64,000 nt of DNA from Eutreptiella sp. 'Long Island Sound 2002'. Taxonomy: Eukaryota; Euglenozoa; Euglenophyceae; Eutreptiales; Eutreptiaceae. Of the stretch, positions 1 through 64,000 are shown one piece after another. The DNA is taken from positions 101,124,357 through 101,188,356 of the forward strand of contig OZ038382.1 in NCBI GenBank assembly GCA_964036045.1. Reading direction: 5' to 3'. Each line of letters opens with the position of its first letter. Within the stretch, counting starts at the first letter, position 1. The notes below the pieces were generated by a model, which ran no database searches, was not told where the DNA came from, and saw only the letters and a program-made list of their open reading frames with translations. Made by a program: the position numbers and the translations under genes.

Positions 1-84
1 TGTGACAACTGCTCTTACACCCATACACAGGCACGTCTGCAGAAGAGTGCTCACTGCACCTGTCAGTAGACTGACACAGGGAAA
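1..84. other. Non-coding left edge, 3' flank of Ty3-1
   Basis: This sequence lies just downstream (minus sense) of the stop codon of the Ty3-1 integrase/chromodomain frame. It should be 3' untranslated sequence or the start of the 3' LTR, but no second LTR copy is in the window, so no boundary can be set. Confidence 0.4.
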
Positions 85-924
85 TTAGTTTCGCTTTTTA
101 CGCTGGGACATAGTCTCAGCAGGGGTTAGGAGCTGCCCCTGATTGTTCTCAACGAGGTAGGTGCGGAAGATAGGGTTGATACTCCCGTCTGGTTGTATGA
201 AGGCTGACATAGGTTCCCAGGTCGCCTCAGATAACCCATAGCCATCCGAGAGGGTTAGGAATTTCCAGCCCTGTTTATACTCGTGGCGAGCAATACCTGC
301 AACCACGTAGTAACCATCAACTGCCATCTCATCGGCAGTCATCCCTTCGAGTTCGTCTGCCTCCTCTGGACTGGCAGCGTTCTCTAGGTCTATACGCTCG
401 ACCTCACTGTCGCTGAGGCGCCACTCATCCCAAGACAAATCGTCAGGGGAGTGATAGTGCCTCAACTGATTAGGTGCACACAGCAGTTCACCACCTAGAC
501 GTGGACTGCACCTGACATGGATCCTGGATCCATCTATCCTGATGATACGATAGGGTCCAAAATAAGGGTCCTGTAGGCAGTTACGTGGCCAGGAGGATAG
601 GCGTGAATGGTGTACCAAAACAAGGTCACCAACCTTGAAGCTGGCAGGTCGCCGTAGGCGGTTCCGTCGGCTCAGTTCACAGTCACGAATGTGTCTCAGG
701 TTAGTCCCAGCCTGGTTAGCCAGAGACTGCTTGTGTTCTAGCCAATCTCCCACAGGGCTCTTGAAGTCCTCAGGAAAGGGAGTTTTGAAGAACCAAGCGG
801 GTCGTCCTCTATGGAAAAGTTCGTGGGGGTTGAAACCCGTAGAGGAGCTCCGCTGTGAGTTCATGGTCAGCTCTGCCCAGGGCACTAGGCGCACCCAGTC
901 CTTGGTACGCTCCTGTTTCATCAA
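85..924 (-). pseudogene. Integrase C-terminal region with chromodomain-like tail (Ty3-1)
   Basis: About 279 residues. The first half carries the integrase C-terminal pattern, including FKVGDLVLVHHSRLSSW and then GPYRIIRID, which resembles the GPY/F module of Ty3/gypsy integrases. The last third (about residues 203-270) reads YYVVAGIARHEYKQGWKFL, then GYGLSEATWEPMSAF. This matches the chromodomain pattern of a Tyr/Val-rich strand, a Trp-containing core and the EATWEP-type ending. In chromoviruses this module targets integration to modified histones. It is separated from the catalytic core by a stop codon and a frame change near 1000-1040, so it is not expressed as one protein in this copy. The ATG is internal to the original pol frame. 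Confidence 0.8.
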
Positions 925-1037
925 GATTCTTAAATTTTGCTCCGAACACGGTTTTGTCTCTCACAGAGAGGGTTAGACGTGTGGGTATAGGGCACACCTG
1001 TGGTTACCTCCACGTTGAGGGCATTAAGCACTCGTTT

Positions 1038-1373
1038 TTACCACCCAGTGTCACTGCGGGTGCGTACATCCTCATCAGAGTGCACCTGCTTAGGTGCTCC
1101 ATAGGGTTCGAACCATTGTTCGACCAACATTTTAACAGTCTGCTCACCTGTGATTTTCTTATTGCAAGGGAACACACGGGTGAAGCGAGATAGGCCACAG
1201 GTGACCACTAGGCAACTATCATAGCCGCCGAAGCGTGGTAGGCCGTGGATGAAATCCACGTAGAGAAGAGAGTTAGCACAATAGGGTATGGGTAGGCTGG
1301 AGATCAGGCACCTATCCCTACTGTCGCTCTGCTTGCTGGCATGACAGCCACAAGCATCCACAATGGTCTGCAT
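1038..1373 (-). pseudogene. Integrase catalytic core fragment (Ty3-1)
   Basis: The fragment reads LLYVDFIHGLPRFGGYD and then QVHSDEDVRTRSDTGW, giving the first two acidic residues of the D,D-35-E retroviral-type integrase core. The third acidic residue (CERQNR context) is downstream in the same sense but lies beyond an in-frame TAA directly after the DTGW motif. The core would integrate the cDNA copy. The stop and later frame changes make this copy inactive unless they are sequencing errors. Ty3-2 has Tyr at the stop position (DTGWYKR), which supports a nonsense change. Confidence 0.8.
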
Positions 1374-1412
1374 ACGAGACCTCAGTTCAGTCAGGGTTAG
1401 ACTGGAGTAGAA

Positions 1413-1829
1413 TCACTCACGGAAGAAGTCCACTGAGCGATTAGCACCAGTGTGACCAGAACTCAGATGGGACCACTGTAGGCACCCATGCGGTTGTGCC
1501 TCAGGCACCACAATTCGGTCCTTGTAGAAGAGGTACTGATTGTTTTTATACCACTGGTGCCCGTCAATGACACGGGGTTCGAGACCAGTGCTGAGGGTTT
1601 GGAGAATTTCTTTATACTCTGACTGATAGTCGGTTAGACTCCACCCCTCCAGGATTCCAGCAGTGCGCATGGACGGGTCAGGCTGGACATCCATCCGCTG
1701 GAAAGCCTCTCTGGCGAGCGCCTCAGAGCTCTCACCTATAAGCGCATCGAAGTTGTTGCGCGATATATAGTCAGAAAGTTCATTCTTTATTCCGGCAATA
1801 TGATTCACTGTCAGCCTGAACTGGCTCAA
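1413..1829 (-). pseudogene. RNase H end and integrase zinc-binding start (Ty3-1)
   Basis: The 138-residue frame begins with the last part of RNase H (VNHIAGIKNELSDYISR, the conserved Ty3 motif where Asp precedes the SR ending). It then runs through a linker into HLSSGHTGANRSVDFF, the His-His half of the HHCC integrase zinc-binding domain. The Cys-Cys half is in another frame across a break near 1400. The Ty3-2 counterpart is at 53259-53800. Confidence 0.75.
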
Positions 1830-1835
1830 GTAAGT

Positions 1836-2081
1836 TCACCGCCGTTTTAGCTTTGCTTTCTCTGGTGGTGGGCCTTTCTGAAAAGACTTCACAGGCTCCT
1901 GGTCACACAGCCAGACAATAGGGTTAGATCCCAGGAGTCGGGATTGTGACGAAAGCACCAACATACCGGCCAGGAGTTCCTGGTCATAGGTGCCGTAATT
2001 GGAACGCGCTTGGTTCGATTTCCAATTCGAGTGTCCCAGTGGCACCAGTCGCCACTCACTGGTAGGATAGTCATGTTTCAA
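1836..2081 (-). pseudogene. RNase H middle fragment (Ty3-1)
   Basis: The 81-residue frame contains NYGTYDQELLAGMLVLSS, the RNase H helix with the catalytic Glu, then VWLCDQEPVKSFQK, the third catalytic Asp region. It is separated from the RNase H start (DASDVGGG at the end of the 2140-4725 frame) by a run of nine C on the plus strand at about 2172-2180, where the reading frame shifts. Confidence 0.75.
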
Positions 2082-2139
2082 CGAACCATCACGGTTCAGT
2101 CCACAAGTACGATAATGGCAGTGGGTTAGTTCAGCGGGG

Positions 2140-4725
2140 TTAAGCTCCTGCCATTGGTAGATCGTACCACCCCCCCCCTACATCACTGGCATCAGTGATC
2201 AGGACTATCTCGCCCTCAGGGCGGGGTACTGCCAGGCAGTTGGAGGAGGCAATCTTCTTCTTGGACTCCTGGAAACACTCTTCCTCTCTGGCGGTCCACC
2301 TCCAGGGAGTAGTTTTCTTGATTAGGTCAGTGAGGGGGGCAGAGGAGTAAGTAAAATTGTGGATGTGACGCCGATAGAAATTACAGGCGCCCACAAAACT
2401 CCTCACGTCGTGTAGACCCTTCTTAGGGTCATCGCGAATCTGCATGTCCTGTAGGGGCTGCATCTTAGACGCGGCTGGTTTCCACCAACCATACCCCACG
2501 TCGAAACCCAAATATTTCATCTCCTCTTTCACAAACTCACATTTTTTGAGTTTGATTCGGAGATGGTTTTCTTCACAGACAATGAAAAAAACACAGAGGA
2601 GAACGACATGGTCCTCTTTGGTATTAGTACCCAAACTCACGTCGTCGATGTGAGCCTCCATTTCTGCACCCCGAGAAATCAACTCCTGTACTAGAGGCCT
2701 GCGCCTCAGTATGTACAAAATTTTGTTCATCAGTTCTTGGAAAAGCGCCGGGGCATTAGCCACCCCGAAAGGCATAACCTTCCACTTAAAGACACGGCCC
2801 TTAGGGGTTACAAAAGCCAGCAGCTCCTGAGCTGCGGCGGTTAGGTCCACCTGCCAGAAACCAGAGCGTTTGTCCATTTTGGTCTTGTACCTGCATTTGG
2901 CAATACGCTCCAGGGTATTTTCCATGTTAGGAATACTCCCTGAGTGGTTCTGGGTTTTCTTGTTGACCTCACCATAGTCTACAACCAGTCGTAGGGCAGT
3001 CGACCCTGGTTTGGCAACCAGGAAACAGGGACTGCAGTGATGGGGGTAGTCCCCCTGCTTAAATTCTTCAACGAGGCCAGCATCAATACATTGCTGGATC
3101 TGGCGCTCGATTTCTTCAACCTGTTCCTGTGGAGCCGGATAGACACGACGCCTCACTCGCGTCTTTTCAAATTCAGGTTTCAGTTTCAGGTCCATCTCGA
3201 CCAGTTTTTTACAAGAGAGGGGAGGCGGCAAGGCGCCGAACAACTCCTCAAAGGTTATCAGCAGTTTCTTCAGGCGGGGGTCAAGGTTAAGACTCTCGAG
3301 TTTCTGAAGGAAATCCTCCTCAGCATGGAGGTTGCTCTTTCCATGTTCTTTCTTTTTCTGCCGATCAGCGGTTTCGGCAGGCACAGAACCATCGTCCCAC
3401 TCAGGGGGACATTGCTGCCCATGGGGCAGAGAATACACTAGCGGTATCTCAGGATCAGGCAGCGTATAGGAATCATCGTCCTCCTCAGACCAGATGGAGG
3501 ATTTCCAGGTCTCTCTGAGGTATTGCAGCCGCTCTTGGCGCTCAATACCTTCGGCCTTCATGTACAACAGCCGCCGGAGTTCCTGAGTGTCATGCTCACA
3601 CAATGGCATGTTATTAGCAGCAGGCCGCGCCAGAGCATCAGCACTCTGGGCCACAGGTTCACCTGTGTGCATACGCTGCATGTGTAGCACTGGCTTCCCA
3701 ACAGGGGAAGCGAGTTCAGGGGTTGACTCTAGATCTACCTCCTCTAGCAACAGCTGGGCGAGGAAGGCACTGTGTTTTAGGTCAAAACAGCTGGGATCAA
3801 CAGGAGGGATAGTGCTGGCGATCTCAGACAGCTGGTCGTCAGCACCCTCCTTTACAGCTGCAGGTTCCTGATAGACATCGGGAGACTCACACCCTGTAGG
3901 TGTGGCAGATAGGTGCTCAGGAGATCGATTTTGGAGATCAAAAAGGGTCAGGCCACGATTTTCGGCCATGACCTCTTTCAGTAGCACCTGGTCTAGGTCA
4001 CACAGGGGTACAGGATTGAGAGATCCATCGACGACGGACAGGAAACTGGCCCACTCAGGGGCCTGCATAGCTGTGTCTGAGTCCTCAGGCACATAGATGG
4101 GGCTGTTGGGGGGCTGTACTCTTCCCACGGTCATTTCATCTAGCATACGGCGCCAGTAAGCATGTTCACCAGAGCAGCCCCAGTCAGGGGTGCACATGAC
4201 AACCCTTCCTCCCTCATAAGCGATTTTGGCTGGAACCTTCGCGAGCAGGGAGAAGGGAGGGTTAGCATACGCTAGGCCCATTGCTTTCCAGAAGAAACGG
4301 AAAGCATTGTTCAAGTGTTTCGAGCAGTACAACTGCATGATGTGCTGTTGTTGGCTCGCAAACAATTCCACCTGGATCTCATCCAGGTTTACCTGAAGGG
4401 CCGCCAGTCCATTTTCAAGAACGTGACGGGCCAATTGATAGTTTGCAGTATGATAGTTAGTCTTGGATGCGTAGCGCAGCCCAGACTCTTTTCGCCCTGA
4501 CAGCTCCAAAGGTACGGAGAACAGCCCACTGCCAAGGTCGCAGTGCAAAGAATAGGGGTGCTGGAGAGACAGCATTTTTACCTGGGGGTTTCTTCGTAGG
4601 AAGTCTGTACCAAAGACGATGTCAAAGGCGTCGGTGTCCAGCACTCTGCAGTGTTGGGTCACGGTTTCGTCGCCCAGGCATATAGTCACATTGACCCCCC
4701 CCCAAGGAATGGATTGTACGCCCAT
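2140..4725 (-). CDS. pol: Pol: protease tail, methyltransferase-like domain, reverse transcriptase, start of RNase H (Ty3-1)
   Basis: Length is 861 residues. Residues 30-50 are the retropepsin C-terminus (FDIVFGTDFL). Residues 118-200 read VELFASQQQH, then YANPPFSLL and CTPDWG, matching the Dam/DIRS-type methyltransferase-like pattern with an NPPF box at 155-158. A long acidic, Pro-rich spacer follows. RT runs from about 540 to 770, with LRLVVDYGEVN near 580, VMPFGVANAPALFQELMN, and a HIDD catalytic box near 692 where YxDD is usual. RNase H begins at about 840 (TDASDVGGG). The frame ends early because a run of nine C at 2172-2180 shifts it, and it starts after another G/C run near 4696-4704, so the listed ATG is internal to the original polyprotein. 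Replacement of Tyr by His in the RT box is also unusual. Confidence 0.88.
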   Translation of the reverse strand: MGVQSIPWGGVNVTICLGDETVTQHCRVLDTDAFDIVFGTDFLRRNPQVKMLSLQHPYSLHCDLGSGLFSVPLELSGRKESGLRYASKTNYHTANYQLARHVLENGLAALQVNLDEIQVELFASQQQHIMQLYCSKHLNNAFRFFWKAMGLAYANPPFSLLAKVPAKIAYEGGRVVMCTPDWGCSGEHAYWRRMLDEMTVGRVQPPNSPIYVPEDSDTAMQAPEWASFLSVVDGSLNPVPLCDLDQVLLKEVMAENRGLTLFDLQNRSPEHLSATPTGCESPDVYQEPAAVKEGADDQLSEIASTIPPVDPSCFDLKHSAFLAQLLLEEVDLESTPELASPVGKPVLHMQRMHTGEPVAQSADALARPAANNMPLCEHDTQELRRLLYMKAEGIERQERLQYLRETWKSSIWSEEDDDSYTLPDPEIPLVYSLPHGQQCPPEWDDGSVPAETADRQKKKEHGKSNLHAEEDFLQKLESLNLDPRLKKLLITFEELFGALPPPLSCKKLVEMDLKLKPEFEKTRVRRRVYPAPQEQVEEIERQIQQCIDAGLVEEFKQGDYPHHCSPCFLVAKPGSTALRLVVDYGEVNKKTQNHSGSIPNMENTLERIAKCRYKTKMDKRSGFWQVDLTAAAQELLAFVTPKGRVFKWKVMPFGVANAPALFQELMNKILYILRRRPLVQELISRGAEMEAHIDDVSLGTNTKEDHVVLLCVFFIVCEENHLRIKLKKCEFVKEEMKYLGFDVGYGWWKPAASKMQPLQDMQIRDDPKKGLHDVRSFVGACNFYRRHIHNFTYSSAPLTDLIKKTTPWRWTAREEECFQESKKKIASSNCLAVPRPEGEIVLITDASDVGGGWYDLPMAGA

Positions 4726-4864
4726 CCCCTACTTTTATGGCCACGGTCTTAGTTTTCTTGAAAGTCTTTAGCAGGCGCCGGGCCACTATGGAAAGTGTTG
4801 CACCGGTGTCAAGCACCGCTCGAAAAACTCCATCCCCGATTTTCACGAGGATCCAGAAAACCAA
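4622..4864 (-). pseudogene. Retropepsin-type protease fragment (Ty3-1)
   Basis: The frame contains FRAVLDTGATLSIVARRLL, the DTGA active site of an aspartic retroviral-type protease, followed by VGDGRTIHSLGGG. After that it shifts at a G run (minus strand), and the second half of the fold continues in the 2140-4725 frame as VLDTDAFDIVFGTDFL. The enzyme would process Gag-Pol. One indel in the homopolymer would reunite the two halves. Confidence 0.85.
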
Positions 4865-4888
4865 GTACTCCTCTTCGGAGCTGCCCCC

Positions 4889-5623
4889 CTACTCCTCATC
4901 AGGGAACTTGACATCCACCCCTGCAGCTATGAGGGACCTGGCCATCCAGGCCAAGCGCCTCCTCTTGGAGTTATTCCCCTCAGGGGTAGCGTTATCCCCC
5001 TTGGGGCGCTTCTTGGGATCACTTGCGGCAGGAGGGGGTGTAGCAGCAGGAAAGGGTGTAGCAACAGGCGCTGATGAGCGCCTCTGGGGGTTAGGGGGTC
5101 CATTTTTGCCACCCCCCTTGCCACCTCCTTTACCAGCTTTATCCCCATTCTGGGGGTTTTTGGTGGGTGTTTGGGTCTTCTGGCATTCGGCCTCCTGACG
5201 CTTGAGTTTATCACTCTCGCGTTTCTTTATGTGACATTCGTCTTCGGAGTGACGACGTTTGCCACAATACCCACAGGTGATGGTACACCTGAAATGATCC
5301 TGATGGGTCACAGGTTTCCCATCCTTGGTATGCTGCTGTCGTTTCATCTGCAGCATACAGCTACTGCGGTGATCCCAGTCAGAGGCATGACAAGGCCCCC
5401 CCTTGTCATTGACAGGTTTGCAGTAGAACAGAGGGGGTGTACCTGCATCAGGTTTAACCTCATTAATAGCACGTAGGTTACCCCTCCCCTTACCACCTCC
5501 CTGGTTGGTGTTAGCGGGATTTTTAGGCCCTTTCCCTTTCGCCACGTTCGGGGGTAGGGGTACCACCTCGACCCAACTGCTTCTTGAGAAATTTCTCCGT
5601 GTGGGAGTCATTCTCTCTCTCAA
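4889..5623 (-). pseudogene. Gag nucleocapsid region with CCHC zinc knuckle (Ty3-1)
   Basis: The 244-residue frame is rich in Lys, Gly and Pro and carries CGYCGKRRHSEDEC, an exact C-x2-C-x4-H-x4-C zinc knuckle at about residues 117-130. A second Cys/His cluster precedes it (CKPVNDKGGPCHASDWDH). The C-terminal half is basic and low-complexity (GKGGGKGGGK). Such domains bind genomic RNA during particle assembly. It overlaps the capsid frame at 5523-5623 in another phase. Confidence 0.82.
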
Positions 5624-5849
5624 GAGCTAGCTCAATCAGGAGGTCCACCAGTTCATCGTACGAGTGGGTCCGACTCTTCCTCTCAGAGGTAGAGCGGCAA
5701 TCATCCCACATACGGTGGGGGATCTTACTCATGAGCCACAGGTGTGGTTCAATGGCTCCGTGGGAGCCGGCGTTCATCCGCGAAAACAGATACTCCAAGT
5801 CGCACATGTATTCAGAGATTTGCGCAGCGGATGGAAACTCAGGGAGCAT
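5523..5849 (-). pseudogene. Gag capsid C-terminal region (Ty3-1)
   Basis: The 108-residue frame reads AAQISEYMCDLEYLFSRM and then HLWLMSKIPHRMWDDC and SYDELVDLLIELALERE. It aligns by eye with the Ty3-2 frame at 17041-17604 (AAQISELLAALDHCV, FWLVAKIPRDVWDEC, YEALSLLLFGLGLEKE). The spacing and helical pattern are those of a Ty3/gypsy capsid C-terminal half. It lies between the gag N-terminal frame and the nucleocapsid frame. Confidence 0.75.
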
Positions 5850-5864
5850 AGGTAGCTCCTCTAT

Positions 5865-7127
5865 CTATGTGTGCACACCGAGGTCAGTCTCATAGACTGG
5901 GAACCTTTTCTCCAACCTCTGGAGTACCTCTGCCCAGGTGGAACAGGTTTTCACAATCTGTTTCACCTGTTTTTGCAAAAATTTCTTTTTGCATGAGCGC
6001 TTCAGCAGTGAGCATTTGGTGGCCACATCCACATGGGATTGGCCAGTCAGCAAAAGAAACTCAGCAAATTCTTCTGCCCATTTGGGCAGATTTTTGGGGT
6101 CGAACTCCGGCAGTTCCAGCTGGATGTTCGCTTGGGCAAGGGGTCTGCCCGTCTTCCCACCCCCCGGAGTTAGGCCAGAAGGTGATACGCCGGCAAGAGG
6201 TACCAGGGCTGACAGCCCTCTTTTCTCAGTCTCTGTCACAGGCACGTCCTGTAGTTCAGCCATGGGCACTGTCCTGGCACGGGGGTGAAAGGGGCTGGGG
6301 CAGGTGACCTTAGGCAACAGCCTTGAGACCCTTGATCTCTTAAGATCTTCGGCCAGGGTACTCAGTCCGGGAGAGGGGGAGGACAACTCTGGCTTCGGTG
6401 AGGGTTCTGCAATACCCAGTTTCACCTTAATGGCCTCCGATGGGGCCGTCACATCTGGATCTTCTGATGCAGACAGAAGTTTGGCCAGCAGTTCGGCCGT
6501 ATGATCCAGGGCACCGTAGGTTGGCCTTGGATGGTGTTGTTCCTCAACTCGAGTCGGGCCCACTTGGGGGGCCCTTGGGGTTGGACAACATGCTCTTGGA
6601 TTCTCGGGTCTCGGTCGTCTTGGCAGGGATGCTGTCTCGGCTCTGTTGGACGGCGGGCCAGAGTGCGTGTAGGACCCTAGGTCTGTACGTGGTCTGGATC
6701 CGTGTACTGCGAATGGCTCCTCCCCATCTTCTCCACGAATGGATTTGCAGTACTCCTCATGGAGGATGTATTCATCCATTTTCTTCCTCAGTTCCTCGTA
6801 TTCCTCAGGGCCTCCAATCGCTGTTGAGGATGATGCCGGACAGGCGGATCGGGAGACTGAGGCTGCTACGCGCCTGTGGAGATGATGAAGGCTGTCTCCA
6901 CTGCGGGCCGCTAAGGCCTCGGTGCTAAAGACTGTATTTTCTTCCGCCCTTCTGCGATCTGGATTTCCTTGGGACCCAGATGCGACACTGAGATGTGGAG
7001 CTCGGTAGGGTGTTTCACTCATAGGGTGGGCCATGCTGCCCATTTGTACTTGGACAGTTCTTATGGGCCAGGTCCTGACGCTTGGCGTGGACATGATGAA
7101 CTTGTTGTTGAGCTTTGTGTGCTGCAC
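5865..7127 (-). CDS. gag: Gag N-terminal region and capsid start (Ty3-1)
   Basis: Length is 420 residues. The first 300 are low-complexity and rich in Ser, Pro and Arg. From about residue 320 the sequence becomes LELPEFDPKNLPKWAEEFAE, then CSLLKRSCKKKFLQKQV and WAEVLQRLEKRFPVYETD, a capsid-like helical region shared with Ty3-2 (CDLLLQCCKTKYLQKSATFAQVLLALDRQHHSYETD). The initiator ATG lies about 40 bases downstream of the primer-binding site, as expected for the first gene of an LTR element. Confidence 0.7.
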   Translation of the reverse strand: MQHTKLNNKFIMSTPSVRTWPIRTVQVQMGSMAHPMSETPYRAPHLSVASGSQGNPDRRRAEENTVFSTEALAARSGDSLHHLHRRVAASVSRSACPASSSTAIGGPEEYEELRKKMDEYILHEEYCKSIRGEDGEEPFAVHGSRPRTDLGSYTHSGPPSNRAETASLPRRPRPENPRACCPTPRAPQVGPTRVEEQHHPRPTYGALDHTAELLAKLLSASEDPDVTAPSEAIKVKLGIAEPSPKPELSSPSPGLSTLAEDLKRSRVSRLLPKVTCPSPFHPRARTVPMAELQDVPVTETEKRGLSALVPLAGVSPSGLTPGGGKTGRPLAQANIQLELPEFDPKNLPKWAEEFAEFLLLTGQSHVDVATKCSLLKRSCKKKFLQKQVKQIVKTCSTWAEVLQRLEKRFPVYETDLGVHT

Positions 7128-7164
7128 TTCTTCTCAGGGTCGGTTCCAAAGGTCACAAGAGACT

Positions 7165-7176
7165 GCCTCTGCTACC
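7165..7176 (-). other. Primer-binding site for initiator tRNA-Met (Ty3-1)
   Basis: The minus strand reads TGGTAGCAGAGG, complementary to the 3' end of an initiator tRNA-Met of the type ending CCTCTGCTACCA. It is preceded by TTC, exactly as in Ty3-2 at 15595, and lies just upstream of gag. It marks the inner edge of the 5' LTR. Confidence 0.78.
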
Positions 7177-7838
7177 AGAAGGATTGCCTTGATTAAGGCC
7201 CTAGATATTTTGATGAAGTCCTGCAGGTTTTGAAGTTGAAAACCCAAACCAAAGCAGCAAGTAGAGCAAGAACAGGATGTGGATCGAATGAATGAATAGT
7301 TTTGAAGTCCAGTGTAACACAGAAGGGCTGCAGATAGACAAAGCAGGTATAAACACAAAGATTCAATCACAAATGGATAATACCAAAGATTTTATATGAA
7401 AACTGGACTGACTCTGGCCTCCAAGATAACATCAGGCACTTCATGTGCACTCTTTTGGGTGAAATGGTGCTGGTTAGGAATGTGGGGCATAGATGTCAGG
7501 CCAACACGGAGAATGATTTGGCCAAGCAACTGAATTCAGAAACAGTTAATAAGTAGAACCACAATTAGCGGTAGAAACAATTGAGTATAGGGGTCTTGGG
7601 GTGGGAGACCACTAAGCTTAACCTCCAAGGCCTAAAGCATGAAATGCCTATTTTATTTCGGTATATCCTCCATGAAGGAAGGTACCTCCGCTCAGTTGAG
7701 TGGTAGGGGTGAACTTCATGAGGGGGCTAGCATCACAGCCCTAGTTACTTTGAGAAAGTGTACTTTGGGCCTCAAAAGAGTGATAAAAATACTTAAGTTA
7801 GTCTTAGCATCAACAAAAGGGTTTTAAGGGGGGCTTGG
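7177..7838 (-). other. Probable 5' LTR of Ty3-1, non-coding
   Basis: This AT-richer stretch upstream (minus sense) of the primer-binding site has no supported coding. By position it should hold the 5' LTR. The outer LTR end cannot be placed because the partner LTR is off the left edge. The satellite array begins at about 7885. Confidence 0.45.
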
Positions 7839-7884
7839 CCTGGATCAAGCCCTCCAAGAAAGACATGGCAGTGACTTTTTCTTA

Positions 7885-10412
7885 CTGGCAGGGGCAGGGG
7901 CAGTGGCAGTGGCACGGGCAGGGGCAGGGGCAGAGGCAGGGGCATGGGGGGCATAAGCATGGGCAGGGGCAGTGGCAGGAGCAGGGGCGGGGGCAGGGGC
8001 TGGGGCAGGGGCCGGGGCAGTGGCAGGAGCAGGGGCAGTGGGAGGGGCAGGGGCAGTTGCAGGGGCAGGGGCCGGGGCCGTGGCAGGGGCAGGGGCAGGG
8101 GCAGGGGCAGTGGCAGGAGCAGGGGCAGTGGCAGGGGCAGGGGCAGGGGCAGGGGTAGGGGCAGGGGCATGGGCAGTGGCAGGAGCAGGGGCAGTGGCAG
8201 GGGCAGGAGCAGGGGCTGGGGTAGTTGCAGGGGCAGCGGCAGGGGCAGGGGCAGAGGCAGGGCCAGGGGCAGGGGCAGTGGTAGTTGCAGGGGCAGGGGC
8301 AGGGGCAGGGGGGGCAGGGGCAGGGGCAGGGGCAGGGGCAGGGGCAGGGGCAGGGGCAGGGGCATTGGGAGGTGCAGGGGCAGTTGCAGGGGCAGGGGCA
8401 GGGGCAGTTGCAGGGCCATGGGCAGGGGCAGGCACTGGGGCAGGGGCAGAGGCAGGGGCAGTGGCAGTGGCAGGGGCACGGGGAGGGGCAGAGGCAGGGG
8501 CAGGGGGGGCAGGGGCAGGGGCAGGGGCAGGGGCAGGGGCAGGGGCAGGTGCAGGGGTAGGAGCAGGGGCAGAGGCAGGGGCAGGGGCAGTTGCAGGGGA
8601 CGGGGCAGGGACAGGGGCAGGGGGAGGGGCAGGGGCAGTGTCAGGAGCAGGGGCAATGAGAGGGGCAGGGGCAGGGGCAGGGGCAGGGGCATTGGGAGGT
8701 GCAGGGGCAGTGGCAGGGGCAGGGGCAGGGTCAGTAGCAGGGGCAGGGGCTGGGGCAGGGGCAGAGGCATGGGCAGTGGCAGTGGCAGGTGCACGGGAAG
8801 GGGCAGAGGCAGGGGCAGGGGGGGCAGGGGCAGGGCAGGGGCAGTGGCAGGGGCACGGGCAGTGGGAGGGGCAAGGGCATTGGCAGGGGCAGGGGCAGAG
8901 GCAGTGGCTGTGGCAGGGGCAGGGGCAGGGGCAGGGGTAGGCACAGGGGTAGTTGCAGGAGCAGGGGCAGTGAAAGGGGCAGGGGCAGGGGCAGGGGCAG
9001 GGGCAGAAGCAGGGGCAGGGGCAGTGGCAGAGGCTGGGGTAGGGGCAGGGGCAGTGGCAGGGCCCGTGGCAGGGGCAGGGGCTGGGGCAAGGGCAGGGGC
9101 AGGGGCTGCTGCAGGGGCAGGAGCTCGGGCAGGGGCAGAGGCAAGGGCAGTGGCAGTGGCATGTGTTTGGGCAGGGGCAGAGGCAGGGGCAGGGGCAAGG
9201 GCAGGGGCAGGGGCCGGGGCAGGGGCAGGGGCAGGGGCAGGGGCAGAGGCAGAGGCTGGTGTAGGGGCAGGGGCAGTGGCAGGGGATGTGGCAGGGGCAG
9301 GGGCCGGGGCAGGGGCAGGGGCAGGGGCAGGGGCAGGAGCAGGGGCAGGGGCAGGGGCAGCGGCAAGGGCAGTGGCAGTGGCAGGTGTACGGGCAGGGGT
9401 AGAGGCAGGGGCAGGGGCAGGGGCAGGGGCAGGGGCAGGGGCAGTGGCAGGGGCAGGGGCAGGGGCAGTGTCAGGTGCAGGAGCAGGGGCAGTGGCAGGA
9501 GCATGGGCAAAGGGAGGGGCAAGGGCATTGGCAGGGGCAGGGGCAGAGGCAGTGGCTGGGGCAGGGGCAGGGGCATGGGCAGGGGCAGGGGCAGGGGTAG
9601 TGGCAGGAGCAGGGGCAGTGGCAGGGGCAGGGGCAGGGGCAGGGGCCGGGGCAGGGGCAGGGGCAGGGGCAGGGGCAGTAGCAGGGGCAGAGGCTGGGGT
9701 AGGGGCAGGGGTAGTGGCAGGGGCCGTGGCAGGGGCAGGGGCAGGGGCAGTGGCAGGGGCAGTGGCAGTGGCAGGGGCAGGGGCAGGGGCAGAGGCAGGG
9801 GCGAGGGGGGCAGGGGCAGGGGCACGGGCAGTGGCAGGGGCAGGGGCAGGGGCAGGTGCAGAGCCAGTGGCTCGGGCCCAGGCCGGGGCAGGGGCAGTGG
9901 CAGGAACAGGGGCAGTGGGAGGGGCATGGGCAGGGGCAGGGGCAGGGGCAGCAGCAGTGGCAGGGGCAGGGGCAGGTACAGGGGCAGGGGCAGGGGCAGT
10001 GGCGGGGGCAGGGGCAGGGGCAGTGGCAGGGGTAGTGGCAGTGGTAGGGGCAGGGGCAGGGGGAGTGGCAGTAGCAGCAGCAGGGGCAGGGGCTGTGGCA
10101 GTGGCAGGGGCTGGGGCAGGGGGGGCAGGGGCAGGGGCAGGGGCAGGGGCAGGGGCAGAGGCAGTGGCTGGGGCTGGGGCCGGGGCAGGGGCAGTGGCAG
10201 GAGCAGGGGCAATGGGAGGGGCAAGGGCAGTGGCAGGGGCAGGGGCCGGTGCTGGGGCAGGGGCAGGGGCAGGGGCAGTGGCAGGGGCAGGAACAGGGGC
10301 AGGGGCAGGGCCAGGGGCAGGGGCAGTGGCAGGGGCAGGAGCGGAGCAGTGTCAGCGGCAGGGGCAGGGGCAATGGGAGGGGCAGTGGCAGGAGCAGGGG
10401 CAGTGGCAGGGG
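7885..10412. repeat. Hexanucleotide array (GGGGCA)n, first segment
   Basis: About 2.5 kb consists almost entirely of the hexamer GGGGCA with interspersed GGCAGT, GGAGCA and GGCACG variants. All six frames are open and encode dipeptide polymers: Gly-Ala, Gly-Gln and Gly-Arg on the plus strand, Cys-Pro, Ala-Pro and Pro-Leu on the minus strand. These long open frames are a by-product of the repeat, not evidence of genes. The G-rich strand has many closely spaced G4 tracts and could fold into G-quadruplexes. Confidence 0.97.
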
Positions 10413-10945
10413 CGCTCACCTTTTTTCGTTCCTACTTCTTGTTCGGTTCCGGACTATCGGCTTCTTCCCCGGATGTTCAAGTCCAGGGCATCTGTCCGCA
10501 TCCCCCCAGATGCTCCAGTCCAGGGGGCGGCGTTTCTTGTCTCCGCGGCCCCCCGGATGTTCCAGTCCAGGGGGCCGGCATCTTGCTTCTTGGCCTCACC
10601 CCGGATGTTCCAGTCCAGGGCCGTTGGCTGGCCCCCCGGATGTCCCAGTCCAGGGGCCGCCATCTTGCTTCTTGGCCAGGCCCCAGGTGTTCCAGTCCAG
10701 GGCTGTTGGCTGGCCCCCCGGATGTTCCAGTCCAGGGGGCCGGGCCGCCATCCTGCTTCTTGGCCTCCTTCGGTCCGCAGCCCCCCGGATGCTCCAGTCC
10801 AGGGGGCCGTTATCTTGCTTCTTGGCCACGCCCCGGATGTTCCAGTCCAGGGCCGTTGTGGCTCACCCTGTGGTCCTCTCTCCTTAGGTCCGAAGCCCCC
10901 CGGATGTTCCAGTCCACGGGGCGGTTCATTTTGTCTTCGCGGGGC
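10413..10945. repeat. Block A of repeated ~22-bp motif inside the hexamer array
   Basis: A unique-looking block interrupts the hexamer array. It contains about ten copies of a motif close to CCGGATGTTCCAGTCCAGGG at irregular 33-66 bp spacing (for example near 10473, 10553, 10601, 10718, 10784, 10833 and 10899). Shared spacer text (CATCTTGCTTCTTGGCC) lies between them. It starts with a CACCTTTTTTCG...TTCGGTTCCGG leader that recurs at 12215 and 12337. Confidence 0.9.
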
Positions 10946-12330
10946 AGTGGCAGGGGCGGGCAGGAGCAGGGGCAGTTGCAGGGGCAGGGGCAGTGGCAGG
11001 TGCTGGGGCAGGGGCAGAGGCAGGGGCAGTGGCAGTGGCAGGGGCAGGGGCTGGGGCAGAGGCTGGGGCAGGGGAGGCAGGGGCAGGGGCAGGGGCAGTG
11101 GCAGGGGCAGGGGCAGGGGTAGGGGCAGGGGCAGGAGCAGGAGCAGTGGCAGGGGCAGGGGCAGGGGCAGGGGTAGTGGCTGGAGCAGGGGCAGTGGCAG
11201 TGGAAGGGGCAGTGGGAGGAGCAAGTGCAGTGGCAGGGGCAGGGGTAGGGGCAGGGGCAGGGGCAGGGGCAGCGGCAGGAGCAGGGGCAGTGGCAAGGGC
11301 AGTGGGAGGGGCAGGTGCAGTGGCAGGGGCAGGGGCAGGGGCAGGGGCAGTGGCAGAGGTAGGGGCAGGGGCAGGGGCAGGGGCAGGGGTAGGGGCAGGG
11401 GCAGGGGCAGGGGCAGCGGCAGGAGCAGGGGCAGTGGCAGGGGCAGGGGAAGGGGCAGGGGCAGGGGTAGAGGCAGGGACAGGGGCAGGGGCAGGGGCAG
11501 TAGCAGGGGCAGGGGCAGGGGCAGAGGCTGGGGCAGTGGCAGGGGCAGTGGCAGGGGCAGGGGCAGGGGCAGTGGCAGGGGCAGTGGCAGTAGCAGGGGC
11601 AGGGGCAGGGGCAGTGGCAGTAGCTTAGGGCAGGGGCACGGGCAGTGGCAGTAGCAGGGGCACGGGCAGGGGCACGGGCAGTGGCTGCGGCAGGAGCAAG
11701 GGCAGGGGCAGAGGCAGGGGCAGGGGGGGCAGGGGCAGGGGCTGGGGCAGTGGCATGTGCAGGGGCAGAGGCAGGGGCTGGGGTAGGGGCAGTGGCAGGG
11801 GCAGGGGCAGGGGCAGGGGTAGGGGCAGGGGCAGGGGCAGTGGCAGGAGCAGGGGCAGTGGCAGGGGCAGGGGCAGTGGCAGGGGTAGGGGCAGGGCCAG
11901 AGACAGGGGCTGTGGGAGGCGCAGGGGCAGTGACAGGGGCAGGGGCAGGGGCAGATGCCGGGGCAGGGGCAGGGGCAGAGCTGGGGCAGGGGCTGAGGTA
12001 GGGGCAGGGGCAGGGGCAGGGGCAGGGGCAAGGGCAGGGGCAGGGGCAGTAGCAGGGGCAGGGGCAGGGGCAGGGGCAGTGGCAGGGGCAGTGGCAGGGG
12101 CAGGGGCAGTGGCAGTGGCAGTGGCAGGGGCAGGGCAAGGGGAAGTGGCAGTAGCAGGGGCATGGGCAGGGGCAGGGGCAGGGGCAGTGGCAGTAGCAGG
12201 GGCACGTTGTCCTTTGTTCGCTCCTCCTTCTTGTTCGGTTCCGGGGCAGGGGCAGGGGCAGTGGCAGGGGCAGGGGCAGGGGGGGGGGGCAGGGGCAGGG
12301 GCAGTGGCAGGAACAGGGGCCGTAGCAGAG
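10946..12330. repeat. Hexanucleotide array (GGGGCA)n, second segment
   Basis: The same hexamer resumes directly after block A. It is interrupted only at about 12205-12243 by a short copy of the block leader (TTGTTCGCTCCTCCTTCTTG). The array then continues to about 12330, including a G9 run near 12280. Confidence 0.95.
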
Positions 12331-12870
12331 CCGTTCACCTTTTTTCGCTCCTCCTTCGTGTTCGGTTCCGGATTATCGGCTTCCTCCCCGGATGTTCCAG
12401 TCCAGGGCTCTGTCTACATCCCCCCAGATGCTCCAGTCCAGGGGGCGGCGTTTCTTGTCTTCGCGGCCCCCCGGATGTTCCAGTCCGGGGCGTCTGTCTA
12501 CATCCCCCCAGATGCTCCAGTCCAGGGGGCGGCGTTTCTTGTCTTCGCGGCCCCCCGGATGTTCCAGTCCGGGGGCCGCCATCTTGGTTCTTGGCCACGC
12601 CCAGAATGTTCCAGTCCAGGGCTGTTGGCTGGGCCCCCGGATGTTCCAGTCCAGTGGGCCGGGCCGCCATCTTGCTTCTTTGCCTCCTTCGGTCCGCAGA
12701 TCCCCCGGATGCTCCAGTCCAGGGGGCCGTTTTCTTGCTTCTTGGCCACGCCCCGGATGTTCCAGTCCAGGGCCGTTGTGGCTCATCATGTTCTCCTCTC
12801 TCTTTCGGTCCGCAGCCCCTCGGATGCTCCAGTCCAGGGGGCGAGTCATCTTGTCTTCGCGAGGCAGTGG
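12331..12870. repeat. Block B, second copy of the ~22-bp motif block
   Basis: This block has the same leader, same motif and nearly the same order of motif copies as block A. One unit is duplicated locally (12405-12485 and 12488-12565 are close copies). A short hexamer remnant (GAGGCAGTGGCAGG) follows at about 12858, showing that the block was duplicated within the array. Confidence 0.9.
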
Positions 12871-12944
12871 CAGGAGCGGGGAATTCGTTGGACGCGGGTG
12901 AGTAGGCGAGTCATCTTATTGCACTCATGACGTATGCTATTGAA

Positions 12945-13965
12945 TTATGGCTCCTGTTCACCTGTGCGCTCGCTCTGTGTGCTGTGCTGCGTGCGCGGTG
13001 TCCGGGGCCTCTTTGCTCCTGTTCACCGGTGTGCGCACTCGGTGTGCTGTGCCGCGTGTGCGGTGTCCGGGGCCACTTGGCCCCTGTTCACCGGTGTGCT
13101 CTCTCGGTGTGCTGTGCTTCGTGTGCGTTGTCCGGGGCCACTTGGCTCCTGGTCACCTGTGTGCTCACTCGGTGTGCTGTGTTGCGTGTGCGCTGTCCCG
13201 AGCCTCTTGGCTCCTGTTCACCGGTGTGCTCTCCTGGTGCGCTGTGCTGCGTGTGCGATGTCGGGGGCCATTGGGCTCCTGTTCACCGGTGTGCATGTCC
13301 GTCGTGTGTTGTTGTGCGTGTGGCGCGGTGTGTGTGTGGTGTCCGGGGCCTCTCTGCTCCCGTTCGCCAGTGTGCTTGTTCAATGTGTCGTGCTGCGTGT
13401 GCGGCGTCCGGGGCCGCTTGGCTCCCGTTCACCGGTGTGCTCTGTTGGTGTGTTGTGTTGCGTGTGCGGTGTCCGGGGCCTCTCTGCTCCTGTGCTCTGG
13501 TCTGCACGCTCGTTGTGTTGTGTTGCGCGTGCAGTGTTCTGGGCCTCTTGGCTCCTGTTCACCGGTGTGCGTGCTCTGTGTCTTGTGTTGCGCTTGTGGC
13601 GTGTTGTGTGTGCAGTGTGCGCCCTCGTGTATGCATGCTGCCTTTTTGCATTCTTGTCATGACACATTGTTGTGTTGCGTGTGCGGTGTCAGGGGCCTCT
13701 TGGCTCCTGTTCACTGGTGTGCTTGTGCGGTGTGTTGTGTGGTGTGTGCGGTGTCCTAGGCCATTTGGCTCCTGTTCACCGGTGTGCCCGCCTGGCGTGT
13801 GTTGTGTTCCGTGTGCGGTGTCCTGGGCCTCGTGGCTCCTGTTCACCGGTGTGCTGTGCGCTTGTTTGATGTGTTGTGTGTTGTGTGCTGTGTCCTGGGC
13901 CACATGGCTCCTGTTCACTGGTGTGCCTGTTCGGTGTGTTGCATGGTGCGTGTGGTGTGGGTGTG
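12945..13965. repeat. ~64-bp tandem repeat array
   Basis: About 14 copies of a unit of 62-70 bp contain GGCTCCTGTTCACCGGTGTGC, followed by a TGTG-rich half ending in GGTGTCCGGGGCC. Copies begin near 12953, 13017, 13083, 13147, 13213, 13277, 13363, 13425, 13553, 13703, 13768, 13838 and 13908. The Cys/Val-rich open frames here are shadows of the repeat. Confidence 0.92.
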
Positions 13966-14004
13966 GGTGTGTGCTCGCGTGTGCCATACCGACCTCCTTG
14001 CATT

Positions 14005-15215
14005 TTTCGTCGCGCCCAAGAGTAGGCGCCGTCGGCGTACTCCTCTTGGGATCTTGTGTGCATTCATGACATGTGCTATTTGGTCCCTGCGTTGCGGACT
14101 CTTTGTTTTAGGTGACGCCAAGAGTAAGCGTGCCTTAATGTACGCATGGCGGCATATGCCATTTACTCGTTGGTTTGTGGAGTCTTTGTTTTTTGCGACG
14201 CCCAAGAGTAGGCGTGTTTGCTTAGTGCCTTCATGACCCATGCTACTTATTCTTTTCGTCATGGACTCTTTGTTTTTGGCGACGCCCAAGAGTAAGCGTG
14301 TCTAATGCATGCATGGTGGTGTATGCTATTTACTCGTTGGTGTGTGGACTCTTTGTATTTTGCGATGCCCAAGAGTAGGCGTGTTTGCTTAATGCAATCA
14401 TGACATGCTAATTTTTTTTATGTCATGGACTCTTTGTTTTTTGTGCGACGCCCAAGAGTAAGCATGCCTTAATGCATGCATGGCGTCATGTATTACTTAC
14501 TCGTTGGTTTGTGGACTCTTTGTATTTTGCGACGCCCAAGAGGAGGCGTGCTTGCTTAATGCATTCATGTCATGCTACTCATTCTTCATGTCTTGGACTC
14601 CTTGTTTATTGCGACACCTAAGAGTAAGCGTGTCTTAATGCATGCATGCCGGCATACGCTACTTACTCGTTGGTTTGTGGACTCTTCATATTTTGCGACG
14701 CCCAAGAGTTGGCGTGTTTGCCTAATGCATTCATGTCATACTACTTATTCTTCATGTCATGGACTCTTTGTTTCTTGCGACGCCCAAGAGTAAGCGTGTC
14801 TTAATGCATACATGGCGGCATATGTTACTTACTTGTTGGTTTGTCGACTCTTTGTATTTTGCGACGCCCAAAAGTAGGCGTGTTTGTTTAATGCATTCAT
14901 GACATGCTACTCATTCTTTATGTCTTGGACTCTTTGTTTTTTGCGACGCCCCAGAGTAAGCGTGTCTTAATGCATACATGGCGGCATATGTTACTTACTT
15001 GTTGGTTTGTCGACTCTTTGTATTTTGCGACGCCCAAAAGTAGGCGTGTTTGTTTAATGCATTCATGACATGCTACTCATTCTTTATGTCTTGGACTCTT
15101 TGTTTTTTGCGACGCCCAAGAGCAAGCGTGTCTTAATGCATGCGTGGCGGCATATGCTACATACTCGTTGGTTTGTGGACTCTCTGTATTTTGCGACGCC
15201 CAAGAGTAGGCATGT
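14005..15215. repeat. ~83-bp tandem array with 166-bp higher-order unit
   Basis: About 15 monomers share TTTGCGACGCCCAAGAGTA at ~83-bp spacing (14197, 14280, 14363, 14447, 14531, 14696, 14777, 14861, 14944, 15027, 15110, 15193). Two monomer types alternate, one with AGTAAGCGTGTCTTAATGCAT and one with AGTAGGCGTGTTTGCTTAA, forming a 166-bp dimer. The dimers at about 14777-14943 and 14944-15110 are almost identical, which suggests recent expansion. Confidence 0.93.
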
Positions 15216-15594
15216 TTGCTGAATGCTGTTGTTGGGGCGTGCACTCAAGCTCTAGTTCCCTACTTGCGAGCACTTTGCTATGGTTTTTCTATTATCGGGA
15301 AAGGTTTTGAGATGACTTTGCGAAAGGAGTGCCCGAAGTCCATCGTGAGAACGTGCGTGAAAGATCGGAAGACGTCCATGGGTTTCAAGAGCGGATTTGA
15401 CAACAAGGCAAGAGTTGACAAATACACTTCATTCTCATGAAAAAGATGTGCTTCAAAAAGCCTCTTTCACATATGGGGCTTTGCAATCCGATGCCTTGTG
15501 AGATGGATCACTGCATCTCCAACAAAGATTAAATGTTGCATAGGAAGTAAATCGGGAACAACGATCATCCTTTCGAGCAAAACCTTTAACGTTC
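15216..15594 (+). other. Probable 5' LTR region of Ty3-2, non-coding
   Basis: This unique sequence lies between the satellite array and the Ty3-2 primer-binding site, where the 5' LTR is expected. I found no matching 3' LTR because the element is truncated at 54201. No clear TG start was fixed. Confidence 0.45.
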
Positions 15595-15606
15595 TGGTAG
15601 CAGAGA
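15595..15606 (+). other. Primer-binding site for initiator tRNA-Met (Ty3-2)
   Basis: The plus strand reads TGGTAGCAGAGA preceded by TTC, matching the Ty3-1 site in its first eleven bases. It precedes the gag-like frames and sets the left end of the internal region of Ty3-2. Confidence 0.75.
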
Positions 15607-15693
15607 CTTTCAGTCTTTGCGTACCTGCAACCCCGTGCAGTATGACCAGTACGTTGAGACTGACAACACTTTTGAAGGGCGGAAGAAAATCTT

Positions 15694-15969
15694 ATGGACA
15701 CCAACGACACTGCCGAGAAGACAGCGCCCTCAGTGGCACTATCAAAACCGGCATCTAAGCCCAGACCTGGTAAACCTGAAGCTGAGGAGCCTGTACTTTC
15801 AGTGCCCTTCAGTGGGCTTGGGGACGCTTCCCTGGAGGGCTTGAGACCTGCCTTCAGTGGACTTTCCGTGGCGGCACCTGAAGGCAAAGAGAGGGAGAAG
15901 GAGAAGGAAGCAGTGAATATGGAAGTCGAAGAGAAAGACCCCGAAGATCAAACACGAAACGTCCGATGA
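15694..15969 (+). pseudogene. Gag N-terminal leader frame (Ty3-2)
   Basis: A 91-residue charged, Pro/Glu-rich frame starts with ATG about 90 bases after the primer-binding site. It has no recognisable domain. Position and composition match the low-complexity N-terminus of the Ty3-1 Gag. It ends at a TGA before the next gag-like frame. Confidence 0.5.
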
Positions 15970-16099
15970 GGTACCCTTCCATGACAAACCTGCTGAGAGC
16001 GCGCCGAGCGCCTTTGATGACCCTGCAGTATCCTCTCCAACAACCACTACACTCCAAGGCACACATCCAGCGACATCCTCACCCAAAACCACTCCACCA

Positions 16100-16795
16100 G
16101 TGGCTGAGGGTCTAGGCTCTACTGGTATGCCTTACTGCACCTATGGTGTGACTGCAACCGCAACTGCAGCACCTGTGGCGACTGCAGTCAGCGAACCAGT
16201 GGCATCCAGCTCCACCTACACCGGGATTCGTGAGTCTATGGTGCGTCGCTACAATGATGACTATCACAGAACCGCTACGGCTGAGTACATAACCGGTATA
16301 CCTGGATATGCAGCGCCCGAGACTGGCTATACCATGCCAGCACCTGGCTTCACCTCTCTGAGTAGCATACGCGGCACTGAGTCGTGCGGAGGGAGGAGCA
16401 GAGGATCAGGAACATCCTCCAACAAGCCCTTGACGCGGTCGGAGAAAGGAGAAACTCTTCGAGGAGCCACTGCAGACCTAGTGCGCGATCTCACTCAAGA
16501 AATTAGGGCCAAATTAGAGCCCCTGATTCCTCCCAAAGGGTCACCTACGACCATGGGAGCTTCACATCGTCTACAAGCCAACCATCTGTTTGCCGGACTG
16601 ACTCACACCCTGGGAGGCGTGAGGAGCCGGCCTATGCCGACCCCTGCTCTAATACCAAGGAGTCCCTTTGTACCAAGAACAGCCCAGCCGCCCTACAGCC
16701 ATGTGGAGAACTCCACCCCAGCCGAAGTAGACCAGTTGGGACTGACAGCCCTAAGGGCTATGGTTGATGTTGAGCCCTACAGCTCCAGTGATTAG
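16100..16795 (+). pseudogene. Gag N-terminal low-complexity region (Ty3-2)
   Basis: A 231-residue Ser/Thr/Ala/Pro-rich frame carries a Tyr-rich patch (YTGIRESMVRRYNDDYHR, GYAAPETGYTMPAPGF). A more helical stretch follows (ATADLVRDLTQEIRAKLEPL). No domain is recognised. By position between the primer-binding site and the capsid frame it belongs to Gag. An ATG opens it, but it ends in a TAG about 245 bases before the capsid frame. Confidence 0.55.
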
Positions 16796-17040
16796 GGCGG
16801 TGATCCTCCTGATGATGAGCCGCCATCGCTGACGTCTGCTTCACCCTCTGAGGACGATGACTCTGAGGACCCCCAGAACCCGGGTGGCAAGAAAAAAACG
16901 AAAAAGAGGAAGACCAAGTGCCAAAAGAGACACGGGTCCAAGGAGGCTAAGGCCATCCCCACCTCCATGATTGTGGTGACAGGGCCTGAGATCACCGGGA
17001 CCTCAGCGAGTTCGCTGAGAACTTTGGCTGGTTCCTGAGG
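16796..17040 (+). pseudogene. Frame-broken link between Gag N-terminus and capsid (Ty3-2)
   Basis: This short stretch between two gag frames is acidic then basic when read in the plus frames (for example SEDDDSEDPQNP). It has no long open frame of its own. It is the eroded joint of the gag gene. Confidence 0.4.
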
Positions 17041-17604
17041 ATGACCTGCCAAACCAACGCTAATGGTCGGGTGAAGTGCGATCTGCTCCTGCAGTGTTGC
17101 AAGACTAAGTACCTGCAGAAGTCGGCTACCTTCGCCCAGGTCTTGCTTGCCCTAGATAGGCAGCACCATTCCTATGAGACCGACCTCTCGATCCGGACCG
17201 AGATCCAGAACCTGGCTGTGTTGCCCAACAACCCCAAGGCAGCCCAGATTTCCGAGTTGCTGGCCGCCTTGGACCACTGCGTAGGGCGACTGACGCCCGG
17301 TTCTTATGGCAGCAACGAGCTGCTATTCTGGTTGGTGGCCAAGATCCCACGAGACGTGTGGGATGAATGCTGGGCAGTGGCGGAGCGCAAGGCCAGAACC
17401 CTCACCTATGAGGCCTTGTCCCTGCTGCTTTTCGGGCTGGGGTTGGAGAAAGAAAGCAACCAGCACCTGAATGCCTACCGCCCCGGAGGAGGCGGCTCTG
17501 GGTGCCATGGCCGGGGGTACCAGGGACCCCGACGTGGACAGGGGACTATAATACCCTCAAAATTCCCGCATTATGAGCAACGTCCAGGAGCTCTTCTGGT
17601 GTGA
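17041..17604 (+). pseudogene. Gag capsid region (Ty3-2)
   Basis: The 187-residue frame contains CDLLLQCCKTKYLQKSATFAQ, HHSYETDL, AAQISELLAALDHCV and FWLVAKIPRDVWDEC. These line up with the Ty3-1 capsid frames at 5523-5849 and at the end of 5865-7127, so the two Ty3-1 frames are one domain here. It ends in a Gly-rich linker and overlaps the nucleocapsid frame by about 30 bases in another phase. Confidence 0.78.
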
Positions 17605-18205
17605 GGCCAGAGAGGAGCAGGGTTGCCTGCTTCATGTCCCTGATCGCGACCAGCGGAATTATTTCATGGTCCAGGGTGGGGAGCAGGAGACCAACACGGG
17701 CGGCAAAGCCAAGCTGCCGGACCACTACAGGTGCACCATCACCTGTGCGTCCTGTGGTAAGAGGAAGCACTACGAAGACGAGTGCTACCACAAGCAATGC
17801 CTCTCCGCGAAGCTCAAGAACAGGAACGGCAGTGGCAAAGGCAGCGGCATGGGCAACGCTGACCAGGACAGTGGCAAGGGCAAGTCCAAGTGCCATGACA
17901 AAGGCCAAGAGAAGGGCAAAGGTGGACGAGGACGCTCTGACTGCAAGCCGGAGAAGGACAAGAGGGCTGACAAGTCCGGAGGGAACCCCAATCCTACACG
18001 AGGGGGGAACTCTGAGCCCTCTGCTGGGCAGTCAAATCCGGGGCCTACGACCCGTTCCCAGACGCAAGCCCAACAAGAGGAAGGGATTAAGCGTGCCAAC
18101 AAAGATGGCTACCAGTCTAACGCCGGCAAACGTTCCCGCTTCATGCGTATGGCGGGAAAAATGCAGAAGACGGGATTTGAAGTGACCTGCCCCGCGGAGT
18201 TCTGA
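17573..18205 (+). pseudogene. Gag nucleocapsid with CCHC zinc knuckle (Ty3-2)
   Basis: The 210-residue frame carries CASCGKRKHYEDEC, an exact C-x2-C-x4-H-x4-C knuckle, followed by a Lys/Gly-rich basic tail (KGKGGRGRSDCKPEKDKRAD). The Ty3-1 equivalent is at 4889-5623. A stop codon separates it from the protease. Confidence 0.82.
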
Positions 18206-18257
18206 CAGGAACGCTCTCGGGGATCTACAGACCTGGTGTTCTGGGTACGTATCCGTC

Positions 18258-18636
18258 TTGGGGGACGGGAATACCCTGGGGGTACTGGATACTGGGGCTA
18301 CTATATCTATTGTGGCCAACAAAATGTTTACCTCCTGGGGACTAGAAGAACATCATGCCTACCGCAGTCATTCGCATGGGGGATGGTCATGTGGTGCACA
18401 GTTGTGGGGACTGCGAGGTGGACGTGCCTATGCGATCAAGGAGCATTGCCCATCGTTTCTACGTGATGGACACCGAACCCTTCGACTTTGTACTGGGAAC
18501 CGACTTTGATTCTTCGTCGAGCACTCCCAGATTCTATCCCTCACGCTGCAAGCACCCTATGTCCTCCAAGTGGACCATGTTGACGGAGGGGAATCTGTGC
18601 CACTGGAGCAGTCTGAGCACACGTCAAGCTACCTGA
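18258..18636 (+). pseudogene. Retropepsin-type protease (Ty3-2)
   Basis: The active-site region NTLGVLDTGATISIVANKMF is in one frame (18258 on). The flap and C-terminal region (IRMGDGHVVHSCGDCEVDV, FDFVLGTDFDS) is in another (18355 on). The frame break lies near 18350. The Ty3-1 counterpart is at 4622-4864 plus the start of its pol frame. Confidence 0.82.
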
Positions 18637-18884
18637 GAATATGCAAGAAGGAGCCATCTACCATGATGGTCGCCTCCAAACGTGAGGACTATCAGCTCCT
18701 TGGGGATGTCCTAGACCAAGGTCTGAAGGGGTTGGGATACTCCCGGGAAGACCTGAACGTGGAGCTTTTCGCGAGCAACAAGTAACATGTCTTGGACCTG
18801 TACTGCAGCAAGGGGAAAAATTGCTGCTACAAATTTTACTGGCCCTCTTTGGGGAGGGCCTACGGGAACGCCAGGTTCAGTGAA
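18570..18884 (+). pseudogene. Start of methyltransferase-like domain, cut by LINE insertion (Ty3-2)
   Basis: The frame reads LGYSREDLNVELFASNK, a TAA stop, then HVLDLYCSKGKNCCYKFYW and RAYGNARFSEL. This parallels VELFASQQQHIMQLYCSKHLN and LAYANPPF in Ty3-1. Homology ends at the codons for SEL, where the 7-bp duplication begins. The domain resumes at 41796. Here the NPPF box is replaced by NARF. Confidence 0.78.
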
Positions 18885-18891
18885 CTGGGGA
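18885..18891. repeat. Target-site duplication CTGGGGA, left copy
   Basis: The same seven bases occur at 41789-41795. Removing the intervening 22,897 bp plus one copy restores a continuous Ty3-2 reading (SELGKTLTKV), as expected for insertion by target-primed reverse transcription. Confidence 0.85.
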
Positions 18892-18920
18892 GGGTTTTGA
18901 GGTTTGAGGTTTGATTTTGC
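18892..18920 (-). repeat. LINE 3' terminal short-repeat tail
   Basis: The minus strand ends with AATCAAACCTCAAACCTC and then AAAACCC, about two and a half copies of a 7-mer. Many LINEs end in a microsatellite rather than poly(A). The tail abuts the target-site duplication. Confidence 0.7.
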
Positions 18921-21730
18921 GGGTACTAGATGCCTTTCCGCCCCGGGGGGGCACCTGGTCGGGCAAGGTGATATCCTCCCCAGCGGGTCCTAGTGGGCAG
19001 CCCACCAAGATTCACCTCCTGCCTGGTGGCGGAGTCCCCCGGGTTCACAGGGCTCGGAGCCCCGTCCCTCCCTGGCTTCCCCTTTTCGCCACTCCCCAGT
19101 CAGTGCATCAACTCGCAGCCGTGGCTGCGGGCGCTTACCCACTGCGTCGCCCCCCTAATGCGTGGTCGCCCGGGGCGCCGGCGCTGCCAGGTCCGTGCTA
19201 CCGGCTTGTCGCCACTGGGACCTTCTTGGGCTGGCGCGGTGGCTGCCTAGCCTTGGGGTTGGGGCCTGGCGCAGTGGGCAACTACTGCCTTGGCGGGTGC
19301 AGTGCCCTGGCCGTGTGTGCGCGGCGCTCGCGGCCGGTTCGGGAGGCTCAGGTCGGTACCTGGTGTCGTGTCTCCCCCACTTTCCCCCTCCCGCCCCACG
19401 TGTCCCGCGCCGTGTGTGGCGGGCCGTCCTGTCCGGGTGTCCCTTCGCTGGCTGGTACGCCATTCCACGCGGTCTGTGCGTTCCGCGAGCTCGGTCCGGT
19501 TGCCACTCTGGTATTCCCCGCTTGTCCTTGGTATGGGTGTGCGCTCGCGATCCCGCGGCGTCCGCTTCCCCCCCCCCTCCCTCGGTTGGTGTGGCGCCCG
19601 CACCTCGCGCGGTCCCGGCACTGGGCGCTGGTAGGGCCGTTCCACGCGGTCCCTGCCCCTCGGCGTGTCCTGCCCCGGTCCCGTGCTCCGTTTGGCGTGC
19701 TTGGGGGGGGGCAGCGCGGTCCTGATTCCCCCCTACCTGGCTTGGAATTGTGCGCTCCCCGTGGGGTGGATCTGCGCGTCCGGGGCGTTCCTGTGCCGGG
19801 GGGTGGGGTGGGGGGGGGGGGGGGGCGGCCTGTGCGCCGTGCCCCCCGTTTGTGCGGCCGGGGGAGCCGGTGGGGCGGGGGGTCGCTCTGCCTCGTTCTG
19901 TCCCTCTGCTTTCCCTGGGCAGGCAGCAAAGCGGGTGTCACTGGCGTCGTTCTGGTCATGGAGGGCGTCGCCCCCATACCGCTCCGGTTGGGGCTCGCTT
20001 GCCGTCTCCGGGCGCGGTCCGTGTGGCGCCCTGGCGCGTTGGCACGGGTTCGCTTGTTCTCCGCGGTCCCTGTGGGAGCAGGCGGCTGGGGCGGGGGGGC
20101 AGGCCTTGCTCCGGCCCCCCTCTCGGGCGCCGCGGTCCTGCTGGGGGGAGGGGGGACCATCCCCTCTGCCTCGGGGGGGGTGGAGGCCGGCGCCCCCGCG
20201 GCTTGCGGGCCGGTGGGGGGGGGGGTGGGGGGAGGGGGGGGGGGCGCAGCTCCCCTGCTCGCCCTCTGGAGGGCGGCCTGCAGCTCCCTACCCTACCCCC
20301 CTCTCGTCGCCGGCGCATTCCCCCCCCGGCGTGCGCGTTCGGTCGGGGTCGCGGGGCCGCCCCGTGCACCGGGTGCGGTTTGCCTGGCGGGGGGGGGGGG
20401 GAGGGGCAGCCCGTGAACCGCCCCCCCGTGGGCTCCGACAGACCCAACCCGTCCCTCTGCCCTCCCCGAGTGGGCAACATTGCAGGTGTCACTGGCGATG
20501 CTCTGGTCATGGGGGGCGTGGCCCCCATACTGTTCCGGTTCGTCGTCGCGTGCCGCCCCCGGGCGTGGTCCGTGCGTCGCTCTGGCGCGCTGGTGCGGGC
20601 TCGCCCGTCGGCCGCGACTCCTGTGGGAACAGGCGGTGGGGGGCGCCGAGGCGCGCGGCGTGCGTGTCCAGCTGCGTCCCCCCCCGGGCGTCGCGGTCCT
20701 TTCTGGGGGAGGGGAGACGTCCCCTAGGCTCCGGGGGGGCGGAGGGCCGGCGCTCCTGCGGCTCGCAGGCCGGGGCGTGAGCGGGGGGGGGGGGGATGGG
20801 GGGGCCGCTCCGCTGCTGCCCGTCCCCCTGCCCCGTTGGGTGGCCCGTGGCCCCCGCCCCTGTCATCCTTTGTCTCCGGCGCTCCCTCCTGGGGTATACT
20901 CGTGCAGTCGGGGTTGTCGGGCGGCCGTGGGCGTCAGGCGCGGCCCGGTCGGCCGCCAGTGCGTCAGTGTGGCGGGGGGGGGGGGAGGGAGGGGGGGGAG
21001 TGATCTCCTTGCCCTGGTCCGCGCCCCTGCCTTCCCCAGGCCGGCCTCAGAGTGGGCCGCTCCGTTTACGCGTTCCTGGGTGCTGCCGTTCCGTTGTCGG
21101 TCGGTAGCGGGTAATGCCGGAGTGTGCGGGCGGTCCACCGGGGGCGCTTTGCGCGCGGCCGCGCTTGCCGCGGCCGCCATGTCCCCGCCCTGGGTGCAGC
21201 GGCCCCCCCGGGGGGGTGCGGAGCCGCTGTCTCTCCGGCCGGCCTCCGTCTGCCCTTGGGTCGGGGGGTGGGGAGAGGGGGGGGGGGCCTGGACCCCTGA
21301 CGCCGCCCCCCGACGGCCGCGGGGGGGCGGGCTGGCGGTTCTGGCCCTGGAGGGCCAGCCGTCGGCCCGGGGGGAGCACTCTTCCCCTGCCCCCCTCCAC
21401 CCTGTGAGAGCCGGACCCTCGTGCAGCCCCTCGCTTGGGTCCCCTGCTCCCCTTGCCGTCGCCGCGCGGCGCCGGCTGGTCGGGGGGGGGGGGGGCAGGT
21501 GGGTGCTTGGGGTGGCCGTGTGGCACAGCGGTCAGCGGTTAGTCGGCTGCCAGGCAGTGGGCCCCCCCTTGCGCTCGTTGCCCCCGCCCTTCCTCCCATG
21601 GGGGGTGGCGCACGCCCCTCCGTCGTGCTGTACCGTGGGGGGGGCGTGGGTCGGGGGGCCCGGCCCCGCCGCGGGGGGCGCCCCGCGGCACTGTCCCCCT
21701 CCCACTGTCCCGCGCCCGCCGTCCGGGCCG
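18921..21730 (-). other. LINE 3' untranslated region, C-rich on the sense strand
   Basis: No supported coding is seen here. The plus strand is full of G runs (for example 19812-19827, 20211-20243, 20977-20999). A ~551-bp segment is tandemly duplicated: GGTGTCACTGGCG with GGGCGTCGCCCCCATAC at 19936 recurs at 20487, and a weaker third copy seems to start near 21040. Long open frames in all phases reflect the GC bias. Confidence 0.6.
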
Positions 21731-22042
21731 TCACCTGCGTCGCCGCTTGTGTGTCGGTCGGGGCTGTGGCAGTGGCGGGTTCCGCCGGCGGTGGCGCCAG
21801 TAGGTGAGGGCGTTGTGCAAAGCCCCGGGGAGCCAGTTGTTGGCGTCCGCATCCGTGATGCGGAGCACTGCCCCCCCCTCCAGGAAGGCCGGCCACGTCG
21901 GCTCTCTGTCGGGCCACGCCGCCCGGATCACCGCCCGGAGAACGCTCTGGTGGTCCTCCGGGGCCGCCCAGCCCCCCGGGGGTACCTCCTGGTTCCCCCC
22001 GTCCCACCGGAGGAGCACCGCATCAAAGGGCCGGTTCCTCAT
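21731..22042 (-). pseudogene. Last coding-like frame of the LINE
   Basis: A 103-residue frame reads RNRPFDAVLLRWDGGNQEV, AVIRAAWPDREPTWPAFLE and RITDADANNWLPGALHNALTYW, ending in a basic tail. Its mixed composition differs from the low-complexity shadows around it, so I take it as real coding sequence. I recognise no domain. The upstream joint near 22060 is frame-broken. Confidence 0.4.
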
Positions 22043-22066
22043 CCCCCTGGTGGTCCCCGAGCAGGT

Positions 22067-23860
22067 TCACTTCAACAACCCGTACACCTCCACCACCAGG
22101 GGGAGGGCCTCGTCCCCCCGGGGTCTGGAACGGTGCCCCAGTCCCGTTCCCAGGGCCGGGCTCCCCCTGCCCCTCGCGCCGGCTCCCCCTGCGGCCCCTG
22201 TGCCTGCGGCGCCGGCGCCGCGCCCCGCCCCCCCCCCGCCGAGGCAGCAGCCATCAGCGCCGGCTCCGCCCTCGGCGCGGGGGGGGCTGGCTGGTGCTTG
22301 GGTCCTGGGGGTTGGGGGGGGATTAGTTCTCCGGCGTCGGGGTCGATGTTGTAGAGGTGGGTGTGGTGTTGGTGGTGGTGCTGGGTGTGGTGCGCCGGCA
22401 TTCGTTGGATGCCAGGGGGGATGCACCGCACCGGCTGCACGTCCAGCTTCGGGGGCGCCCCGCCCCCCGTCCCCCTCCTTTTCGCACCGCCCTCCCCCCA
22501 GGGCTCCCATGCCCCGTCCTGTCTGTCCCCAGGGGCCAACGGAGCCCTTGCCCTTGCCCTTGGGTCCCTTCCCGGCCCCCAGGACTCGGTCCCCCTGTCT
22601 GTGCCGTGGGTCCCCCTCCCTGTCACCTGCGCCCTGGCATGCACTAACGGCGCCTGTGCCCTTCCCATGCCCGTGCCCATGCCCTTGGCTGCGCCCATGC
22701 TGACCGACCGCTCCTTGCTCCGCTCCATGCGCTCCATGGCCGCCCGCCTTGGCGCCCTGCTCGCGCCCCTGCGCGCCCTTCCCGTGCCCTGGCCCCTTCC
22801 TGGCTCCCTGCCCCGCGTCCCGCCGTCCGCTGCCCGCGCTCTGTCCCCCTCCGCTGCTGCTGGCCTCGGCGCCTTGCCCGCCTTTGCACCCTCGCTCCTT
22901 GCCGCGTGTGCCCTGGCCCGGCCCCTGCGTGCATCCCTGGGCACTCCGCCTGTCGCCTCCTGTCCCCCGCTCCGCGCTCCCGTGGCTGGCACCCTGCCCC
23001 GCCTGCGCGCCTTTCCCCCCTTCCTGGATCACGCGCCAGGCGTCCCGCTGCCTCTGCAGCTGCGGCAGCGTGACGCCTGGCGGCGAACGCTCGGGCGCCG
23101 GGGGGGCGGACGTGCCGCGTCCGCCCCGTGGGGAAGGGCTTTGGGGCGAAGGGCTTGGGGGAGCTGGTGTGGGTGTGGGTGGGGTTGGTGTGGGCGCGGT
23201 ACTTCGCGCCCTCCCTGCCCAATGCTGCTGCTGCGGCGGCCCGCGGTGAGGCGCCCGGGGCCCGCGCGGGGTCCGTCCCGCACGTCCGCGGCGTGCCGAG
23301 GGCAGCGGCGTGGCCGGCTGGGGCGGTAGCGCGGCTCGCCAGGGCCCCGGTCTCAACCCCTTGTGCACTCTCCCCGCCCCCCTCTGCGGCCGCGGCAGCC
23401 CCCGGCAAGGCGCCCGGGTCCTGCGCCGGGGCTACCCCCCGCGCTGGCGGCGCGCCGGGGGCCGCGGTCGGGGCCGCGGCGCGGCTTGCTGGGGCTGCGG
23501 TCTCAGCCCCCGGTGCGCCTGGGGCTCCCTCCCGGGGCGGGGCGGCAGGGCTTGCTGCTTGGGCGGCGGGGGCGGTCTCCTCGGCCGGCTCAGGCCCCTG
23601 GGTTGACTCCCGGTGTCGGCGGAGGCCACCCGCGGCTGCCCAGCCGGCGGCCCGACCGGCACCGCTGCCTCCGCCAGCCTCTGCTCCTCGCGCTCCTCGA
23701 GGGTCTCCACCGCACATCCCGGGGAGACGGGGGAGCGGAAGCGGGATGGGCGGTGGTGGCGGTCGTCCGGCTGGGGGGAGCCATCGGAGTCCGACATCAC
23801 TGTTATCCTGGTAGGCATGCGTGATGGCAGGTGCGCCCTTCTCACTACCTCCCGGTGCAT
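22067..23860 (-). pseudogene. Low-complexity coding-like region of the LINE
   Basis: The minus strand holds overlapping open frames rich in Ala, Gly, Arg and Pro. One plausible protein start is MPTRITVMSDSDGSPQPDD near 23817, followed by a charged helix (VETLEEREEQRLAEAAV). The rest is too biased to choose a frame with certainty. It could be a disordered ORF or decayed sequence. Confidence 0.35.
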
Positions 23861-23899
23861 CTGTGTTGTGCCCTGGGCAGTGCTGTGCAGTGCTCCACG

Positions 23900-24866
23900 G
23901 GGGGGAGGGGGTCAGGGGGTGGGGGGCGGCAGTGGCGTCAGCCCTGTACGGGCGGGGGCCGGTGGCCATCCATCGGCACTGGGAGGGGAGGCGGGGGAGC
24001 CACGGGGCCCACGCGTCGCGCCACAGCTCCCAGTCTGGGGCGGGGCTCAGGGCCCTGAGCCCCCGGGGGTTGTCGAGTGGTACCGGGGGGAGCCGCACTA
24101 GGTGGACCCCCGTAATGGCGGTGACCTCCTGTGTTCGCAGGAAGGTGTGTACCCCGTCCCGCGCCGCGGGCGCCGAGAGGGGGGGGCGGGGTACGGGTGC
24201 TGCCCCGTAGAGGTGGGTGGGGGTGATTCCCAGGACCCGCTCCGGGTCCCCGTGGGTCGCGACGACGAAGAGGAGCAGGGGGGTGCCCGGGCGTTCTTGC
24301 CAGAGGACCCGCCCCCTGTGGTGGGCACCCCTGCTCCTGGAGAGGGGGGGGGACAGGTCGGGGTTGGCCCAGCCGCGGGACGCGTGCGTCGCCGGCGGGA
24401 GGGCGGGGCACCAGGTGGGCTCCCTGGGAAACGCCTCGCACATGACTGCGTACGGGGGGGTCGGCCTGGCGCCATCGTATACCGGGTTGGTCGGTCGGGG
24501 GCGGGTGGGCGCCTCGTCCGCGCGTTCCACGAATACCGTGATTTCCCCGTCCTCTGGGTCCTCGTCCGGTGGGTGTAGAAGGGGGAGCGCCGCGTCCAGC
24601 TGGGACACTCCCCCCGGGGATGTGGCCCGCGCCTGGTTCAGGTACGGGGCCGTGTCCCCAGGGCAACGCGTCCTGAGGGCGTGCAGCAGGGCTGGGGCGC
24701 TATTGCGGAGGGACATGGCAGACCCCGCGCCCGCCAGTTGTATGGTGTCCCCCATGGACAGGGGCCAGCCCGACCGGTTGGACTTGCGCCACTCCATCCA
24801 GTGCCCGGACAGGGCCGCCTCCGGGCTGATGAGCCCTGGCTGGACGGCGTTCACAACCCGGCCCAT
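23900..24866 (-). CDS. Unrecognised LINE-encoded protein downstream of the CCHC knuckle
   Basis: The frame opens with ATG at 24866 and for about 320 residues has balanced composition: SGHWMEWRKSNRSGWPLSM, EDGEITVFVERADEAPT, LLLFVVATHGDPERVLGIT, DGVHTFLRTQEVTAITGVH and PDWELWRDAWAPWLPRL. Beyond about 23900 the same frame becomes Ala/Arg-rich low complexity. I do not recognise a family. It lies 3' of the usual end of a LINE pol gene, which is odd. It might be a separate ORF or a C-terminal extension of pol. Confidence 0.5.
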
Positions 24867-25090
24867 TGCTGGGAGTAGCGCAGGGCCCCTGCTCCTTTAA
24901 GGGCGCGGACGGCCGGGAGGGCGGCCTCGCTAAGAAAAGCCCTTGCACTGCCCGCCGGGTCGCGTCGTGCGGCAGCCTGCGCCTCATGCGCCTCCGTCAC
25001 CGCATCCGCTACCAGGCCCCGGACGGTTGCCTCCTGCGCTTGGCGGCGGGGTCTGGCGTGTCCCGCCCCGTTCCCCGGTCGGCGAGGCAT
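24851..25090 (-). pseudogene. Short helical frame upstream of the unrecognised protein
   Basis: A 79-residue Ala/Arg-rich frame (VRGLVADAVTEAHEAQAAAR, then RAFLSEAALPAVRALKGAG) overlaps the start of the next frame by about 16 bases. It is probably the same gene in a shifted phase. No family is recognised. Confidence 0.4.
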
Positions 25091-25129
25091 GGGGCTGCAG
25101 GCCCTGCAAAGCGTGGCGGCGACTGGGGG

Positions 25130-25660
25130 TCAGGGCGCGAACATGTGTGACAGGTGCGCGACGGACGTGGGGTCCCGCAGGTGCACGTGGATCCACAGGA
25201 GGGCGGAGCCCGCGGGGCCCGCGCGTTTGTGTGAGGGGGCGTGTGCTCCCCCGATGCGCCGGTGTAAAGCCTCCTCCTCCGTGCGCCTGTGCGGGCCCGC
25301 GGGAGGTTCGGGCCAGGGGCACGCGGCCACCTGGGAGCACTGCGCGCACCTGTTGGCGCCTGTCGGCGCTGCGGATGACACCGTGTTGCATCCCCCGCAG
25401 AGGTGGCAGGTTTGTGGGAGGTGGGAGGGCGGCGACCAAGGGCCGAGATGGCGGAGCCAGATGTCGTCCCACCTCTGTCGGAGGGGGTCCCGGATCTCCA
25501 GCAGGCGGGCGCGGACGCGGCGCCGGTAGTCCCTGCCGAGCGTCTTCTGCTGGACCTCCCGCCACGTGTCGTCGTGGAGAATCCCGTGGTGGTGGAAGGC
25601 GGCGATGAAGTCATCCCACGCCGGGCGGGGGTGCCCCTGGGGGGGGGGTTGCCATATACA
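25130..25660 (-). pseudogene. LINE-encoded fragment with Cys-rich zinc-ribbon-like cluster
   Basis: One minus frame runs through WDDFIAAFHHHGILHDDTW, a basic helix (LGRDYRRRVRARLLEIRD), LRQRWDDIWLRHLGPW, then CHLCGGC, CAQCSQVAAC and a Pro-rich stretch. It ends at VAHLSHMFAP. The two Cys clusters (CxxCxxC near 25405 and CxxCx5C near 25335) could bind zinc. It follows the pol frame ending at 25701, so it may be part of a pol C-terminal extension in a shifted phase. No named domain is assigned. Confidence 0.5.
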
Positions 25661-25700
25661 CGTGGCGCCCGGTGAGGTGGGGCGCCAGCATGCCCCACTG

Positions 25701-28187
25701 CTACTCGTCCGCGGCGTCCCGCTGGAGGAGGGCCAGTAGGTTGCCGTCCGCGAATGCCTCCCACTCTACTCGCAGCCGGTCGCAGCTGTCGAGCTCCTGA
25801 CGCAGCGCGGCTGCAAGGTCGGTGGGGTGCATGAGGATTAAGGGCCCCCAGGTGTTGTCCAGCCGGGACAGGGCGTCGTCATATACAGGCCAATCAGTTT
25901 TGAAGTGCGCCACGGCGAGCGCGGGGGGCCCGTCCTCTGGGGGGTGCCATCGGATGGTGGCCGCGCCGTGTCCCCATGTGTGTATCTCCGTGGCCCGGAG
26001 CATGTTGGCGTGTGAAGGACGATGCGGGGGGGAGGCGGGGGCTCGGACGAGCAAAGACACGTCGCCATTCCATCCTGTTTGTGGCCCCGGGGCCGCTTGC
26101 AGCCATTCCCTCGCCGCCGCGTCCGACGGGTGGTCAGGGCCCGCCTCGTGGATCATGGTGGGCCTCGGCCGGGTGTGCGGCACCCACCCCTCGAGCGGGA
26201 TGGCGGCGTATTGTTGCGCAGGGGTCTCTGGGGCACGCGTGGCGGCGCACCACCGGCCCCACACGCGCGCCAACTCCTCTCCAACTATGCGTGCCTTCCA
26301 CGCGGTCATGGAGCCACGCCCGATGATCCACGCTGGGAAGAGGGAGTCTTGCAGGTGCTTCGAGAAACCCCCCGGCAGGTCCTTGTACGGGTTGGGGTCC
26401 TCTTGTGGCGGGCACTCCAGAGTGCTATTCACGACACGGAGGGAGGCTACGAAGTCCTTGCCAGGGCGCGGGAGAGGGGGGGGGCAGTTGCCCTCTGCCG
26501 CGGTGAGCCATCGGTGCACCCGGGCCGCCGCGCTTAGGGGCTCGCGGAGGAGTTGCTCCAGCCGGTGGTTGCGAAGCTCCCATGCGAAATCTCCTGGCCG
26601 GAGCACGTGGTGGAGGAAATTGTCCACGGAGGTTCCTCCTGGCGGGTCGTAGCGGGCTATGGCGCGGAGCTGCGCCTCCGCCTGCTCGGGCACCAGCCCA
26701 GAGCAGAAAACTTCCGTCCACGCGGCGCCCGCGGAGCGCCACAAGGCCACCCACAGGGCTTTGTCCCCGGGCGGGAGGTCACGGGCCGCCTCGTGGACCG
26801 CCTGGCGGTAGTGGGGCCAGAGGAGCCGTGGGTGGGCGCACCCCACGTGCATGTGCACCAGGGTCTCCTCCAGGCCGCCGCATACAAGGCACGGTTGTGG
26901 GAGGACAGCGACGCCGGAGAGCCGCTCCTTACGGACGCGGAGCCTGCGTTGCACCGGCGTGTGGCCCCCCCTGGCGCGCATCGCCCGGCTGTTGGTGGCC
27001 GTCGCGGTGAGGTCTCGGGCGTGGACATAGGCCGTGGCGTGGGCCGCGCCCAGAGGTGTGTGTCCTCGGTGCGTCAGCTCATGGCTTGTCTGTGGTCGCT
27101 GCGCAATCTCGCTGAGCGTCCGCATCGTGGGGGGCCATAGGTCCAGGTGGCCGTCATGACCGGCGACAATGAGTTGGGCGTGGCTGGGGCCTGGGGGCGT
27201 GTTCTGCAGGACGGTGTCCTCGGACGCCGCCCAGTCCACATTGTGCAGTAGGGTGTCGCTGTGGTGTGAAGTGGCTCGGACATACCAGAACGGGTGACCG
27301 GCCCGTTGTCCTCGCGCGCGCAGGCCGTCGCGGAGCCACCGTAGGGGCATCTGGTTGACTATCTTCGCCGCGCCCGCGGAGACCCCCGTGGTCCGCTCGC
27401 GATCCGCGTGTCGCAGGAGGTGGATGATGACTTCGGCGTCCACCGTATGGACCCATGGCTGGTGGGCGCCGTATTGCAGGGGGAGGGAGGCGGCCACTCC
27501 CTCCCCGTCGGGCACCGTGTCCGAGATGGCCACCGCCGACGTGCGGGTGAGGTCGGCGGCGAGAGCGACGCTGATGGCGTGCTTGCAGGGTCCGCCCCCC
27601 GACGCATCGGAGGAGGTATGGCCCCAGGCCTCCGGGATCCAGTAGTACCCCGTGGGGCTGAGCCACCCCGCGTTGAGGTCGGCAGAGTGCCACCGGATGT
27701 CGGGGTGGCTGGGAGTCAGTTGGTCCACGCTGAGCGGCCTGGTGTCACCGGGGCGGATTGCCGGGTGGTCGTGCAGTCGGATTTCTGCTCCAGCGGTCGT
27801 GCTTGCCCAGGACCGGAGTGCCGTCACATGTTCCCCGAGCCACGCCAGGCCTCCGCACTGGTGCACCACCAGGTGTCCCGTGCCCTCCGCCTGGTCCTCC
27901 ATCGCGTGCACTGCCATGTGTGGGTCCTGCGGCACCTCCGTAGCTACCAGCAGGGCGGTGCCGTGGGGGAGTCCACGGGGCCTGGGCTGGCCTGCCCCCA
28001 CCTGCACTATCACCCACTCGGTCTGGAGCTGCGCTTGCTCTGTCGCTCGGGTGCATTGGTCGTCCGTGGTCACCAACCACACCGGCGTCGGCAAGTGGGG
28101 CCGGGGGCGCAGGGGCTCGGGCCACGCCACATCCGCGTTGGGCTTCTGGTGCTCGCTTTCCGCGAGTACGTCGTGGAGGATGTACAT
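25701..28187 (-). CDS. LINE pol C-terminal part: RNase H and CCHC-type knuckle
   Basis: Length is 828 residues. RNase H signatures appear in order: TSSDASGGG (first Asp), DGEGVAASLPLQ (Glu), VHTVDAEVIIHLL (second Asp) and SHHSDTLLHNVDWAASED (last Asp), at about residues 190-320. Near residue 430 comes CLVCGGLEETLVHMHVGCAH, followed by WPHYRQAVHEAA, the Cys/His knuckle usual near the end of LINE pol proteins. RNase H removes RNA from the cDNA hybrid. The ATG at 28187 is internal, because the frame joins the upstream part across a C7 run at 28226-28232. About 390 residues beyond the knuckle are unrecognised. Confidence 0.75.
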   Translation of the reverse strand: MYILHDVLAESEHQKPNADVAWPEPLRPRPHLPTPVWLVTTDDQCTRATEQAQLQTEWVIVQVGAGQPRPRGLPHGTALLVATEVPQDPHMAVHAMEDQAEGTGHLVVHQCGGLAWLGEHVTALRSWASTTAGAEIRLHDHPAIRPGDTRPLSVDQLTPSHPDIRWHSADLNAGWLSPTGYYWIPEAWGHTSSDASGGGPCKHAISVALAADLTRTSAVAISDTVPDGEGVAASLPLQYGAHQPWVHTVDAEVIIHLLRHADRERTTGVSAGAAKIVNQMPLRWLRDGLRARGQRAGHPFWYVRATSHHSDTLLHNVDWAASEDTVLQNTPPGPSHAQLIVAGHDGHLDLWPPTMRTLSEIAQRPQTSHELTHRGHTPLGAAHATAYVHARDLTATATNSRAMRARGGHTPVQRRLRVRKERLSGVAVLPQPCLVCGGLEETLVHMHVGCAHPRLLWPHYRQAVHEAARDLPPGDKALWVALWRSAGAAWTEVFCSGLVPEQAEAQLRAIARYDPPGGTSVDNFLHHVLRPGDFAWELRNHRLEQLLREPLSAAARVHRWLTAAEGNCPPPLPRPGKDFVASLRVVNSTLECPPQEDPNPYKDLPGGFSKHLQDSLFPAWIIGRGSMTAWKARIVGEELARVWGRWCAATRAPETPAQQYAAIPLEGWVPHTRPRPTMIHEAGPDHPSDAAAREWLQAAPGPQTGWNGDVSLLVRAPASPPHRPSHANMLRATEIHTWGHGAATIRWHPPEDGPPALAVAHFKTDWPVYDDALSRLDNTWGPLILMHPTDLAAALRQELDSCDRLRVEWEAFADGNLLALLQRDAADE

Positions 28188-28229
28188 GAGGGCCGCCGGC
28201 GGGTGGTACGCCGCCCCGCGTAGGGGGGG

Positions 28230-29040
28230 ATAGGCTGCCCCGACAGTGGTAGCCCCCGACGTGAAGGTGCAAGCCGTCCGGGGTCACTTGTGGGCCAGGG
28301 GGGGTGTCCTGCTTAGCCCTCTTGGGGTGGACAAGTCTCAGGCGGGCGTCCCGCGTGCCGGTGGTGTGGACGAGGTGGACAAAAGCGTCGCGCCGGCCGG
28401 GGTGGTTGGTGGGCTCTTGCTCCTGGAGGTGTTCATCGGCGCATTGGTTCAGGGATTCCCGCACCGCCGTCGGCCACGGGTCGTCGTTGTCGGGGAGGGG
28501 GTGGTGTGGCCCGTGGTGCCCATGCCACGGCGTCGTGTGCGGCACCGTCAGGCGGCACGTGTCGCGGTGTCGTAGCTTGGCGGTGCGCAGCGTGACGATG
28601 TTGCCCGGTGGGGACTGTAGTTGGACATGGGCTGCCCTGGGGCACACGATGGGGTTGTAGAGCCCCACTCCCAGGGCGGCCAGGGCCCGGGGTATGCAAT
28701 GGACCCAGTCGCCTCCCGCCAGGGTTGCGAACTCAGCGATGGGGTAGTGCACCTCGGGGCATATTCAGTGCGCACCGGCTATTTCCCAGAACATCTTGGT
28801 GACCTTCGCGTGCACGGAGGTGGAGCGGTGGTGGACGAGTGTACCCACGAGGGCCACTGCTGCCTGCTGGCACTGCGTTGGCACCCGTGTGAGCCCCAGG
28901 GTCCAGTCATCCTGCAGGCTGTCCCGCAAGGCGTCGAAGGCGTACCGCGCCCTGTCCTTCGCGACCTGGACCGTGGTGTGGTCCAGGTGGCGCGCGGTGT
29001 CGGAGTCGTCGGCGATGAAAGGGGCGACGTATTGCGTCAC
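28230..29040 (-). pseudogene. LINE pol thumb/connector region
   Basis: Two minus frames carry AKDRARYAFDALRDSLQDDW, VPTQCQQAAVALVGTLVHHR and HAKVTKMFWEIAG. After a stop and shift near 28765, HYPIAEFATLAGGDWVHCIP and ALAALGVGLYNP follow. They link the RT (ending at the C11 run at 29041-29051) to RNase H. The content resembles post-RT LINE sequence, but no motif is decisive. Confidence 0.55.
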
Positions 29041-30578
29041 CCCCCCCCCCCCCGGAGGATCGCCAGGATGACATCCTGCACCACTTTCGGTGGCACGAGG
29101 GTGTTGGGGAACCAGTGGTGCACCGCCGCCAGGCGCAGGCGGTGTTTGCGCTTCAGGGAGAAGTCCCCGTCCGGCTGCAGCTGAAGTCCCAGGTAGGGGT
29201 CGGAGTCCGCCGCTGGTACCCAGTGCCATGGGTTTTCCAGGTGGGGACAGAGGCGCAGCTGCAGGCCCGGGACCCCCTCCGTGGTGGCCATGGCACACCT
29301 ACGGGGGTTGATCTCAATGCCCATCATCCCCAGGTACGCGGCCACCGCCTCCACGCCCTCGACAAAATGCTGCAGCGTTTGGGCCACTACCAGCAGGTCG
29401 TCTATGTAGGCCTGGATGAGGCCCCGTTCGGCCTCTCCGGGCGGGCGCAGACGGTGCCCCTGGGCCCTCAGCAGGGGCTCCAGGAGGAGCGCGTACAGCA
29501 GGAGGCTCTCAGGGTTGGCCTGCCGGACACCGCGCAGCATGTGGACGGGTTGTGTTAGCCCGTGCGCGTTGACGATGCGCAGCCTGGCGCACGTGTGGAG
29601 GAAGAGCAGGAGGTCGATGACCTCCGGCGGCACGGAGAGGTGGCGCAGGATGAGGAGGAGGGCGCCGTGCGGGGTGGTGTCAAAGGCCTTGCGGGCGTCG
29701 AAGGAGAAGATGTAGTTGGGCCTACCCCATTGGAGCTGCCGCTGCGCCATGAACAGGGGGGGGCTGGTGTTGGGGCCAGGGGGGGGGCCTTGCTGCCAGT
29801 CGCTGACCACTCCGTGCCGTGTGAGCACTTCCGTAATGTGCTGGGTCAGGGGGCCCGTGAGCAGCTTCATGTCCAGCTGGCCTAGGGCTATGGGCCTATA
29901 GTCGTCCAGTCTGGCGGAGCCCGGTACCTTGGGGCTGTGCCAGATGTGCGCGTCCCTCCAGTGCATCGGTGGCGGGGCGCCGCGGAGGATGGCCCGGTAG
30001 GAGTGGACCAGGAGCCACTGGACGGGTGCCGGGAGGGCCTTGATGAAACGGGCCTCCACGTGGTTGGAACCCGGGGCCTTGCCATTGGCCTTGTCCAGGG
30101 CGGACTGGAGGTCCTGCATTGAGTACCGCTGGACCTGGGCCCAGGCCCCATCAGGGACCCGGAGGACGTGGCGGCTGAGGACCGCCTGGAAGCCGGGGAC
30201 GTCCACCGGACGTTTGTCATTAAGGTCCCGCCGGAAGGCGCGAACCGCGAACATCACGTCGTGGGCCTCCGTGAGGAGCGTTTGGGTGTTGGGGACCCGC
30301 ACCTTCCAGAGGCCTGACGGGCCCCGGGCCTCTACCTCTATTGCTCCCCGCACGGCTTTCCACCGCTGGGCAATGTCGGGGGCGTGGCGGCGCCAGAAAT
30401 CCTTGATGGCGCGCTTGCGGTCTGCCGCCAGGAGTGCGCGCAGTTGGCGGATGTCCTCTTCGAGGGCGGCTGCTTGCCTCTCCAGCTCCTCCTGTAGCTG
30501 GCCCTGCGTGGCCGGGCGGAACCCGGACGACGAACTCCGCAGCTCCTCTGCGAGCCGGAGCGCCGCCTCGGACCGCAT
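29037..30578 (-). CDS. LINE reverse transcriptase
   Basis: Length is 513 residues. An N-terminal coiled-coil-like segment (QLQEELERQAAALEEDIRQLR) precedes RT motifs in order: GKAPGSNHVEARFIKAL, LDDYRPIALGQ, YIFSFDARKAFDTTPHGAL, LRGVRQANPESLLLYALLL, the catalytic AYIDDLLVVAQT (about residue 390) and DPYLGLQL. The GVRQANP stretch with N-P replaces the more usual GCPQG box of LINEs. The enzyme would copy element RNA at the nicked target. The frame is cut at its 3' end by a run of eleven C at 29041-29051. Confidence 0.9.
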   Translation of the reverse strand: MRSEAALRLAEELRSSSSGFRPATQGQLQEELERQAAALEEDIRQLRALLAADRKRAIKDFWRRHAPDIAQRWKAVRGAIEVEARGPSGLWKVRVPNTQTLLTEAHDVMFAVRAFRRDLNDKRPVDVPGFQAVLSRHVLRVPDGAWAQVQRYSMQDLQSALDKANGKAPGSNHVEARFIKALPAPVQWLLVHSYRAILRGAPPPMHWRDAHIWHSPKVPGSARLDDYRPIALGQLDMKLLTGPLTQHITEVLTRHGVVSDWQQGPPPGPNTSPPLFMAQRQLQWGRPNYIFSFDARKAFDTTPHGALLLILRHLSVPPEVIDLLLFLHTCARLRIVNAHGLTQPVHMLRGVRQANPESLLLYALLLEPLLRAQGHRLRPPGEAERGLIQAYIDDLLVVAQTLQHFVEGVEAVAAYLGMMGIEINPRRCAMATTEGVPGLQLRLCPHLENPWHWVPAADSDPYLGLQLQPDGDFSLKRKHRLRLAAVHHWFPNTLVPPKVVQDVILAILRGGGG

Positions 30579-31047
30579 GCCATGCCGTGCCGCGTCCCCC
30601 TGGTATGCCGCCGGCGCGCACGCTGCCAGGGTGTCGTAGCGGGGGACCGCCGCCTGGAGCCGTTTCCCGCTCTCTGGGGGGTCCCCCCCCCCGCCGGGTC
30701 CGTCCTCGCCGGGGACGGCTGCCGGCGTCCCACGACACGTGCCAGGGCGTGATGCGCCGCGTGGAGGTGTTCGAAAACCTTATCCACTGCGGCCGCGGGC
30801 ATGGACCCATAGGCGTGCTGCTCTGCGGGACCCAGCCAGGGGGCCAAGGAGGGCTCATCCTGCGTGGCGGTGACCGCTGCCCGCAGGCAGTGTTGGACGG
30901 GCGCGGCCTCGGCTTCGTATGGGAAGAGGCGGCCCTCCGTGTGGCTGTAGGGGTTGGCATCGTCACGTGCCCTGCCGCGTTGAGGAGGCCCGGCAGGGCC
31001 AGGCAGACCGGGAGGTGGTCCGACCCGATCACCTGGGGGTGTGCCAT
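30579..31047 (-). pseudogene. LINE endonuclease end and linker to RT
   Basis: The frame from 31047 begins with QVIGSDHLPVCLALPGLL, the SDHxP catalytic motif that closes an APE-type endonuclease. A linker follows that joins the RT frame through a shift near 30600. The region between holds several overlapping GC-biased frames. Confidence 0.7.
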
Positions 31048-31793
31048 GCCGCGGGCCTAGACACTTTCCCGCAGGGACCACGGCAGGAGGGGTTCTTTCG
31101 ACCAGGAAGGTGTGCACCCTGTGCCGGGACGGGCGGAGCGTGGGGGTCATGTCCTCCTCGCCGCCTGTCGTGGCCCTCCGGAAACCTCTGGTCTCCCAGC
31201 CCGCGCGGAAGTGCTCCGTGGCCGGGTTCGAGGTGGCATCCATGTAGACGTTGGTGTCCCTTGCGATGACCACCGGGTGTCTCCCAACGAGGCTGCGCGC
31301 CGTGGCATACATTTGTATGTCGGCCCAGAACACCGCCCGTCCCGCCCACGGGGAGCAGCCTGCCTGCGGTCTGTGGACGTTGATGAGGCTGAGGCCTCCC
31401 CCGTCCGTGCGGATCTCCAGGGCCACTGAGCACCTCGTGCTCTGCCACGTACTTGCTGCTGACCGAGGTGACGAGGCCTCCCCCTCTCGAGGTGGAGGTG
31501 ACTCCCGTCTCCGCCAGCCGGCTGCTGAAGAAGGGGGTGTACCCCTTGTCCTGGAGCGCCGCGGCCACGTGCATCTCCTGCGCCCGGGTGGCAACCCCTG
31601 TTTCCTGCAGCATGATGGCAAAGCCCCCCTCCCGGGGTAGCATGCCGGTGACGAGGTGCTCCTTGTCGGTACAGGCCGCCGGCCCCCGGCGCCGCAGGAG
31701 CGTGTCCCGGAGGGACCGGTCCGGCGGGATGAGGCCGTTGCGCAGGTTCCATGAGAGGAGCCATGGGGCGTCGTCCGCCTTGTCCTCCTGGAG
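31030..31793 (-). pseudogene. LINE apurinic-type endonuclease
   Basis: Exonuclease-endonuclease-phosphatase motifs occur in order across three frames. WLLSWNLRNGL is near 31750 (Asn motif). FAIMLQETGV is near 31605 (catalytic Glu), followed by GGGLVTSVSSKYVAEHEV. LSLINVHRPQAGC comes next, then VVIARDTNVYMD near 31260 (Asp-x-Asn). SDHLP follows at about 31015. Such endonucleases nick the target for reverse transcription. The frame changes after EHEV (near 31440) and again near 31050. Confidence 0.85.
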
Positions 31794-32288
31794 TCAGCTG
31801 TCCTGCATCGACATTGCCGCTGGGTCCGCTGGGGCAGCCAGGGCTCCTGGGTGCGCCGGGGCCATGGGGTGCGGGGAGCCCGTTCCCAGCGGGGCCCACC
31901 GGGGGGCCAGGGGGGCCAGTCCCGCGGGGATGGACCCTTGTTGGGCCGCACGGCCGGTTCCCGGGGCCGCTCCGGGTGCCTCCTCCTGGCCTTCTGCGTG
32001 GCCGGCCCCCTGGGGCGGGGGGCGCCGGGCGTACGGGGCATGCCACGAGGACCTCCGTGCCCTCCCATGGAGGATGTTGGAGGCCGCCTCCTTGTCGTCC
32101 ACCAGAGCTGCAGCGTGCACTGCGTGCCACGCCAGGTGTTCCAGCATCGCCCCGCTTGTGTAGTACTTGTCTGCACACAGGGGGCATTTCGCTGGTTCTG
32201 TGGCCCCTCGCGCCGCGGGGAGTGGCACGGACTTTCGGAAGGCGCCCTCCGGCGCTGGCTCGAAGGGCAGGTTGGCCAGTGGAACCAT
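31794..32288 (-). CDS. C2H2 zinc-finger segment at the start of LINE ORF2
   Basis: The 164-residue frame contains CPLCADKYYTSGAMLEHLAWH, a C-x2-C-x12-H-x4-H finger at about residues 35-56, followed by a Pro/Ala-rich linker that reaches the endonuclease. It starts about 110 bases after the ORF1 stop. A finger at the front of a LINE ORF2 would aid nucleic-acid binding. Confidence 0.65.
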   Translation of the reverse strand: MVPLANLPFEPAPEGAFRKSVPLPAARGATEPAKCPLCADKYYTSGAMLEHLAWHAVHAAALVDDKEAASNILHGRARRSSWHAPYARRPPPQGAGHAEGQEEAPGAAPGTGRAAQQGSIPAGLAPLAPRWAPLGTGSPHPMAPAHPGALAAPADPAAMSMQDS

Positions 32289-32399
32289 GTGTGGCGCTAA
32301 CGCGCGGCCCGGGGCCGCCGCATCAAGGGCTCGTGTAGCGGGCGCGGGCCCGAGACTCCGGACGGCATCGTGCTGCGCGTCTGTCTGCAGTCACGGTTG

Positions 32400-35300
32400 C
32401 TAGTGCGTGGCGCCGATTTGGCGGTCCGGCTTGCCCCTCCATCGCAGGTCGTGGAAGGCTTGTAGCCAGTGGTACACTGCGGCCGGGACCCCCAGCTGGA
32501 ACTCTTGGTCGGCGAGCTGCGCCGCTGCCGGCCATACTCCCGGCCTCGCTGCCCTGGTGTTGTCCTTCAGCCAGACCGGGAGCACGAGGGCGTGGTGTTC
32601 GCCCTCCCGCAGCGCCTTGACGACCATGCGGGTACAGTCCGCAACGCGGACTACGGCTTCGGGCCCCGGCAGGCGCTCGGGGTCGCAGACAACGATGTGC
32701 GCGTCCGCCAGACTGAACATGCAGACCACCGACTGCGGGTTCTGCTGTCCCTGTTGAGCCACCGCTAGGGTAGCCGCCGGGCGGGCGTGCGTGATTGGCC
32801 CCGCATGGAGGTCCGGGACGTCCGTGGCCCTGATGGCGTCTCCCTGCCATGCGGCCTGTAGATGCTCCTCCTGGTCGGGGCTGCACAACAGTGCGGGAAG
32901 GTTGACCCATCCCGGTTCCTGCCTCTTGTTGGGGGCGCTGACGGTGTGTAGCAGGACTGCTAGCGGCCAGGGGTCTGCCGTCATATGGTAGGCGTGGGTG
33001 GGCCCCTGCTGCCAGTTGACATGGGGCTGGGGCGGGAATGCCCCTTGCCTGGCAGTGCCGTGCCAGACGGTCCAGCGGCCCCCGGTCAGCCATGCAACCG
33101 GTACCCTCCGGCATGGTTGTGTAGTATGGCCTGGTAGCCTGCTGTCTGCAGCACCAGTGCCTCCCCCTGCTGAGGCCCGGGAGGGGGTGTGCCGCCGCCT
33201 GCGTCCCTGACGCGGGTGCGCCCGCGGGGTGTGGCGTGCCACAGGTGGGGCGCATCGCGCTGCGGCCCTTGTGCGCTTCCCCCGATCTGCGCCGGGCCGT
33301 GGTGGTGGACGAAACTCTCCCCGCCGTCTGCCAGCAGCGCCGCCGCGACGACATATAGCTGCTCGGCCGTGAGGGGTGCCGTCGGCGTGTGCCTTGCGGC
33401 CGGCTGGCGGGGCTGCGTGTTTGGGCAGGGGACGTGGGGCAGCAGTTGCGCTGGCCACGCCACCACGGGACCCATGGTGAGGGCCGCCACCGCGGACGCG
33501 AGCGCCGTGCGGTCCACTGGCCTGTACTGCCTGAGCCCCGTGGTATCTCGGGCAGAGTGCCTGCAGGCCACCGTCCAGGCCACTGCTCCGCAGTTTGTGC
33601 AGTCCGGTTCGGCCCCATCCGCGCTGTTGCTTCCCCTGTGCTGTACCGTGGTGGCCCCGTTGAGCGGGGGGCCCTGCTGCAGCGCCTCCGGGCCCTGCCC
33701 CGGCGAGAGGGCGGGCGGGGCAGGCTGCGGGAAGCTCTGCGCGCCCAGGCGCTCCGGGTGCGTGTGGTACGGGTTTTCGCCGGCAGTGCTCCGGGGCCGC
33801 CCGGGGTAGGAAGAGGAGTTGGTGTAGGTACCAGTGGGCTTGTGCGGTGGACGGGTTGCTGACTGTCAGCCACTGTTCCACCACGCCCCCCGGGTGCGCG
33901 GCCTCGACACGGCGCTGCAAACCCAGGCGGCCGAGGCGGTTGGACGTGCCCGCGGGCGGGATGTAGGTCTGCGGGTAGAGCACCCGCAGCGGCTCCAGCG
34001 CCAAGTCCAGCACCTTTGCGGTGAGCTGTTCTGTAAGGGCTGAAGCCCTGTGCAGGGCGTGGCGGACCCCGGGTGTGGGGGCCGTGAGCTGTTCGAGCAC
34101 CGGCCCCGGCGGGCACCGTGCACCCAGGTTCGTCAGCCACTCCCTGGTGTGGCTCAGCATGGCCCTCCACACATCCCTCGTAAGGGCGTGTTGAGGGGCC
34201 AAGGGAGACACCGCCCGTAGGAGGCGGTGGCTTGCCGGCGGCGGTCGCATGCGCTGTGGGGCGGCTGCAGTGATCCACCTGCATGCCGTGTCGGGCACGA
34301 TCGCCCCCCATTCCACGGTCCCCATGCCCTCGGCGTGGAGTAGCGCCTGGCCCTGGACCAGGGGGAAATACGGGCTCGGGCGCCCGTCCTCTTCCCTCCA
34401 CCGTACCCAGGCCGCCCCTGCCCGCAGGCTGCGGAGCAGGGCCACGCCGGGGAGGAGCGGCTGCGGGAAAGCCCCCTTGACGGCTTGGGCGGCATGGGCC
34501 AGGGTGCCCATGGGCAAAAGCCACAACGGGAGGACCCAGGGGCCCAGCAGCGGTTGCGCCCCCCCTGCGTCCCATCGCCACTCGGAGTCTGGCGAGGCGG
34601 CCGGGACCGTGCCCGTCTGCAGAAAGTGGCGTGGCCTCTTGTCGGGGTGCCGCTGGAGGGTTGCCGCGAGGCTGAACCCCTTTGCCGCGGGTGCCACTGG
34701 GAGGCCGCCCTGGGGCCTGCGCCAGGGGAAATCCTGGCCGGCCGGCCAGGTGTGGAGGTCCCGGGCGATTTCCTCCGCGGTTCCTGTGGGGGCGTCCTCC
34801 GGTGCCAGGTGCCACATGACTGTGAGCACCGCCCATGTGGAGAAGAGCCACGCCCGTGGGGGGGTGTACACCTGGATGATCAACTGTGGGCGCGCCCACC
34901 GCACGCGGGATGCGGGGAGCACCCCTCGGACAATGTCCGCCGCCAGGACCAGCACCATTCCCGCGGGCTCCACAATGATCCCCTCCGCGGGTCCGCCGTA
35001 GCGGCCCCGGGTGTGCAAGGCCACTTCCGCTTGGCCCGTGTGGGCGACTCGGTCGACGGCCTCCTGAATGTTCACGCTGCCGCGTGCGGTCTCATCCAGG
35101 ATCCAGTTCTGCGCCAACCCGTAGCGCAGGGCGGCGCTTGCGGCCGCGTGTCCCACTGCGGGCAACGCTCCGTCATCAGGGCCGGGCTTGGGGTGCTGCT
35201 TGGGGCTCCAGCCTTCGCCGTTGCAGTGGCCCCGTTTCCACGCGGGGCAGAGGGTGGGCACGCTGCCCGCCGGCGGCGCAGGTTCCGCGGGCGTGCTGCC

Positions 35301-35465
35301 CGTGGAGGGCTCCGGGATTTCCTCCAGTTCGGAGTCCGCGCCCGCGTCCTCTTGTGAGGGGTCTCCTTCGCCGCATCTGAGTCCCACCGCCCTGATGACG
35401 TCGTGTGCTGCGTCCAGCATCGGAGATCGGGGGCGTGTTTTGCGTGGGGCCGCGGGTTCCGCCAT
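32400..35465 (-). CDS. LINE ORF1 protein
   Basis: Length is 1,021 residues from an ATG at 35465, the first long frame after the repeat-rich 5' region. The acidic N-terminus contains SVPTLCPAWKRGHCNGEGW, a CCCH-like cluster. The middle has balanced composition (NIQEAVDRVAHTGQAEVALH, MVLVLAADIVRGVLP, PQLIIQVYTPPRAWLFSTW, EWLTNLGARC). From about residue 560 to 790 the frame turns low-complexity, while balanced sequence appears in another frame at 33086-33583. It returns to balanced sequence for the last 230 residues (VAWLTGGRWTVWHG, SVVCMFSLADAHIVVCDPE). The protein probably coats element RNA, but the length is unusually large for ORF1 and I recognise no RRM or CCHC. Confidence 0.65.
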   Translation of the reverse strand: MAEPAAPRKTRPRSPMLDAAHDVIRAVGLRCGEGDPSQEDAGADSELEEIPEPSTGSTPAEPAPPAGSVPTLCPAWKRGHCNGEGWSPKQHPKPGPDDGALPAVGHAAASAALRYGLAQNWILDETARGSVNIQEAVDRVAHTGQAEVALHTRGRYGGPAEGIIVEPAGMVLVLAADIVRGVLPASRVRWARPQLIIQVYTPPRAWLFSTWAVLTVMWHLAPEDAPTGTAEEIARDLHTWPAGQDFPWRRPQGGLPVAPAAKGFSLAATLQRHPDKRPRHFLQTGTVPAASPDSEWRWDAGGAQPLLGPWVLPLWLLPMGTLAHAAQAVKGAFPQPLLPGVALLRSLRAGAAWVRWREEDGRPSPYFPLVQGQALLHAEGMGTVEWGAIVPDTACRWITAAAPQRMRPPPASHRLLRAVSPLAPQHALTRDVWRAMLSHTREWLTNLGARCPPGPVLEQLTAPTPGVRHALHRASALTEQLTAKVLDLALEPLRVLYPQTYIPPAGTSNRLGRLGLQRRVEAAHPGGVVEQWLTVSNPSTAQAHWYLHQLLFLPRAAPEHCRRKPVPHAPGAPGRAELPAACPARPLAGAGPGGAAAGPPAQRGHHGTAQGKQQRGWGRTGLHKLRSSGLDGGLQALCPRYHGAQAVQASGPHGARVRGGGPHHGSRGGVASATAAPRPLPKHAAPPAGRKAHADGTPHGRAAICRRGGAAGRRRGEFRPPPRPGADRGKRTRAAARCAPPVARHTPRAHPRQGRRRRHTPSRASAGGGTGAADSRLPGHTTQPCRRVPVAWLTGGRWTVWHGTARQGAFPPQPHVNWQQGPTHAYHMTADPWPLAVLLHTVSAPNKRQEPGWVNLPALLCSPDQEEHLQAAWQGDAIRATDVPDLHAGPITHARPAATLAVAQQGQQNPQSVVCMFSLADAHIVVCDPERLPGPEAVVRVADCTRMVVKALREGEHHALVLPVWLKDNTRAARPGVWPAAAQLADQEFQLGVPAAVYHWLQAFHDLRWRGKPDRQIGATH
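33086..33583 (-). pseudogene. Frame-shifted middle part of LINE ORF1
   Basis: The frame reads TVACRHSARDTTGLRQYRPV, ALASAVAALTMGPVVAWPAQ, LTAEQLYVVAAALLADGGES and LVLQTAGYQAILHNHAGG. Its balanced content replaces the low-complexity text that the main ORF1 frame shows here. This implies two compensating indels, one near 33750 and one near 33090. Confidence 0.5.
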
Positions 35466-35589
35466 TGTTGTGTCGCTGTGCCCAAGAGCAGGGGGTGGGG
35501 TACAGATTTCCCGTGGCTGGTGTTCATGCTGTGGGCGCGGCCGGGCGTGGGTTGGGGAGCTCGTACGCTCATTCTGCGGGCCGGCTTTC

Positions 35590-38500
35590 GTGTGTTCGTG
35601 TGGGCGCTAGGTGCTCTCCCCCCGCCGTCCGTGGTGACCCCGTTGCGAGGGGGGTCCCAGGCAGGGCGCTCTCCCTCCTCCGACTGCCCTCCTCCTGGGG
35701 GCTGCCGCAGCCCGCTGGCCATGTGCTGTGGGTGCGGGTGTGCGGGTGTGGGGGCCAAGCACTGTCCCCTTGCCTTGCTTGCCTGTAGGGGCTGCGTGCC
35801 GCGGGGGTGGTGGGGGGCCGTCTCCAGGGGGGGTGGCCCGCCGCCGTTGTGAGGGGCGTCTGGTGTCACGTGCTGTCCCTCTCCCGGCGGCCAGGGTGCC
35901 GTGACCCGTGTGTCCCGGGTGTTGTTGGTGTGCGCGTGGGGACCCTGCTCCTGCCTCACGGCGTGCGCCCTTGCGGGCACCTGCGGAGGGGTGCCCCCGT
36001 GGGGGGCGCCTGTCGCCGTTGCGAGGGGCGTCTGGGGTCAGGCGCTCCCCCTCCGCCACCCACTTGCTGTGGGCGCGGGTGTGCAGGCGTGGGGGCCCAG
36101 CACTGTCCACGTGGCTTGCATGCCCTGTGAGGGGCGTCTGGTGTCAGGCGCTGTCCCTCCCCCTGCCGCCCGTCCTCGGGGGCGGGCAGCCGGAGTTCCG
36201 CGGCCCGTGTGTCCCGGGTGCGGTTGGTGCGGGCCTGGGGGCCCAGCACCGGCCGCATAGCGTGCGCCCTTGAGGGATGGCGTTGCGCGCTGTGGGGGTG
36301 GCAGAAGGGCTTCCCCGGGGGGGGGTGCCTTTCGCCGTCGTGAGAGGCGTCTGAGGTCAGGCACCCTCCCCCCCCCCCCGACTGCCCGCCCTCCGGGCGG
36401 GCTGTCGCGGTCCGCCACTCACTTGCTGTGGGTGCGGTTGTGCGGTTGTGGGGGCCCTGCACTGTCCTCTTGGCTTGCATGCCCTGTGTGGGCTGCGCGC
36501 CGTGGGGGTGGTGGGGGGCCGTTCCCAGGGGGGGTGACCTGCCACCGCTGTGAGGGGCGTCTGGCGTCAGGCGCTGTCCCTCCCTCGGTCGCTCGTCCCC
36601 TGGGGCGGGCAGCCGGGGTTCCGCAACCCGTGTGTCCGGGGTGCTGTTGGTGCGAGTGTGTGGACCCATTACCGGCCCCACAGCGTGTCCGCCCTCGTGG
36701 GCTGGCGATTGGTCGCTGTGGGGGTGACGGAAGGGCGTCCCCGGGGGGGTGCCTTTCGCCGTCGTGAGGGGCGTCTGAGGTCAGGCGCTTCCCCTGCCCC
36801 GACCGCCCGCCGGCCGTCCGGGCGGTCGGGGTCCGCCACCCACGTGCTGTGAGCGGGGGTGTGCGGGTGTGGGGGATCAGCACTGTCCCCTTGGCTTGCA
36901 TGCCCTGTGGGGGCTGCATGCCGCGGGGATGGTCGGAGGCCGTCCCCGGGGGGGTAGCCTGCCACCGTTGTGAGGGGCGTCTGGTGTCAGGCGCTGTCCC
37001 TCCCCCGGTCGCCCGCCGTCTGGGGCGGGGGCCGGGGTGTCACGACCCGTATGCCCCGGGTGCGGTCGATGCGGGTGTAGGGACTGAGCACCGGCCCCAC
37101 AGCGTGCGCCCTTGCGGGCTGGCGTTGCGCATTGTGGGGGTGGCGGGAGGGCGTCCCCTGGGGGGGTGCCTTTCGCCGTCATGAGGGGCGTCTGAGTTCA
37201 GGCGCTCCCCCTCTTCCGGCTGCCCCTCCTCAGGGCTGGCTGTCGGGGTCCGCCACCCACGTGCTGTGGGCGGGGGTGTGCGGCTGTGGGGGCCCGGCAC
37301 TGTCCCCTTGGCTTGCATGCCCTGTGGGAGCTGCTCGCCGCGGGGGTGGTGGGGGGCCGTCCCCGGGGGGGGTGGCCTGCCACCGTTCTGAGGGGCGTCT
37401 GGTATCAGGCGCTGTCCCTCTCCCGGCCGCCCGTCCTCTGGGGCGGGCAGCCAGGTTTCTGCGACCCGTGTGTCCCGGCTGCGGTCGGTGCGGGCGTGAG
37501 GACCCAGCACCGGCCCCACAGCGTGCGCCCTTGCAGTTCGGCGTTGGTCGCTGTGGGGGTGGCGGAAGGGCGTCCCCGGCGGGGGTGCCCTTTACTGTTG
37601 TGAGGGGCGTCCGAGGTCAGGCGCTGCCCCTCCTCCGACTGCCCGCCCTCCGGGCGGGCTGTCGGAGTCCGCCACCCACGTGCTGTTGACGCGGGTGTGC
37701 GGGTGTGGGGGCCCAGCACTGTCCCCTTGGCTTGCATGCCCTGTGGGGGCTGCATGCCGCCAGGGGCGGTTGGGGGCCGTTCTCGGAGGGGGTGGCCTGC
37801 CACCGTTGTGAGGGGCGCCTGGTGTCAGGCGCTGTCCTCCCCCCGGCCGCCCGTCCTCTGGGGCGGGCAGTTGGGGTTCCGCGGCCCGTGTGTCCTGGGT
37901 GCGGTTGGTGCAGGCGTGGGGATCCAGCACCGGTCCCACAGCGTGCGCTTTTGCGGGCCAGCGTTGCTCGCTGTGGGGCTGGCGGAGGGGCGTCCCCGGG
38001 GGGTGTGCCTTTCGCGGTTGTGAGGGGCGTCTGATGTCAGGCGCTCTCCCTCCCCCGACTGCCCCCCCACTGGGCGGGCTGTCGGCATTTGCCACCGACG
38101 TGCTGTGGGCGCGTCTGTGCGGGTGTGGGGGCCCAGCACTGTCCCCTTGGTTTGCATGCCCTGTGGGGGCTGCATGCCGCGTGAGTGGTGGAGGGCGGTC
38201 CCCGGGGGCGATGGCCTGCCACCGTTGTGAGGGGCGTCTGGGGTCAGGCGCTGTCCCTCCCCCGGCCGCCCGTCTTCTGGGGCGGGCAGTCGGGGTTCTG
38301 CGGCCCGTGTGTCCTGGGTGCGGTCGGTGCGGGCGTGGGAACCCAGCACCGGCCCCACAGCCTGCGGCCTTGCGGGCCAGCATTGCTCGCTATGGGGGTG
38401 GCGGAAGCGCGTCCCCGGGAAGGGCGTCTTTCGCTGTTGTGAGGGGCGTCTGAGGTCAGGCGCCCCCCCTCCCCCGACTGCGCGCCCTCTGGGCGAGCTG

Positions 38501-40200
38501 TCAGGGTCCGGCACCCACGTGCTGTGGGCGCGGGTGTGCGGATGTGGGGGCCCGGCACTGTCCCCTTGGCTTGCATGCCCTGTGGGGGCTGTGTCCTGCG
38601 GGGCTGGCGGGGGGGCGTCCCCGGGGGGGGTGGCCTGCCACCGTTGTGAGGGGCGTCTGGTGTCAGCCGCTGTCCCTCCCCCGGCCACCGGTCCTCTGAG
38701 GCGGGCAGCCGAGGTTCTGCGACCCGTCTGTCCCGGGTGCGGTCGGCGCGGGCGTGCGAACCCGGCAGCGGCCCCACAGCGTGCGCTTTTGCGGGCCAGC
38801 GTTGCTCGCTGTCGGGCTGGCGGAAGGGCGTCCCCGGGGGGGAAACCGTTCGCCGTTGTGAGGGGCGTCTGAGGTGAGGCGCTCCCCCTCCCCCGACTGC
38901 CTGCCCTCTGGGCGGGCAGTCGGGGTCCGCCACCCACGTGCTGTGGGCGCGGGTGTGCGGGTCTGGGGGCCCGGCACTGTCCCGTTGGCTTGCATGCCCT
39001 GTCGGGGCTGCGTGCCGCGGAGGTCGGGGGGGGCCGTCCCCGGGGGGGTCGGCCTGCCACCGTTGTGAGGAATGTCTGGTTTCAGGCGCTGTCCCTCCCC
39101 CGGCCGCCCGTCCTCTGGGGCGGGCAGCCGGGGTTCCGCGACCCTTGTGTCCCGGATGTGGTGGGTGCGGGCGTGGGGACCCAGCACCAGCCCCACAGCG
39201 TGCGCCCTTGCGGGCCGGCATTGCTCGCTGTGGGGTCCGCGGAGGGGCGTCCCCGGAGAGGGCGCCTTTCGCTGTTGTGAGGGGCGTCTGAGGTCAGGGG
39301 CTCCCCCTCCCCCGACTGCCCGCCCTCTGGGCGGGCTGTTGGGGTCCGCCACCCACGTGCTGTGGGCGCGGGTGTGCGGGTGTGGGGGCCCGGCACTGTC
39401 CCCTTGGCTTGCATGCCCTGTGGGGGCTGCGTGCCGCGGGGACGGGGGGGGGCTGTCCCCAGGGGGGGTGGTCTGCCACTGTTGTGAGGGGCGTCTGGTG
39501 TCAGGCGCTGTCCCTCCACCGGCCGCCTGGCCTCTGGGGCGGGCAGCCGGGGTTCCGCGACCCGTGTGTCCCGGGTGCCGTCAGTGTGGGCGTCAGGACC
39601 CAGCACCGGCTTCACAGCGTGCGCCCTTGCGGTTCAGCGTTGCTCGCTGTGGGGGTGGCGGAAGGGCGTCCCCGACAGGGGTGCCTTTTACCGTTGTGAG
39701 GGGCGTCTGAGGTCAGGCGCTCCCCCGCCTCAAACTGCCCGCCCTCTGGGTGGGCTATTGGGTCCGCCATCCACGTGCTGTGGGCGCGGGTGTGCGGCTG
39801 TGGGGGCCGAGCACTGTCCCCTTGGCCTGCATGCCCTGTTGGGGATGCTCGCCGCGGGGGTGGGGGGAGGCCGTCCCCGGGGGGGGCGGCCTGCCACTGC
39901 TTTGAGGGGCGTCTGGTGTCAGGCGCTGTCCCTCCCACGGCCGCCCGTCCCCTGGGGCGGGCAGCCGGGGTTCCGCAACCTGTGTGTCCTGGGGGCGGTG
40001 GATGCGGGCGTGGGGACCTAGCACCGGCCCCACAGCGTGCCCCTTTGCCGGCCGGCGTTGCGTGCTGTGGGGGTGGCGGAAGGGCGTCCCCAGGGGGGTT
40101 GCTGTTCGCCGTGGTGAGGAGCATCTGGGGTCAGGCGCTCCCCCTCTCCCGACTGCCCGCCCTCTGGGCCGGCTGCCGGGGCCCGCTGGCCACGTGCTGT
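35590..40200 (-). repeat. ~420-bp tandem monomers in the LINE 5' region
   Basis: The marker CCCCACAGCGTGCGCCCTTG recurs near 36243, 36666, 37093, 37508, 37930, 38347, 38767, 39185, 39604 and 40024, giving a period of 415-427 bp. A shortened copy lies near 35957. Each unit also has GCACTGTCCCCTTGGCTTGC and GTGAGGGGCGTCTG. The array sits directly upstream (minus sense) of ORF1, like the promoter monomers of some LINEs. Long open frames across it follow the repeat and are not genes. Confidence 0.9.
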
Positions 40201-41788
40201 GGGCGCGGGTGTGGCTGTGTGCGGTGTGTGTGGTGTCTGTGCAGTGCCTGTCATGGTGCGTGGTGTCGCCTTTCGCCTGTCCCTCCGGTGCTCCCCTCTC
40301 CGGTTCTTCCGTGCGGTGTTGTGCTCACCGTGTGCCTGTCGCGCCCCCTTTGCTGCGCGCATCCCTTGCTCGGCTGCTGGCTACCCCCTGTTTTTTTCGT
40401 GGCTTCGTCGCTCTTTACCCTTTCCTCTGCTCCCTGTTCGCTCGCCCTTCTCCCTGGCATGCATTTTTTCCCTGCCTCCGCTCTGTTGTCTTGCTCTGTC
40501 TTTTTCCTTGCCGGCTCATCTTTCTCTTTCATTGAGCCCTGTAAGACAAAGGAAGGATGGGGGTATGTGGGCCTTCGGTGGCTCGGTGCGGTCTTCGTGT
40601 AATGTTGGCACCATGTTCGTTGCGGCTGCGTGCTCCGTTGCGCGGCCTATAAAATACCTGTCTTCGCACTTGTGCCTACGTCTGTACGCACGCTCCTCCC
40701 CCTCCGCGCCATACCATGGTGTGCTTATGTCTCTCCCCATACCCATACCTTTTTGTATGTTGCTTGTCGTGGCGCCGTTGTACTCCCTATGCAAAAGGGC
40801 GTGCGAGGGCGGGGGTCCTTCTTCCTACTCTCCCTGCTCCCTGGTTGGTCCCACACCTTTGTTGGTCTCGGTTGTTGGCGCGGGTCGGGCGAGCGTGGTG
40901 TGTAACATACTTGCACTTGTACCGCGGCTTGGTATGTGACCACACCTCTTTCTTTATTTCTTCTCGTTCGTTGCTCCTCTCGTGTGCGCAGCGTGGCATG
41001 TAACATACTTGCATGACTCCCTCCTTACCCGTATCTTTTCGTGTGATGCGTGTCTTGGCGCCGTTGTACTCCCTATACAAGTGAGCGTGTGGGAGCAGGG
41101 GTTGTTCCTCCTACTCTCCTCGTTGGGCCGGTCTTGGTACACACTCTTGTTGGCGTGGGCCCTTGCGGCCCTGCCTTGCCCTTGCGTGCAGGTGTGCGCG
41201 CTTTTCTCCGCCGTGGCGTGGATTATATCATACTTGCACCCGGCACGGCTCCACACACCTCTTTGGTGCCCTTTGTTCGTTGTCCTTCTCGCGTGCGCGG
41301 CGTGGCATGTAGCATACTTGCGCGACTTGGCCCTTACCTGTATCTTGTTCTGTGTTGCGTGTCTTGGCGCCGTTGTACTCCTTGCGTGGGTGTAACATAC
41401 TTACCTCAACCACATCTTTTCGTGTTTTGTGTGTCGCGGCGCCGTTGTACTCCCTATGCAAGTGGGCGTGCGGGGGTGGGGGTTTTGCATCCTACACTCC
41501 TTGGTTGGTCTCATACTCCTGCGCTGGTGTGGTATGTAACATACTTATGCCACGTACTTGCTCTCTCCTCGCCTATATCTTACCGTCTTGTGCTTGCTAT
41601 GGCGTAATTTAGCATTGTGTGGCTTTCTCCACCGTGGCGTGGTTTATATCATACTTGCACCCGGCACGGATCCACACCCCTCTTTGGTTACCTCTGGTCG
41701 TGGTCCTTCCCGCGTGCGCGAAGTGACATGTAACATACTTGTGTGGCTCCCTCCTTACCCACATCTTTTCGTGTTTTGTGTGTTACGG
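40201..41788 (-). repeat. Second imperfect repeat set at the LINE 5' end
   Basis: This pyrimidine-rich region contains repeated TGGCGCCGTTGTACTCC (40771, 41057, 41365, 41440) and GTAACATACTT (40904, 40998, 41392, 41536, 41730). The segment starting GGCGTGGATTATATCATAC at 41213 recurs at 41635, about 422 bp away. The LINE boundary at 41788 falls inside one of these units, as expected for incomplete reverse transcription of a repeated 5' region. Confidence 0.75.
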
Positions 41789-41795
41789 CTGGGGA
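41789..41795. repeat. Target-site duplication CTGGGGA, right copy
   Basis: It matches 18885-18891. Ty3-2 coding resumes immediately (GKTLTKVALERSRMV). Confidence 0.85.
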
Positions 41796-42397
41796 AGACT
41801 TTGACCAAGGTGGCCCTGGAACGTTCCCGTATGGTCCTGTGGTCCCCCGATTGGGGAGCCCATGCGGGAAATGAGTACTGGCATACTCTGTTGGATAAGC
41901 TAACGCTCAGCTGCGTCCAGTTGCGTGACCACGCCATCTACGTGCCTCTGGGAAGTAAGATGCCTATCGGGAAAGCTGGATGGGGGAGTATGCTCATTGT
42001 GGTGGACGGGGGTCTGAGCCCTGTGCACTGGGAAGACCTGGACCCTGCTATGGTCCAGGAAATTAAACGTGAGAGCGACGGCTACACCCTGAGTGTGCTG
42101 AAGAACCGACTAAGGCATCAAGATGTTGTGGAGACTACTCCACGGGGAGAGAAATACATCGTCTCTGACACCACTGCCCCCAACTCCCCATGTTATGTAC
42201 CCAATCCTGATGTATTGTCAGAGTCTGGGCTATCCGAGCTGCCCGGCTCAATACACTCTGATGACAAAACCGAGCATGACGCCTTCTTCGTGCAGACATG
42301 CGTAGAGGAAGTGGAGAACGCCGAGTACGCTGCCCCACAGAAGCCCCTACTCTCCATGAGGGGAGAGGAGCCCTTGGACGAGGAGTTGGACCCCTGA
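41796..42397 (+). pseudogene. Ty3-2 pol resumed: end of methyltransferase-like domain and spacer
   Basis: The frame reads LTKVALERSRMVLWSPDWGA and EYWHTLLDKLTL, parallel to AKIAYEGGRVVMCTPDWGC and AYWRRMLDEMTV of Ty3-1. An acidic spacer like that of Ty3-1 follows. It ends at a TGA (42396-42398) that interrupts the spacer. Confidence 0.8.
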
Positions 42398-42415
42398 TCC
42401 AGGCTGACGGAGTAC

Positions 42416-43379
42416 GTGGCCTCCAAGAGGAGATTGGTGGCCAAAAAGCTATGCTACGCTAAGCTTTCCCGTCATTCATTGCCGTTGAAGCAAGGGTCTA
42501 TGAGAGATATCTCCCAACTGGAGGAGGACCTAGAACAGAAGATCACTACCTGGCAAAGGGGGGTGGATCTCAAGCTCATGAAGAGCGTATGGGGTGCCGA
42601 AGTGAGGACCCAAGAGGAAGATGAACTCTCAGAGGAATGCGTATGCGAACCCCCTCCAGCGTGGCTCTGCTGCAACCGGCCACCTAAGATTGTGGAACGG
42701 GACCATCTATACGCCTATCAAGGGTTGAAGGATACTACCAAGGACGCTGAGCCCGTTAAGGATCACCTCCCTGCTTCTATACACCAAGGGGCAAGCAATC
42801 TACACTCTGACGAAGACCTGGAGGACAAGATCAAGCTCTTGGACCCTAGAGTACAGACGCTGATCAGGACCTACCTGGAGGTGTTCGGAGAACTACCCCC
42901 TTCAGCTTCCTGTGACAGGCTAGTTTCAGATGGACTTCAAGCTGAAGCCCAGGTTCGTGGGTCACAAGATACGTCACATCGTCACAAGATGACACCCTAT
43001 GATCATATCGTCACAAGACCCTACCCGGCTCCTAAAGAGCAAGCCGATGGGATAGAGCGACAGATACAAGATTCTTTTGCCGCTGGCCCGGTTCTGGAGT
43101 ACAAGGATGGGGACTACCCCCCGCATTGCAGCCCCTGTTTTCTGGTTGCTAAGCCTGGGTCTACAGCAAAACGGCTGGTGGTGGACTACAGAGAGCTGAA
43201 TAAGATGACGCTGAACCACTCAGGGTCCATTCCTAACATGGAATCAACCCTCGGAAAGATAGCCTCCTGCCGCTACAATACGAAGATGGGTAAGCGGAGT
43301 GGAATCTGGCAAGTGGAGCTGACGCCCAATGCTCAAAGGCTCCTGGCCTTCGTCACCCCTCAGGGGAGGGTCTTCAAGT
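42416..43379 (+). pseudogene. Ty3-2 pol spacer and first half of RT
   Basis: After the acidic spacer come YPAPKEQADGIERQIQDSF, PHCSPCFLVAKPGS, KRLVVDYRELNKMTLNHSG and SGIWQVELTPNAQRLLAF, then TPQGRVFK. These are the N-terminal RT motifs, including the first catalytic Asp region, here Glu (QVEL) as against QVDL in Ty3-1. The reading is cut directly after GRVFK by the TIR transposon and resumes at 52381 as KWKVMPFGVANAP. Confidence 0.85.
43375..43379. repeat. Target-site duplication CAAGT, left copy
   Basis: The same five bases occur at 52381-52385 on the far side of the TIR transposon. Deleting the element and one copy restores the conserved RT sequence. Confidence 0.88.
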
Positions 43380-43408
43380 CTTAGGCGGCTCACGTTGCAT
43401 GGTGAAAA
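43380..43408 (+). repeat. Left terminal inverted repeat of the 9-kb transposon
   Basis: It begins CTTAGGCGGCTCACGTTGCA. It matches the reverse complement of 52352-52380 at 27 of 29 positions. Confidence 0.93.
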
Positions 43409-43726
43409 TGTGCCCAAAACTGCCTCTCTACGGCACTGCGAAAAAATAGTCCTTTTGGGGGGGACGTAAAACACAAGAACCAAAAATCCCGTGAAAAGCA
43501 ATTAACTGGTCCATTTTCCTTTATTTTCAACAAAACTGACTGCCCGGGAAAATGATTTATTTCCAGAAAAATGAAGTTCTTTTTTGGGAAAATCACGATT
43601 TTTTGTTTCCTATACCACTTATGCTTTGCAATAAAAACACCCATGAGCTTTTAATCTTTTGGAAAACCAGTTTTCGAAAACCCTGTTCCACGCTGCACGA
43701 CAAGAAGCTTTTTTTGGTCCCCCTTC

Positions 43727-43748
43727 TTTGTGCGAGGCCTCGCGCAAA
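43727..43748. repeat. Palindrome copy 1
   Basis: A 22-bp inverted repeat around TGCGAGGCCTCGCGCA with TTT/AAA flanks and one mismatch. Confidence 0.9.
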
Positions 43749-43837
43749 CACCAACACAACAGCGCAATAAAATGCATCACAGAGAAAAATGTGCCGCACA
43801 AGGTGACAGCATAAAGGTCGTCGAAGAGGAATGCATA

Positions 43838-43853
43838 GCGCGAGCCCTTGCGC
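43838..43853. repeat. Palindrome copy 2, degenerate
   Basis: Reads GCGCGAGCCCTTGCGC. It departs from perfect symmetry in one arm position and at the centre. Confidence 0.7.
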
Positions 43854-44047
43854 ATAATATATCAGAACAAGCGAAGAAATTACTTTTTCTTCGGAACAGT
43901 TTGCATCTTAGAACCCAATGCCTTAGCAACGGATCACTTTCTGAGTGTCTATTTTTTTTTGATGACAGCATTTTATAATGCCTGATCAACCTGCAGACCT
44001 GGCTGCAGTGTTTTCGCAAAATCCAGGCCAGGCTCCGCCTGCGATCA

Positions 44048-45580
44048 ATGCTGAACGATCCACCGATCAAAACGCCTGCAGAGCAGCAGAAGCTGACAGT
44101 ACCGCCGCCTGCCGCTTCTGTCCTTCAAAGCCTGCAGAACGTCGTGGTTACAACTCTGTGGTCAAACTGGGTTCTGTTCGATGTTTTGGAAAAGGAAATA
44201 CAACTTCAACGCCTCCTGCGACAACAGTCACGTTTTCCACGCCCACTTTCAACGCCAAATAATAAGCTGCAAGACAACTGCAATACTGCAACAGCCGCCG
44301 TTCAACCATGCTCTTCCCCTTTTGATGCCTTTGCAGTGCCTGTCAATGACTCGAACAAAAACAGCGATGACGAGTCCACCTCAAACCCAGCGCCAACCAA
44401 GTCAGCCAAAAAGGTATTGCCTTCACCAACACACCGCCATCAAGCTGCTGGTCAAAAGCCGAAGCCGTCAAAGAACAGGTACGACGCAGCTTTTGTCTCG
44501 CAACCAGAGGATGATAATGAATGTAGCTCAAACCCAGCGCCAGCGGAAACAGAGGAGATAGCAACACCGTCTCCAACACATCGCCAACCAGTTGCTGGTC
44601 ACAAGCCAAAGCCGTTCAGGAGCACGTACGACGTGACACCTTCGCCAACGCATCGCCAACAAGATACTCGTCAAAAGCCGAAGCCATCCAAGAAAAGGTA
44701 CGGCGCCACTCTTGTGTCGCAACCAAAGGACAATGATGAATACATTTCAAACTCGACGCCAGAAAAATCAGCGGAAATGGAAACGCCGTCACCAACGCTT
44801 CGCCAACACGTTGCTGGTCAAAAGCCGAAGCCGTCAGGGAACGGGTACAACACAGCTCTTGTCTCGCAACCAGCACGCTACTTGCCGAGCTCAAAGTTCG
44901 ACACCGGAAATGTGTTTAACACCCTGCTGACCCGTGCTGCAAGGCAAACCACCACGACCAAAGGGCCTGTCAGCACACTGCCTCGCACGCAAGTGAGCGA
45001 AAAAGCTACACAGAACCAAGGCACGCTACCAACAGCGAAGCAGCAGCACCAACCAACGAGTCGAAGGTCTCCATCAAGCACCTCCAAGTATGAACGACGA
45101 CTTGGGTACAAAAAAGGTTCTCCGAATTGCAGAACACGGCTTCAAAGTGCGCCCCGAGTCCACCAGTACCAACCAGCGAGTTCACCGTCAAATATATGGA
45201 AGGTAAAGCCATTGCCGGAAGTCACAGCTTCGAATTCTAGTCATAAAGAAAAGCCGACCAACAACAACACTTCCCTTGCTGATGATCAAAGTCAGATGCC
45301 GCAAAGCACGACCACCGAGACAATGCCGACGCCAAAGCTATCCGTACAACCAAAGGAGGATAATAAAGTATCGTGGTATGTAAATGCTATTGGTGAATTT
45401 TGTCTCAGCAACAACAACGAGGCAGTTCAACTTACTGACGTTCGTCGCCTCACCACGATGGAAATCCAAAAGATCTTGTACCTGAAGGATTATACAGAAT
45501 ATCTAATTGCAAACAGCCACTTAAAGGCTATTGACGACAGCAACAGTTTTTACTGGTCAGAAGACCTTGTTACATCATAA
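44048..45580 (+). CDS. Transposon-encoded repeat protein, function unknown
   Basis: Length is 510 residues from an ATG. Residues about 90-275 are four to five tandem repeats of ~35-45 residues, each with PSPTHR or PSPTLR, GQKPKPSK (or HKPKPF), a Tyr-containing segment, VSQP and an acidic SN/PE stretch. The middle is Ser/Thr/Gln-rich and basic (TSRRSPSSTSKYERRLGYKK). The C-terminal ~90 residues are more ordered (VSWYVNAIGEFCLSNNNEAV, TMEIQKILYLKDYTEYLIAN). No signal peptide or membrane segment is seen. It might be a disordered DNA- or RNA-binding accessory protein. The frame is fully open and diverges from the rest of the element in no obvious way. Confidence 0.7.
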   Translation: MLNDPPIKTPAEQQKLTVPPPAASVLQSLQNVVVTTLWSNWVLFDVLEKEIQLQRLLRQQSRFPRPLSTPNNKLQDNCNTATAAVQPCSSPFDAFAVPVNDSNKNSDDESTSNPAPTKSAKKVLPSPTHRHQAAGQKPKPSKNRYDAAFVSQPEDDNECSSNPAPAETEEIATPSPTHRQPVAGHKPKPFRSTYDVTPSPTHRQQDTRQKPKPSKKRYGATLVSQPKDNDEYISNSTPEKSAEMETPSPTLRQHVAGQKPKPSGNGYNTALVSQPARYLPSSKFDTGNVFNTLLTRAARQTTTTKGPVSTLPRTQVSEKATQNQGTLPTAKQQHQPTSRRSPSSTSKYERRLGYKKGSPNCRTRLQSAPRVHQYQPASSPSNIWKVKPLPEVTASNSSHKEKPTNNNTSLADDQSQMPQSTTTETMPTPKLSVQPKEDNKVSWYVNAIGEFCLSNNNEAVQLTDVRRLTTMEIQKILYLKDYTEYLIANSHLKAIDDSNSFYWSEDLVTS

Positions 45581-46430
45581 CTATATATACAACGAGTGTG
45601 TTTACTGATGCATGTGCAGATTCAAGTTCTGATTTACTGATGAAAAATTTGAGTTGGTCACCAAAGCATTGTTTTTGCGAAGAAAGGTGCCAAAACACCT
45701 CTCAGAGGTGCAAGAATTGCTGCCCTTGGCTCAGATTTCACTTGTATATGTTGTAGGAGCCACATCAAACACACCCTGCTTTCACAGAACACATTCACAA
45801 CAAGACACTCCATCACGGCAACACACGCCACAGCTCTAAGTCAACACTCTTTACACACACTCGACAAACAATGCTACCACCATCACAGCTCAGAACACAG
45901 ACACTCACATCCTTTTCTGCAGCTCTTCCTTTTCATATATATCTGATATTGGCTGCTCCAGAATGACTTCCCTGCACTGCATCAATTGCACTGCAATGTC
46001 ACCATTGCCTGCTTTTGATTGCTAGTTTGTTGCCTGCATTGTATGGATCCGGCACTGATTTTCCCCTAGGGTGAAAAATCGGGGTTGTTTTCCAAATGTA
46101 GTGAACAGAGGGGTCACAGCCACAGCGTTTTCAAACAACTTTCTGCAGGTGATGCCAGTTCTAATTTTTGGCATTTCTAAAACTTCTCCTTTGTATGTTA
46201 TCTAACCTACCAGTACCAGGTACTTCTATCAGTTTTCTACAAAGTCTATCAGTCTATTATCTTATCACTTCGATAAATTTTTCCTGGAACCACCTTGGTG
46301 AACCAGTGGCCTAATGAAAGCCAAAAGTACAACCTACACTCACACCAACACTCATGCACCTCCACCAAATCAACACCAACACCCACGCACGGTCTCCAAC
46401 ACCGGTCAGCGCAGTTCAAGTATGAAAAGG
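45581..46430. other. Intergenic region between convergent transposon genes
   Basis: AT-rich sequence with no supported gene and no palindrome copy. It should hold the two 3' untranslated regions. A CACCAACAC-rich patch lies at 46340-46400. Confidence 0.5.
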
Positions 46431-49312
46431 TCATGTAGATAGTATGCACAGCATCTGTGTACATAGCCTGCTCTTATCTACGACCTGTGAGAACTCTGAA
46501 AAAGTCTGTGACGTCTTAAAAAATGCCTTAGCAACGGACGTCTTACCCTTAGGCGGTGGCCTTGCGGGCTCGCTTCTTGGTTGGGACTGACGGGCTGGCC
46601 GCTTGGATGGAGCTCGGGCCCCGGTTTCCTCGGACCTCGGCTTCGCTGCCACTTTCTTCGCTGCCTTGCCCTCGGAGACCTGCGCTTCCTCCGCCTCTTC
46701 TTCCTCGCTCTCCTCCTCTTCATCCCCATCGCTCTCGTTGGATTCTGCTCCGGTAACCAACTTCGCTGCCTGGGGCTTGGAGGCAGTCTTCTTCTTCTTG
46801 GGGGCTGGTTCCCCACCAGTAGACTTCCGCTTTGCAGGGGCCAGTGCTTCTGCAGCTTGACCTTTCTCAACAGTCTCTTCCTCCTTCAGCGACAACGCAT
46901 CAGAACCCACCTTGTCATCGCGAACCCAAAGGGGAATACCACGGTTTGACCAGTTGGCCTGCTGGTCCCAATCACCAGACACGTCCGGTTTTGACCCTTG
47001 TGTCAATACGTGGTTCAACTGAGTCTGCACTCTGTTGACCCAATCGGAGAGATTGTCGGAGGTAACACCAAGAAGGTACATGGGAGAATATGGCTCGATG
47101 GACGCGATCTTGCACACCAGATCCGGCTGATGATCAATGAACACGAACGCAGGCTTGAAGCTCTTATCCTGCTTCGGGTAAAAGAGGTGAGTGTCGAAAT
47201 ACCACATAACCGTCGTTATCGGAAGGTGACCGCCAAATTCAACAGGATCCATCTCCTCTACTTGAGTAGGTCCAAACGTCAGATAATTTTCGAATCTGCA
47301 ATGAGGGAGAAGTTATTGTGCGAGGCCTCGCGCAAAGAGCGGACGTAATCAGGGAATTATACCTTTCTTGACCAGCTATCCGGTGACGAAATCAGCAACC
47401 AGCGAACGTCAAACGTTGTAGGATCTCCTGCAGGCTTCGGTTTGACTGGCCAACTGAAGATGGGAACACGCAACATGTTAGCCATGCGCGGCGCGTTGAA
47501 ATCATCCTTGAGACGCCTATCTGTTTCCGTCTCCAGCACGTTGAACATGTTGTCAACAACAGTTTGAGAGCCGCAGATAAGGGTATCGGCACGCGCCATC
47601 TCTTCATACAGCCAGGCTGGGCACATCATCTCAGGAGCAAGATGTTCAAATATGTCGCCGTTGATGACAATCAGGTTCTTGTCAATCTCAATAAACCGCC
47701 TCGGGGGATCGTGGGTCAACGCTGCAATTCGGGTCGCCTTAACTCTGATAGTTTGACTTGACAGTAATGGATCCTGCTGTTCCACTGTCTTGAAGTCACC
47801 AGTAACGCCAGCCGGTGGGGGGACCACACGGCTCTTGGTAGGCTCTTGACCCAGGAGGTTTTGGACGTTGAGGATTTTCAGGGAGGCAGGTTTGCCTTTC
47901 TCTGCCACCTGCCACAGTGGTGCGCGAATCATGGATTTCCATGCCGGCCATGGACCGCGACGTTTGCCTTCAGGTTCCCGCCAATATCCCCATGTACCAA
48001 GAGTCACCTTCAGGGCAGGCCTTCCAAGTGCAGCAACCTCTTTGCGGGTCCGCATGTCTTTGGCTAAAGAACAGAAATGGAGAAAGTGCGGCGCACTGAT
48101 GCAGAAACGGAACCCACGTCGCGTCGATGGTACACACCTTTCTCAGGTTGAACGTACTGGCCGTTGTGCGGGTGGTCCAGATGCATTGAGACCCACTGGT
48201 CAAGGATGATGTCGTCAAACGAATTCTGCAAGGATTTAAGGGTTGTTTTTTCTTGCTGCATGACTTCTGCCACTTTGTTGTAGAACTCCGGTAACAGGAT
48301 CCCGTCCAGTTTCTTCAGCGCATTCTTCATGACTTTCTCTCCTTTGTCGTGGAACTTCTGCAGACCTTTCACAGCTTCCGGACCAGCATAGTAGGCAAAC
48401 GTCATAAAATCTTTCCACAATTTATACGTTTTGTCCTGAAAGTGACAACCTTATGCGCGAGGCCTCGCGCAATGAAGAGCAACGAAACAACGATGAATGA
48501 ACATACGAATTACCAGGCTGCTTCAGTTCAGCGGTTGGAACCAGGGCACTTATCTGTACAGCATCCACAATGGCGATCTTGAGATTGCTGTACGTGTCAG
48601 CCAGGCCTCGCCGCCGCTAATATTCAACACATCGAATGAGGTTATCTGCTGCCTCATACAGCGGAATTGGCTCAACCTCTTGTGCACTTTCTTGTGCTTG
48701 TCCCGCCAGCTTTGCACGGAAGGCCCACGGTGTCATAGGCTTCAGAATATCGGCGATGCATATAGTATGCCACTGCTGCAGATCTAGACACGCTGTGCGT
48801 CGTTTCTCCGAATCTTCGCAATCGCTTCCACGCTGTGCTGTCCAGATACACACCAATAATCGCCATCTGCAAATATGAGACACGCCTATGCGCGAGGGCT
48901 CGCGCAACGAGAAGAGCGAAAAGTCGGTTGGCAACATACTATTATCTTCCCAGAGAACGACGTGTAATGGGCCTGTTGGCGGTGCTGCTTCGAGTGACTC
49001 AATACGCTTCTGCAATAACTTGGTATCTTTCCGTCTAATCTGCCGCTTTGTCTTCTCCTGGTCGATTCTCACGTTGTCCAGCTCAACCTCCACCTGCCTC
49101 CCATCCGGCTTCGGGTGGTCCTCGATGTCAGTACCCAAGGTTAAGCCGGGATCTGGTGTTTCCTTCTTCTTACGCCCCTTCTTTGGTGTTCCAGCCTCTG
49201 ATCCTGAGGTCCCAGGGTCATAGTCGGCATCTTCTCGTTCCTCGGCTGTTTTTTTGGCGGGGCTTCCCATTCTGCGATAAGAAGAAAGCCTGTATTGAAG
49301 GAAACATAACAT
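46431..49312 (-). CDS. Intron-containing transposon gene, function unknown (ParB-like patch)
   Basis: The minus reading likely starts at MGSPAKKTAEEREDADYDPG (near 49270), just after a CGCAG acceptor. Exons follow separated by short introns at 48867-48939, 48436-48513, 48064-48137 and 47296-47362. The first exon is charged and ends in a basic helix (TKRQIRRKDTKLLQKRIESL). After intron one the canonical splice gives GDYWCVSGQHSVEAIAKIRR, which resembles the GQH-type core of ParB/sulfiredoxin-fold proteins. Later exons carry LADTYSNLKIAIVDAVQ and NLIVINGDIFEHLAPEMMCP. The last exon has a long acidic/Lys-rich tail (ESEEEEAEEAQVSEGKAAKK). An in-frame TAG near 48619, a shift near 48790 and unmatched phases at two introns suggest decay or unusual splicing. 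Confidence 0.6.
47296..47362 (-). other. Intron D with central palindrome
   Basis: Minus sense begins GTATAATTCC and ends CATTGCAG, 67 nt. It holds palindrome copy 3. Exon frames on both sides are clear, but a one-base shift of a boundary is needed to keep phase. Confidence 0.75.
47316..47335. repeat. Palindrome copy 3, inside intron D
   Basis: TTGTGCGAGGCCTCGCGCAA, one mismatch. Confidence 0.9.
48064..48137 (-). other. Intron C with a different GC inverted repeat
   Basis: Minus sense begins GTGTGTACC and ends TTCTTTAG, 74 nt. The flanking exons join in phase (QPEK then AKDMRTRK). The middle has the 13-base inverted repeat AGTGCGCCGCACT instead of the usual palindrome. Confidence 0.75.
48436..48513 (-). 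other. Intron B with central palindrome
   Basis: Minus sense begins GTAATTCG and ends ACTTTCAG, 78 nt, and contains palindrome copy 4. The following exon reads DKTYKLWKDFMTFAYYAG only if the donor is moved by one base. Confidence 0.7.
48454..48471. repeat. Palindrome copy 4, inside intron B
   Basis: TGCGCGAGGCCTCGCGCA, perfect 18-bp palindrome. Confidence 0.93.
48867..48939 (-). other. Intron A with central palindrome
   Basis: Minus sense begins GTATGTTGCC and ends ATTTGCAG, 73 nt, and contains palindrome copy 5. It splits an Asn codon and yields the GDYWCVSGQHS reading. Confidence 0.75.
48889..48906. repeat. Palindrome copy 5, inside intron A
   Basis: TGCGCGAGGGCTCGCGCA on the plus strand, asymmetric only at the centre. 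Confidence 0.9.
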
Positions 49313-49431
49313 TGAAAAGAATTAAAATTGTCGTCGATAATGCATATGTGAGGCGCTTTTAGCGAATACGAGTACAGTATGGTTGAGAATGCAAAACTGA
49401 AGGGGCTCGGCACTGTTTTTGACTGTTAACC

Positions 49432-49451
49432 TTGCGCGAGGCCTCGCGCAA
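49432..49451. repeat. Palindrome copy 6
   Basis: TTGCGCGAGGCCTCGCGCAA, perfect 20-bp palindrome. Confidence 0.93.
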
Positions 49452-49487
49452 GAGAGGGGGTGTACTAACCTTTTGTTTCATGCTGTT

Positions 49488-49505
49488 TGCGCGTGGCCTC
49501 GCGCA
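49488..49505. repeat. Palindrome copy 7
   Basis: TGCGCGTGGCCTCGCGCA, one mismatch. It abuts the stop codon of the transposase candidate at 49506. Confidence 0.9.
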
Positions 49506-50450
49506 TCACTGCATGTTCTCCAATCCTCTTCGAACGTTTCGCAGCGTGTCGGCCTCTCTCTGTTCCTCCAACACACTGCGTTGGGGGATCAGCTCCGACA
49601 GTTTTTGCTTGAAACCAGCCTTAAGCGGCCCCTGCTGCGTTAGCACCAACAACACAGACACAAGGACTTGTTTGTAGTGGTTAGAACCCTTTGGAATTAG
49701 AAGAGACGGTGGAAGGTTAGGTACACCCCTGCGCGGCCAATGCGCCTGAATTGTACAAGTAGGCTCAGCACACCACCTAACCCAAGGCACATATACACGC
49801 TCTGCGTTCAAGTAAGCAGTTAATCGCTGAAGCACGGAATTGACAAAGGAATTGGGGATTTTGCAGACGTTCACCCTGTGACCTCCTTTGCGGATAGTGA
49901 TGAGATGATACAGATCGTCAACATCTTCAATGATTACTTCACCTCTGTTTTGGCCCTTCTTTGTCACAAGGCTGGAAAGCAGACTTTCACAAAATTCCTC
50001 GGCAAAAGCCTGTCCAGGCATGGCTGTGTGCCATGCAGTGTGGCACAATAGCGCAGTTGCAACAGTGCGTTCGTATTTTAAAAGTTTGTCCATCATGTTC
50101 AAACGGTCTAACAGACACATAACAATCTGCAATCCCTCAGAACCAAAAACACCCGTGTTGGCCGTCTTCCCAGCCCAATTGCACTGCCTAACGAGGTGTC
50201 CTAGGTATAGTAACACGGGAGAGTATTGTGTTAACAGAACCTGCATGGCCTTGCACACAGCATAACGGAGGCGACTTCGCCGATTTGCAAGACGTGCCAG
50301 CTCAAGGGAATGACATTTTCGGTTAAGGCGCCGTATGTGGGGGCCCATACCCAACAGCAGTGCACCAAAGATTATCTCCATTGTGAGCAGCTTGGGAAAA
50401 CAGGGGACTGTGTCACCGATGCGCAACAAACCTTTACGGAAAAAAGTCAC
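49506..50450 (-). CDS. Transposase candidate, C-terminal half
   Basis: About 310 residues follow the frame break at 50443: LLRIGDTVPCFPKLLTMEII, LARLANRRSRLRYAVCKAMQ, GSEGLQIVMCLLDRLNMMDK, TAMPGQAFAEEFCESLLSSL and VYVPWVRWCAEPTCTIQAHW. It is rich in helices and Leu. The AEEFCESL stretch offers candidate acidic residues for a third catalytic position. The open frame extends upstream to 50570, but there it overlaps the N-terminal half in another phase. No named family is assigned. Confidence 0.6.
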   Translation of the reverse strand: MTFFRKGLLRIGDTVPCFPKLLTMEIIFGALLLGMGPHIRRLNRKCHSLELARLANRRSRLRYAVCKAMQVLLTQYSPVLLYLGHLVRQCNWAGKTANTGVFGSEGLQIVMCLLDRLNMMDKLLKYERTVATALLCHTAWHTAMPGQAFAEEFCESLLSSLVTKKGQNRGEVIIEDVDDLYHLITIRKGGHRVNVCKIPNSFVNSVLQRLTAYLNAERVYVPWVRWCAEPTCTIQAHWPRRGVPNLPPSLLIPKGSNHYKQVLVSVLLVLTQQGPLKAGFKQKLSELIPQRSVLEEQREADTLRNVRRGLENMQ

Positions 50451-51492
50451 AATCGGCCAAAATGAGCGAAATGTTTGTGTAAAGAAAAAATTTGTACGCG
50501 TGCCAGAAACCATATAATATAGGGTGTGAACGCAAAAAAAGCCAGACGTTCCAACCCGTTGTTTTTTCACCGTACATCATCTTACAAATGCGGTAATGGA
50601 TGTTCTCATCACATAAAACAGGGACAACTGGTCGGGTGTGCTGCACCAAGTCCCTAGTGAATTGCAGTAGGTTAAGAAGCGATATGTTGCCGCTTACCTT
50701 TTCTTTGCTTAGACAAAGGGGTCGCCAATGTGGTCTCTTGGCAGGCACAGGGCGAATAATGTCAAGCGGTGCCCTAATGTTTCGCACAACAGGTCGCGTG
50801 CTTGCAAATCCTAGATCGTGCAGGATACGTGCAAACGTTCCCTCAGTGTTTCCCAGCATGCGTGCAACAACAGGAACACGCCGTTCAAGCTCTTCCAGGC
50901 TAGGATGACCATGCCAGTAGCGCGGTGCATCCTTCAGTAGCAACACAGCCAACGCTGTTGCGTTCAGGTTTTTGTCGTTCTTGTCAGGATTTGTGGTAAA
51001 CTGTTTGTTGTACCAGTTGTCCATCCACAACAAAACCCACTGTTGGTGTATTTTGTTCCATGTAGTCTGTAACCTGACTGCGGCCTTCTTCTTCAGCGCA
51101 GGTGCGCTGTATCGCGCCAGACCTGACCTTGCCAAAATGCGACGCTGTGCCCTACTTCCCTCTACCGCAACAACTGACTTTGGTTTTCCCTGGTATGGAA
51201 CTGCGCAGTGGCCCATCAGCAAATAAAGGCGCCAGGCCTCCTCTATCAAAACACCAACCCATCTCTTGCCTTCTGCCGCAATCGCCTTTTCAACGCTGCA
51301 ACGCGTCCGTTCATTTTTGCGCAGACGCAGAAAAAACACAAACAACAATCGCGCGCCCTCGTCCCCCTGTTTTAGTCCTTCCCACAGTTCCTCTGCCGTG
51401 TGGTACGGCGGTTCCTCTGAGCAGACATCGTGGAAAACTCCAGATGCTGCAGCCACTATCTTCTCAAGGTCCACCTCTTTTCGCAGGGGCAT
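50434..51492 (-). CDS. Transposase candidate, N-terminal half with DEN/WH motifs
   Basis: Length is 353 residues from an ATG at 51492. A helical N-terminus (VDLEKIVAAASGVFHDVC) is followed by VRLQTTWNKIHQQWVLLWMD and TALAVLLLKDAPRYW. Near residue 285 comes PVVPVLCDENIHYRICKMMY, then PILYGFWHAYKF. An Asp in a hydrophobic strand followed by a WHxYK box looks like part of an RNase-H-fold DDE nuclease, the only enzyme-like protein in the element. The frame runs into a stop at 50434 just after a run of six T (minus strand), and the other half continues in a different phase. The family is unknown to me. Confidence 0.6.
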   Translation of the reverse strand: MPLRKEVDLEKIVAAASGVFHDVCSEEPPYHTAEELWEGLKQGDEGARLLFVFFLRLRKNERTRCSVEKAIAAEGKRWVGVLIEEAWRLYLLMGHCAVPYQGKPKSVVAVEGSRAQRRILARSGLARYSAPALKKKAAVRLQTTWNKIHQQWVLLWMDNWYNKQFTTNPDKNDKNLNATALAVLLLKDAPRYWHGHPSLEELERRVPVVARMLGNTEGTFARILHDLGFASTRPVVRNIRAPLDIIRPVPAKRPHWRPLCLSKEKVSGNISLLNLLQFTRDLVQHTRPVVPVLCDENIHYRICKMMYGEKTTGWNVWLFLRSHPILYGFWHAYKFFLYTNISLILADCDFFP

Positions 51493-51877
51493 TGTTGCTG
51501 TGAAGAATAAATGCGTACCTGTATCTATGTAAAGATCGCTGTTTGAAAAACGTTCTTGATTTCAAACATCAACCCGTCACACAGTGTTCGCGCGACCAAT
51601 TATTCTGTGATTCGCTTGTCGCATGCACCATTTTCGGTTACCTGTAACTGTCTGGTGATCCCACATTTGACTAGTTAATCCTGATTGCGGTAGCCAGTTG
51701 CGGCACGCTACCATCGCTGTTCGGCAGTGAAGCCAGCGGTGACCACAGTATGAAAACCGGAGATGCTAGCGGGACCTGTATGGGCGCCCATGCAGCAGCG
51801 CCGCATCAAGGGAACGCACATGCTGTGTAGTTGGTGGATCTGTCCATTTTTGGTTTCTATGAGCGCTTGTGATCTCC

Positions 51878-51899
51878 ATTGCGCGAGGCCTCGCGCAAT
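51878..51899. repeat. Palindrome copy 8
   Basis: A perfect 22-bp palindrome: the 18-bp core extended by AT on each side. Confidence 0.93.
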
Positions 51900-51937
51900 G
51901 ATCACCGAAACTTTAATGTTTCTCATGCGCCGTTCCA

Positions 51938-51954
51938 TGCGCGAGGCCTCGCGC
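51938..51954. repeat. Palindrome copy 9
   Basis: TGCGCGAGGCCTCGCGC, the core lacking only the last base. Confidence 0.92.
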
Positions 51955-52163
51955 TTGAAACTGCAGTTTGTTCGGGAACATTTATACTTTTCAAGATTCT
52001 TGGGTACACCATTGTTGCAGTTTATTTGTTAATAGATCTTTCTCTATCACGCAATCCTGATAATGGTATCAAGTTACGTGTATAAATACGACAAGGTTCC
52101 ATTCTTCGACAACCTGCCTAATGCGTCGTGCTGTAGTACATTAATCTGACACAAATGAACGTC

Positions 52164-52185
52164 TTTGCACGAGACCTCGCGCAAA
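52164..52185. repeat. Palindrome copy 10, degenerate
   Basis: The 22-bp inverted repeat with core TGCACGAGACCTCGCGCA and two mismatched pairs. Confidence 0.85.
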
Positions 52186-52351
52186 GAATGGTCACCAAAC
52201 AATACTTTTCCCTGTCTCGCACATGGGACACATCATTCTTATAGAAATATTTATTCTGCCATACTTGTTTGCGACGGTTTTAAAATATCCATCAAAACAA
52301 CTATTTTTTGATGCCTTTGGAAACCTGTCATTTTCCTACCTTTTCCTTCGT

Positions 52352-52380
52352 TTTTGACCATGCAACTTGAGCCGCCTAAG
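52352..52380 (-). repeat. Right terminal inverted repeat of the 9-kb transposon
   Basis: Its reverse complement begins CTTAGGCGGCTCAAGTTGCA. The mismatches with the left end are at positions 14 and 25. Confidence 0.93.
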
Positions 52381-52385
52381 CAAGT
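52381..52385. repeat. Target-site duplication CAAGT, right copy
   Basis: It matches 43375-43379. RT coding resumes inside it. Confidence 0.88.
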
Positions 52386-53074
52386 GGAAGGTCATGCCCT
52401 TTGGCGTGGCAAATGCACCCGCTGTTTTTCAAGAGCTGGTGAACAAGATCCTGTCCATCCTACGTCGGAGACCTGTGATGCAAGAACTCATGTCTCGAGG
52501 CACCCAGATGGAAGCACACATCGGCAATGTATGCCTGGGAACAAATACTCAGGAGGACCACCTAATCCTCTTGGGTGAGTTCTTTGTGGTCTGCAAGGAG
52601 AACCACACCAGACTCAAGCTGGAGAAGTGTGGGTTCATGCAGGAGACTTTGCAGTACCTAGGGTTCGACATTGGCTATGGGTGGTAGACCCCTGTGGCCT
52701 CTAAGGCCGAACCCCTGATGGATGCTAAGCTATGACATGAGGACCCCAAAAGAGGACTCCATGACGTACGTAGTTTCATTGGGGCCTGCAACTTCTACGG
52801 CCGCCACATCAAGAATTGCCCCTACACCAGCGCCATCCTGACGGACCTCATGAAGAAGATTACTACCTGGCGCTGGAGCCCTCAAGAACCACAAGCATTT
52901 GACGAGCTCAAGGACAGAGTGGCTAAAGCTAAATGCCTGGGGGTGCCTCGGGCACAAGGAGAAATTCTGCTGGTAACGGACGCCAGCAATGTGGGCGGAG
53001 GTGGAACGTTGTTCCAGTGGCAAGCACCAGAGAAGGAGGAGTTCAAATCGGCCATTTCCCTAATGGGGGACTGA
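52382..53074 (+). pseudogene. Ty3-2 second half of RT and start of RNase H
   Basis: The frame reads KWKVMPFGVANAPAVFQELV, then AHIGNVCLGTN in place of the catalytic AHIDDVSLGTN of Ty3-1, so the catalytic Asp pair is lost. After stops near 52685 and 52729, DPKRGLHDVRSFIGACNFYG and LVTDASNVGGGGTLFQWQ (RNase H start) follow. The frame runs cleanly through the G run that breaks Ty3-1 at 2172-2180. Confidence 0.85.
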
Positions 53075-53522
53075 TGGACTGAACCGAGAGCATACCCTCA
53101 AGCACAGCTACCCTGACGACAAATGGGTCCTTGTTCCACTGGGCCATTGGAAGTGGAAGTGGAACCAGGCCCGGGGTAACTACTCCACCTATGAGCAGGA
53201 ACTACTCGCGGGTATGCTAGTGCTATCCTCTCAGTCCCGACTGTAGGGGAGTAACCCCGTGGTTTGGCTGTGTGACCAAGGACCGGTCCGCACCTTCCAG
53301 AAGGGAACTCCACCTGAGAAGGCTAAGCTCAGACGCTGGTGGACCTACCTGAGCCACCTACGGCTCTCAGTTCACCATATCCAGGGCGTCAAGATCCAGT
53401 GTGCGGACTACATCAGCCGCAACAGCTTTGACGACATGATTGGTGCCAGGTCGGAAGAGCTAGCCACGGAGGCGTTCAGCCGTATGGATGTACACCTGGA
53501 CCTCAACATGACCATGATCTGA
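53075..53522 (+). pseudogene. Ty3-2 RNase H remainder
   Basis: It reads YSTYEQELLAGMLVLSSQS, a TAG near 53246, VVWLCDQGPVRTFQKG, then VHHIQGVKIQCADYISRNSF. It is equivalent to 1836-2081 and the first part of 1413-1829 in Ty3-1. Confidence 0.8.
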
Positions 53523-54201
53523 CCCCTAGATGGACTCAAAAAAGTCGAGTACCTGAAGGAGTTTGGGAACATCTACAAACGCCTGGAGAAGCTTCTGGAA
53601 CCCGTCCTGGTCAACCAGGAACAATAAAAGAGGGACAAGACCTACCTCTGGCATGAGCACCGAATGATCGTGTCTAGCGACCGTATCCCAGCACTCCTCA
53701 AGTGGACCAATCAGTCTAGTGGTCATGTTGGAGCAGACTGTACCCTGAAGCTGTTCAAGCAGTGGTTCCACTCTACATGCAGTGACGATCAGCTGCGGAA
53801 AACCCCGCAGCCCATCGTGGACAAGTGCCCGTGTTGGTCCTGCAAACCTGGGGATATCAGCGAAAGAGGTCTCTCTTCGACCCTTCCTATCCTACACTGT
53901 GCCAACAGTGTACTCTATGTGGACTACACGGAGATGCCTAAGTTCGGGGGCTATGACTTCGCCCTAGTGGTAACCTGTGGGCTGACCAGATTTACCAGGG
54001 TGTTTGCGTGCACTAAACACATCACCGGCGAGGAGACCATCAAGATACTCCAAAAAGAGTGGTTCTGCGTTCATTAGGAACCGAAGCAAATCAACTCAGA
54101 CGAGGACGTCCGATTACGTTCCGACACTGGCTGGTACAAGAGAGTCCTGAGGTCCCTCGATGTGCAGGTGTCAACGGGGATTCCCTACAGTCATACGAGT
54201 A
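53523..54201 (+). pseudogene. Ty3-2 integrase, truncated
   Basis: It contains WTNQSSGHVGADCTLKLF (His-His), CPCWSC (Cys-Cys), LYVDYTEMPKFGGYDF (first Asp), then after a TAG at 54075 INSDEDVRLRSDTGWYKRVL (second Asp) and VSTGIPYSHTS. Homology with Ty3-1 stops at codon 54199-54201, before the third acidic residue. Confidence 0.82.
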
Positions 54202-56580
54202 TGAAAGTGCTGCCCTGGGTCGTTGATGGTGCCGGAGGGCTCGGGGCCGGCAAGACCAGTGGGGCAGGCACGCGAGGAGTCGACCTGAACGCTGCTATTG
54301 GGGGTAGAACCGGAGACTCGGACACCAACGGAGGCGAGAGCAGCAACAACGGAAGCAAGATCCATGTTGAGTGTTATCCGGCAGAAAATCCCAGTCTATG
54401 AAGAAAATTGATGCGGATTTTACTATGCACATCTGAGTGTCCATATCTGTCTGAAAAGATTTAAATAAATCCGATTGTGGAAAATATTTGGCCGATCTGG
54501 CCCGCGAGCGCGCGTCAGCGGCAAATGGCGATTCCAGGCAAATGCTCGGAACGCGGCGGATTTACGGAGAATGGACCGCGGAATCAGATCCGGCATATCA
54601 GAAATATAAAGGTCTGATCCTGAGACTGAGCTGCGAGGCGGCGATTCCGCCGAAGCAAAGAAAATGACCATAATGTAGTCAATCTGGGTTAGATCAGTGA
54701 AAATCTGAGCAGATGGGGGTTAGCCGCACTTACACTCCCCCTCCAAAAACACACTGGGGTGTGTCGCTACGTCAACGAAGAACGTAGTGCGGGTAAGTCC
54801 CAGAAAAAAATAGAAATGTAGCCTCGATGGGGCGAAATCTGCTTGATCTGACCTGATTTGGGCTGAATTGGCACTGAATCAGGATGGATGAACCTGAAAT
54901 GAGACAGAATGAGGAGTGACGAACAGTCCTCCGTGCAGTAAAACATTAGGTTAAGGGCTAAGAAGCATGTAAACGTATCGAGAATCGATACCAAACCATG
55001 CACTGGTTGAGAATGAGGTAGATTATTGGTGGATTGAGTGGGGGAATCAAGAAATGGAGTGACATCTCAGCGCTCTGGCACAGTTTCGCTGTCGCGGGCA
55101 CGCTACGGTATCCTCGCCGAACTCTACATCGTGTTATTCCCGCTTTTCTCGTTCTGAAAAGTGCAGCATGTGCTTCAGATTTGGCGCATCTGGTGGATGA
55201 TCACAAGATTCAATCTTGCTGAATCAATTTGAACAGAGATGGAGGAGATTAAGCAATCACAGAGAGGGAAAACAAATACAAATGAAGTCTGCAGGCCCTA
55301 AGTGAACCACAGAAGGTAAGGATGTTTTTCTGTTCACTTAGATCTAAACAGATCTTCGAGGAATGAGGGGAGATGACAGGGAAATCAACCTAAATTGTCC
55401 TAAAATCAGCAAATTCCCTAAGATGAAGGTGAAATGAAGCGGAATGTCTAGAACTGAAACTACTAACACTTTCGTTTAGACTAAAGTCAATATATATTGT
55501 CGTTTATTCAGCTCAATTGTGCTTTCCGGCACGTTAGTTCGCGAGCATCCAACAGATTCATTGAAAATGTGGATCATGTGATGATGCATCATGATGGGAC
55601 ATGCTGGCCCTGGATCCTTGGCATGTAACGCGCCGAAGGTTCGCTGAAGGCGCTTTACTGACAGTATATAACTGAGAGACACCGAGTAGTCCTTTATTTA
55701 CAGTGGCGGCGGTGTCAATCGACTTGGACAAGGCCAATCTTTTGATTGGGTCCCACAAGACACTTGGATTCACCATTTTTGACAGTTTCAGGTCGGATTG
55801 AGCTCACATTGGCGTGTGCCAAAAATACAACGAAGCTTACGGACTTCAGAGGTTGCTGTTAGAAGTCCCTAGAGCTCCTATCTGAAGGTTGTCTGAACAA
55901 TTGACGTCTGGGTTTCGTGCAACAGTGGCAGAATGATGGACAAACCTGAGAAATTCAAGGCAAATTTGAGGATCCTGGATCTGAATCTGGACTTTGGCGT
56001 CCGCATCACAGCAAATGAAGGTAAGATCTGAGTTCCTGGCGTCGCATCTGGTGCAGCCAGTACTACAGGGGGTGCCTCTAGGGGTGAATGTCGCTGGCCA
56101 GCGTTTTTGCTATGTACATTTGCTTCCATCTGCACGAGTAGCCAAATTCCAAAGATGCACAGACCAACAGAGACAAGATTACCCCGAATCTGCCTGAATT
56201 AAGCCTGAGTTTGGTTTTTTCTAGACACGGCAGCACACTCCGTGGCTTTCGGTAGCGTATCTACGCCTTGTCTGCCGAACGGAGACCAAAAAAAAAGTTG
56301 ATTGACGTCAAATTATCAAACATTCGCAGTTCTCCACATCATGACATAATCAGGAAAAATGAACAGTGGATTGAGCAGAATGTGGTTCTTTCAAGTCGTC
56401 AGAACACTCACATTGAAATAAGTGGTCAACGGGCCGAGGCTGGAGCTTTTGTAGGAGTTGGACATGCAAGGGTTTCGAACCTACACCCTTGAGCCCTAGC
56501 GACGAGTGCCATGACGCCCTGGACTAGACGACTGTTACCCAGATTATGGCGTCGGCGACTCAAGTCACGACGGATCTCCC
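54202..56580 (-). other. Non-coding 3' region of Ty3-3, probable 3' LTR
   Basis: No supported gene is seen in 2.4 kb. The left edge reads ATGAAAGTGC, so the LTR could start at the TG of 54203. The right boundary is not identified. Because the partner LTR lies beyond 64000, LTR limits cannot be proved. A small plus frame at 54162-54401 spans the Ty3-2/Ty3-3 joint and is not a gene. Confidence 0.5.
56440..56545 (-). other. tRNA-like remnant (B-box-like sequence)
   Basis: The minus strand reads GGTAACAGTCGTCTAGTCC, and about 50 bases later GTAGGTTCGAAACCCTTGC, close to an A box and a T-arm/B box. I could not form an acceptor or anticodon stem. It is therefore at best a decayed tRNA-derived sequence at the 3' side of Ty3-3. 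Confidence 0.25.
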
Positions 56581-57273
56581 TCAATTCGGCCAAGCACGAA
56601 TACATGTGACCACCAACCTGTCTGGTCGGGCCCTCGTACGGCTTGGGCGCTGCAAATCAGCGGCCGAACTTGAAGCTTGGTCCTCATTTGGCTCCTGGGC
56701 TGGCCTGACCGCAGGAGGGGGGATTGACGGATCAGCGCTGGAATGTGGCTGCTGAGGGCCGTAAAAGGCTGGATCTCGATTCACCACAGGTCTTTTTCCG
56801 TCGCTCTCCACTTGTCTGTCTGGTTTCGACAAACAGTCTGTCAGGAGTACGCCAATTTCGGGGTGCTTCTTGAGGAAGTCGATGAACCCCTTGGTGTACC
56901 CATGGACAAAAGAATGGGCTGGTTCCCAGTTGTTGTGACTGGAATCAAAGCCCCTCCACTCACATAGAAATTCCCATTCGCCCTTGGCGTCACGTCTTGC
57001 TTCTAAAATCCTCTTGAGTTCGTACTTCCCCCCTTCGATGACCCGATCTGACAAAATTTTCGAAGTCCAAAAAAGGGGTTTAACCCGATCCTTGGGGGAG
57101 GGGATCTCTCTCTTGAGGCGATCGCCCGAAACGTCAATTTCCCTGCTGACATCCACACGAATCCTCCACCTGTTCTCACCTAGACGCGCTGTAACAGCGA
57201 ATGGCCCCTCCCACAAGGGAAGAAGCTTGTCATCTCCGTCCAGGGTGGTTTCGGATTTTGGAAGCCAAACTCA
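56581..57273 (-). CDS. Integrase C-terminal and chromodomain tail of Ty3-3, after an in-frame UGA
   Basis: This region is in the same frame as pol and begins after the TGA at 57271-57273: LPLWEGPFAVTARLGENRWR (integrase GPF-type module), then YELKRILEARRDAKGEWEFL, WRGFDSSHNNWEPAHSF and FIDFLKKHPE. The latter match a chromodomain with its Trp/Trp-Glu-Pro core. The first ATG is at 57216, but the frame is open from the UGA. It either needs readthrough or is lost from this copy. Chromodomains steer integration to marked chromatin. Confidence 0.82.
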
Positions 57274-60200
57274 ATCATCGACTTCAAAATTGTGGGGGTT
57301 TTTTCGGCCTTGATTCTGGACCCAAAGCCAGTCAGCTTGATGCTTATCGATTAATTTCGAGACAGTTTTATCTGCTCGTTGGACGTCGTCCAAAAACAAC
57401 GAAGCATCTTTACAAGGGCGAGGATTATTCAACGGCATGTTCCACCAACACTTCTTTCGTCCAAAGACAATTTCATTTGGAGAAAGGCCATGGTACAAAG
57501 GCGTGTTGTGGTAACGGCGAAGCAATGCGAACAGAACTTCAAGCCAGTGGAAATCTTTCTCACTCGCGAGCTCCTTAGGAAGCATATTTATAATTGAGCG
57601 GCGGGCTCTTTCGCCAGGCAGTGCTCGATGCGAGTGGATTTCACACCTGAGGTGGTGGATTCCAAGGCGAGCACATAATTCCCTCCACCATTCGGAGGTG
57701 TACTCTTTGCCTGAGTCCGTAACCACCTCGGATGGGACGTCCCAACCTCCCATCCAGGTCTGCGCGCACCATTTGGCGGCAGCCTTGCCAGTCATCGACT
57801 CGATGTTGCAAGGCAACACCTGAATGTAGCCGGAATGACGGCACTGAATAAGGAGCACACCATTGACCTTTTTATTGGTCCAATGGCACTCTTCGTCATC
57901 GAGTTCACCGAGATAGAAGAAATCACTGGTGACTCTGTTAAAGAGGCGCTCCGGAATAGGATGTGGCCTCAGATGGCCGTGCTTCTTCGCGCTGGGGGGC
58001 GTCGAGACAGCACATTGGGCACATCCGGCGGCTACTTTCATGCAGTGAGTATATAGCCGTGAGCCAAACAACCTATGTTTAATCATCGACCACAGTCGAC
58101 GGCCATGTGCGTGGGGGGACTCCCATTTATGCCACCAGTTTAACACTCGGGGGGCCAGGGCGTCTGGTACGCACAATTTACCCTCCATCCACAGCTTCCC
58201 CCCATCCAACGAATACTCAGAAAAAATCCCATCCTTGTGAGCATCTTTGGATTTGAGATTTCCAAAGACCTCTTTAAACATGAGATCCTGCAGATAATCG
58301 GACGTCCAGTCACGGATGATCAGGGAATCTTTCGGCAGGGGTGGAGTTTTGGCCGGATCTCGACGCTTAATGCCCTGGATCAACCGAAATCGACTTACTC
58401 GTCGGGTATAGTCAAACCGTTTCACACTCCCTGAGGAGGGATCGGTGACTTTCTCCACGAATTTCAGTGTTTTGGTGCAGATCTCATGAGCATGCGCCGG
58501 ATCTGAGATGGCCGTGATGTCGTGACACGGTAATGCGTGCTGTTTAACAGCGCATTGCATGCATGCACGTCGAATGAGCTTTTTTTCCTCTTGATCCCAC
58601 TCGATTATGACATGGCGGTCCTGCTCCGTACCATGGATGTTGGTACTTTGCAGCCCCTCTGAAGCGGGGTAAGCCCATCGGCTCAGAGCATCCGCTACCG
58701 TGTTGTGTTTTCCAGGCAAATACGACACATGGAGGTCAACCAGACTGAGAAATTCGTGCCATCTGGCCCGTCGACCAGCTGGGCTCGCGACAGTATCAAT
58801 GTGTTCGGTGGCCCAATACTCCAGAGATCGATGATCCGTCAGGACCTCGACTCGGTTGGTGCCAACCCACGATTGGTACTTTTTTAAAGCACAGATTATG
58901 GCGTAGGTTTCTTGCTCACGTGGCGACCATTGCATTTGGCGTGGGGCTAGCTTCCGAGACCAAAATGCAAGAGGGTAATGATCACCTGTGGCTTCATCAA
59001 CCTGTTCAAGGACAGCTCCGATCGCGTACCTAGAAGCGTCGGTTCTTATGTAGAAGGGTCGGTCGAATTGCGGCACGTGCAACGTGGCGACTTCGCAGAG
59101 GGCTGCCTTCAAATGATGGAAGGCCTCCTCGCACTCGTCAGTCCACTTGACACGAACCTTTGAACCTGCCTTGCCCGCATCTCCCCCTACCTTCAGTAAT
59201 TCAGTGAGAGGGGCAGCAAATTTGGCATAATTCGGCACAAAAGTGTGGTAAAAATTGCAACAACCCAGGAATCCTCTCAACTCCGTGATCGTCTCAGGGC
59301 GCTTCCACTTCTGAATAGCGACGAGCTTCCCTGGACTGGGTCGTCGGGTGCCATTCTCAAGGAGAGAACCGCAAAATTCGACTGATTTTAAAAATAATTT
59401 TCCCTTCTTTGGCCCACAAATCAGCTGATTGGCATCAAGAATGTCCAAAACTTGGTTCAGCTGCCTTTCATGTAGGGCCACCAGCTCGGCTTCGGTCAGT
59501 CCCTCCCCCTCTGTCGCGATGATTATGTCATCTATGTACACACTCACGAAGGCACGAAGCTCAGGATGGGCTGTAAAAAGCACATCCTCCATCATTCTTT
59601 GAAAAAACGAAGGGGCGTTCTTCAGGCCCATGGGCATGACCGTCCACTGGACTGGGCCACATGGCGTGCACATACAGGTGAGAGGTCGGCTGTCCTTCCT
59701 CAACGGCATTCGGTGAAAGCCGTGACGGAGATCCAGCACAGAAAACAAACGATCTCTTGCCCTCTTGGCGATTTCCTCCTCAATGAGGGGCAGGGGGTGT
59801 GAATCCGCCTTGGTTTCGGCGTTGAGATTGCGAAAATCAACAACCATTCGCCAACCATCAATAGTGTTCTGGTCTGCAGGCGGCGGCTTCGGGACTGTGA
59901 AGGGTGCACAGCACCATTCGCTGGTCATACAACCCTCAAGCCAACCAAATTCCCTGAGATTTCTCTCGATTATTTTTCTGAGTATCTCATGTTTGTGTCC
60001 ATGGTTCTCATAAGGACGCTGTTTCTTCGCCTTGTAACCTTCACGAAGCTCGATGAAGGCTTCACCGAACTGTCCACGGACAGGGGGGTCTTTGATCAAC
60101 TTCCCCGAAAGGGTTGTGTCCTTCCGTTCCTCAAAAATCTTTTCTCTTGCCTTGGAACACAACTCAGTGTCCACCTGATCGCCAGGAATTACTGTCGAAA

Positions 60201-61764
60201 AAACTTTGGCGACTTCTTCGGCTTTGGCAGGAAGAATCTTCTTACGGATGTCCCTAAAGAGGTCCGTATCAACTGCCTCTTGAAGATAGGTGGGTCGAGT
60301 GTAGACATTCCAGAGATTCTCTTCGTGATCCAGCACCTCGAAAGGGTCTATGAAAGCTTCCACACGGGGTTTTCCATAAAAAACTCTGAATTTGCGGCGC
60401 GATTCAAAATTTTTCTTCGCCCGTGCACTGAAGATTCTTTTCGATGTCGATCGTATTGGGGAAGAGGGAGACGAGGCGGATCCATTTGACGTTGGATCAC
60501 CTTGGGTATCTGACGGACAAAAATCAGAAAAAATAGATTCATCATCAGTACCCCGCTCAACCTCAGATTCAGACCCAACACAAGAATCAGTACCAGAATC
60601 AGCAGAATTAGAGTCAGAAAGCTTTCCATCCACCAGGAATGCAAGCGAACTCCAGGACCGCTGTGGCAGGGGACCTGTGTTGTCCCTGGCATACAGCTTA
60701 ATCTTCCTGGGAAGTTCGATGTAATCTACACAAATGTCTTGTAATTCCTGAAACCAAGGCTTGTCGTCCCACAAGGGCACAACTAAAATCGCCTGGGTTT
60801 TATCTTGCTTGATTTTGTGGATGACCTGCTGGATTAAGTGAAACGGAGGATTAATCCACAACTTCTTGTCCCATTTATGGGTCCAAGCGTCGCGAAGGTG
60901 CTTGTCAAAGCGCTTGTTCTCGCGGTTAGCAAAGGCATCATACTGTGGCCAAAAGGAATGGTGTTCATAAAAATATTCACAAATTGTATCGCGCCATTTG
61001 TCGACAACTCTGTAGGATGAAGAGTGCCAGCGCGAACGGCGTCGTGGCTGGGTGTCCCTACGAAGACATTCTAACTCTCGGGAGTAATCGGCACTCCCAT
61101 TCACCTCTGCAATGGTGACATCTTCGCCAAATTTTGGTGTAACCTTTTGCTTCAAAAATTCTTCTGCACTTTTAAACCCTGCGTGCAAAAAACGAAATTC
61201 AGGACGCTCCAAGGGACCTGACTCCAGCAAAAAACAACGCCGATGACCTACGGGCGCTACCCTGTTCTTGCGAAGCCACGGATGGCCCAAGTAAAGGTCA
61301 TACTTTATGTCGGCACGATAGAAGTAGTCATCCTTAAGGACAACTTCCTCCACATTACCTTCTTCCCAAAGGTCTTGAGCGACCAAATGAGTTGATATAT
61401 AACAACCGCGTTGCCCTGCTGCGAGAGAATGTCCAGAAACTCCCTCGAGGGTAACAGGATGAGGCGACTCAAACACGCAGTCGTCGGGTAAGAAAGAATT
61501 GGATTGGAGATTTACCTCTGATCCATTGTCACACAAACAAATGGCGAGATGGAAATTGCCCTTGCAATCAGAGACCCACATCTTTGTGACAAACTGACGG
61601 GCCCTGTGCTTGGACTGTACACCAACCTCGTCCACTACAACAGAAGGATCCGCTGCCGGATCCAGGGGAGAGGAGACAAGCGACCCTACATCAAGTAATG
61701 GTCGATCCGGTATCTGGGGATCATGCCTGAAATCGCCTGGGGAGGGGCGATTTTCGTGGCTCCC
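57271..61764 (-). CDS. pol: Pol polyprotein of Ty3-3: protease, methyltransferase-like, RT, RNase H, integrase
   Basis: The frame is open for about 1,500 codons with no early ATG. Numbering from a GTG at 61635: protease CLCDNGSEVNL (about 34-44, with Asp-Asn-Gly in place of Asp-Ser/Thr-Gly) and DLYLGHPWLRKN. The methyltransferase-like domain follows (YDAFANRENKRFD, LWINPPFHLIQQV near 263, ILVVPLWDDKPWFQEL). RT has GWRMVVDFRNLN, VMPMGLKNAPSFFQRMM and VYIDDIII near 700. RNase H has RTDASRYAIGAVL near 867, REQETYAIICAL, TDHRSLEYW and HNTVADALSRW. Integrase has the HHCC finger (about 1150-1195), TSDFFYLG near 1238, VTDSGKEY near 1307 and PGERAR near 1340, consistent with D,D-35-E. All catalytic boxes except the protease triad look intact. 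Confidence 0.93.
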   Translation of the reverse strand, partial: GSHENRPSPGDFRHDPQIPDRPLLDVGSLVSSPLDPAADPSVVVDEVGVQSKHRARQFVTKMWVSDCKGNFHLAICLCDNGSEVNLQSNSFLPDDCVFESPHPVTLEGVSGHSLAAGQRGCYISTHLVAQDLWEEGNVEEVVLKDDYFYRADIKYDLYLGHPWLRKNRVAPVGHRRCFLLESGPLERPEFRFLHAGFKSAEEFLKQKVTPKFGEDVTIAEVNGSADYSRELECLRRDTQPRRRSRWHSSSYRVVDKWRDTICEYFYEHHSFWPQYDAFANRENKRFDKHLRDAWTHKWDKKLWINPPFHLIQQVIHKIKQDKTQAILVVPLWDDKPWFQELQDICVDYIELPRKIKLYARDNTGPLPQRSWSSLAFLVDGKLSDSNSADSGTDSCVGSESEVERGTDDESIFSDFCPSDTQGDPTSNGSASSPSSPIRSTSKRIFSARAKKNFESRRKFRVFYGKPRVEAFIDPFEVLDHEENLWNVYTRPTYLQEAVDTDLFRDIRKKILPAKAEEVAKVFSTVIPGDQVDTELCSKAREKIFEERKDTTLSGKLIKDPPVRGQFGEAFIELREGYKAKKQRPYENHGHKHEILRKIIERNLREFGWLEGCMTSEWCCAPFTVPKPPPADQNTIDGWRMVVDFRNLNAETKADSHPLPLIEEEIAKRARDRLFSVLDLRHGFHRMPLRKDSRPLTCMCTPCGPVQWTVMPMGLKNAPSFFQRMMEDVLFTAHPELRAFVSVYIDDIIIATEGEGLTEAELVALHERQLNQVLDILDANQLICGPKKGKLFLKSVEFCGSLLENGTRRPSPGKLVAIQKWKRPETITELRGFLGCCNFYHTFVPNYAKFAAPLTELLKVGGDAGKAGSKVRVKWTDECEEAFHHLKAALCEVATLHVPQFDRPFYIRTDASRYAIGAVLEQVDEATGDHYPLAFWSRKLAPRQMQWSPREQETYAIICALKKYQSWVGTNRVEVLTDHRSLEYWATEHIDTVASPAGRRARWHEFLSLVDLHVSYLPGKHNTVADALSRWAYPASEGLQSTNIHGTEQDRHVIIEWDQEEKKLIRRACMQCAVKQHALPCHDITAISDPAHAHEICTKTLKFVEKVTDPSSGSVKRFDYTRRVSRFRLIQGIKRRDPAKTPPLPKDSLIIRDWTSDYLQDLMFKEVFGNLKSKDAHKDGIFSEYSLDGGKLWMEGKLCVPDALAPRVLNWWHKWESPHAHGRRLWSMIKHRLFGSRLYTHCMKVAAGCAQCAVSTPPSAKKHGHLRPHPIPERLFNRVTSDFFYLGELDDEECHWTNKKVNGVLLIQCRHSGYIQVLPCNIESMTGKAAAKWCAQTWMGGWDVPSEVVTDSGKEYTSEWWRELCARLGIHHLRCEIHSHRALPGERARRSIINMLPKELASEKDFHWLEVLFALLRRYHNTPLYHGLSPNEIVFGRKKCWWNMPLNNPRPCKDASLFLDDVQRADKTVSKLIDKHQADWLWVQNQGRKNPHNFEVDD

Positions 61765-61770
61765 CTAGGC
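61765..61770 (-). promoter_or_regulatory. Candidate gag-pol readthrough stop (UAG GGG)
   Basis: The minus strand reads GCC TAG GGG with gag and pol in the same phase. The 43 codons after the stop contain no further stop and no ATG before the protease. Stop-codon suppression is a known way to make Gag-Pol in some retroelements, so this is an inference from frame structure. Confidence 0.6.
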
Positions 61771-64000
61771 GTTCTGACCTCCAGTGGCTGCGTTAACATT
61801 GTGAACACACCCTGATTCGTCGACCCACTCATCTTGGAACGGATCATCTGCTGGATTCAAGGCATTTTCAACGTAATCTCGATCCGCATCGGACACCTGA
61901 TCTGCACCTGAGACCTGATCCACACGATGGTTGCCCTTTCCACGTCCACGGCCACGGCCGCCGGATGATGGACCTCCACCGTCGCCACGCCCTCTGCCCT
62001 TACCAGAGGAAGGGGTTCCCGAAGGATTTCCCTTACCTTTACCCTGAAATCCTGGAGCATTTCCTTTGTTTGTACCGGATTGAGGGGTTTGGCCTGGATT
62101 TCGATTTCCGCCTCCGGCGTTGCTATTGGGATTTGTCTGGCCGTTCGGCTGCCCACCGGAGCCGGATGGAGTCCGATTTCCTTTGCCTTGGGACCCGCCA
62201 GGGCCTCCAGTATTTTTGTTTCCACCGGAGGGGGTCGGATTCCCTTTTCCAGCCTTTCCACCATGCACCTGTCTGTCATTCCTGTCTGAATTCTGCGGAT
62301 TACTGATATTTTCACCAATCACCTTGTGATCGTAAGGAGACCATCGGTGATTACCAGTAGAATGCGTCTTAGCTCGGTTCGTAGAACCTAAAAGAAGGCA
62401 GATGCTACAGTGATCCTGAACATTCCGGGTGTCATTCACCTTTTTGTTGCCCTTTTGGGCCCCATTTTGGGTGTTTTGCTGGGTATTCTTGTTTCCCCCA
62501 AGACCCTCATGGAAATTTTGATTGGCGGCGTCAGCGAGCCGCTCAACCTCTTCCCACAATTCCTTCGGGGTGAACGAAAACACCCAGTTCTTGGCCTTCA
62601 GGCGTTGGCCATGGTAGCTTACTCCCCTGTTGAGGACTTGGACAAACAAGTCCCGATCCTCGTGTTCATTAAACTTGATTTTCCAAGTGTTTTCAGTGAA
62701 TTTCACCTTGGAAAACGACGTGGGGGAGCACGTTTGAAGTGCCTCCCTGACGGTAAACCGGTTGGCCGAGGCATCGAAGCCGTCGACCTCCGCCCACCAG
62801 GTCTTGACCTTTTCTTCGGACTGTTTGTTCCGAAGGGTGGCGGCGGTTTCTGAGGGGATCTTGTCAAAAATCAGATTTTTCAGCTCGGCACTAGAAAATT
62901 TTTCGCCTGAATGTTCAGATTCTTCCACTAAATTCCAGAAGCGCTGTCTCTTGTCTTGCACTTCGTGCAAGATTAATCGCGAGAATGAAGGAAAATTCTT
63001 CAACATCTGGTGGTAATGGTCCTCTGGCAGCCGGGATCCACGTACCTCCAACTGTTCCCACACCTCATCAAAGGTAAGGGGGGAACTTGAATCCTCACGA
63101 TCACTCCAGGTCCTGAGCCAAGTGTTGGCCGGCGCTCCCTCAAGGCAGTCCAAGAGGGCCATCAGGAACTGATCATCTTGGAGTTTTTGAGTCTTAACCC
63201 ACAGTTTAAATTCCCGTTGGAACTGAGGCCAACGTCTGGGGTTTCCATTATACTTCGGTTGCTTGGCAACCTGACGAAGTCGCAATGAAGTGGGATTAAG
63301 AAGCGAATCCAGCCCAACACCGGCCGTAATGGCAGACACCTTGGCGGCATCATTCGCCACACCAGCTCCGGCGAGGGTCTGGGCGAGCAACAGCTGGGCT
63401 AATGCATTGGAATCAGCAGCAGGAGGGGCAGTACGGGAGGCAGTTCGCTTGGCATTCTGAGCCTCAGTCCTAGCCTTCGCCATCCTACTCTGAGATCGAG
63501 AGATTGTAACCCTTTCCTTTAGCTTGGTCCTGCTGATCCTTGCATCGGTGGTCTTGGAGTCCACCGAAGGAGCAATTGAAAAAATTTCTGTCGACTCCTC
63601 CGACGGTTCTGTTGCTTGTTCCACCGATGATGCGCCCTCGGACCGCATGTGCGTCTTGAAAAGATCTTTAATTCCCAGCGTTTGAATGATGAGTTGCATT
63701 TGATCTTTGAGCAATTGGGGCTCAGTATCTCGCTGGAATCTGCAGGAGCAGTCGGCAGGACAGTACATACCGTGTCCTGAAGGGCCTGGGCAGGCTGTCG
63801 GACCGCTAATCTCAGTGGTTCGCAGCCAGGAGTCCGCTTGGGGAGCTCCTTCAGCCCTAATTTCCAGGCTTGCCTGCCTGGCTGCCTCTAAAATTCCTTC
63901 CTCAACCGCGGCGGCTAGATCGTCGCGGATGGAAACAGGGGGATGAGGGGCGGAAGGCCCGGCAACAGGTGCCTTGGTCTTCTCCTTCGGGAAGGGACTT
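61765..64000 (-). CDS. gag: Gag of Ty3-3, open to the window edge, ending in UAG
   Basis: The frame is open from 64000. The ATG at 63768 is internal, since coding-like sequence (VSIRDDLAAAVEEGILEAAR) continues upstream. A capsid-like helical region (KYNGNPRRWPQFQREFKLWV, MALLDCLEGAPANTWLRTW, FDEVWEQLEVRGSRLP) spans roughly residues 190-330 from that ATG. A CSIC Cys/His patch then precedes a Gly/Asn/Gln- and RGG-rich tail (GRGRGDGGGPSSGG). It ends at a single TAG (61765-61767) followed by GGG, with pol continuing in the same frame. Confidence 0.85.
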   Translation of the reverse strand, partial: SPFPKEKTKAPVAGPSAPHPPVSIRDDLAAAVEEGILEAARQASLEIRAEGAPQADSWLRTTEISGPTACPGPSGHGMYCPADCSCRFQRDTEPQLLKDQMQLIIQTLGIKDLFKTHMRSEGASSVEQATEPSEESTEIFSIAPSVDSKTTDARISRTKLKERVTISRSQSRMAKARTEAQNAKRTASRTAPPAADSNALAQLLLAQTLAGAGVANDAAKVSAITAGVGLDSLLNPTSLRLRQVAKQPKYNGNPRRWPQFQREFKLWVKTQKLQDDQFLMALLDCLEGAPANTWLRTWSDREDSSSPLTFDEVWEQLEVRGSRLPEDHYHQMLKNFPSFSRLILHEVQDKRQRFWNLVEESEHSGEKFSSAELKNLIFDKIPSETAATLRNKQSEEKVKTWWAEVDGFDASANRFTVREALQTCSPTSFSKVKFTENTWKIKFNEHEDRDLFVQVLNRGVSYHGQRLKAKNWVFSFTPKELWEEVERLADAANQNFHEGLGGNKNTQQNTQNGAQKGNKKVNDTRNVQDHCSICLLLGSTNRAKTHSTGNHRWSPYDHKVIGENISNPQNSDRNDRQVHGGKAGKGNPTPSGGNKNTGGPGGSQGKGNRTPSGSGGQPNGQTNPNSNAGGGNRNPGQTPQSGTNKGNAPGFQGKGKGNPSGTPSSGKGRGRGDGGGPSSGGRGRGRGKGNHRVDQVSGADQVSDADRDYVENALNPADDPFQDEWVDESGCVHNVNAATGGQNA

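Follow-up and report, generated by a model that had tools for sequence, protein, structure and literature searches.

The question raised by this locus is what kind of mobile element interrupts a Ty3 reverse transcriptase (RT) gene in the 64-kb stretch of DNA that was analysed (hereafter the window), and whether any known superfamily of DNA transposons can accommodate it. The inserted DNA extends from position 43380 to 52380 and is bounded by 29-bp terminal inverted repeats, the left one at 43380..43408 on the plus strand, starting CTTAGGCGGCTCA, and the right one at 52352..52380 on the minus strand. As an earlier sequence-only reading of the window had reported, 27 of the 29 positions of these repeats match, starting with CTTAG, the 5-bp sequence CAAGT is duplicated on both sides (43375..43379 and 52381..52385), and the insertion sits between ...GRVFK and KWKVMPFG of the RT. 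When the two flanks were joined, they aligned without gaps to the window's other Ty3 RT, which is uninterrupted, with 85 of 115 bases matching. A scan of the window against Rfam gave no family at or above the gathering score.

That reading had also described the 9,001 bp as a complete element carrying three genes, and this description has to be revised. The 9,001 bp are a composite of a two-gene transposon of about 6,396 bp, a nested retroelement of 2,588 bp (43934..46521, plus strand), which had been taken for the third gene, and the 17-bp target duplication of the retroelement. The retroelement lies inside the last exon of the transposon gene that we call gene B, and its duplication is seen at 43917..43933 and, within gene B exon 5, at 46522..46538. 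It begins with the euglenid spliced leader (43934..43961, plus strand; one base is changed in the window copy) and holds a repetitive 533-codon open frame, stop to stop, at 43979..45577 on the plus strand, to which Pfam gave no match. The stretch 43934-46521 is missing from copies L011, L012, L014, L015 and L016, whose DNA identity is 93.5-95.6%, as well as from L013 (83-86%) and L059-L063 (86-96%). It could be argued that the 9,001-bp unit is one three-gene element and that the 6.4-kb copies are deletion derivatives of it, since the 9,001 bp have intact ends and an intact outer duplication. We regard this as highly improbable, because the junction in L011-L016 holds a single 17-bp copy (without a mismatch in L014 and L015; the rest differ at one to three positions), like an unfilled target, and because the 2,588-bp piece is found at 39 other scored places in the genome, and each of the ten inspected is flanked by a 14-19-bp duplication of its own. 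Counting the window, 35 of the 40 scored places are nearly full length. Dinoflagellate spliced-leader-tagged retrogenes are likewise retrocopies with a DNA-encoded 5' spliced leader, according to the available portions of PMC6050394 and PMC12014239; unlike the retrogenes described there, the euglenid retroelement is a repeat family, with 40 scored near-identical places and largely fixed ends.

The transposon itself is repeated in the genome. The 13-base end CTTAGGCGGCTCA occurs in 3,091 copies (1,573 + 1,518) in the 2.28-Gb genome, and its reversed control in six (4 + 2), so that the number of ends greatly exceeds chance. Among the matches listed (100 places), 25 pairs of ends face each other at distances up to 10 kb, compared with two pairs in the opposite order. 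Of the 20 facing pairs that were fetched, 16 have exact 5-bp duplications and none shows a 6-bp flank agreement. Two of the other four, L009 and L017, have an inverted structure, and the outer flanks taken together restore AATCT; L027 and L028 have no duplication at their ends. Four of five copies fetched later also carry an exact 5-bp duplication; the fifth, L059, has only one end visible. The sequence-only reading had staked its case on a second copy with the same ends and a constant size of duplication, and what we found was many copies and 5 bp. There are also non-coding elements of 1.7 kb with the same type of ends, and the one compared, L020, has little in common with the 6.4-kb element except the ends and the palindromes described below; at one end the likeness runs slightly past the inverted repeat (76 bases at 78%). 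These derivatives are presumably moved in trans. No relatives outside this genome were found in the viral-contig or genome-contig collections searched.

The first of the two genes (49506..51492, minus strand) encodes 661 amino acids in intact copies and very likely specifies the transposase. In the window copy it is frameshifted by one extra A in an A6 run at about 50485-50490. A programmed frameshift was considered and dropped, since six aligned copies (L011-L016) are without the extra A. The frame break is not private to the window, as the same frame is matched by a few further copies over residues 1-352; L059 is one of them, and it lacks the nested retroelement. The gene evolves under purifying selection, with dN/dS averaging 0.128 in the 55 pairwise comparisons of 11 distinct intact loci (L061 equals L047 and L062 equals L033, each counted once). 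Where dS exceeded 0.02, no single pair had a ratio higher than 0.67, and values above 1 were seen in two comparisons of intact with decayed copies, L014 (1.53) and L015 (1.45). As the sequence-only reading had noted, the protein matches no family that can be named: nothing in Pfam, PDB, NCBIfam or PHROGs assigns it to a superfamily, and a match to a DDE or other nuclease was found in none of them. AlphaFold models of the full protein and of the core had mean pLDDT values of 32.8 and 33.2, unusable for the fold. From conserved residues and context we infer a putative RNase H-like DDE enzyme. The residues shared with a second family of elements (family B, below; the 6.4-kb element represents family A) include D158, D295, H331 in a G-x-W-H331 motif, E474, E498 and E502. 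Between the two families 29 D, E and H residues are conserved, D158 and D295 among them, so that the conservation of these two is by itself weak evidence. They are separated by roughly 137 residues, a long spacing, and for the third acid there are three candidates, E474, E498 and E502.

Gene B (43880..49270, minus strand) encodes 833 amino acids in five exons in intact copies. Its four introns, all on the minus strand, lie at 48867..48939 (intron 1, GT-AG), 48436..48506 (intron 2, GTATGT...AG), 48064..48137 (intron 3, GT-AG) and 47296..47362 (intron 4, GT-AG). With an alternative donor for intron 2 every copy would be out of frame, and it was rejected in favour of GTATGT, which lies seven to eight bases further on. 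The protein is nuclear-looking, with a conserved [ND]G-x5-[SN]-GQH motif and acidic and basic tails. The GQH motif might suggest a ParB/sulfiredoxin-like protein, for which the profile-library searches gave no support, and like the transposase the protein was placed by no match in Pfam, PDB, NCBIfam or PHROGs. Constraint on gene B is weaker than on the transposase, with dN/dS of 0.33-0.65 in six comparisons, several of them with decayed copies. In the window a frameshift interrupts exon 2, and the retroelement divides the last exon in two. With a frameshift in each gene and the spliced-leader-headed retroelement inside gene B, the copy in the window is a dead one.

Family B was characterized from one copy in detail and the ends of three others. 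Its ends, CTTAGCCCACGC..., differ from those of family A and share with them CTTAG and a few inner bases, and all four copies have 5-bp duplications (AAGTT, TCAAC, GGTAG and GTGGG). Its transposase is identical to that of family A at 282 of 629 aligned residues (45%), and its gene B is homologous in four blocks, split near the family A intron positions. Of 145 scored matches to family B, 86 tie on score and identity (540.7 bits, 94%; counted by hand), although equal scores need not mean equal sequences, and 71 of the 86 lie within 672-codon open frames. Family B thus appears, as far as these sequences indicate, to have undergone a very recent burst.

Both families carry a CpG-rich palindrome with an 18-bp core at about ten places per element: subterminal, intergenic and intronic. 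In the window the palindrome GCGCGAGGCCTCGCGC is found on the left at 43730..43745 (one mismatch) and 43838..43853 (two mismatches), and on the right at 51881..51896 and 51939..51954 (both exact) and 52167..52182 (two mismatches). Within gene B it lies in intron 4 (47318..47333, one mismatch), intron 2 (48455..48470, exact) and intron 1 (48890..48905, one mismatch), and is absent from intron 3. Two more occur between the transposase gene and gene B (49434..49449, exact) and just past the transposase stop codon (49489..49504, one mismatch). The ten positions are identical in nine mapped A-type copies and the window copy. The genome holds 11,014 exact copies, against none of the control. The palindromes have diverged by 2.1%, compared with 7.1% for the other noncoding DNA, and at CpG bases by 2.7% compared with 10.4%. 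Judged by this pattern of sequence conservation, the core is a selected cis-signal.

As to what reads the signal, the bases outside the core are informative. The core is common to families A and B, while the outer bases and the introns that hold it differ. At position -2, T/A stands in 219 of 220 half-sites from 11 A-type elements and in 65 of 66 from nine elements of 1.7 kb whose ends are A-type, but G in all 18 half-sites of one family B copy. The flank type tracks the end type, which points to family-specific element proteins, and the palindrome is most likely bound by a protein that the element encodes, gene B or the transposase. A host factor (a methyltransferase or a chromatin or insulator protein) might read it instead, or it might act as an RNA hairpin in introns and untranslated regions. 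Such roles would suit a CpG-rich sequence in which, read by eye, an RNA stem of 8 bp could form around GGCC as the loop, and which is present in gene B introns 1, 2 and 4 of family A as well as, in family B, in gene B gaps that look like introns. We consider them unlikely, as the outer bases depend on the family and follow the end type even in the 1.7-kb copies, palindromes also lie near the ends, outside both genes, and none was found in the 64-kb window beyond the element.

The element has inverted repeats common to dispersed copies and a fixed 5-bp duplication, as class II elements do. The sequence-only reading had held that size, gene content, duplication and termini together fit no common eukaryotic superfamily. 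Its arguments from size and gene content are weakened, because both owe part to the nested retroelement, and a 5-bp duplication cannot by itself identify a superfamily, since hAT5 and Transib have it too. A very diverged member of hAT5, Transib/CMC or a KDZ-like group, missed by profile HMMs, conventional in mechanism and with the palindromes as elaborated subterminal transposase sites, is a plausible reading, at rather less than even odds. Transib combines its 5-bp duplication with CACWATG-type ends and a Transib/RAG1-like core; neither such ends nor a match to the core profile is present in the element. CACTA/EnSpm elements, which belong to the CMC group together with Plavaka and Transib, are similar in having inverted repeats, a second protein besides the transposase, short motifs repeated near the ends and non-coding derivatives; two genes with repeated binding sites occur in Spm, and D...D...GxxH resembles the D2-(2)H arrangement of several superfamilies. 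To our knowledge, neither a two-gene layout nor a dispersed palindrome has been described for hAT5. Against a diverged member of these groups, no Pfam transposase model was listed for family A or B at a maximum E of 10, nor any hAT model, including the C-terminal dimerisation domain, although the filters of HMMER let few matches beyond an E of about 0.1 through and a very diverged domain could escape them. Moreover, CTTAG fits no CAC-type terminus, and the palindromes are intergenic and intronic as well as subterminal.

The available portion of PMC12730594 gives 5-bp target duplications for hAT5, which the element shares, and 2-3-bp duplications for Plavaka and EnSpm, with CMC ends of the CAC type or TGT..ACA. 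It describes KDZ (Kyakuja-Dileera-Zisupton) as large DNA transposons of microbial eukaryotes, some with extra genes; Kyakuja has a 7-bp duplication and CA..TG ends without inverted repeats, and Zisupton an 8-bp duplication. By these descriptions the element is like KDZ in size and extra genes and differs in having a 5-bp instead of a 7- or 8-bp duplication and no Pfam match to KDZ, whereas from EnSpm/CACTA and Plavaka it differs in its CTTAG ends, its 5-bp duplication, its intronic and intergenic palindromes and, again, the lack of a Pfam match. Among DNA transposons of Euglena gracilis, Merlin has been studied (PMC8101967, in the part available). With the superfamilies compared by profile libraries and descriptions, we rate the element as an undescribed DNA-transposon lineage.

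We put at roughly 70% the probability that the element represents a DNA-transposon lineage of a euglenid genome, with a DDE-type transposase, gene B and a palindromic cis-signal read by an element protein. The transposon, about 6.4 kb long with 29-bp inverted repeats from CTTAG, inserts by a 5-bp staggered cut, as its duplications show. TNPA pairs or coats the ends of Spm before cutting; in a similar way, the gene B protein or the transposase would bind the palindromes, so that the element is paired or coated before it is cut, and the 1.7-kb non-coding derivatives, which share the ends and the palindrome, would be mobilised in trans. A bolder version, to which we give a little less than an even chance, is that this is a new eukaryotic superfamily, in which the gene B protein reads the dispersed palindrome with its family-specific flanks and, like ParB-parS or Spm, may mark, pair or de-silence its own DNA, with an apparent and very recent burst in one family.

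If superfamily status holds, the eukaryotic DNA transposons would gain a lineage from a phylum in whose genomes little searching for such elements seems to have been done. The palindrome is an unusually clean case of an intronic cis-signal with family-specific edges, in which the pairing of protein and DNA is directly testable. In view of its open frames and of the dozens of copies that tie in score, family B is a candidate for an active element and could as such serve as a genetic tool in an alga.

The sequence-only reading had placed a DNA transposon at 43380-52380, and its terminal inverted repeats (27/29), the exact CAAGT duplication and the Ty3 reverse-transcriptase frame serving as insertion site proved genuine. 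In the genome assembly (2.28 Gb, 2,205 contigs; window at C5:101124357-101188356), the 13-base end occurred 3,091 times, compared with 6 for the reversed control. Among the 100 places listed, there were 25 facing pairs of these ends no more than 10 kb apart and 2 in the opposite order; 13 of the facing pairs were 1.66-1.71 kb and 5 were 6.29-6.40 kb in length. Twenty of the 25 pairs were fetched, and exact 5-bp flanking duplications of varied sequence were observed in 16, two copies (L027 and L028) being without one. Such duplications were also borne by 4 of 5 additional copies, the remaining one having one end visible. The element is a transposon with inverted ends and a 5-bp duplication.

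The other two of the 20 fetched pairs, L009 and L017, are large inverted structures lying about 15 kb apart at C1:13351567-13380573, each consisting of two like transposon halves with inverted flanks. Combined, they read as a single inserted element with AATCT at either side, and the arrangement is presumably the outcome of an inversion with breakpoints within element copies.

The 9,001 bp had been taken as a single three-gene element, which did not hold, as 43934-46521 is absent from 11 copies (L011-L016 and L059-L063). The junction in L014 and L015 is a single exact copy of the 17 bp flanking the insert in the window, and the same sequence was found in L011, L012, L013 and L016 with one to three differences. 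When the insert served as query against the genome, 40 of 231 candidates were scored, one of them being the window itself; 35 of these 40 places start within 12 bases of the insert start and reach its last base with 96-100% identity, 34 of the 35 at 98% or more. Duplications of 14-19 bp, matched with tolerance of small shifts at the edges, were observed at all 10 insert copies whose edges were fetched. Nine of the 10 start with TC and then ACTTTCTGAGTGTCTATTTTTTTTCG, and the tenth begins three bases further in. According to PMC6242988, ACTTTCTGAGTGTCTATTTTTTTTCG (26 bases) is the spliced leader of E. gracilis, and PMC3621762 gives a nearly identical 28-nt leader for Eutreptiella. Because the copies are separate and repeated, carry their own duplications and start with a spliced leader, the supposed third gene of the transposon is part of a retroelement family headed by the host's spliced leader. 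The leader also suggests a euglenid host, with Euglena the most likely. Reading of the frames of the second transposon gene, gene B, puts the insert site about 17 codons before its end. The retroelement copies (2,588 bp) mostly end in TTAAAA.

Elsewhere in the window, long tandem arrays occupy 7887-12204, 14096-15226 and 36126-40213, their repeat units being a GGCAGG-type 6-mer, one of 166 bp and one of 419 bp, the last in 9.7 copies. GC content is 69-77% across 20-40 kb and 74% across 8-12 kb. Further Ty3-like polyprotein frames lie at 57271-61764 (-) and 2140-4728 (-), and translations of 25701-35606 (-) show a non-LTR-like reverse transcriptase in long frames.

The putative transposase frame of the window is broken by a single extra A. 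Of 6,852 candidates in a genome search with this protein, 115 were scored, with 91-95% identity (the window itself excepted), many in open frames of 684-689 codons; from M, the protein has 661 aa. Across the 55 pairs of 11 distinct intact copies, mean dN was 0.016, mean dS 0.125 and the ratio 0.128; where dS exceeded 0.02, the highest dN/dS of any one pair was 0.67. This transposase-like gene is under selection. Gene B is split into five exons by four introns, which are 67-74 nt long and bordered by GT-AG in L060. The gene is stop-free (833 aa) in L060 and L062 and has stops or frameshifts in the remaining nine of the aligned copies, the window among them; its constraint is weaker than that of the transposase (ratio 0.33-0.65, six comparisons). 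A small subgroup (L059 and others matching residues 1-352) seems to have the transposase frameshift of the window copy as well, which would mean that broken copies themselves multiplied, presumably moved in trans.

No placing match for the transposon proteins was found in Pfam, PDB, NCBIfam or PHROGs, the weak library matches being to acidic tails or far under curated cut-offs. In PMC12730594, the duplication lengths of KDZ and Plavaka differ from the 5 bp here, whereas that of hAT5 is the same. The transposon's superfamily therefore stays unassigned. Its transposase may use DDE chemistry, and movement would be by cut-and-paste.

With palindromes masked, the 1.7-kb copy L020 and the 6.4-kb element have in common the terminal 24-30 bases; one comparison extends to 76 bases at 78%, and there is a weak 19-base match. 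The 1.7-kb derivatives look non-coding. One element of this type, L010, has an insert bearing reverse-transcriptase-like and recombinase-like frames, which from its translation looks DIRS/Ngaro-like.

The palindrome GCGCGAGGCCTCGCGC, usually inside TGCGCGAGGCCTCGCGCA, has 10 sites in the 64-kb window (up to 2 mismatches; 0.05 expected by chance), all inside the element: three in introns 1, 2 and 4, two intergenic and five near the ends. Exact palindromes total 11,014 in the genome, against 0 for the control; the first 50 listed form 15 clusters, 46 of them in clusters of at least two. The ten positions are repeated in nine mapped copies of the window's family (family A) besides the window copy. 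Nine copies compared with L060 differed from it by 2.1% in their palindromes and 0.8% in their ends. Divergence was 6.5% for the palindrome flanks, 7.6% for remaining intron sequence and 7.1% for other noncoding DNA, and the transposase and gene B diverged by 4.8% and 5.1%; at CpG bases the divergence was 2.7% in palindromes versus 10.4% outside. Of 220 half-sites in 11 A-type elements, 219 have T or A at position -2, as do 65 of 66 in nine 1.7-kb elements. The palindrome may be bound by gene B or the transposase.

A palindrome cluster led to a second family, family B, whose element at C1:1833263-1840082 (6,820 bp) has a 32-base inverted match at its ends (30/32) whose start lies two bases outside CTTAGCCCACGC..., and is flanked by an AAGTT duplication. 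Nine palindromes (up to 2 mismatches) share the family A core, and position -2 is G in 18 of 18 half-sites; the palindromes are conserved, with family-specific edges. By the reading frames, gene B introns 2, 3 and 4 contain palindromes in this element. The transposase, with one in-frame stop in this copy, is identical to that of family A at 282 of 629 aligned residues, and gene B shows four matching blocks (28-45% identity) with breaks approximately at the family A introns. Three further copies with ends fetched have the duplications TCAAC, GGTAG and GTGGG, two of them measuring 6,856 and 6,859 bp. A genome search with part of the family B transposase scored 145 of 5,326 candidates; among the matches listed, at least 86 by hand count tie at 540.7 bits with 94% identity; the 86 are spread over contigs C1 to C20, 71 of them sit in open frames of 672 codons, and one further match has 540.7 bits at 92%. 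From these tied scores and identities, we read family B as a recent burst.
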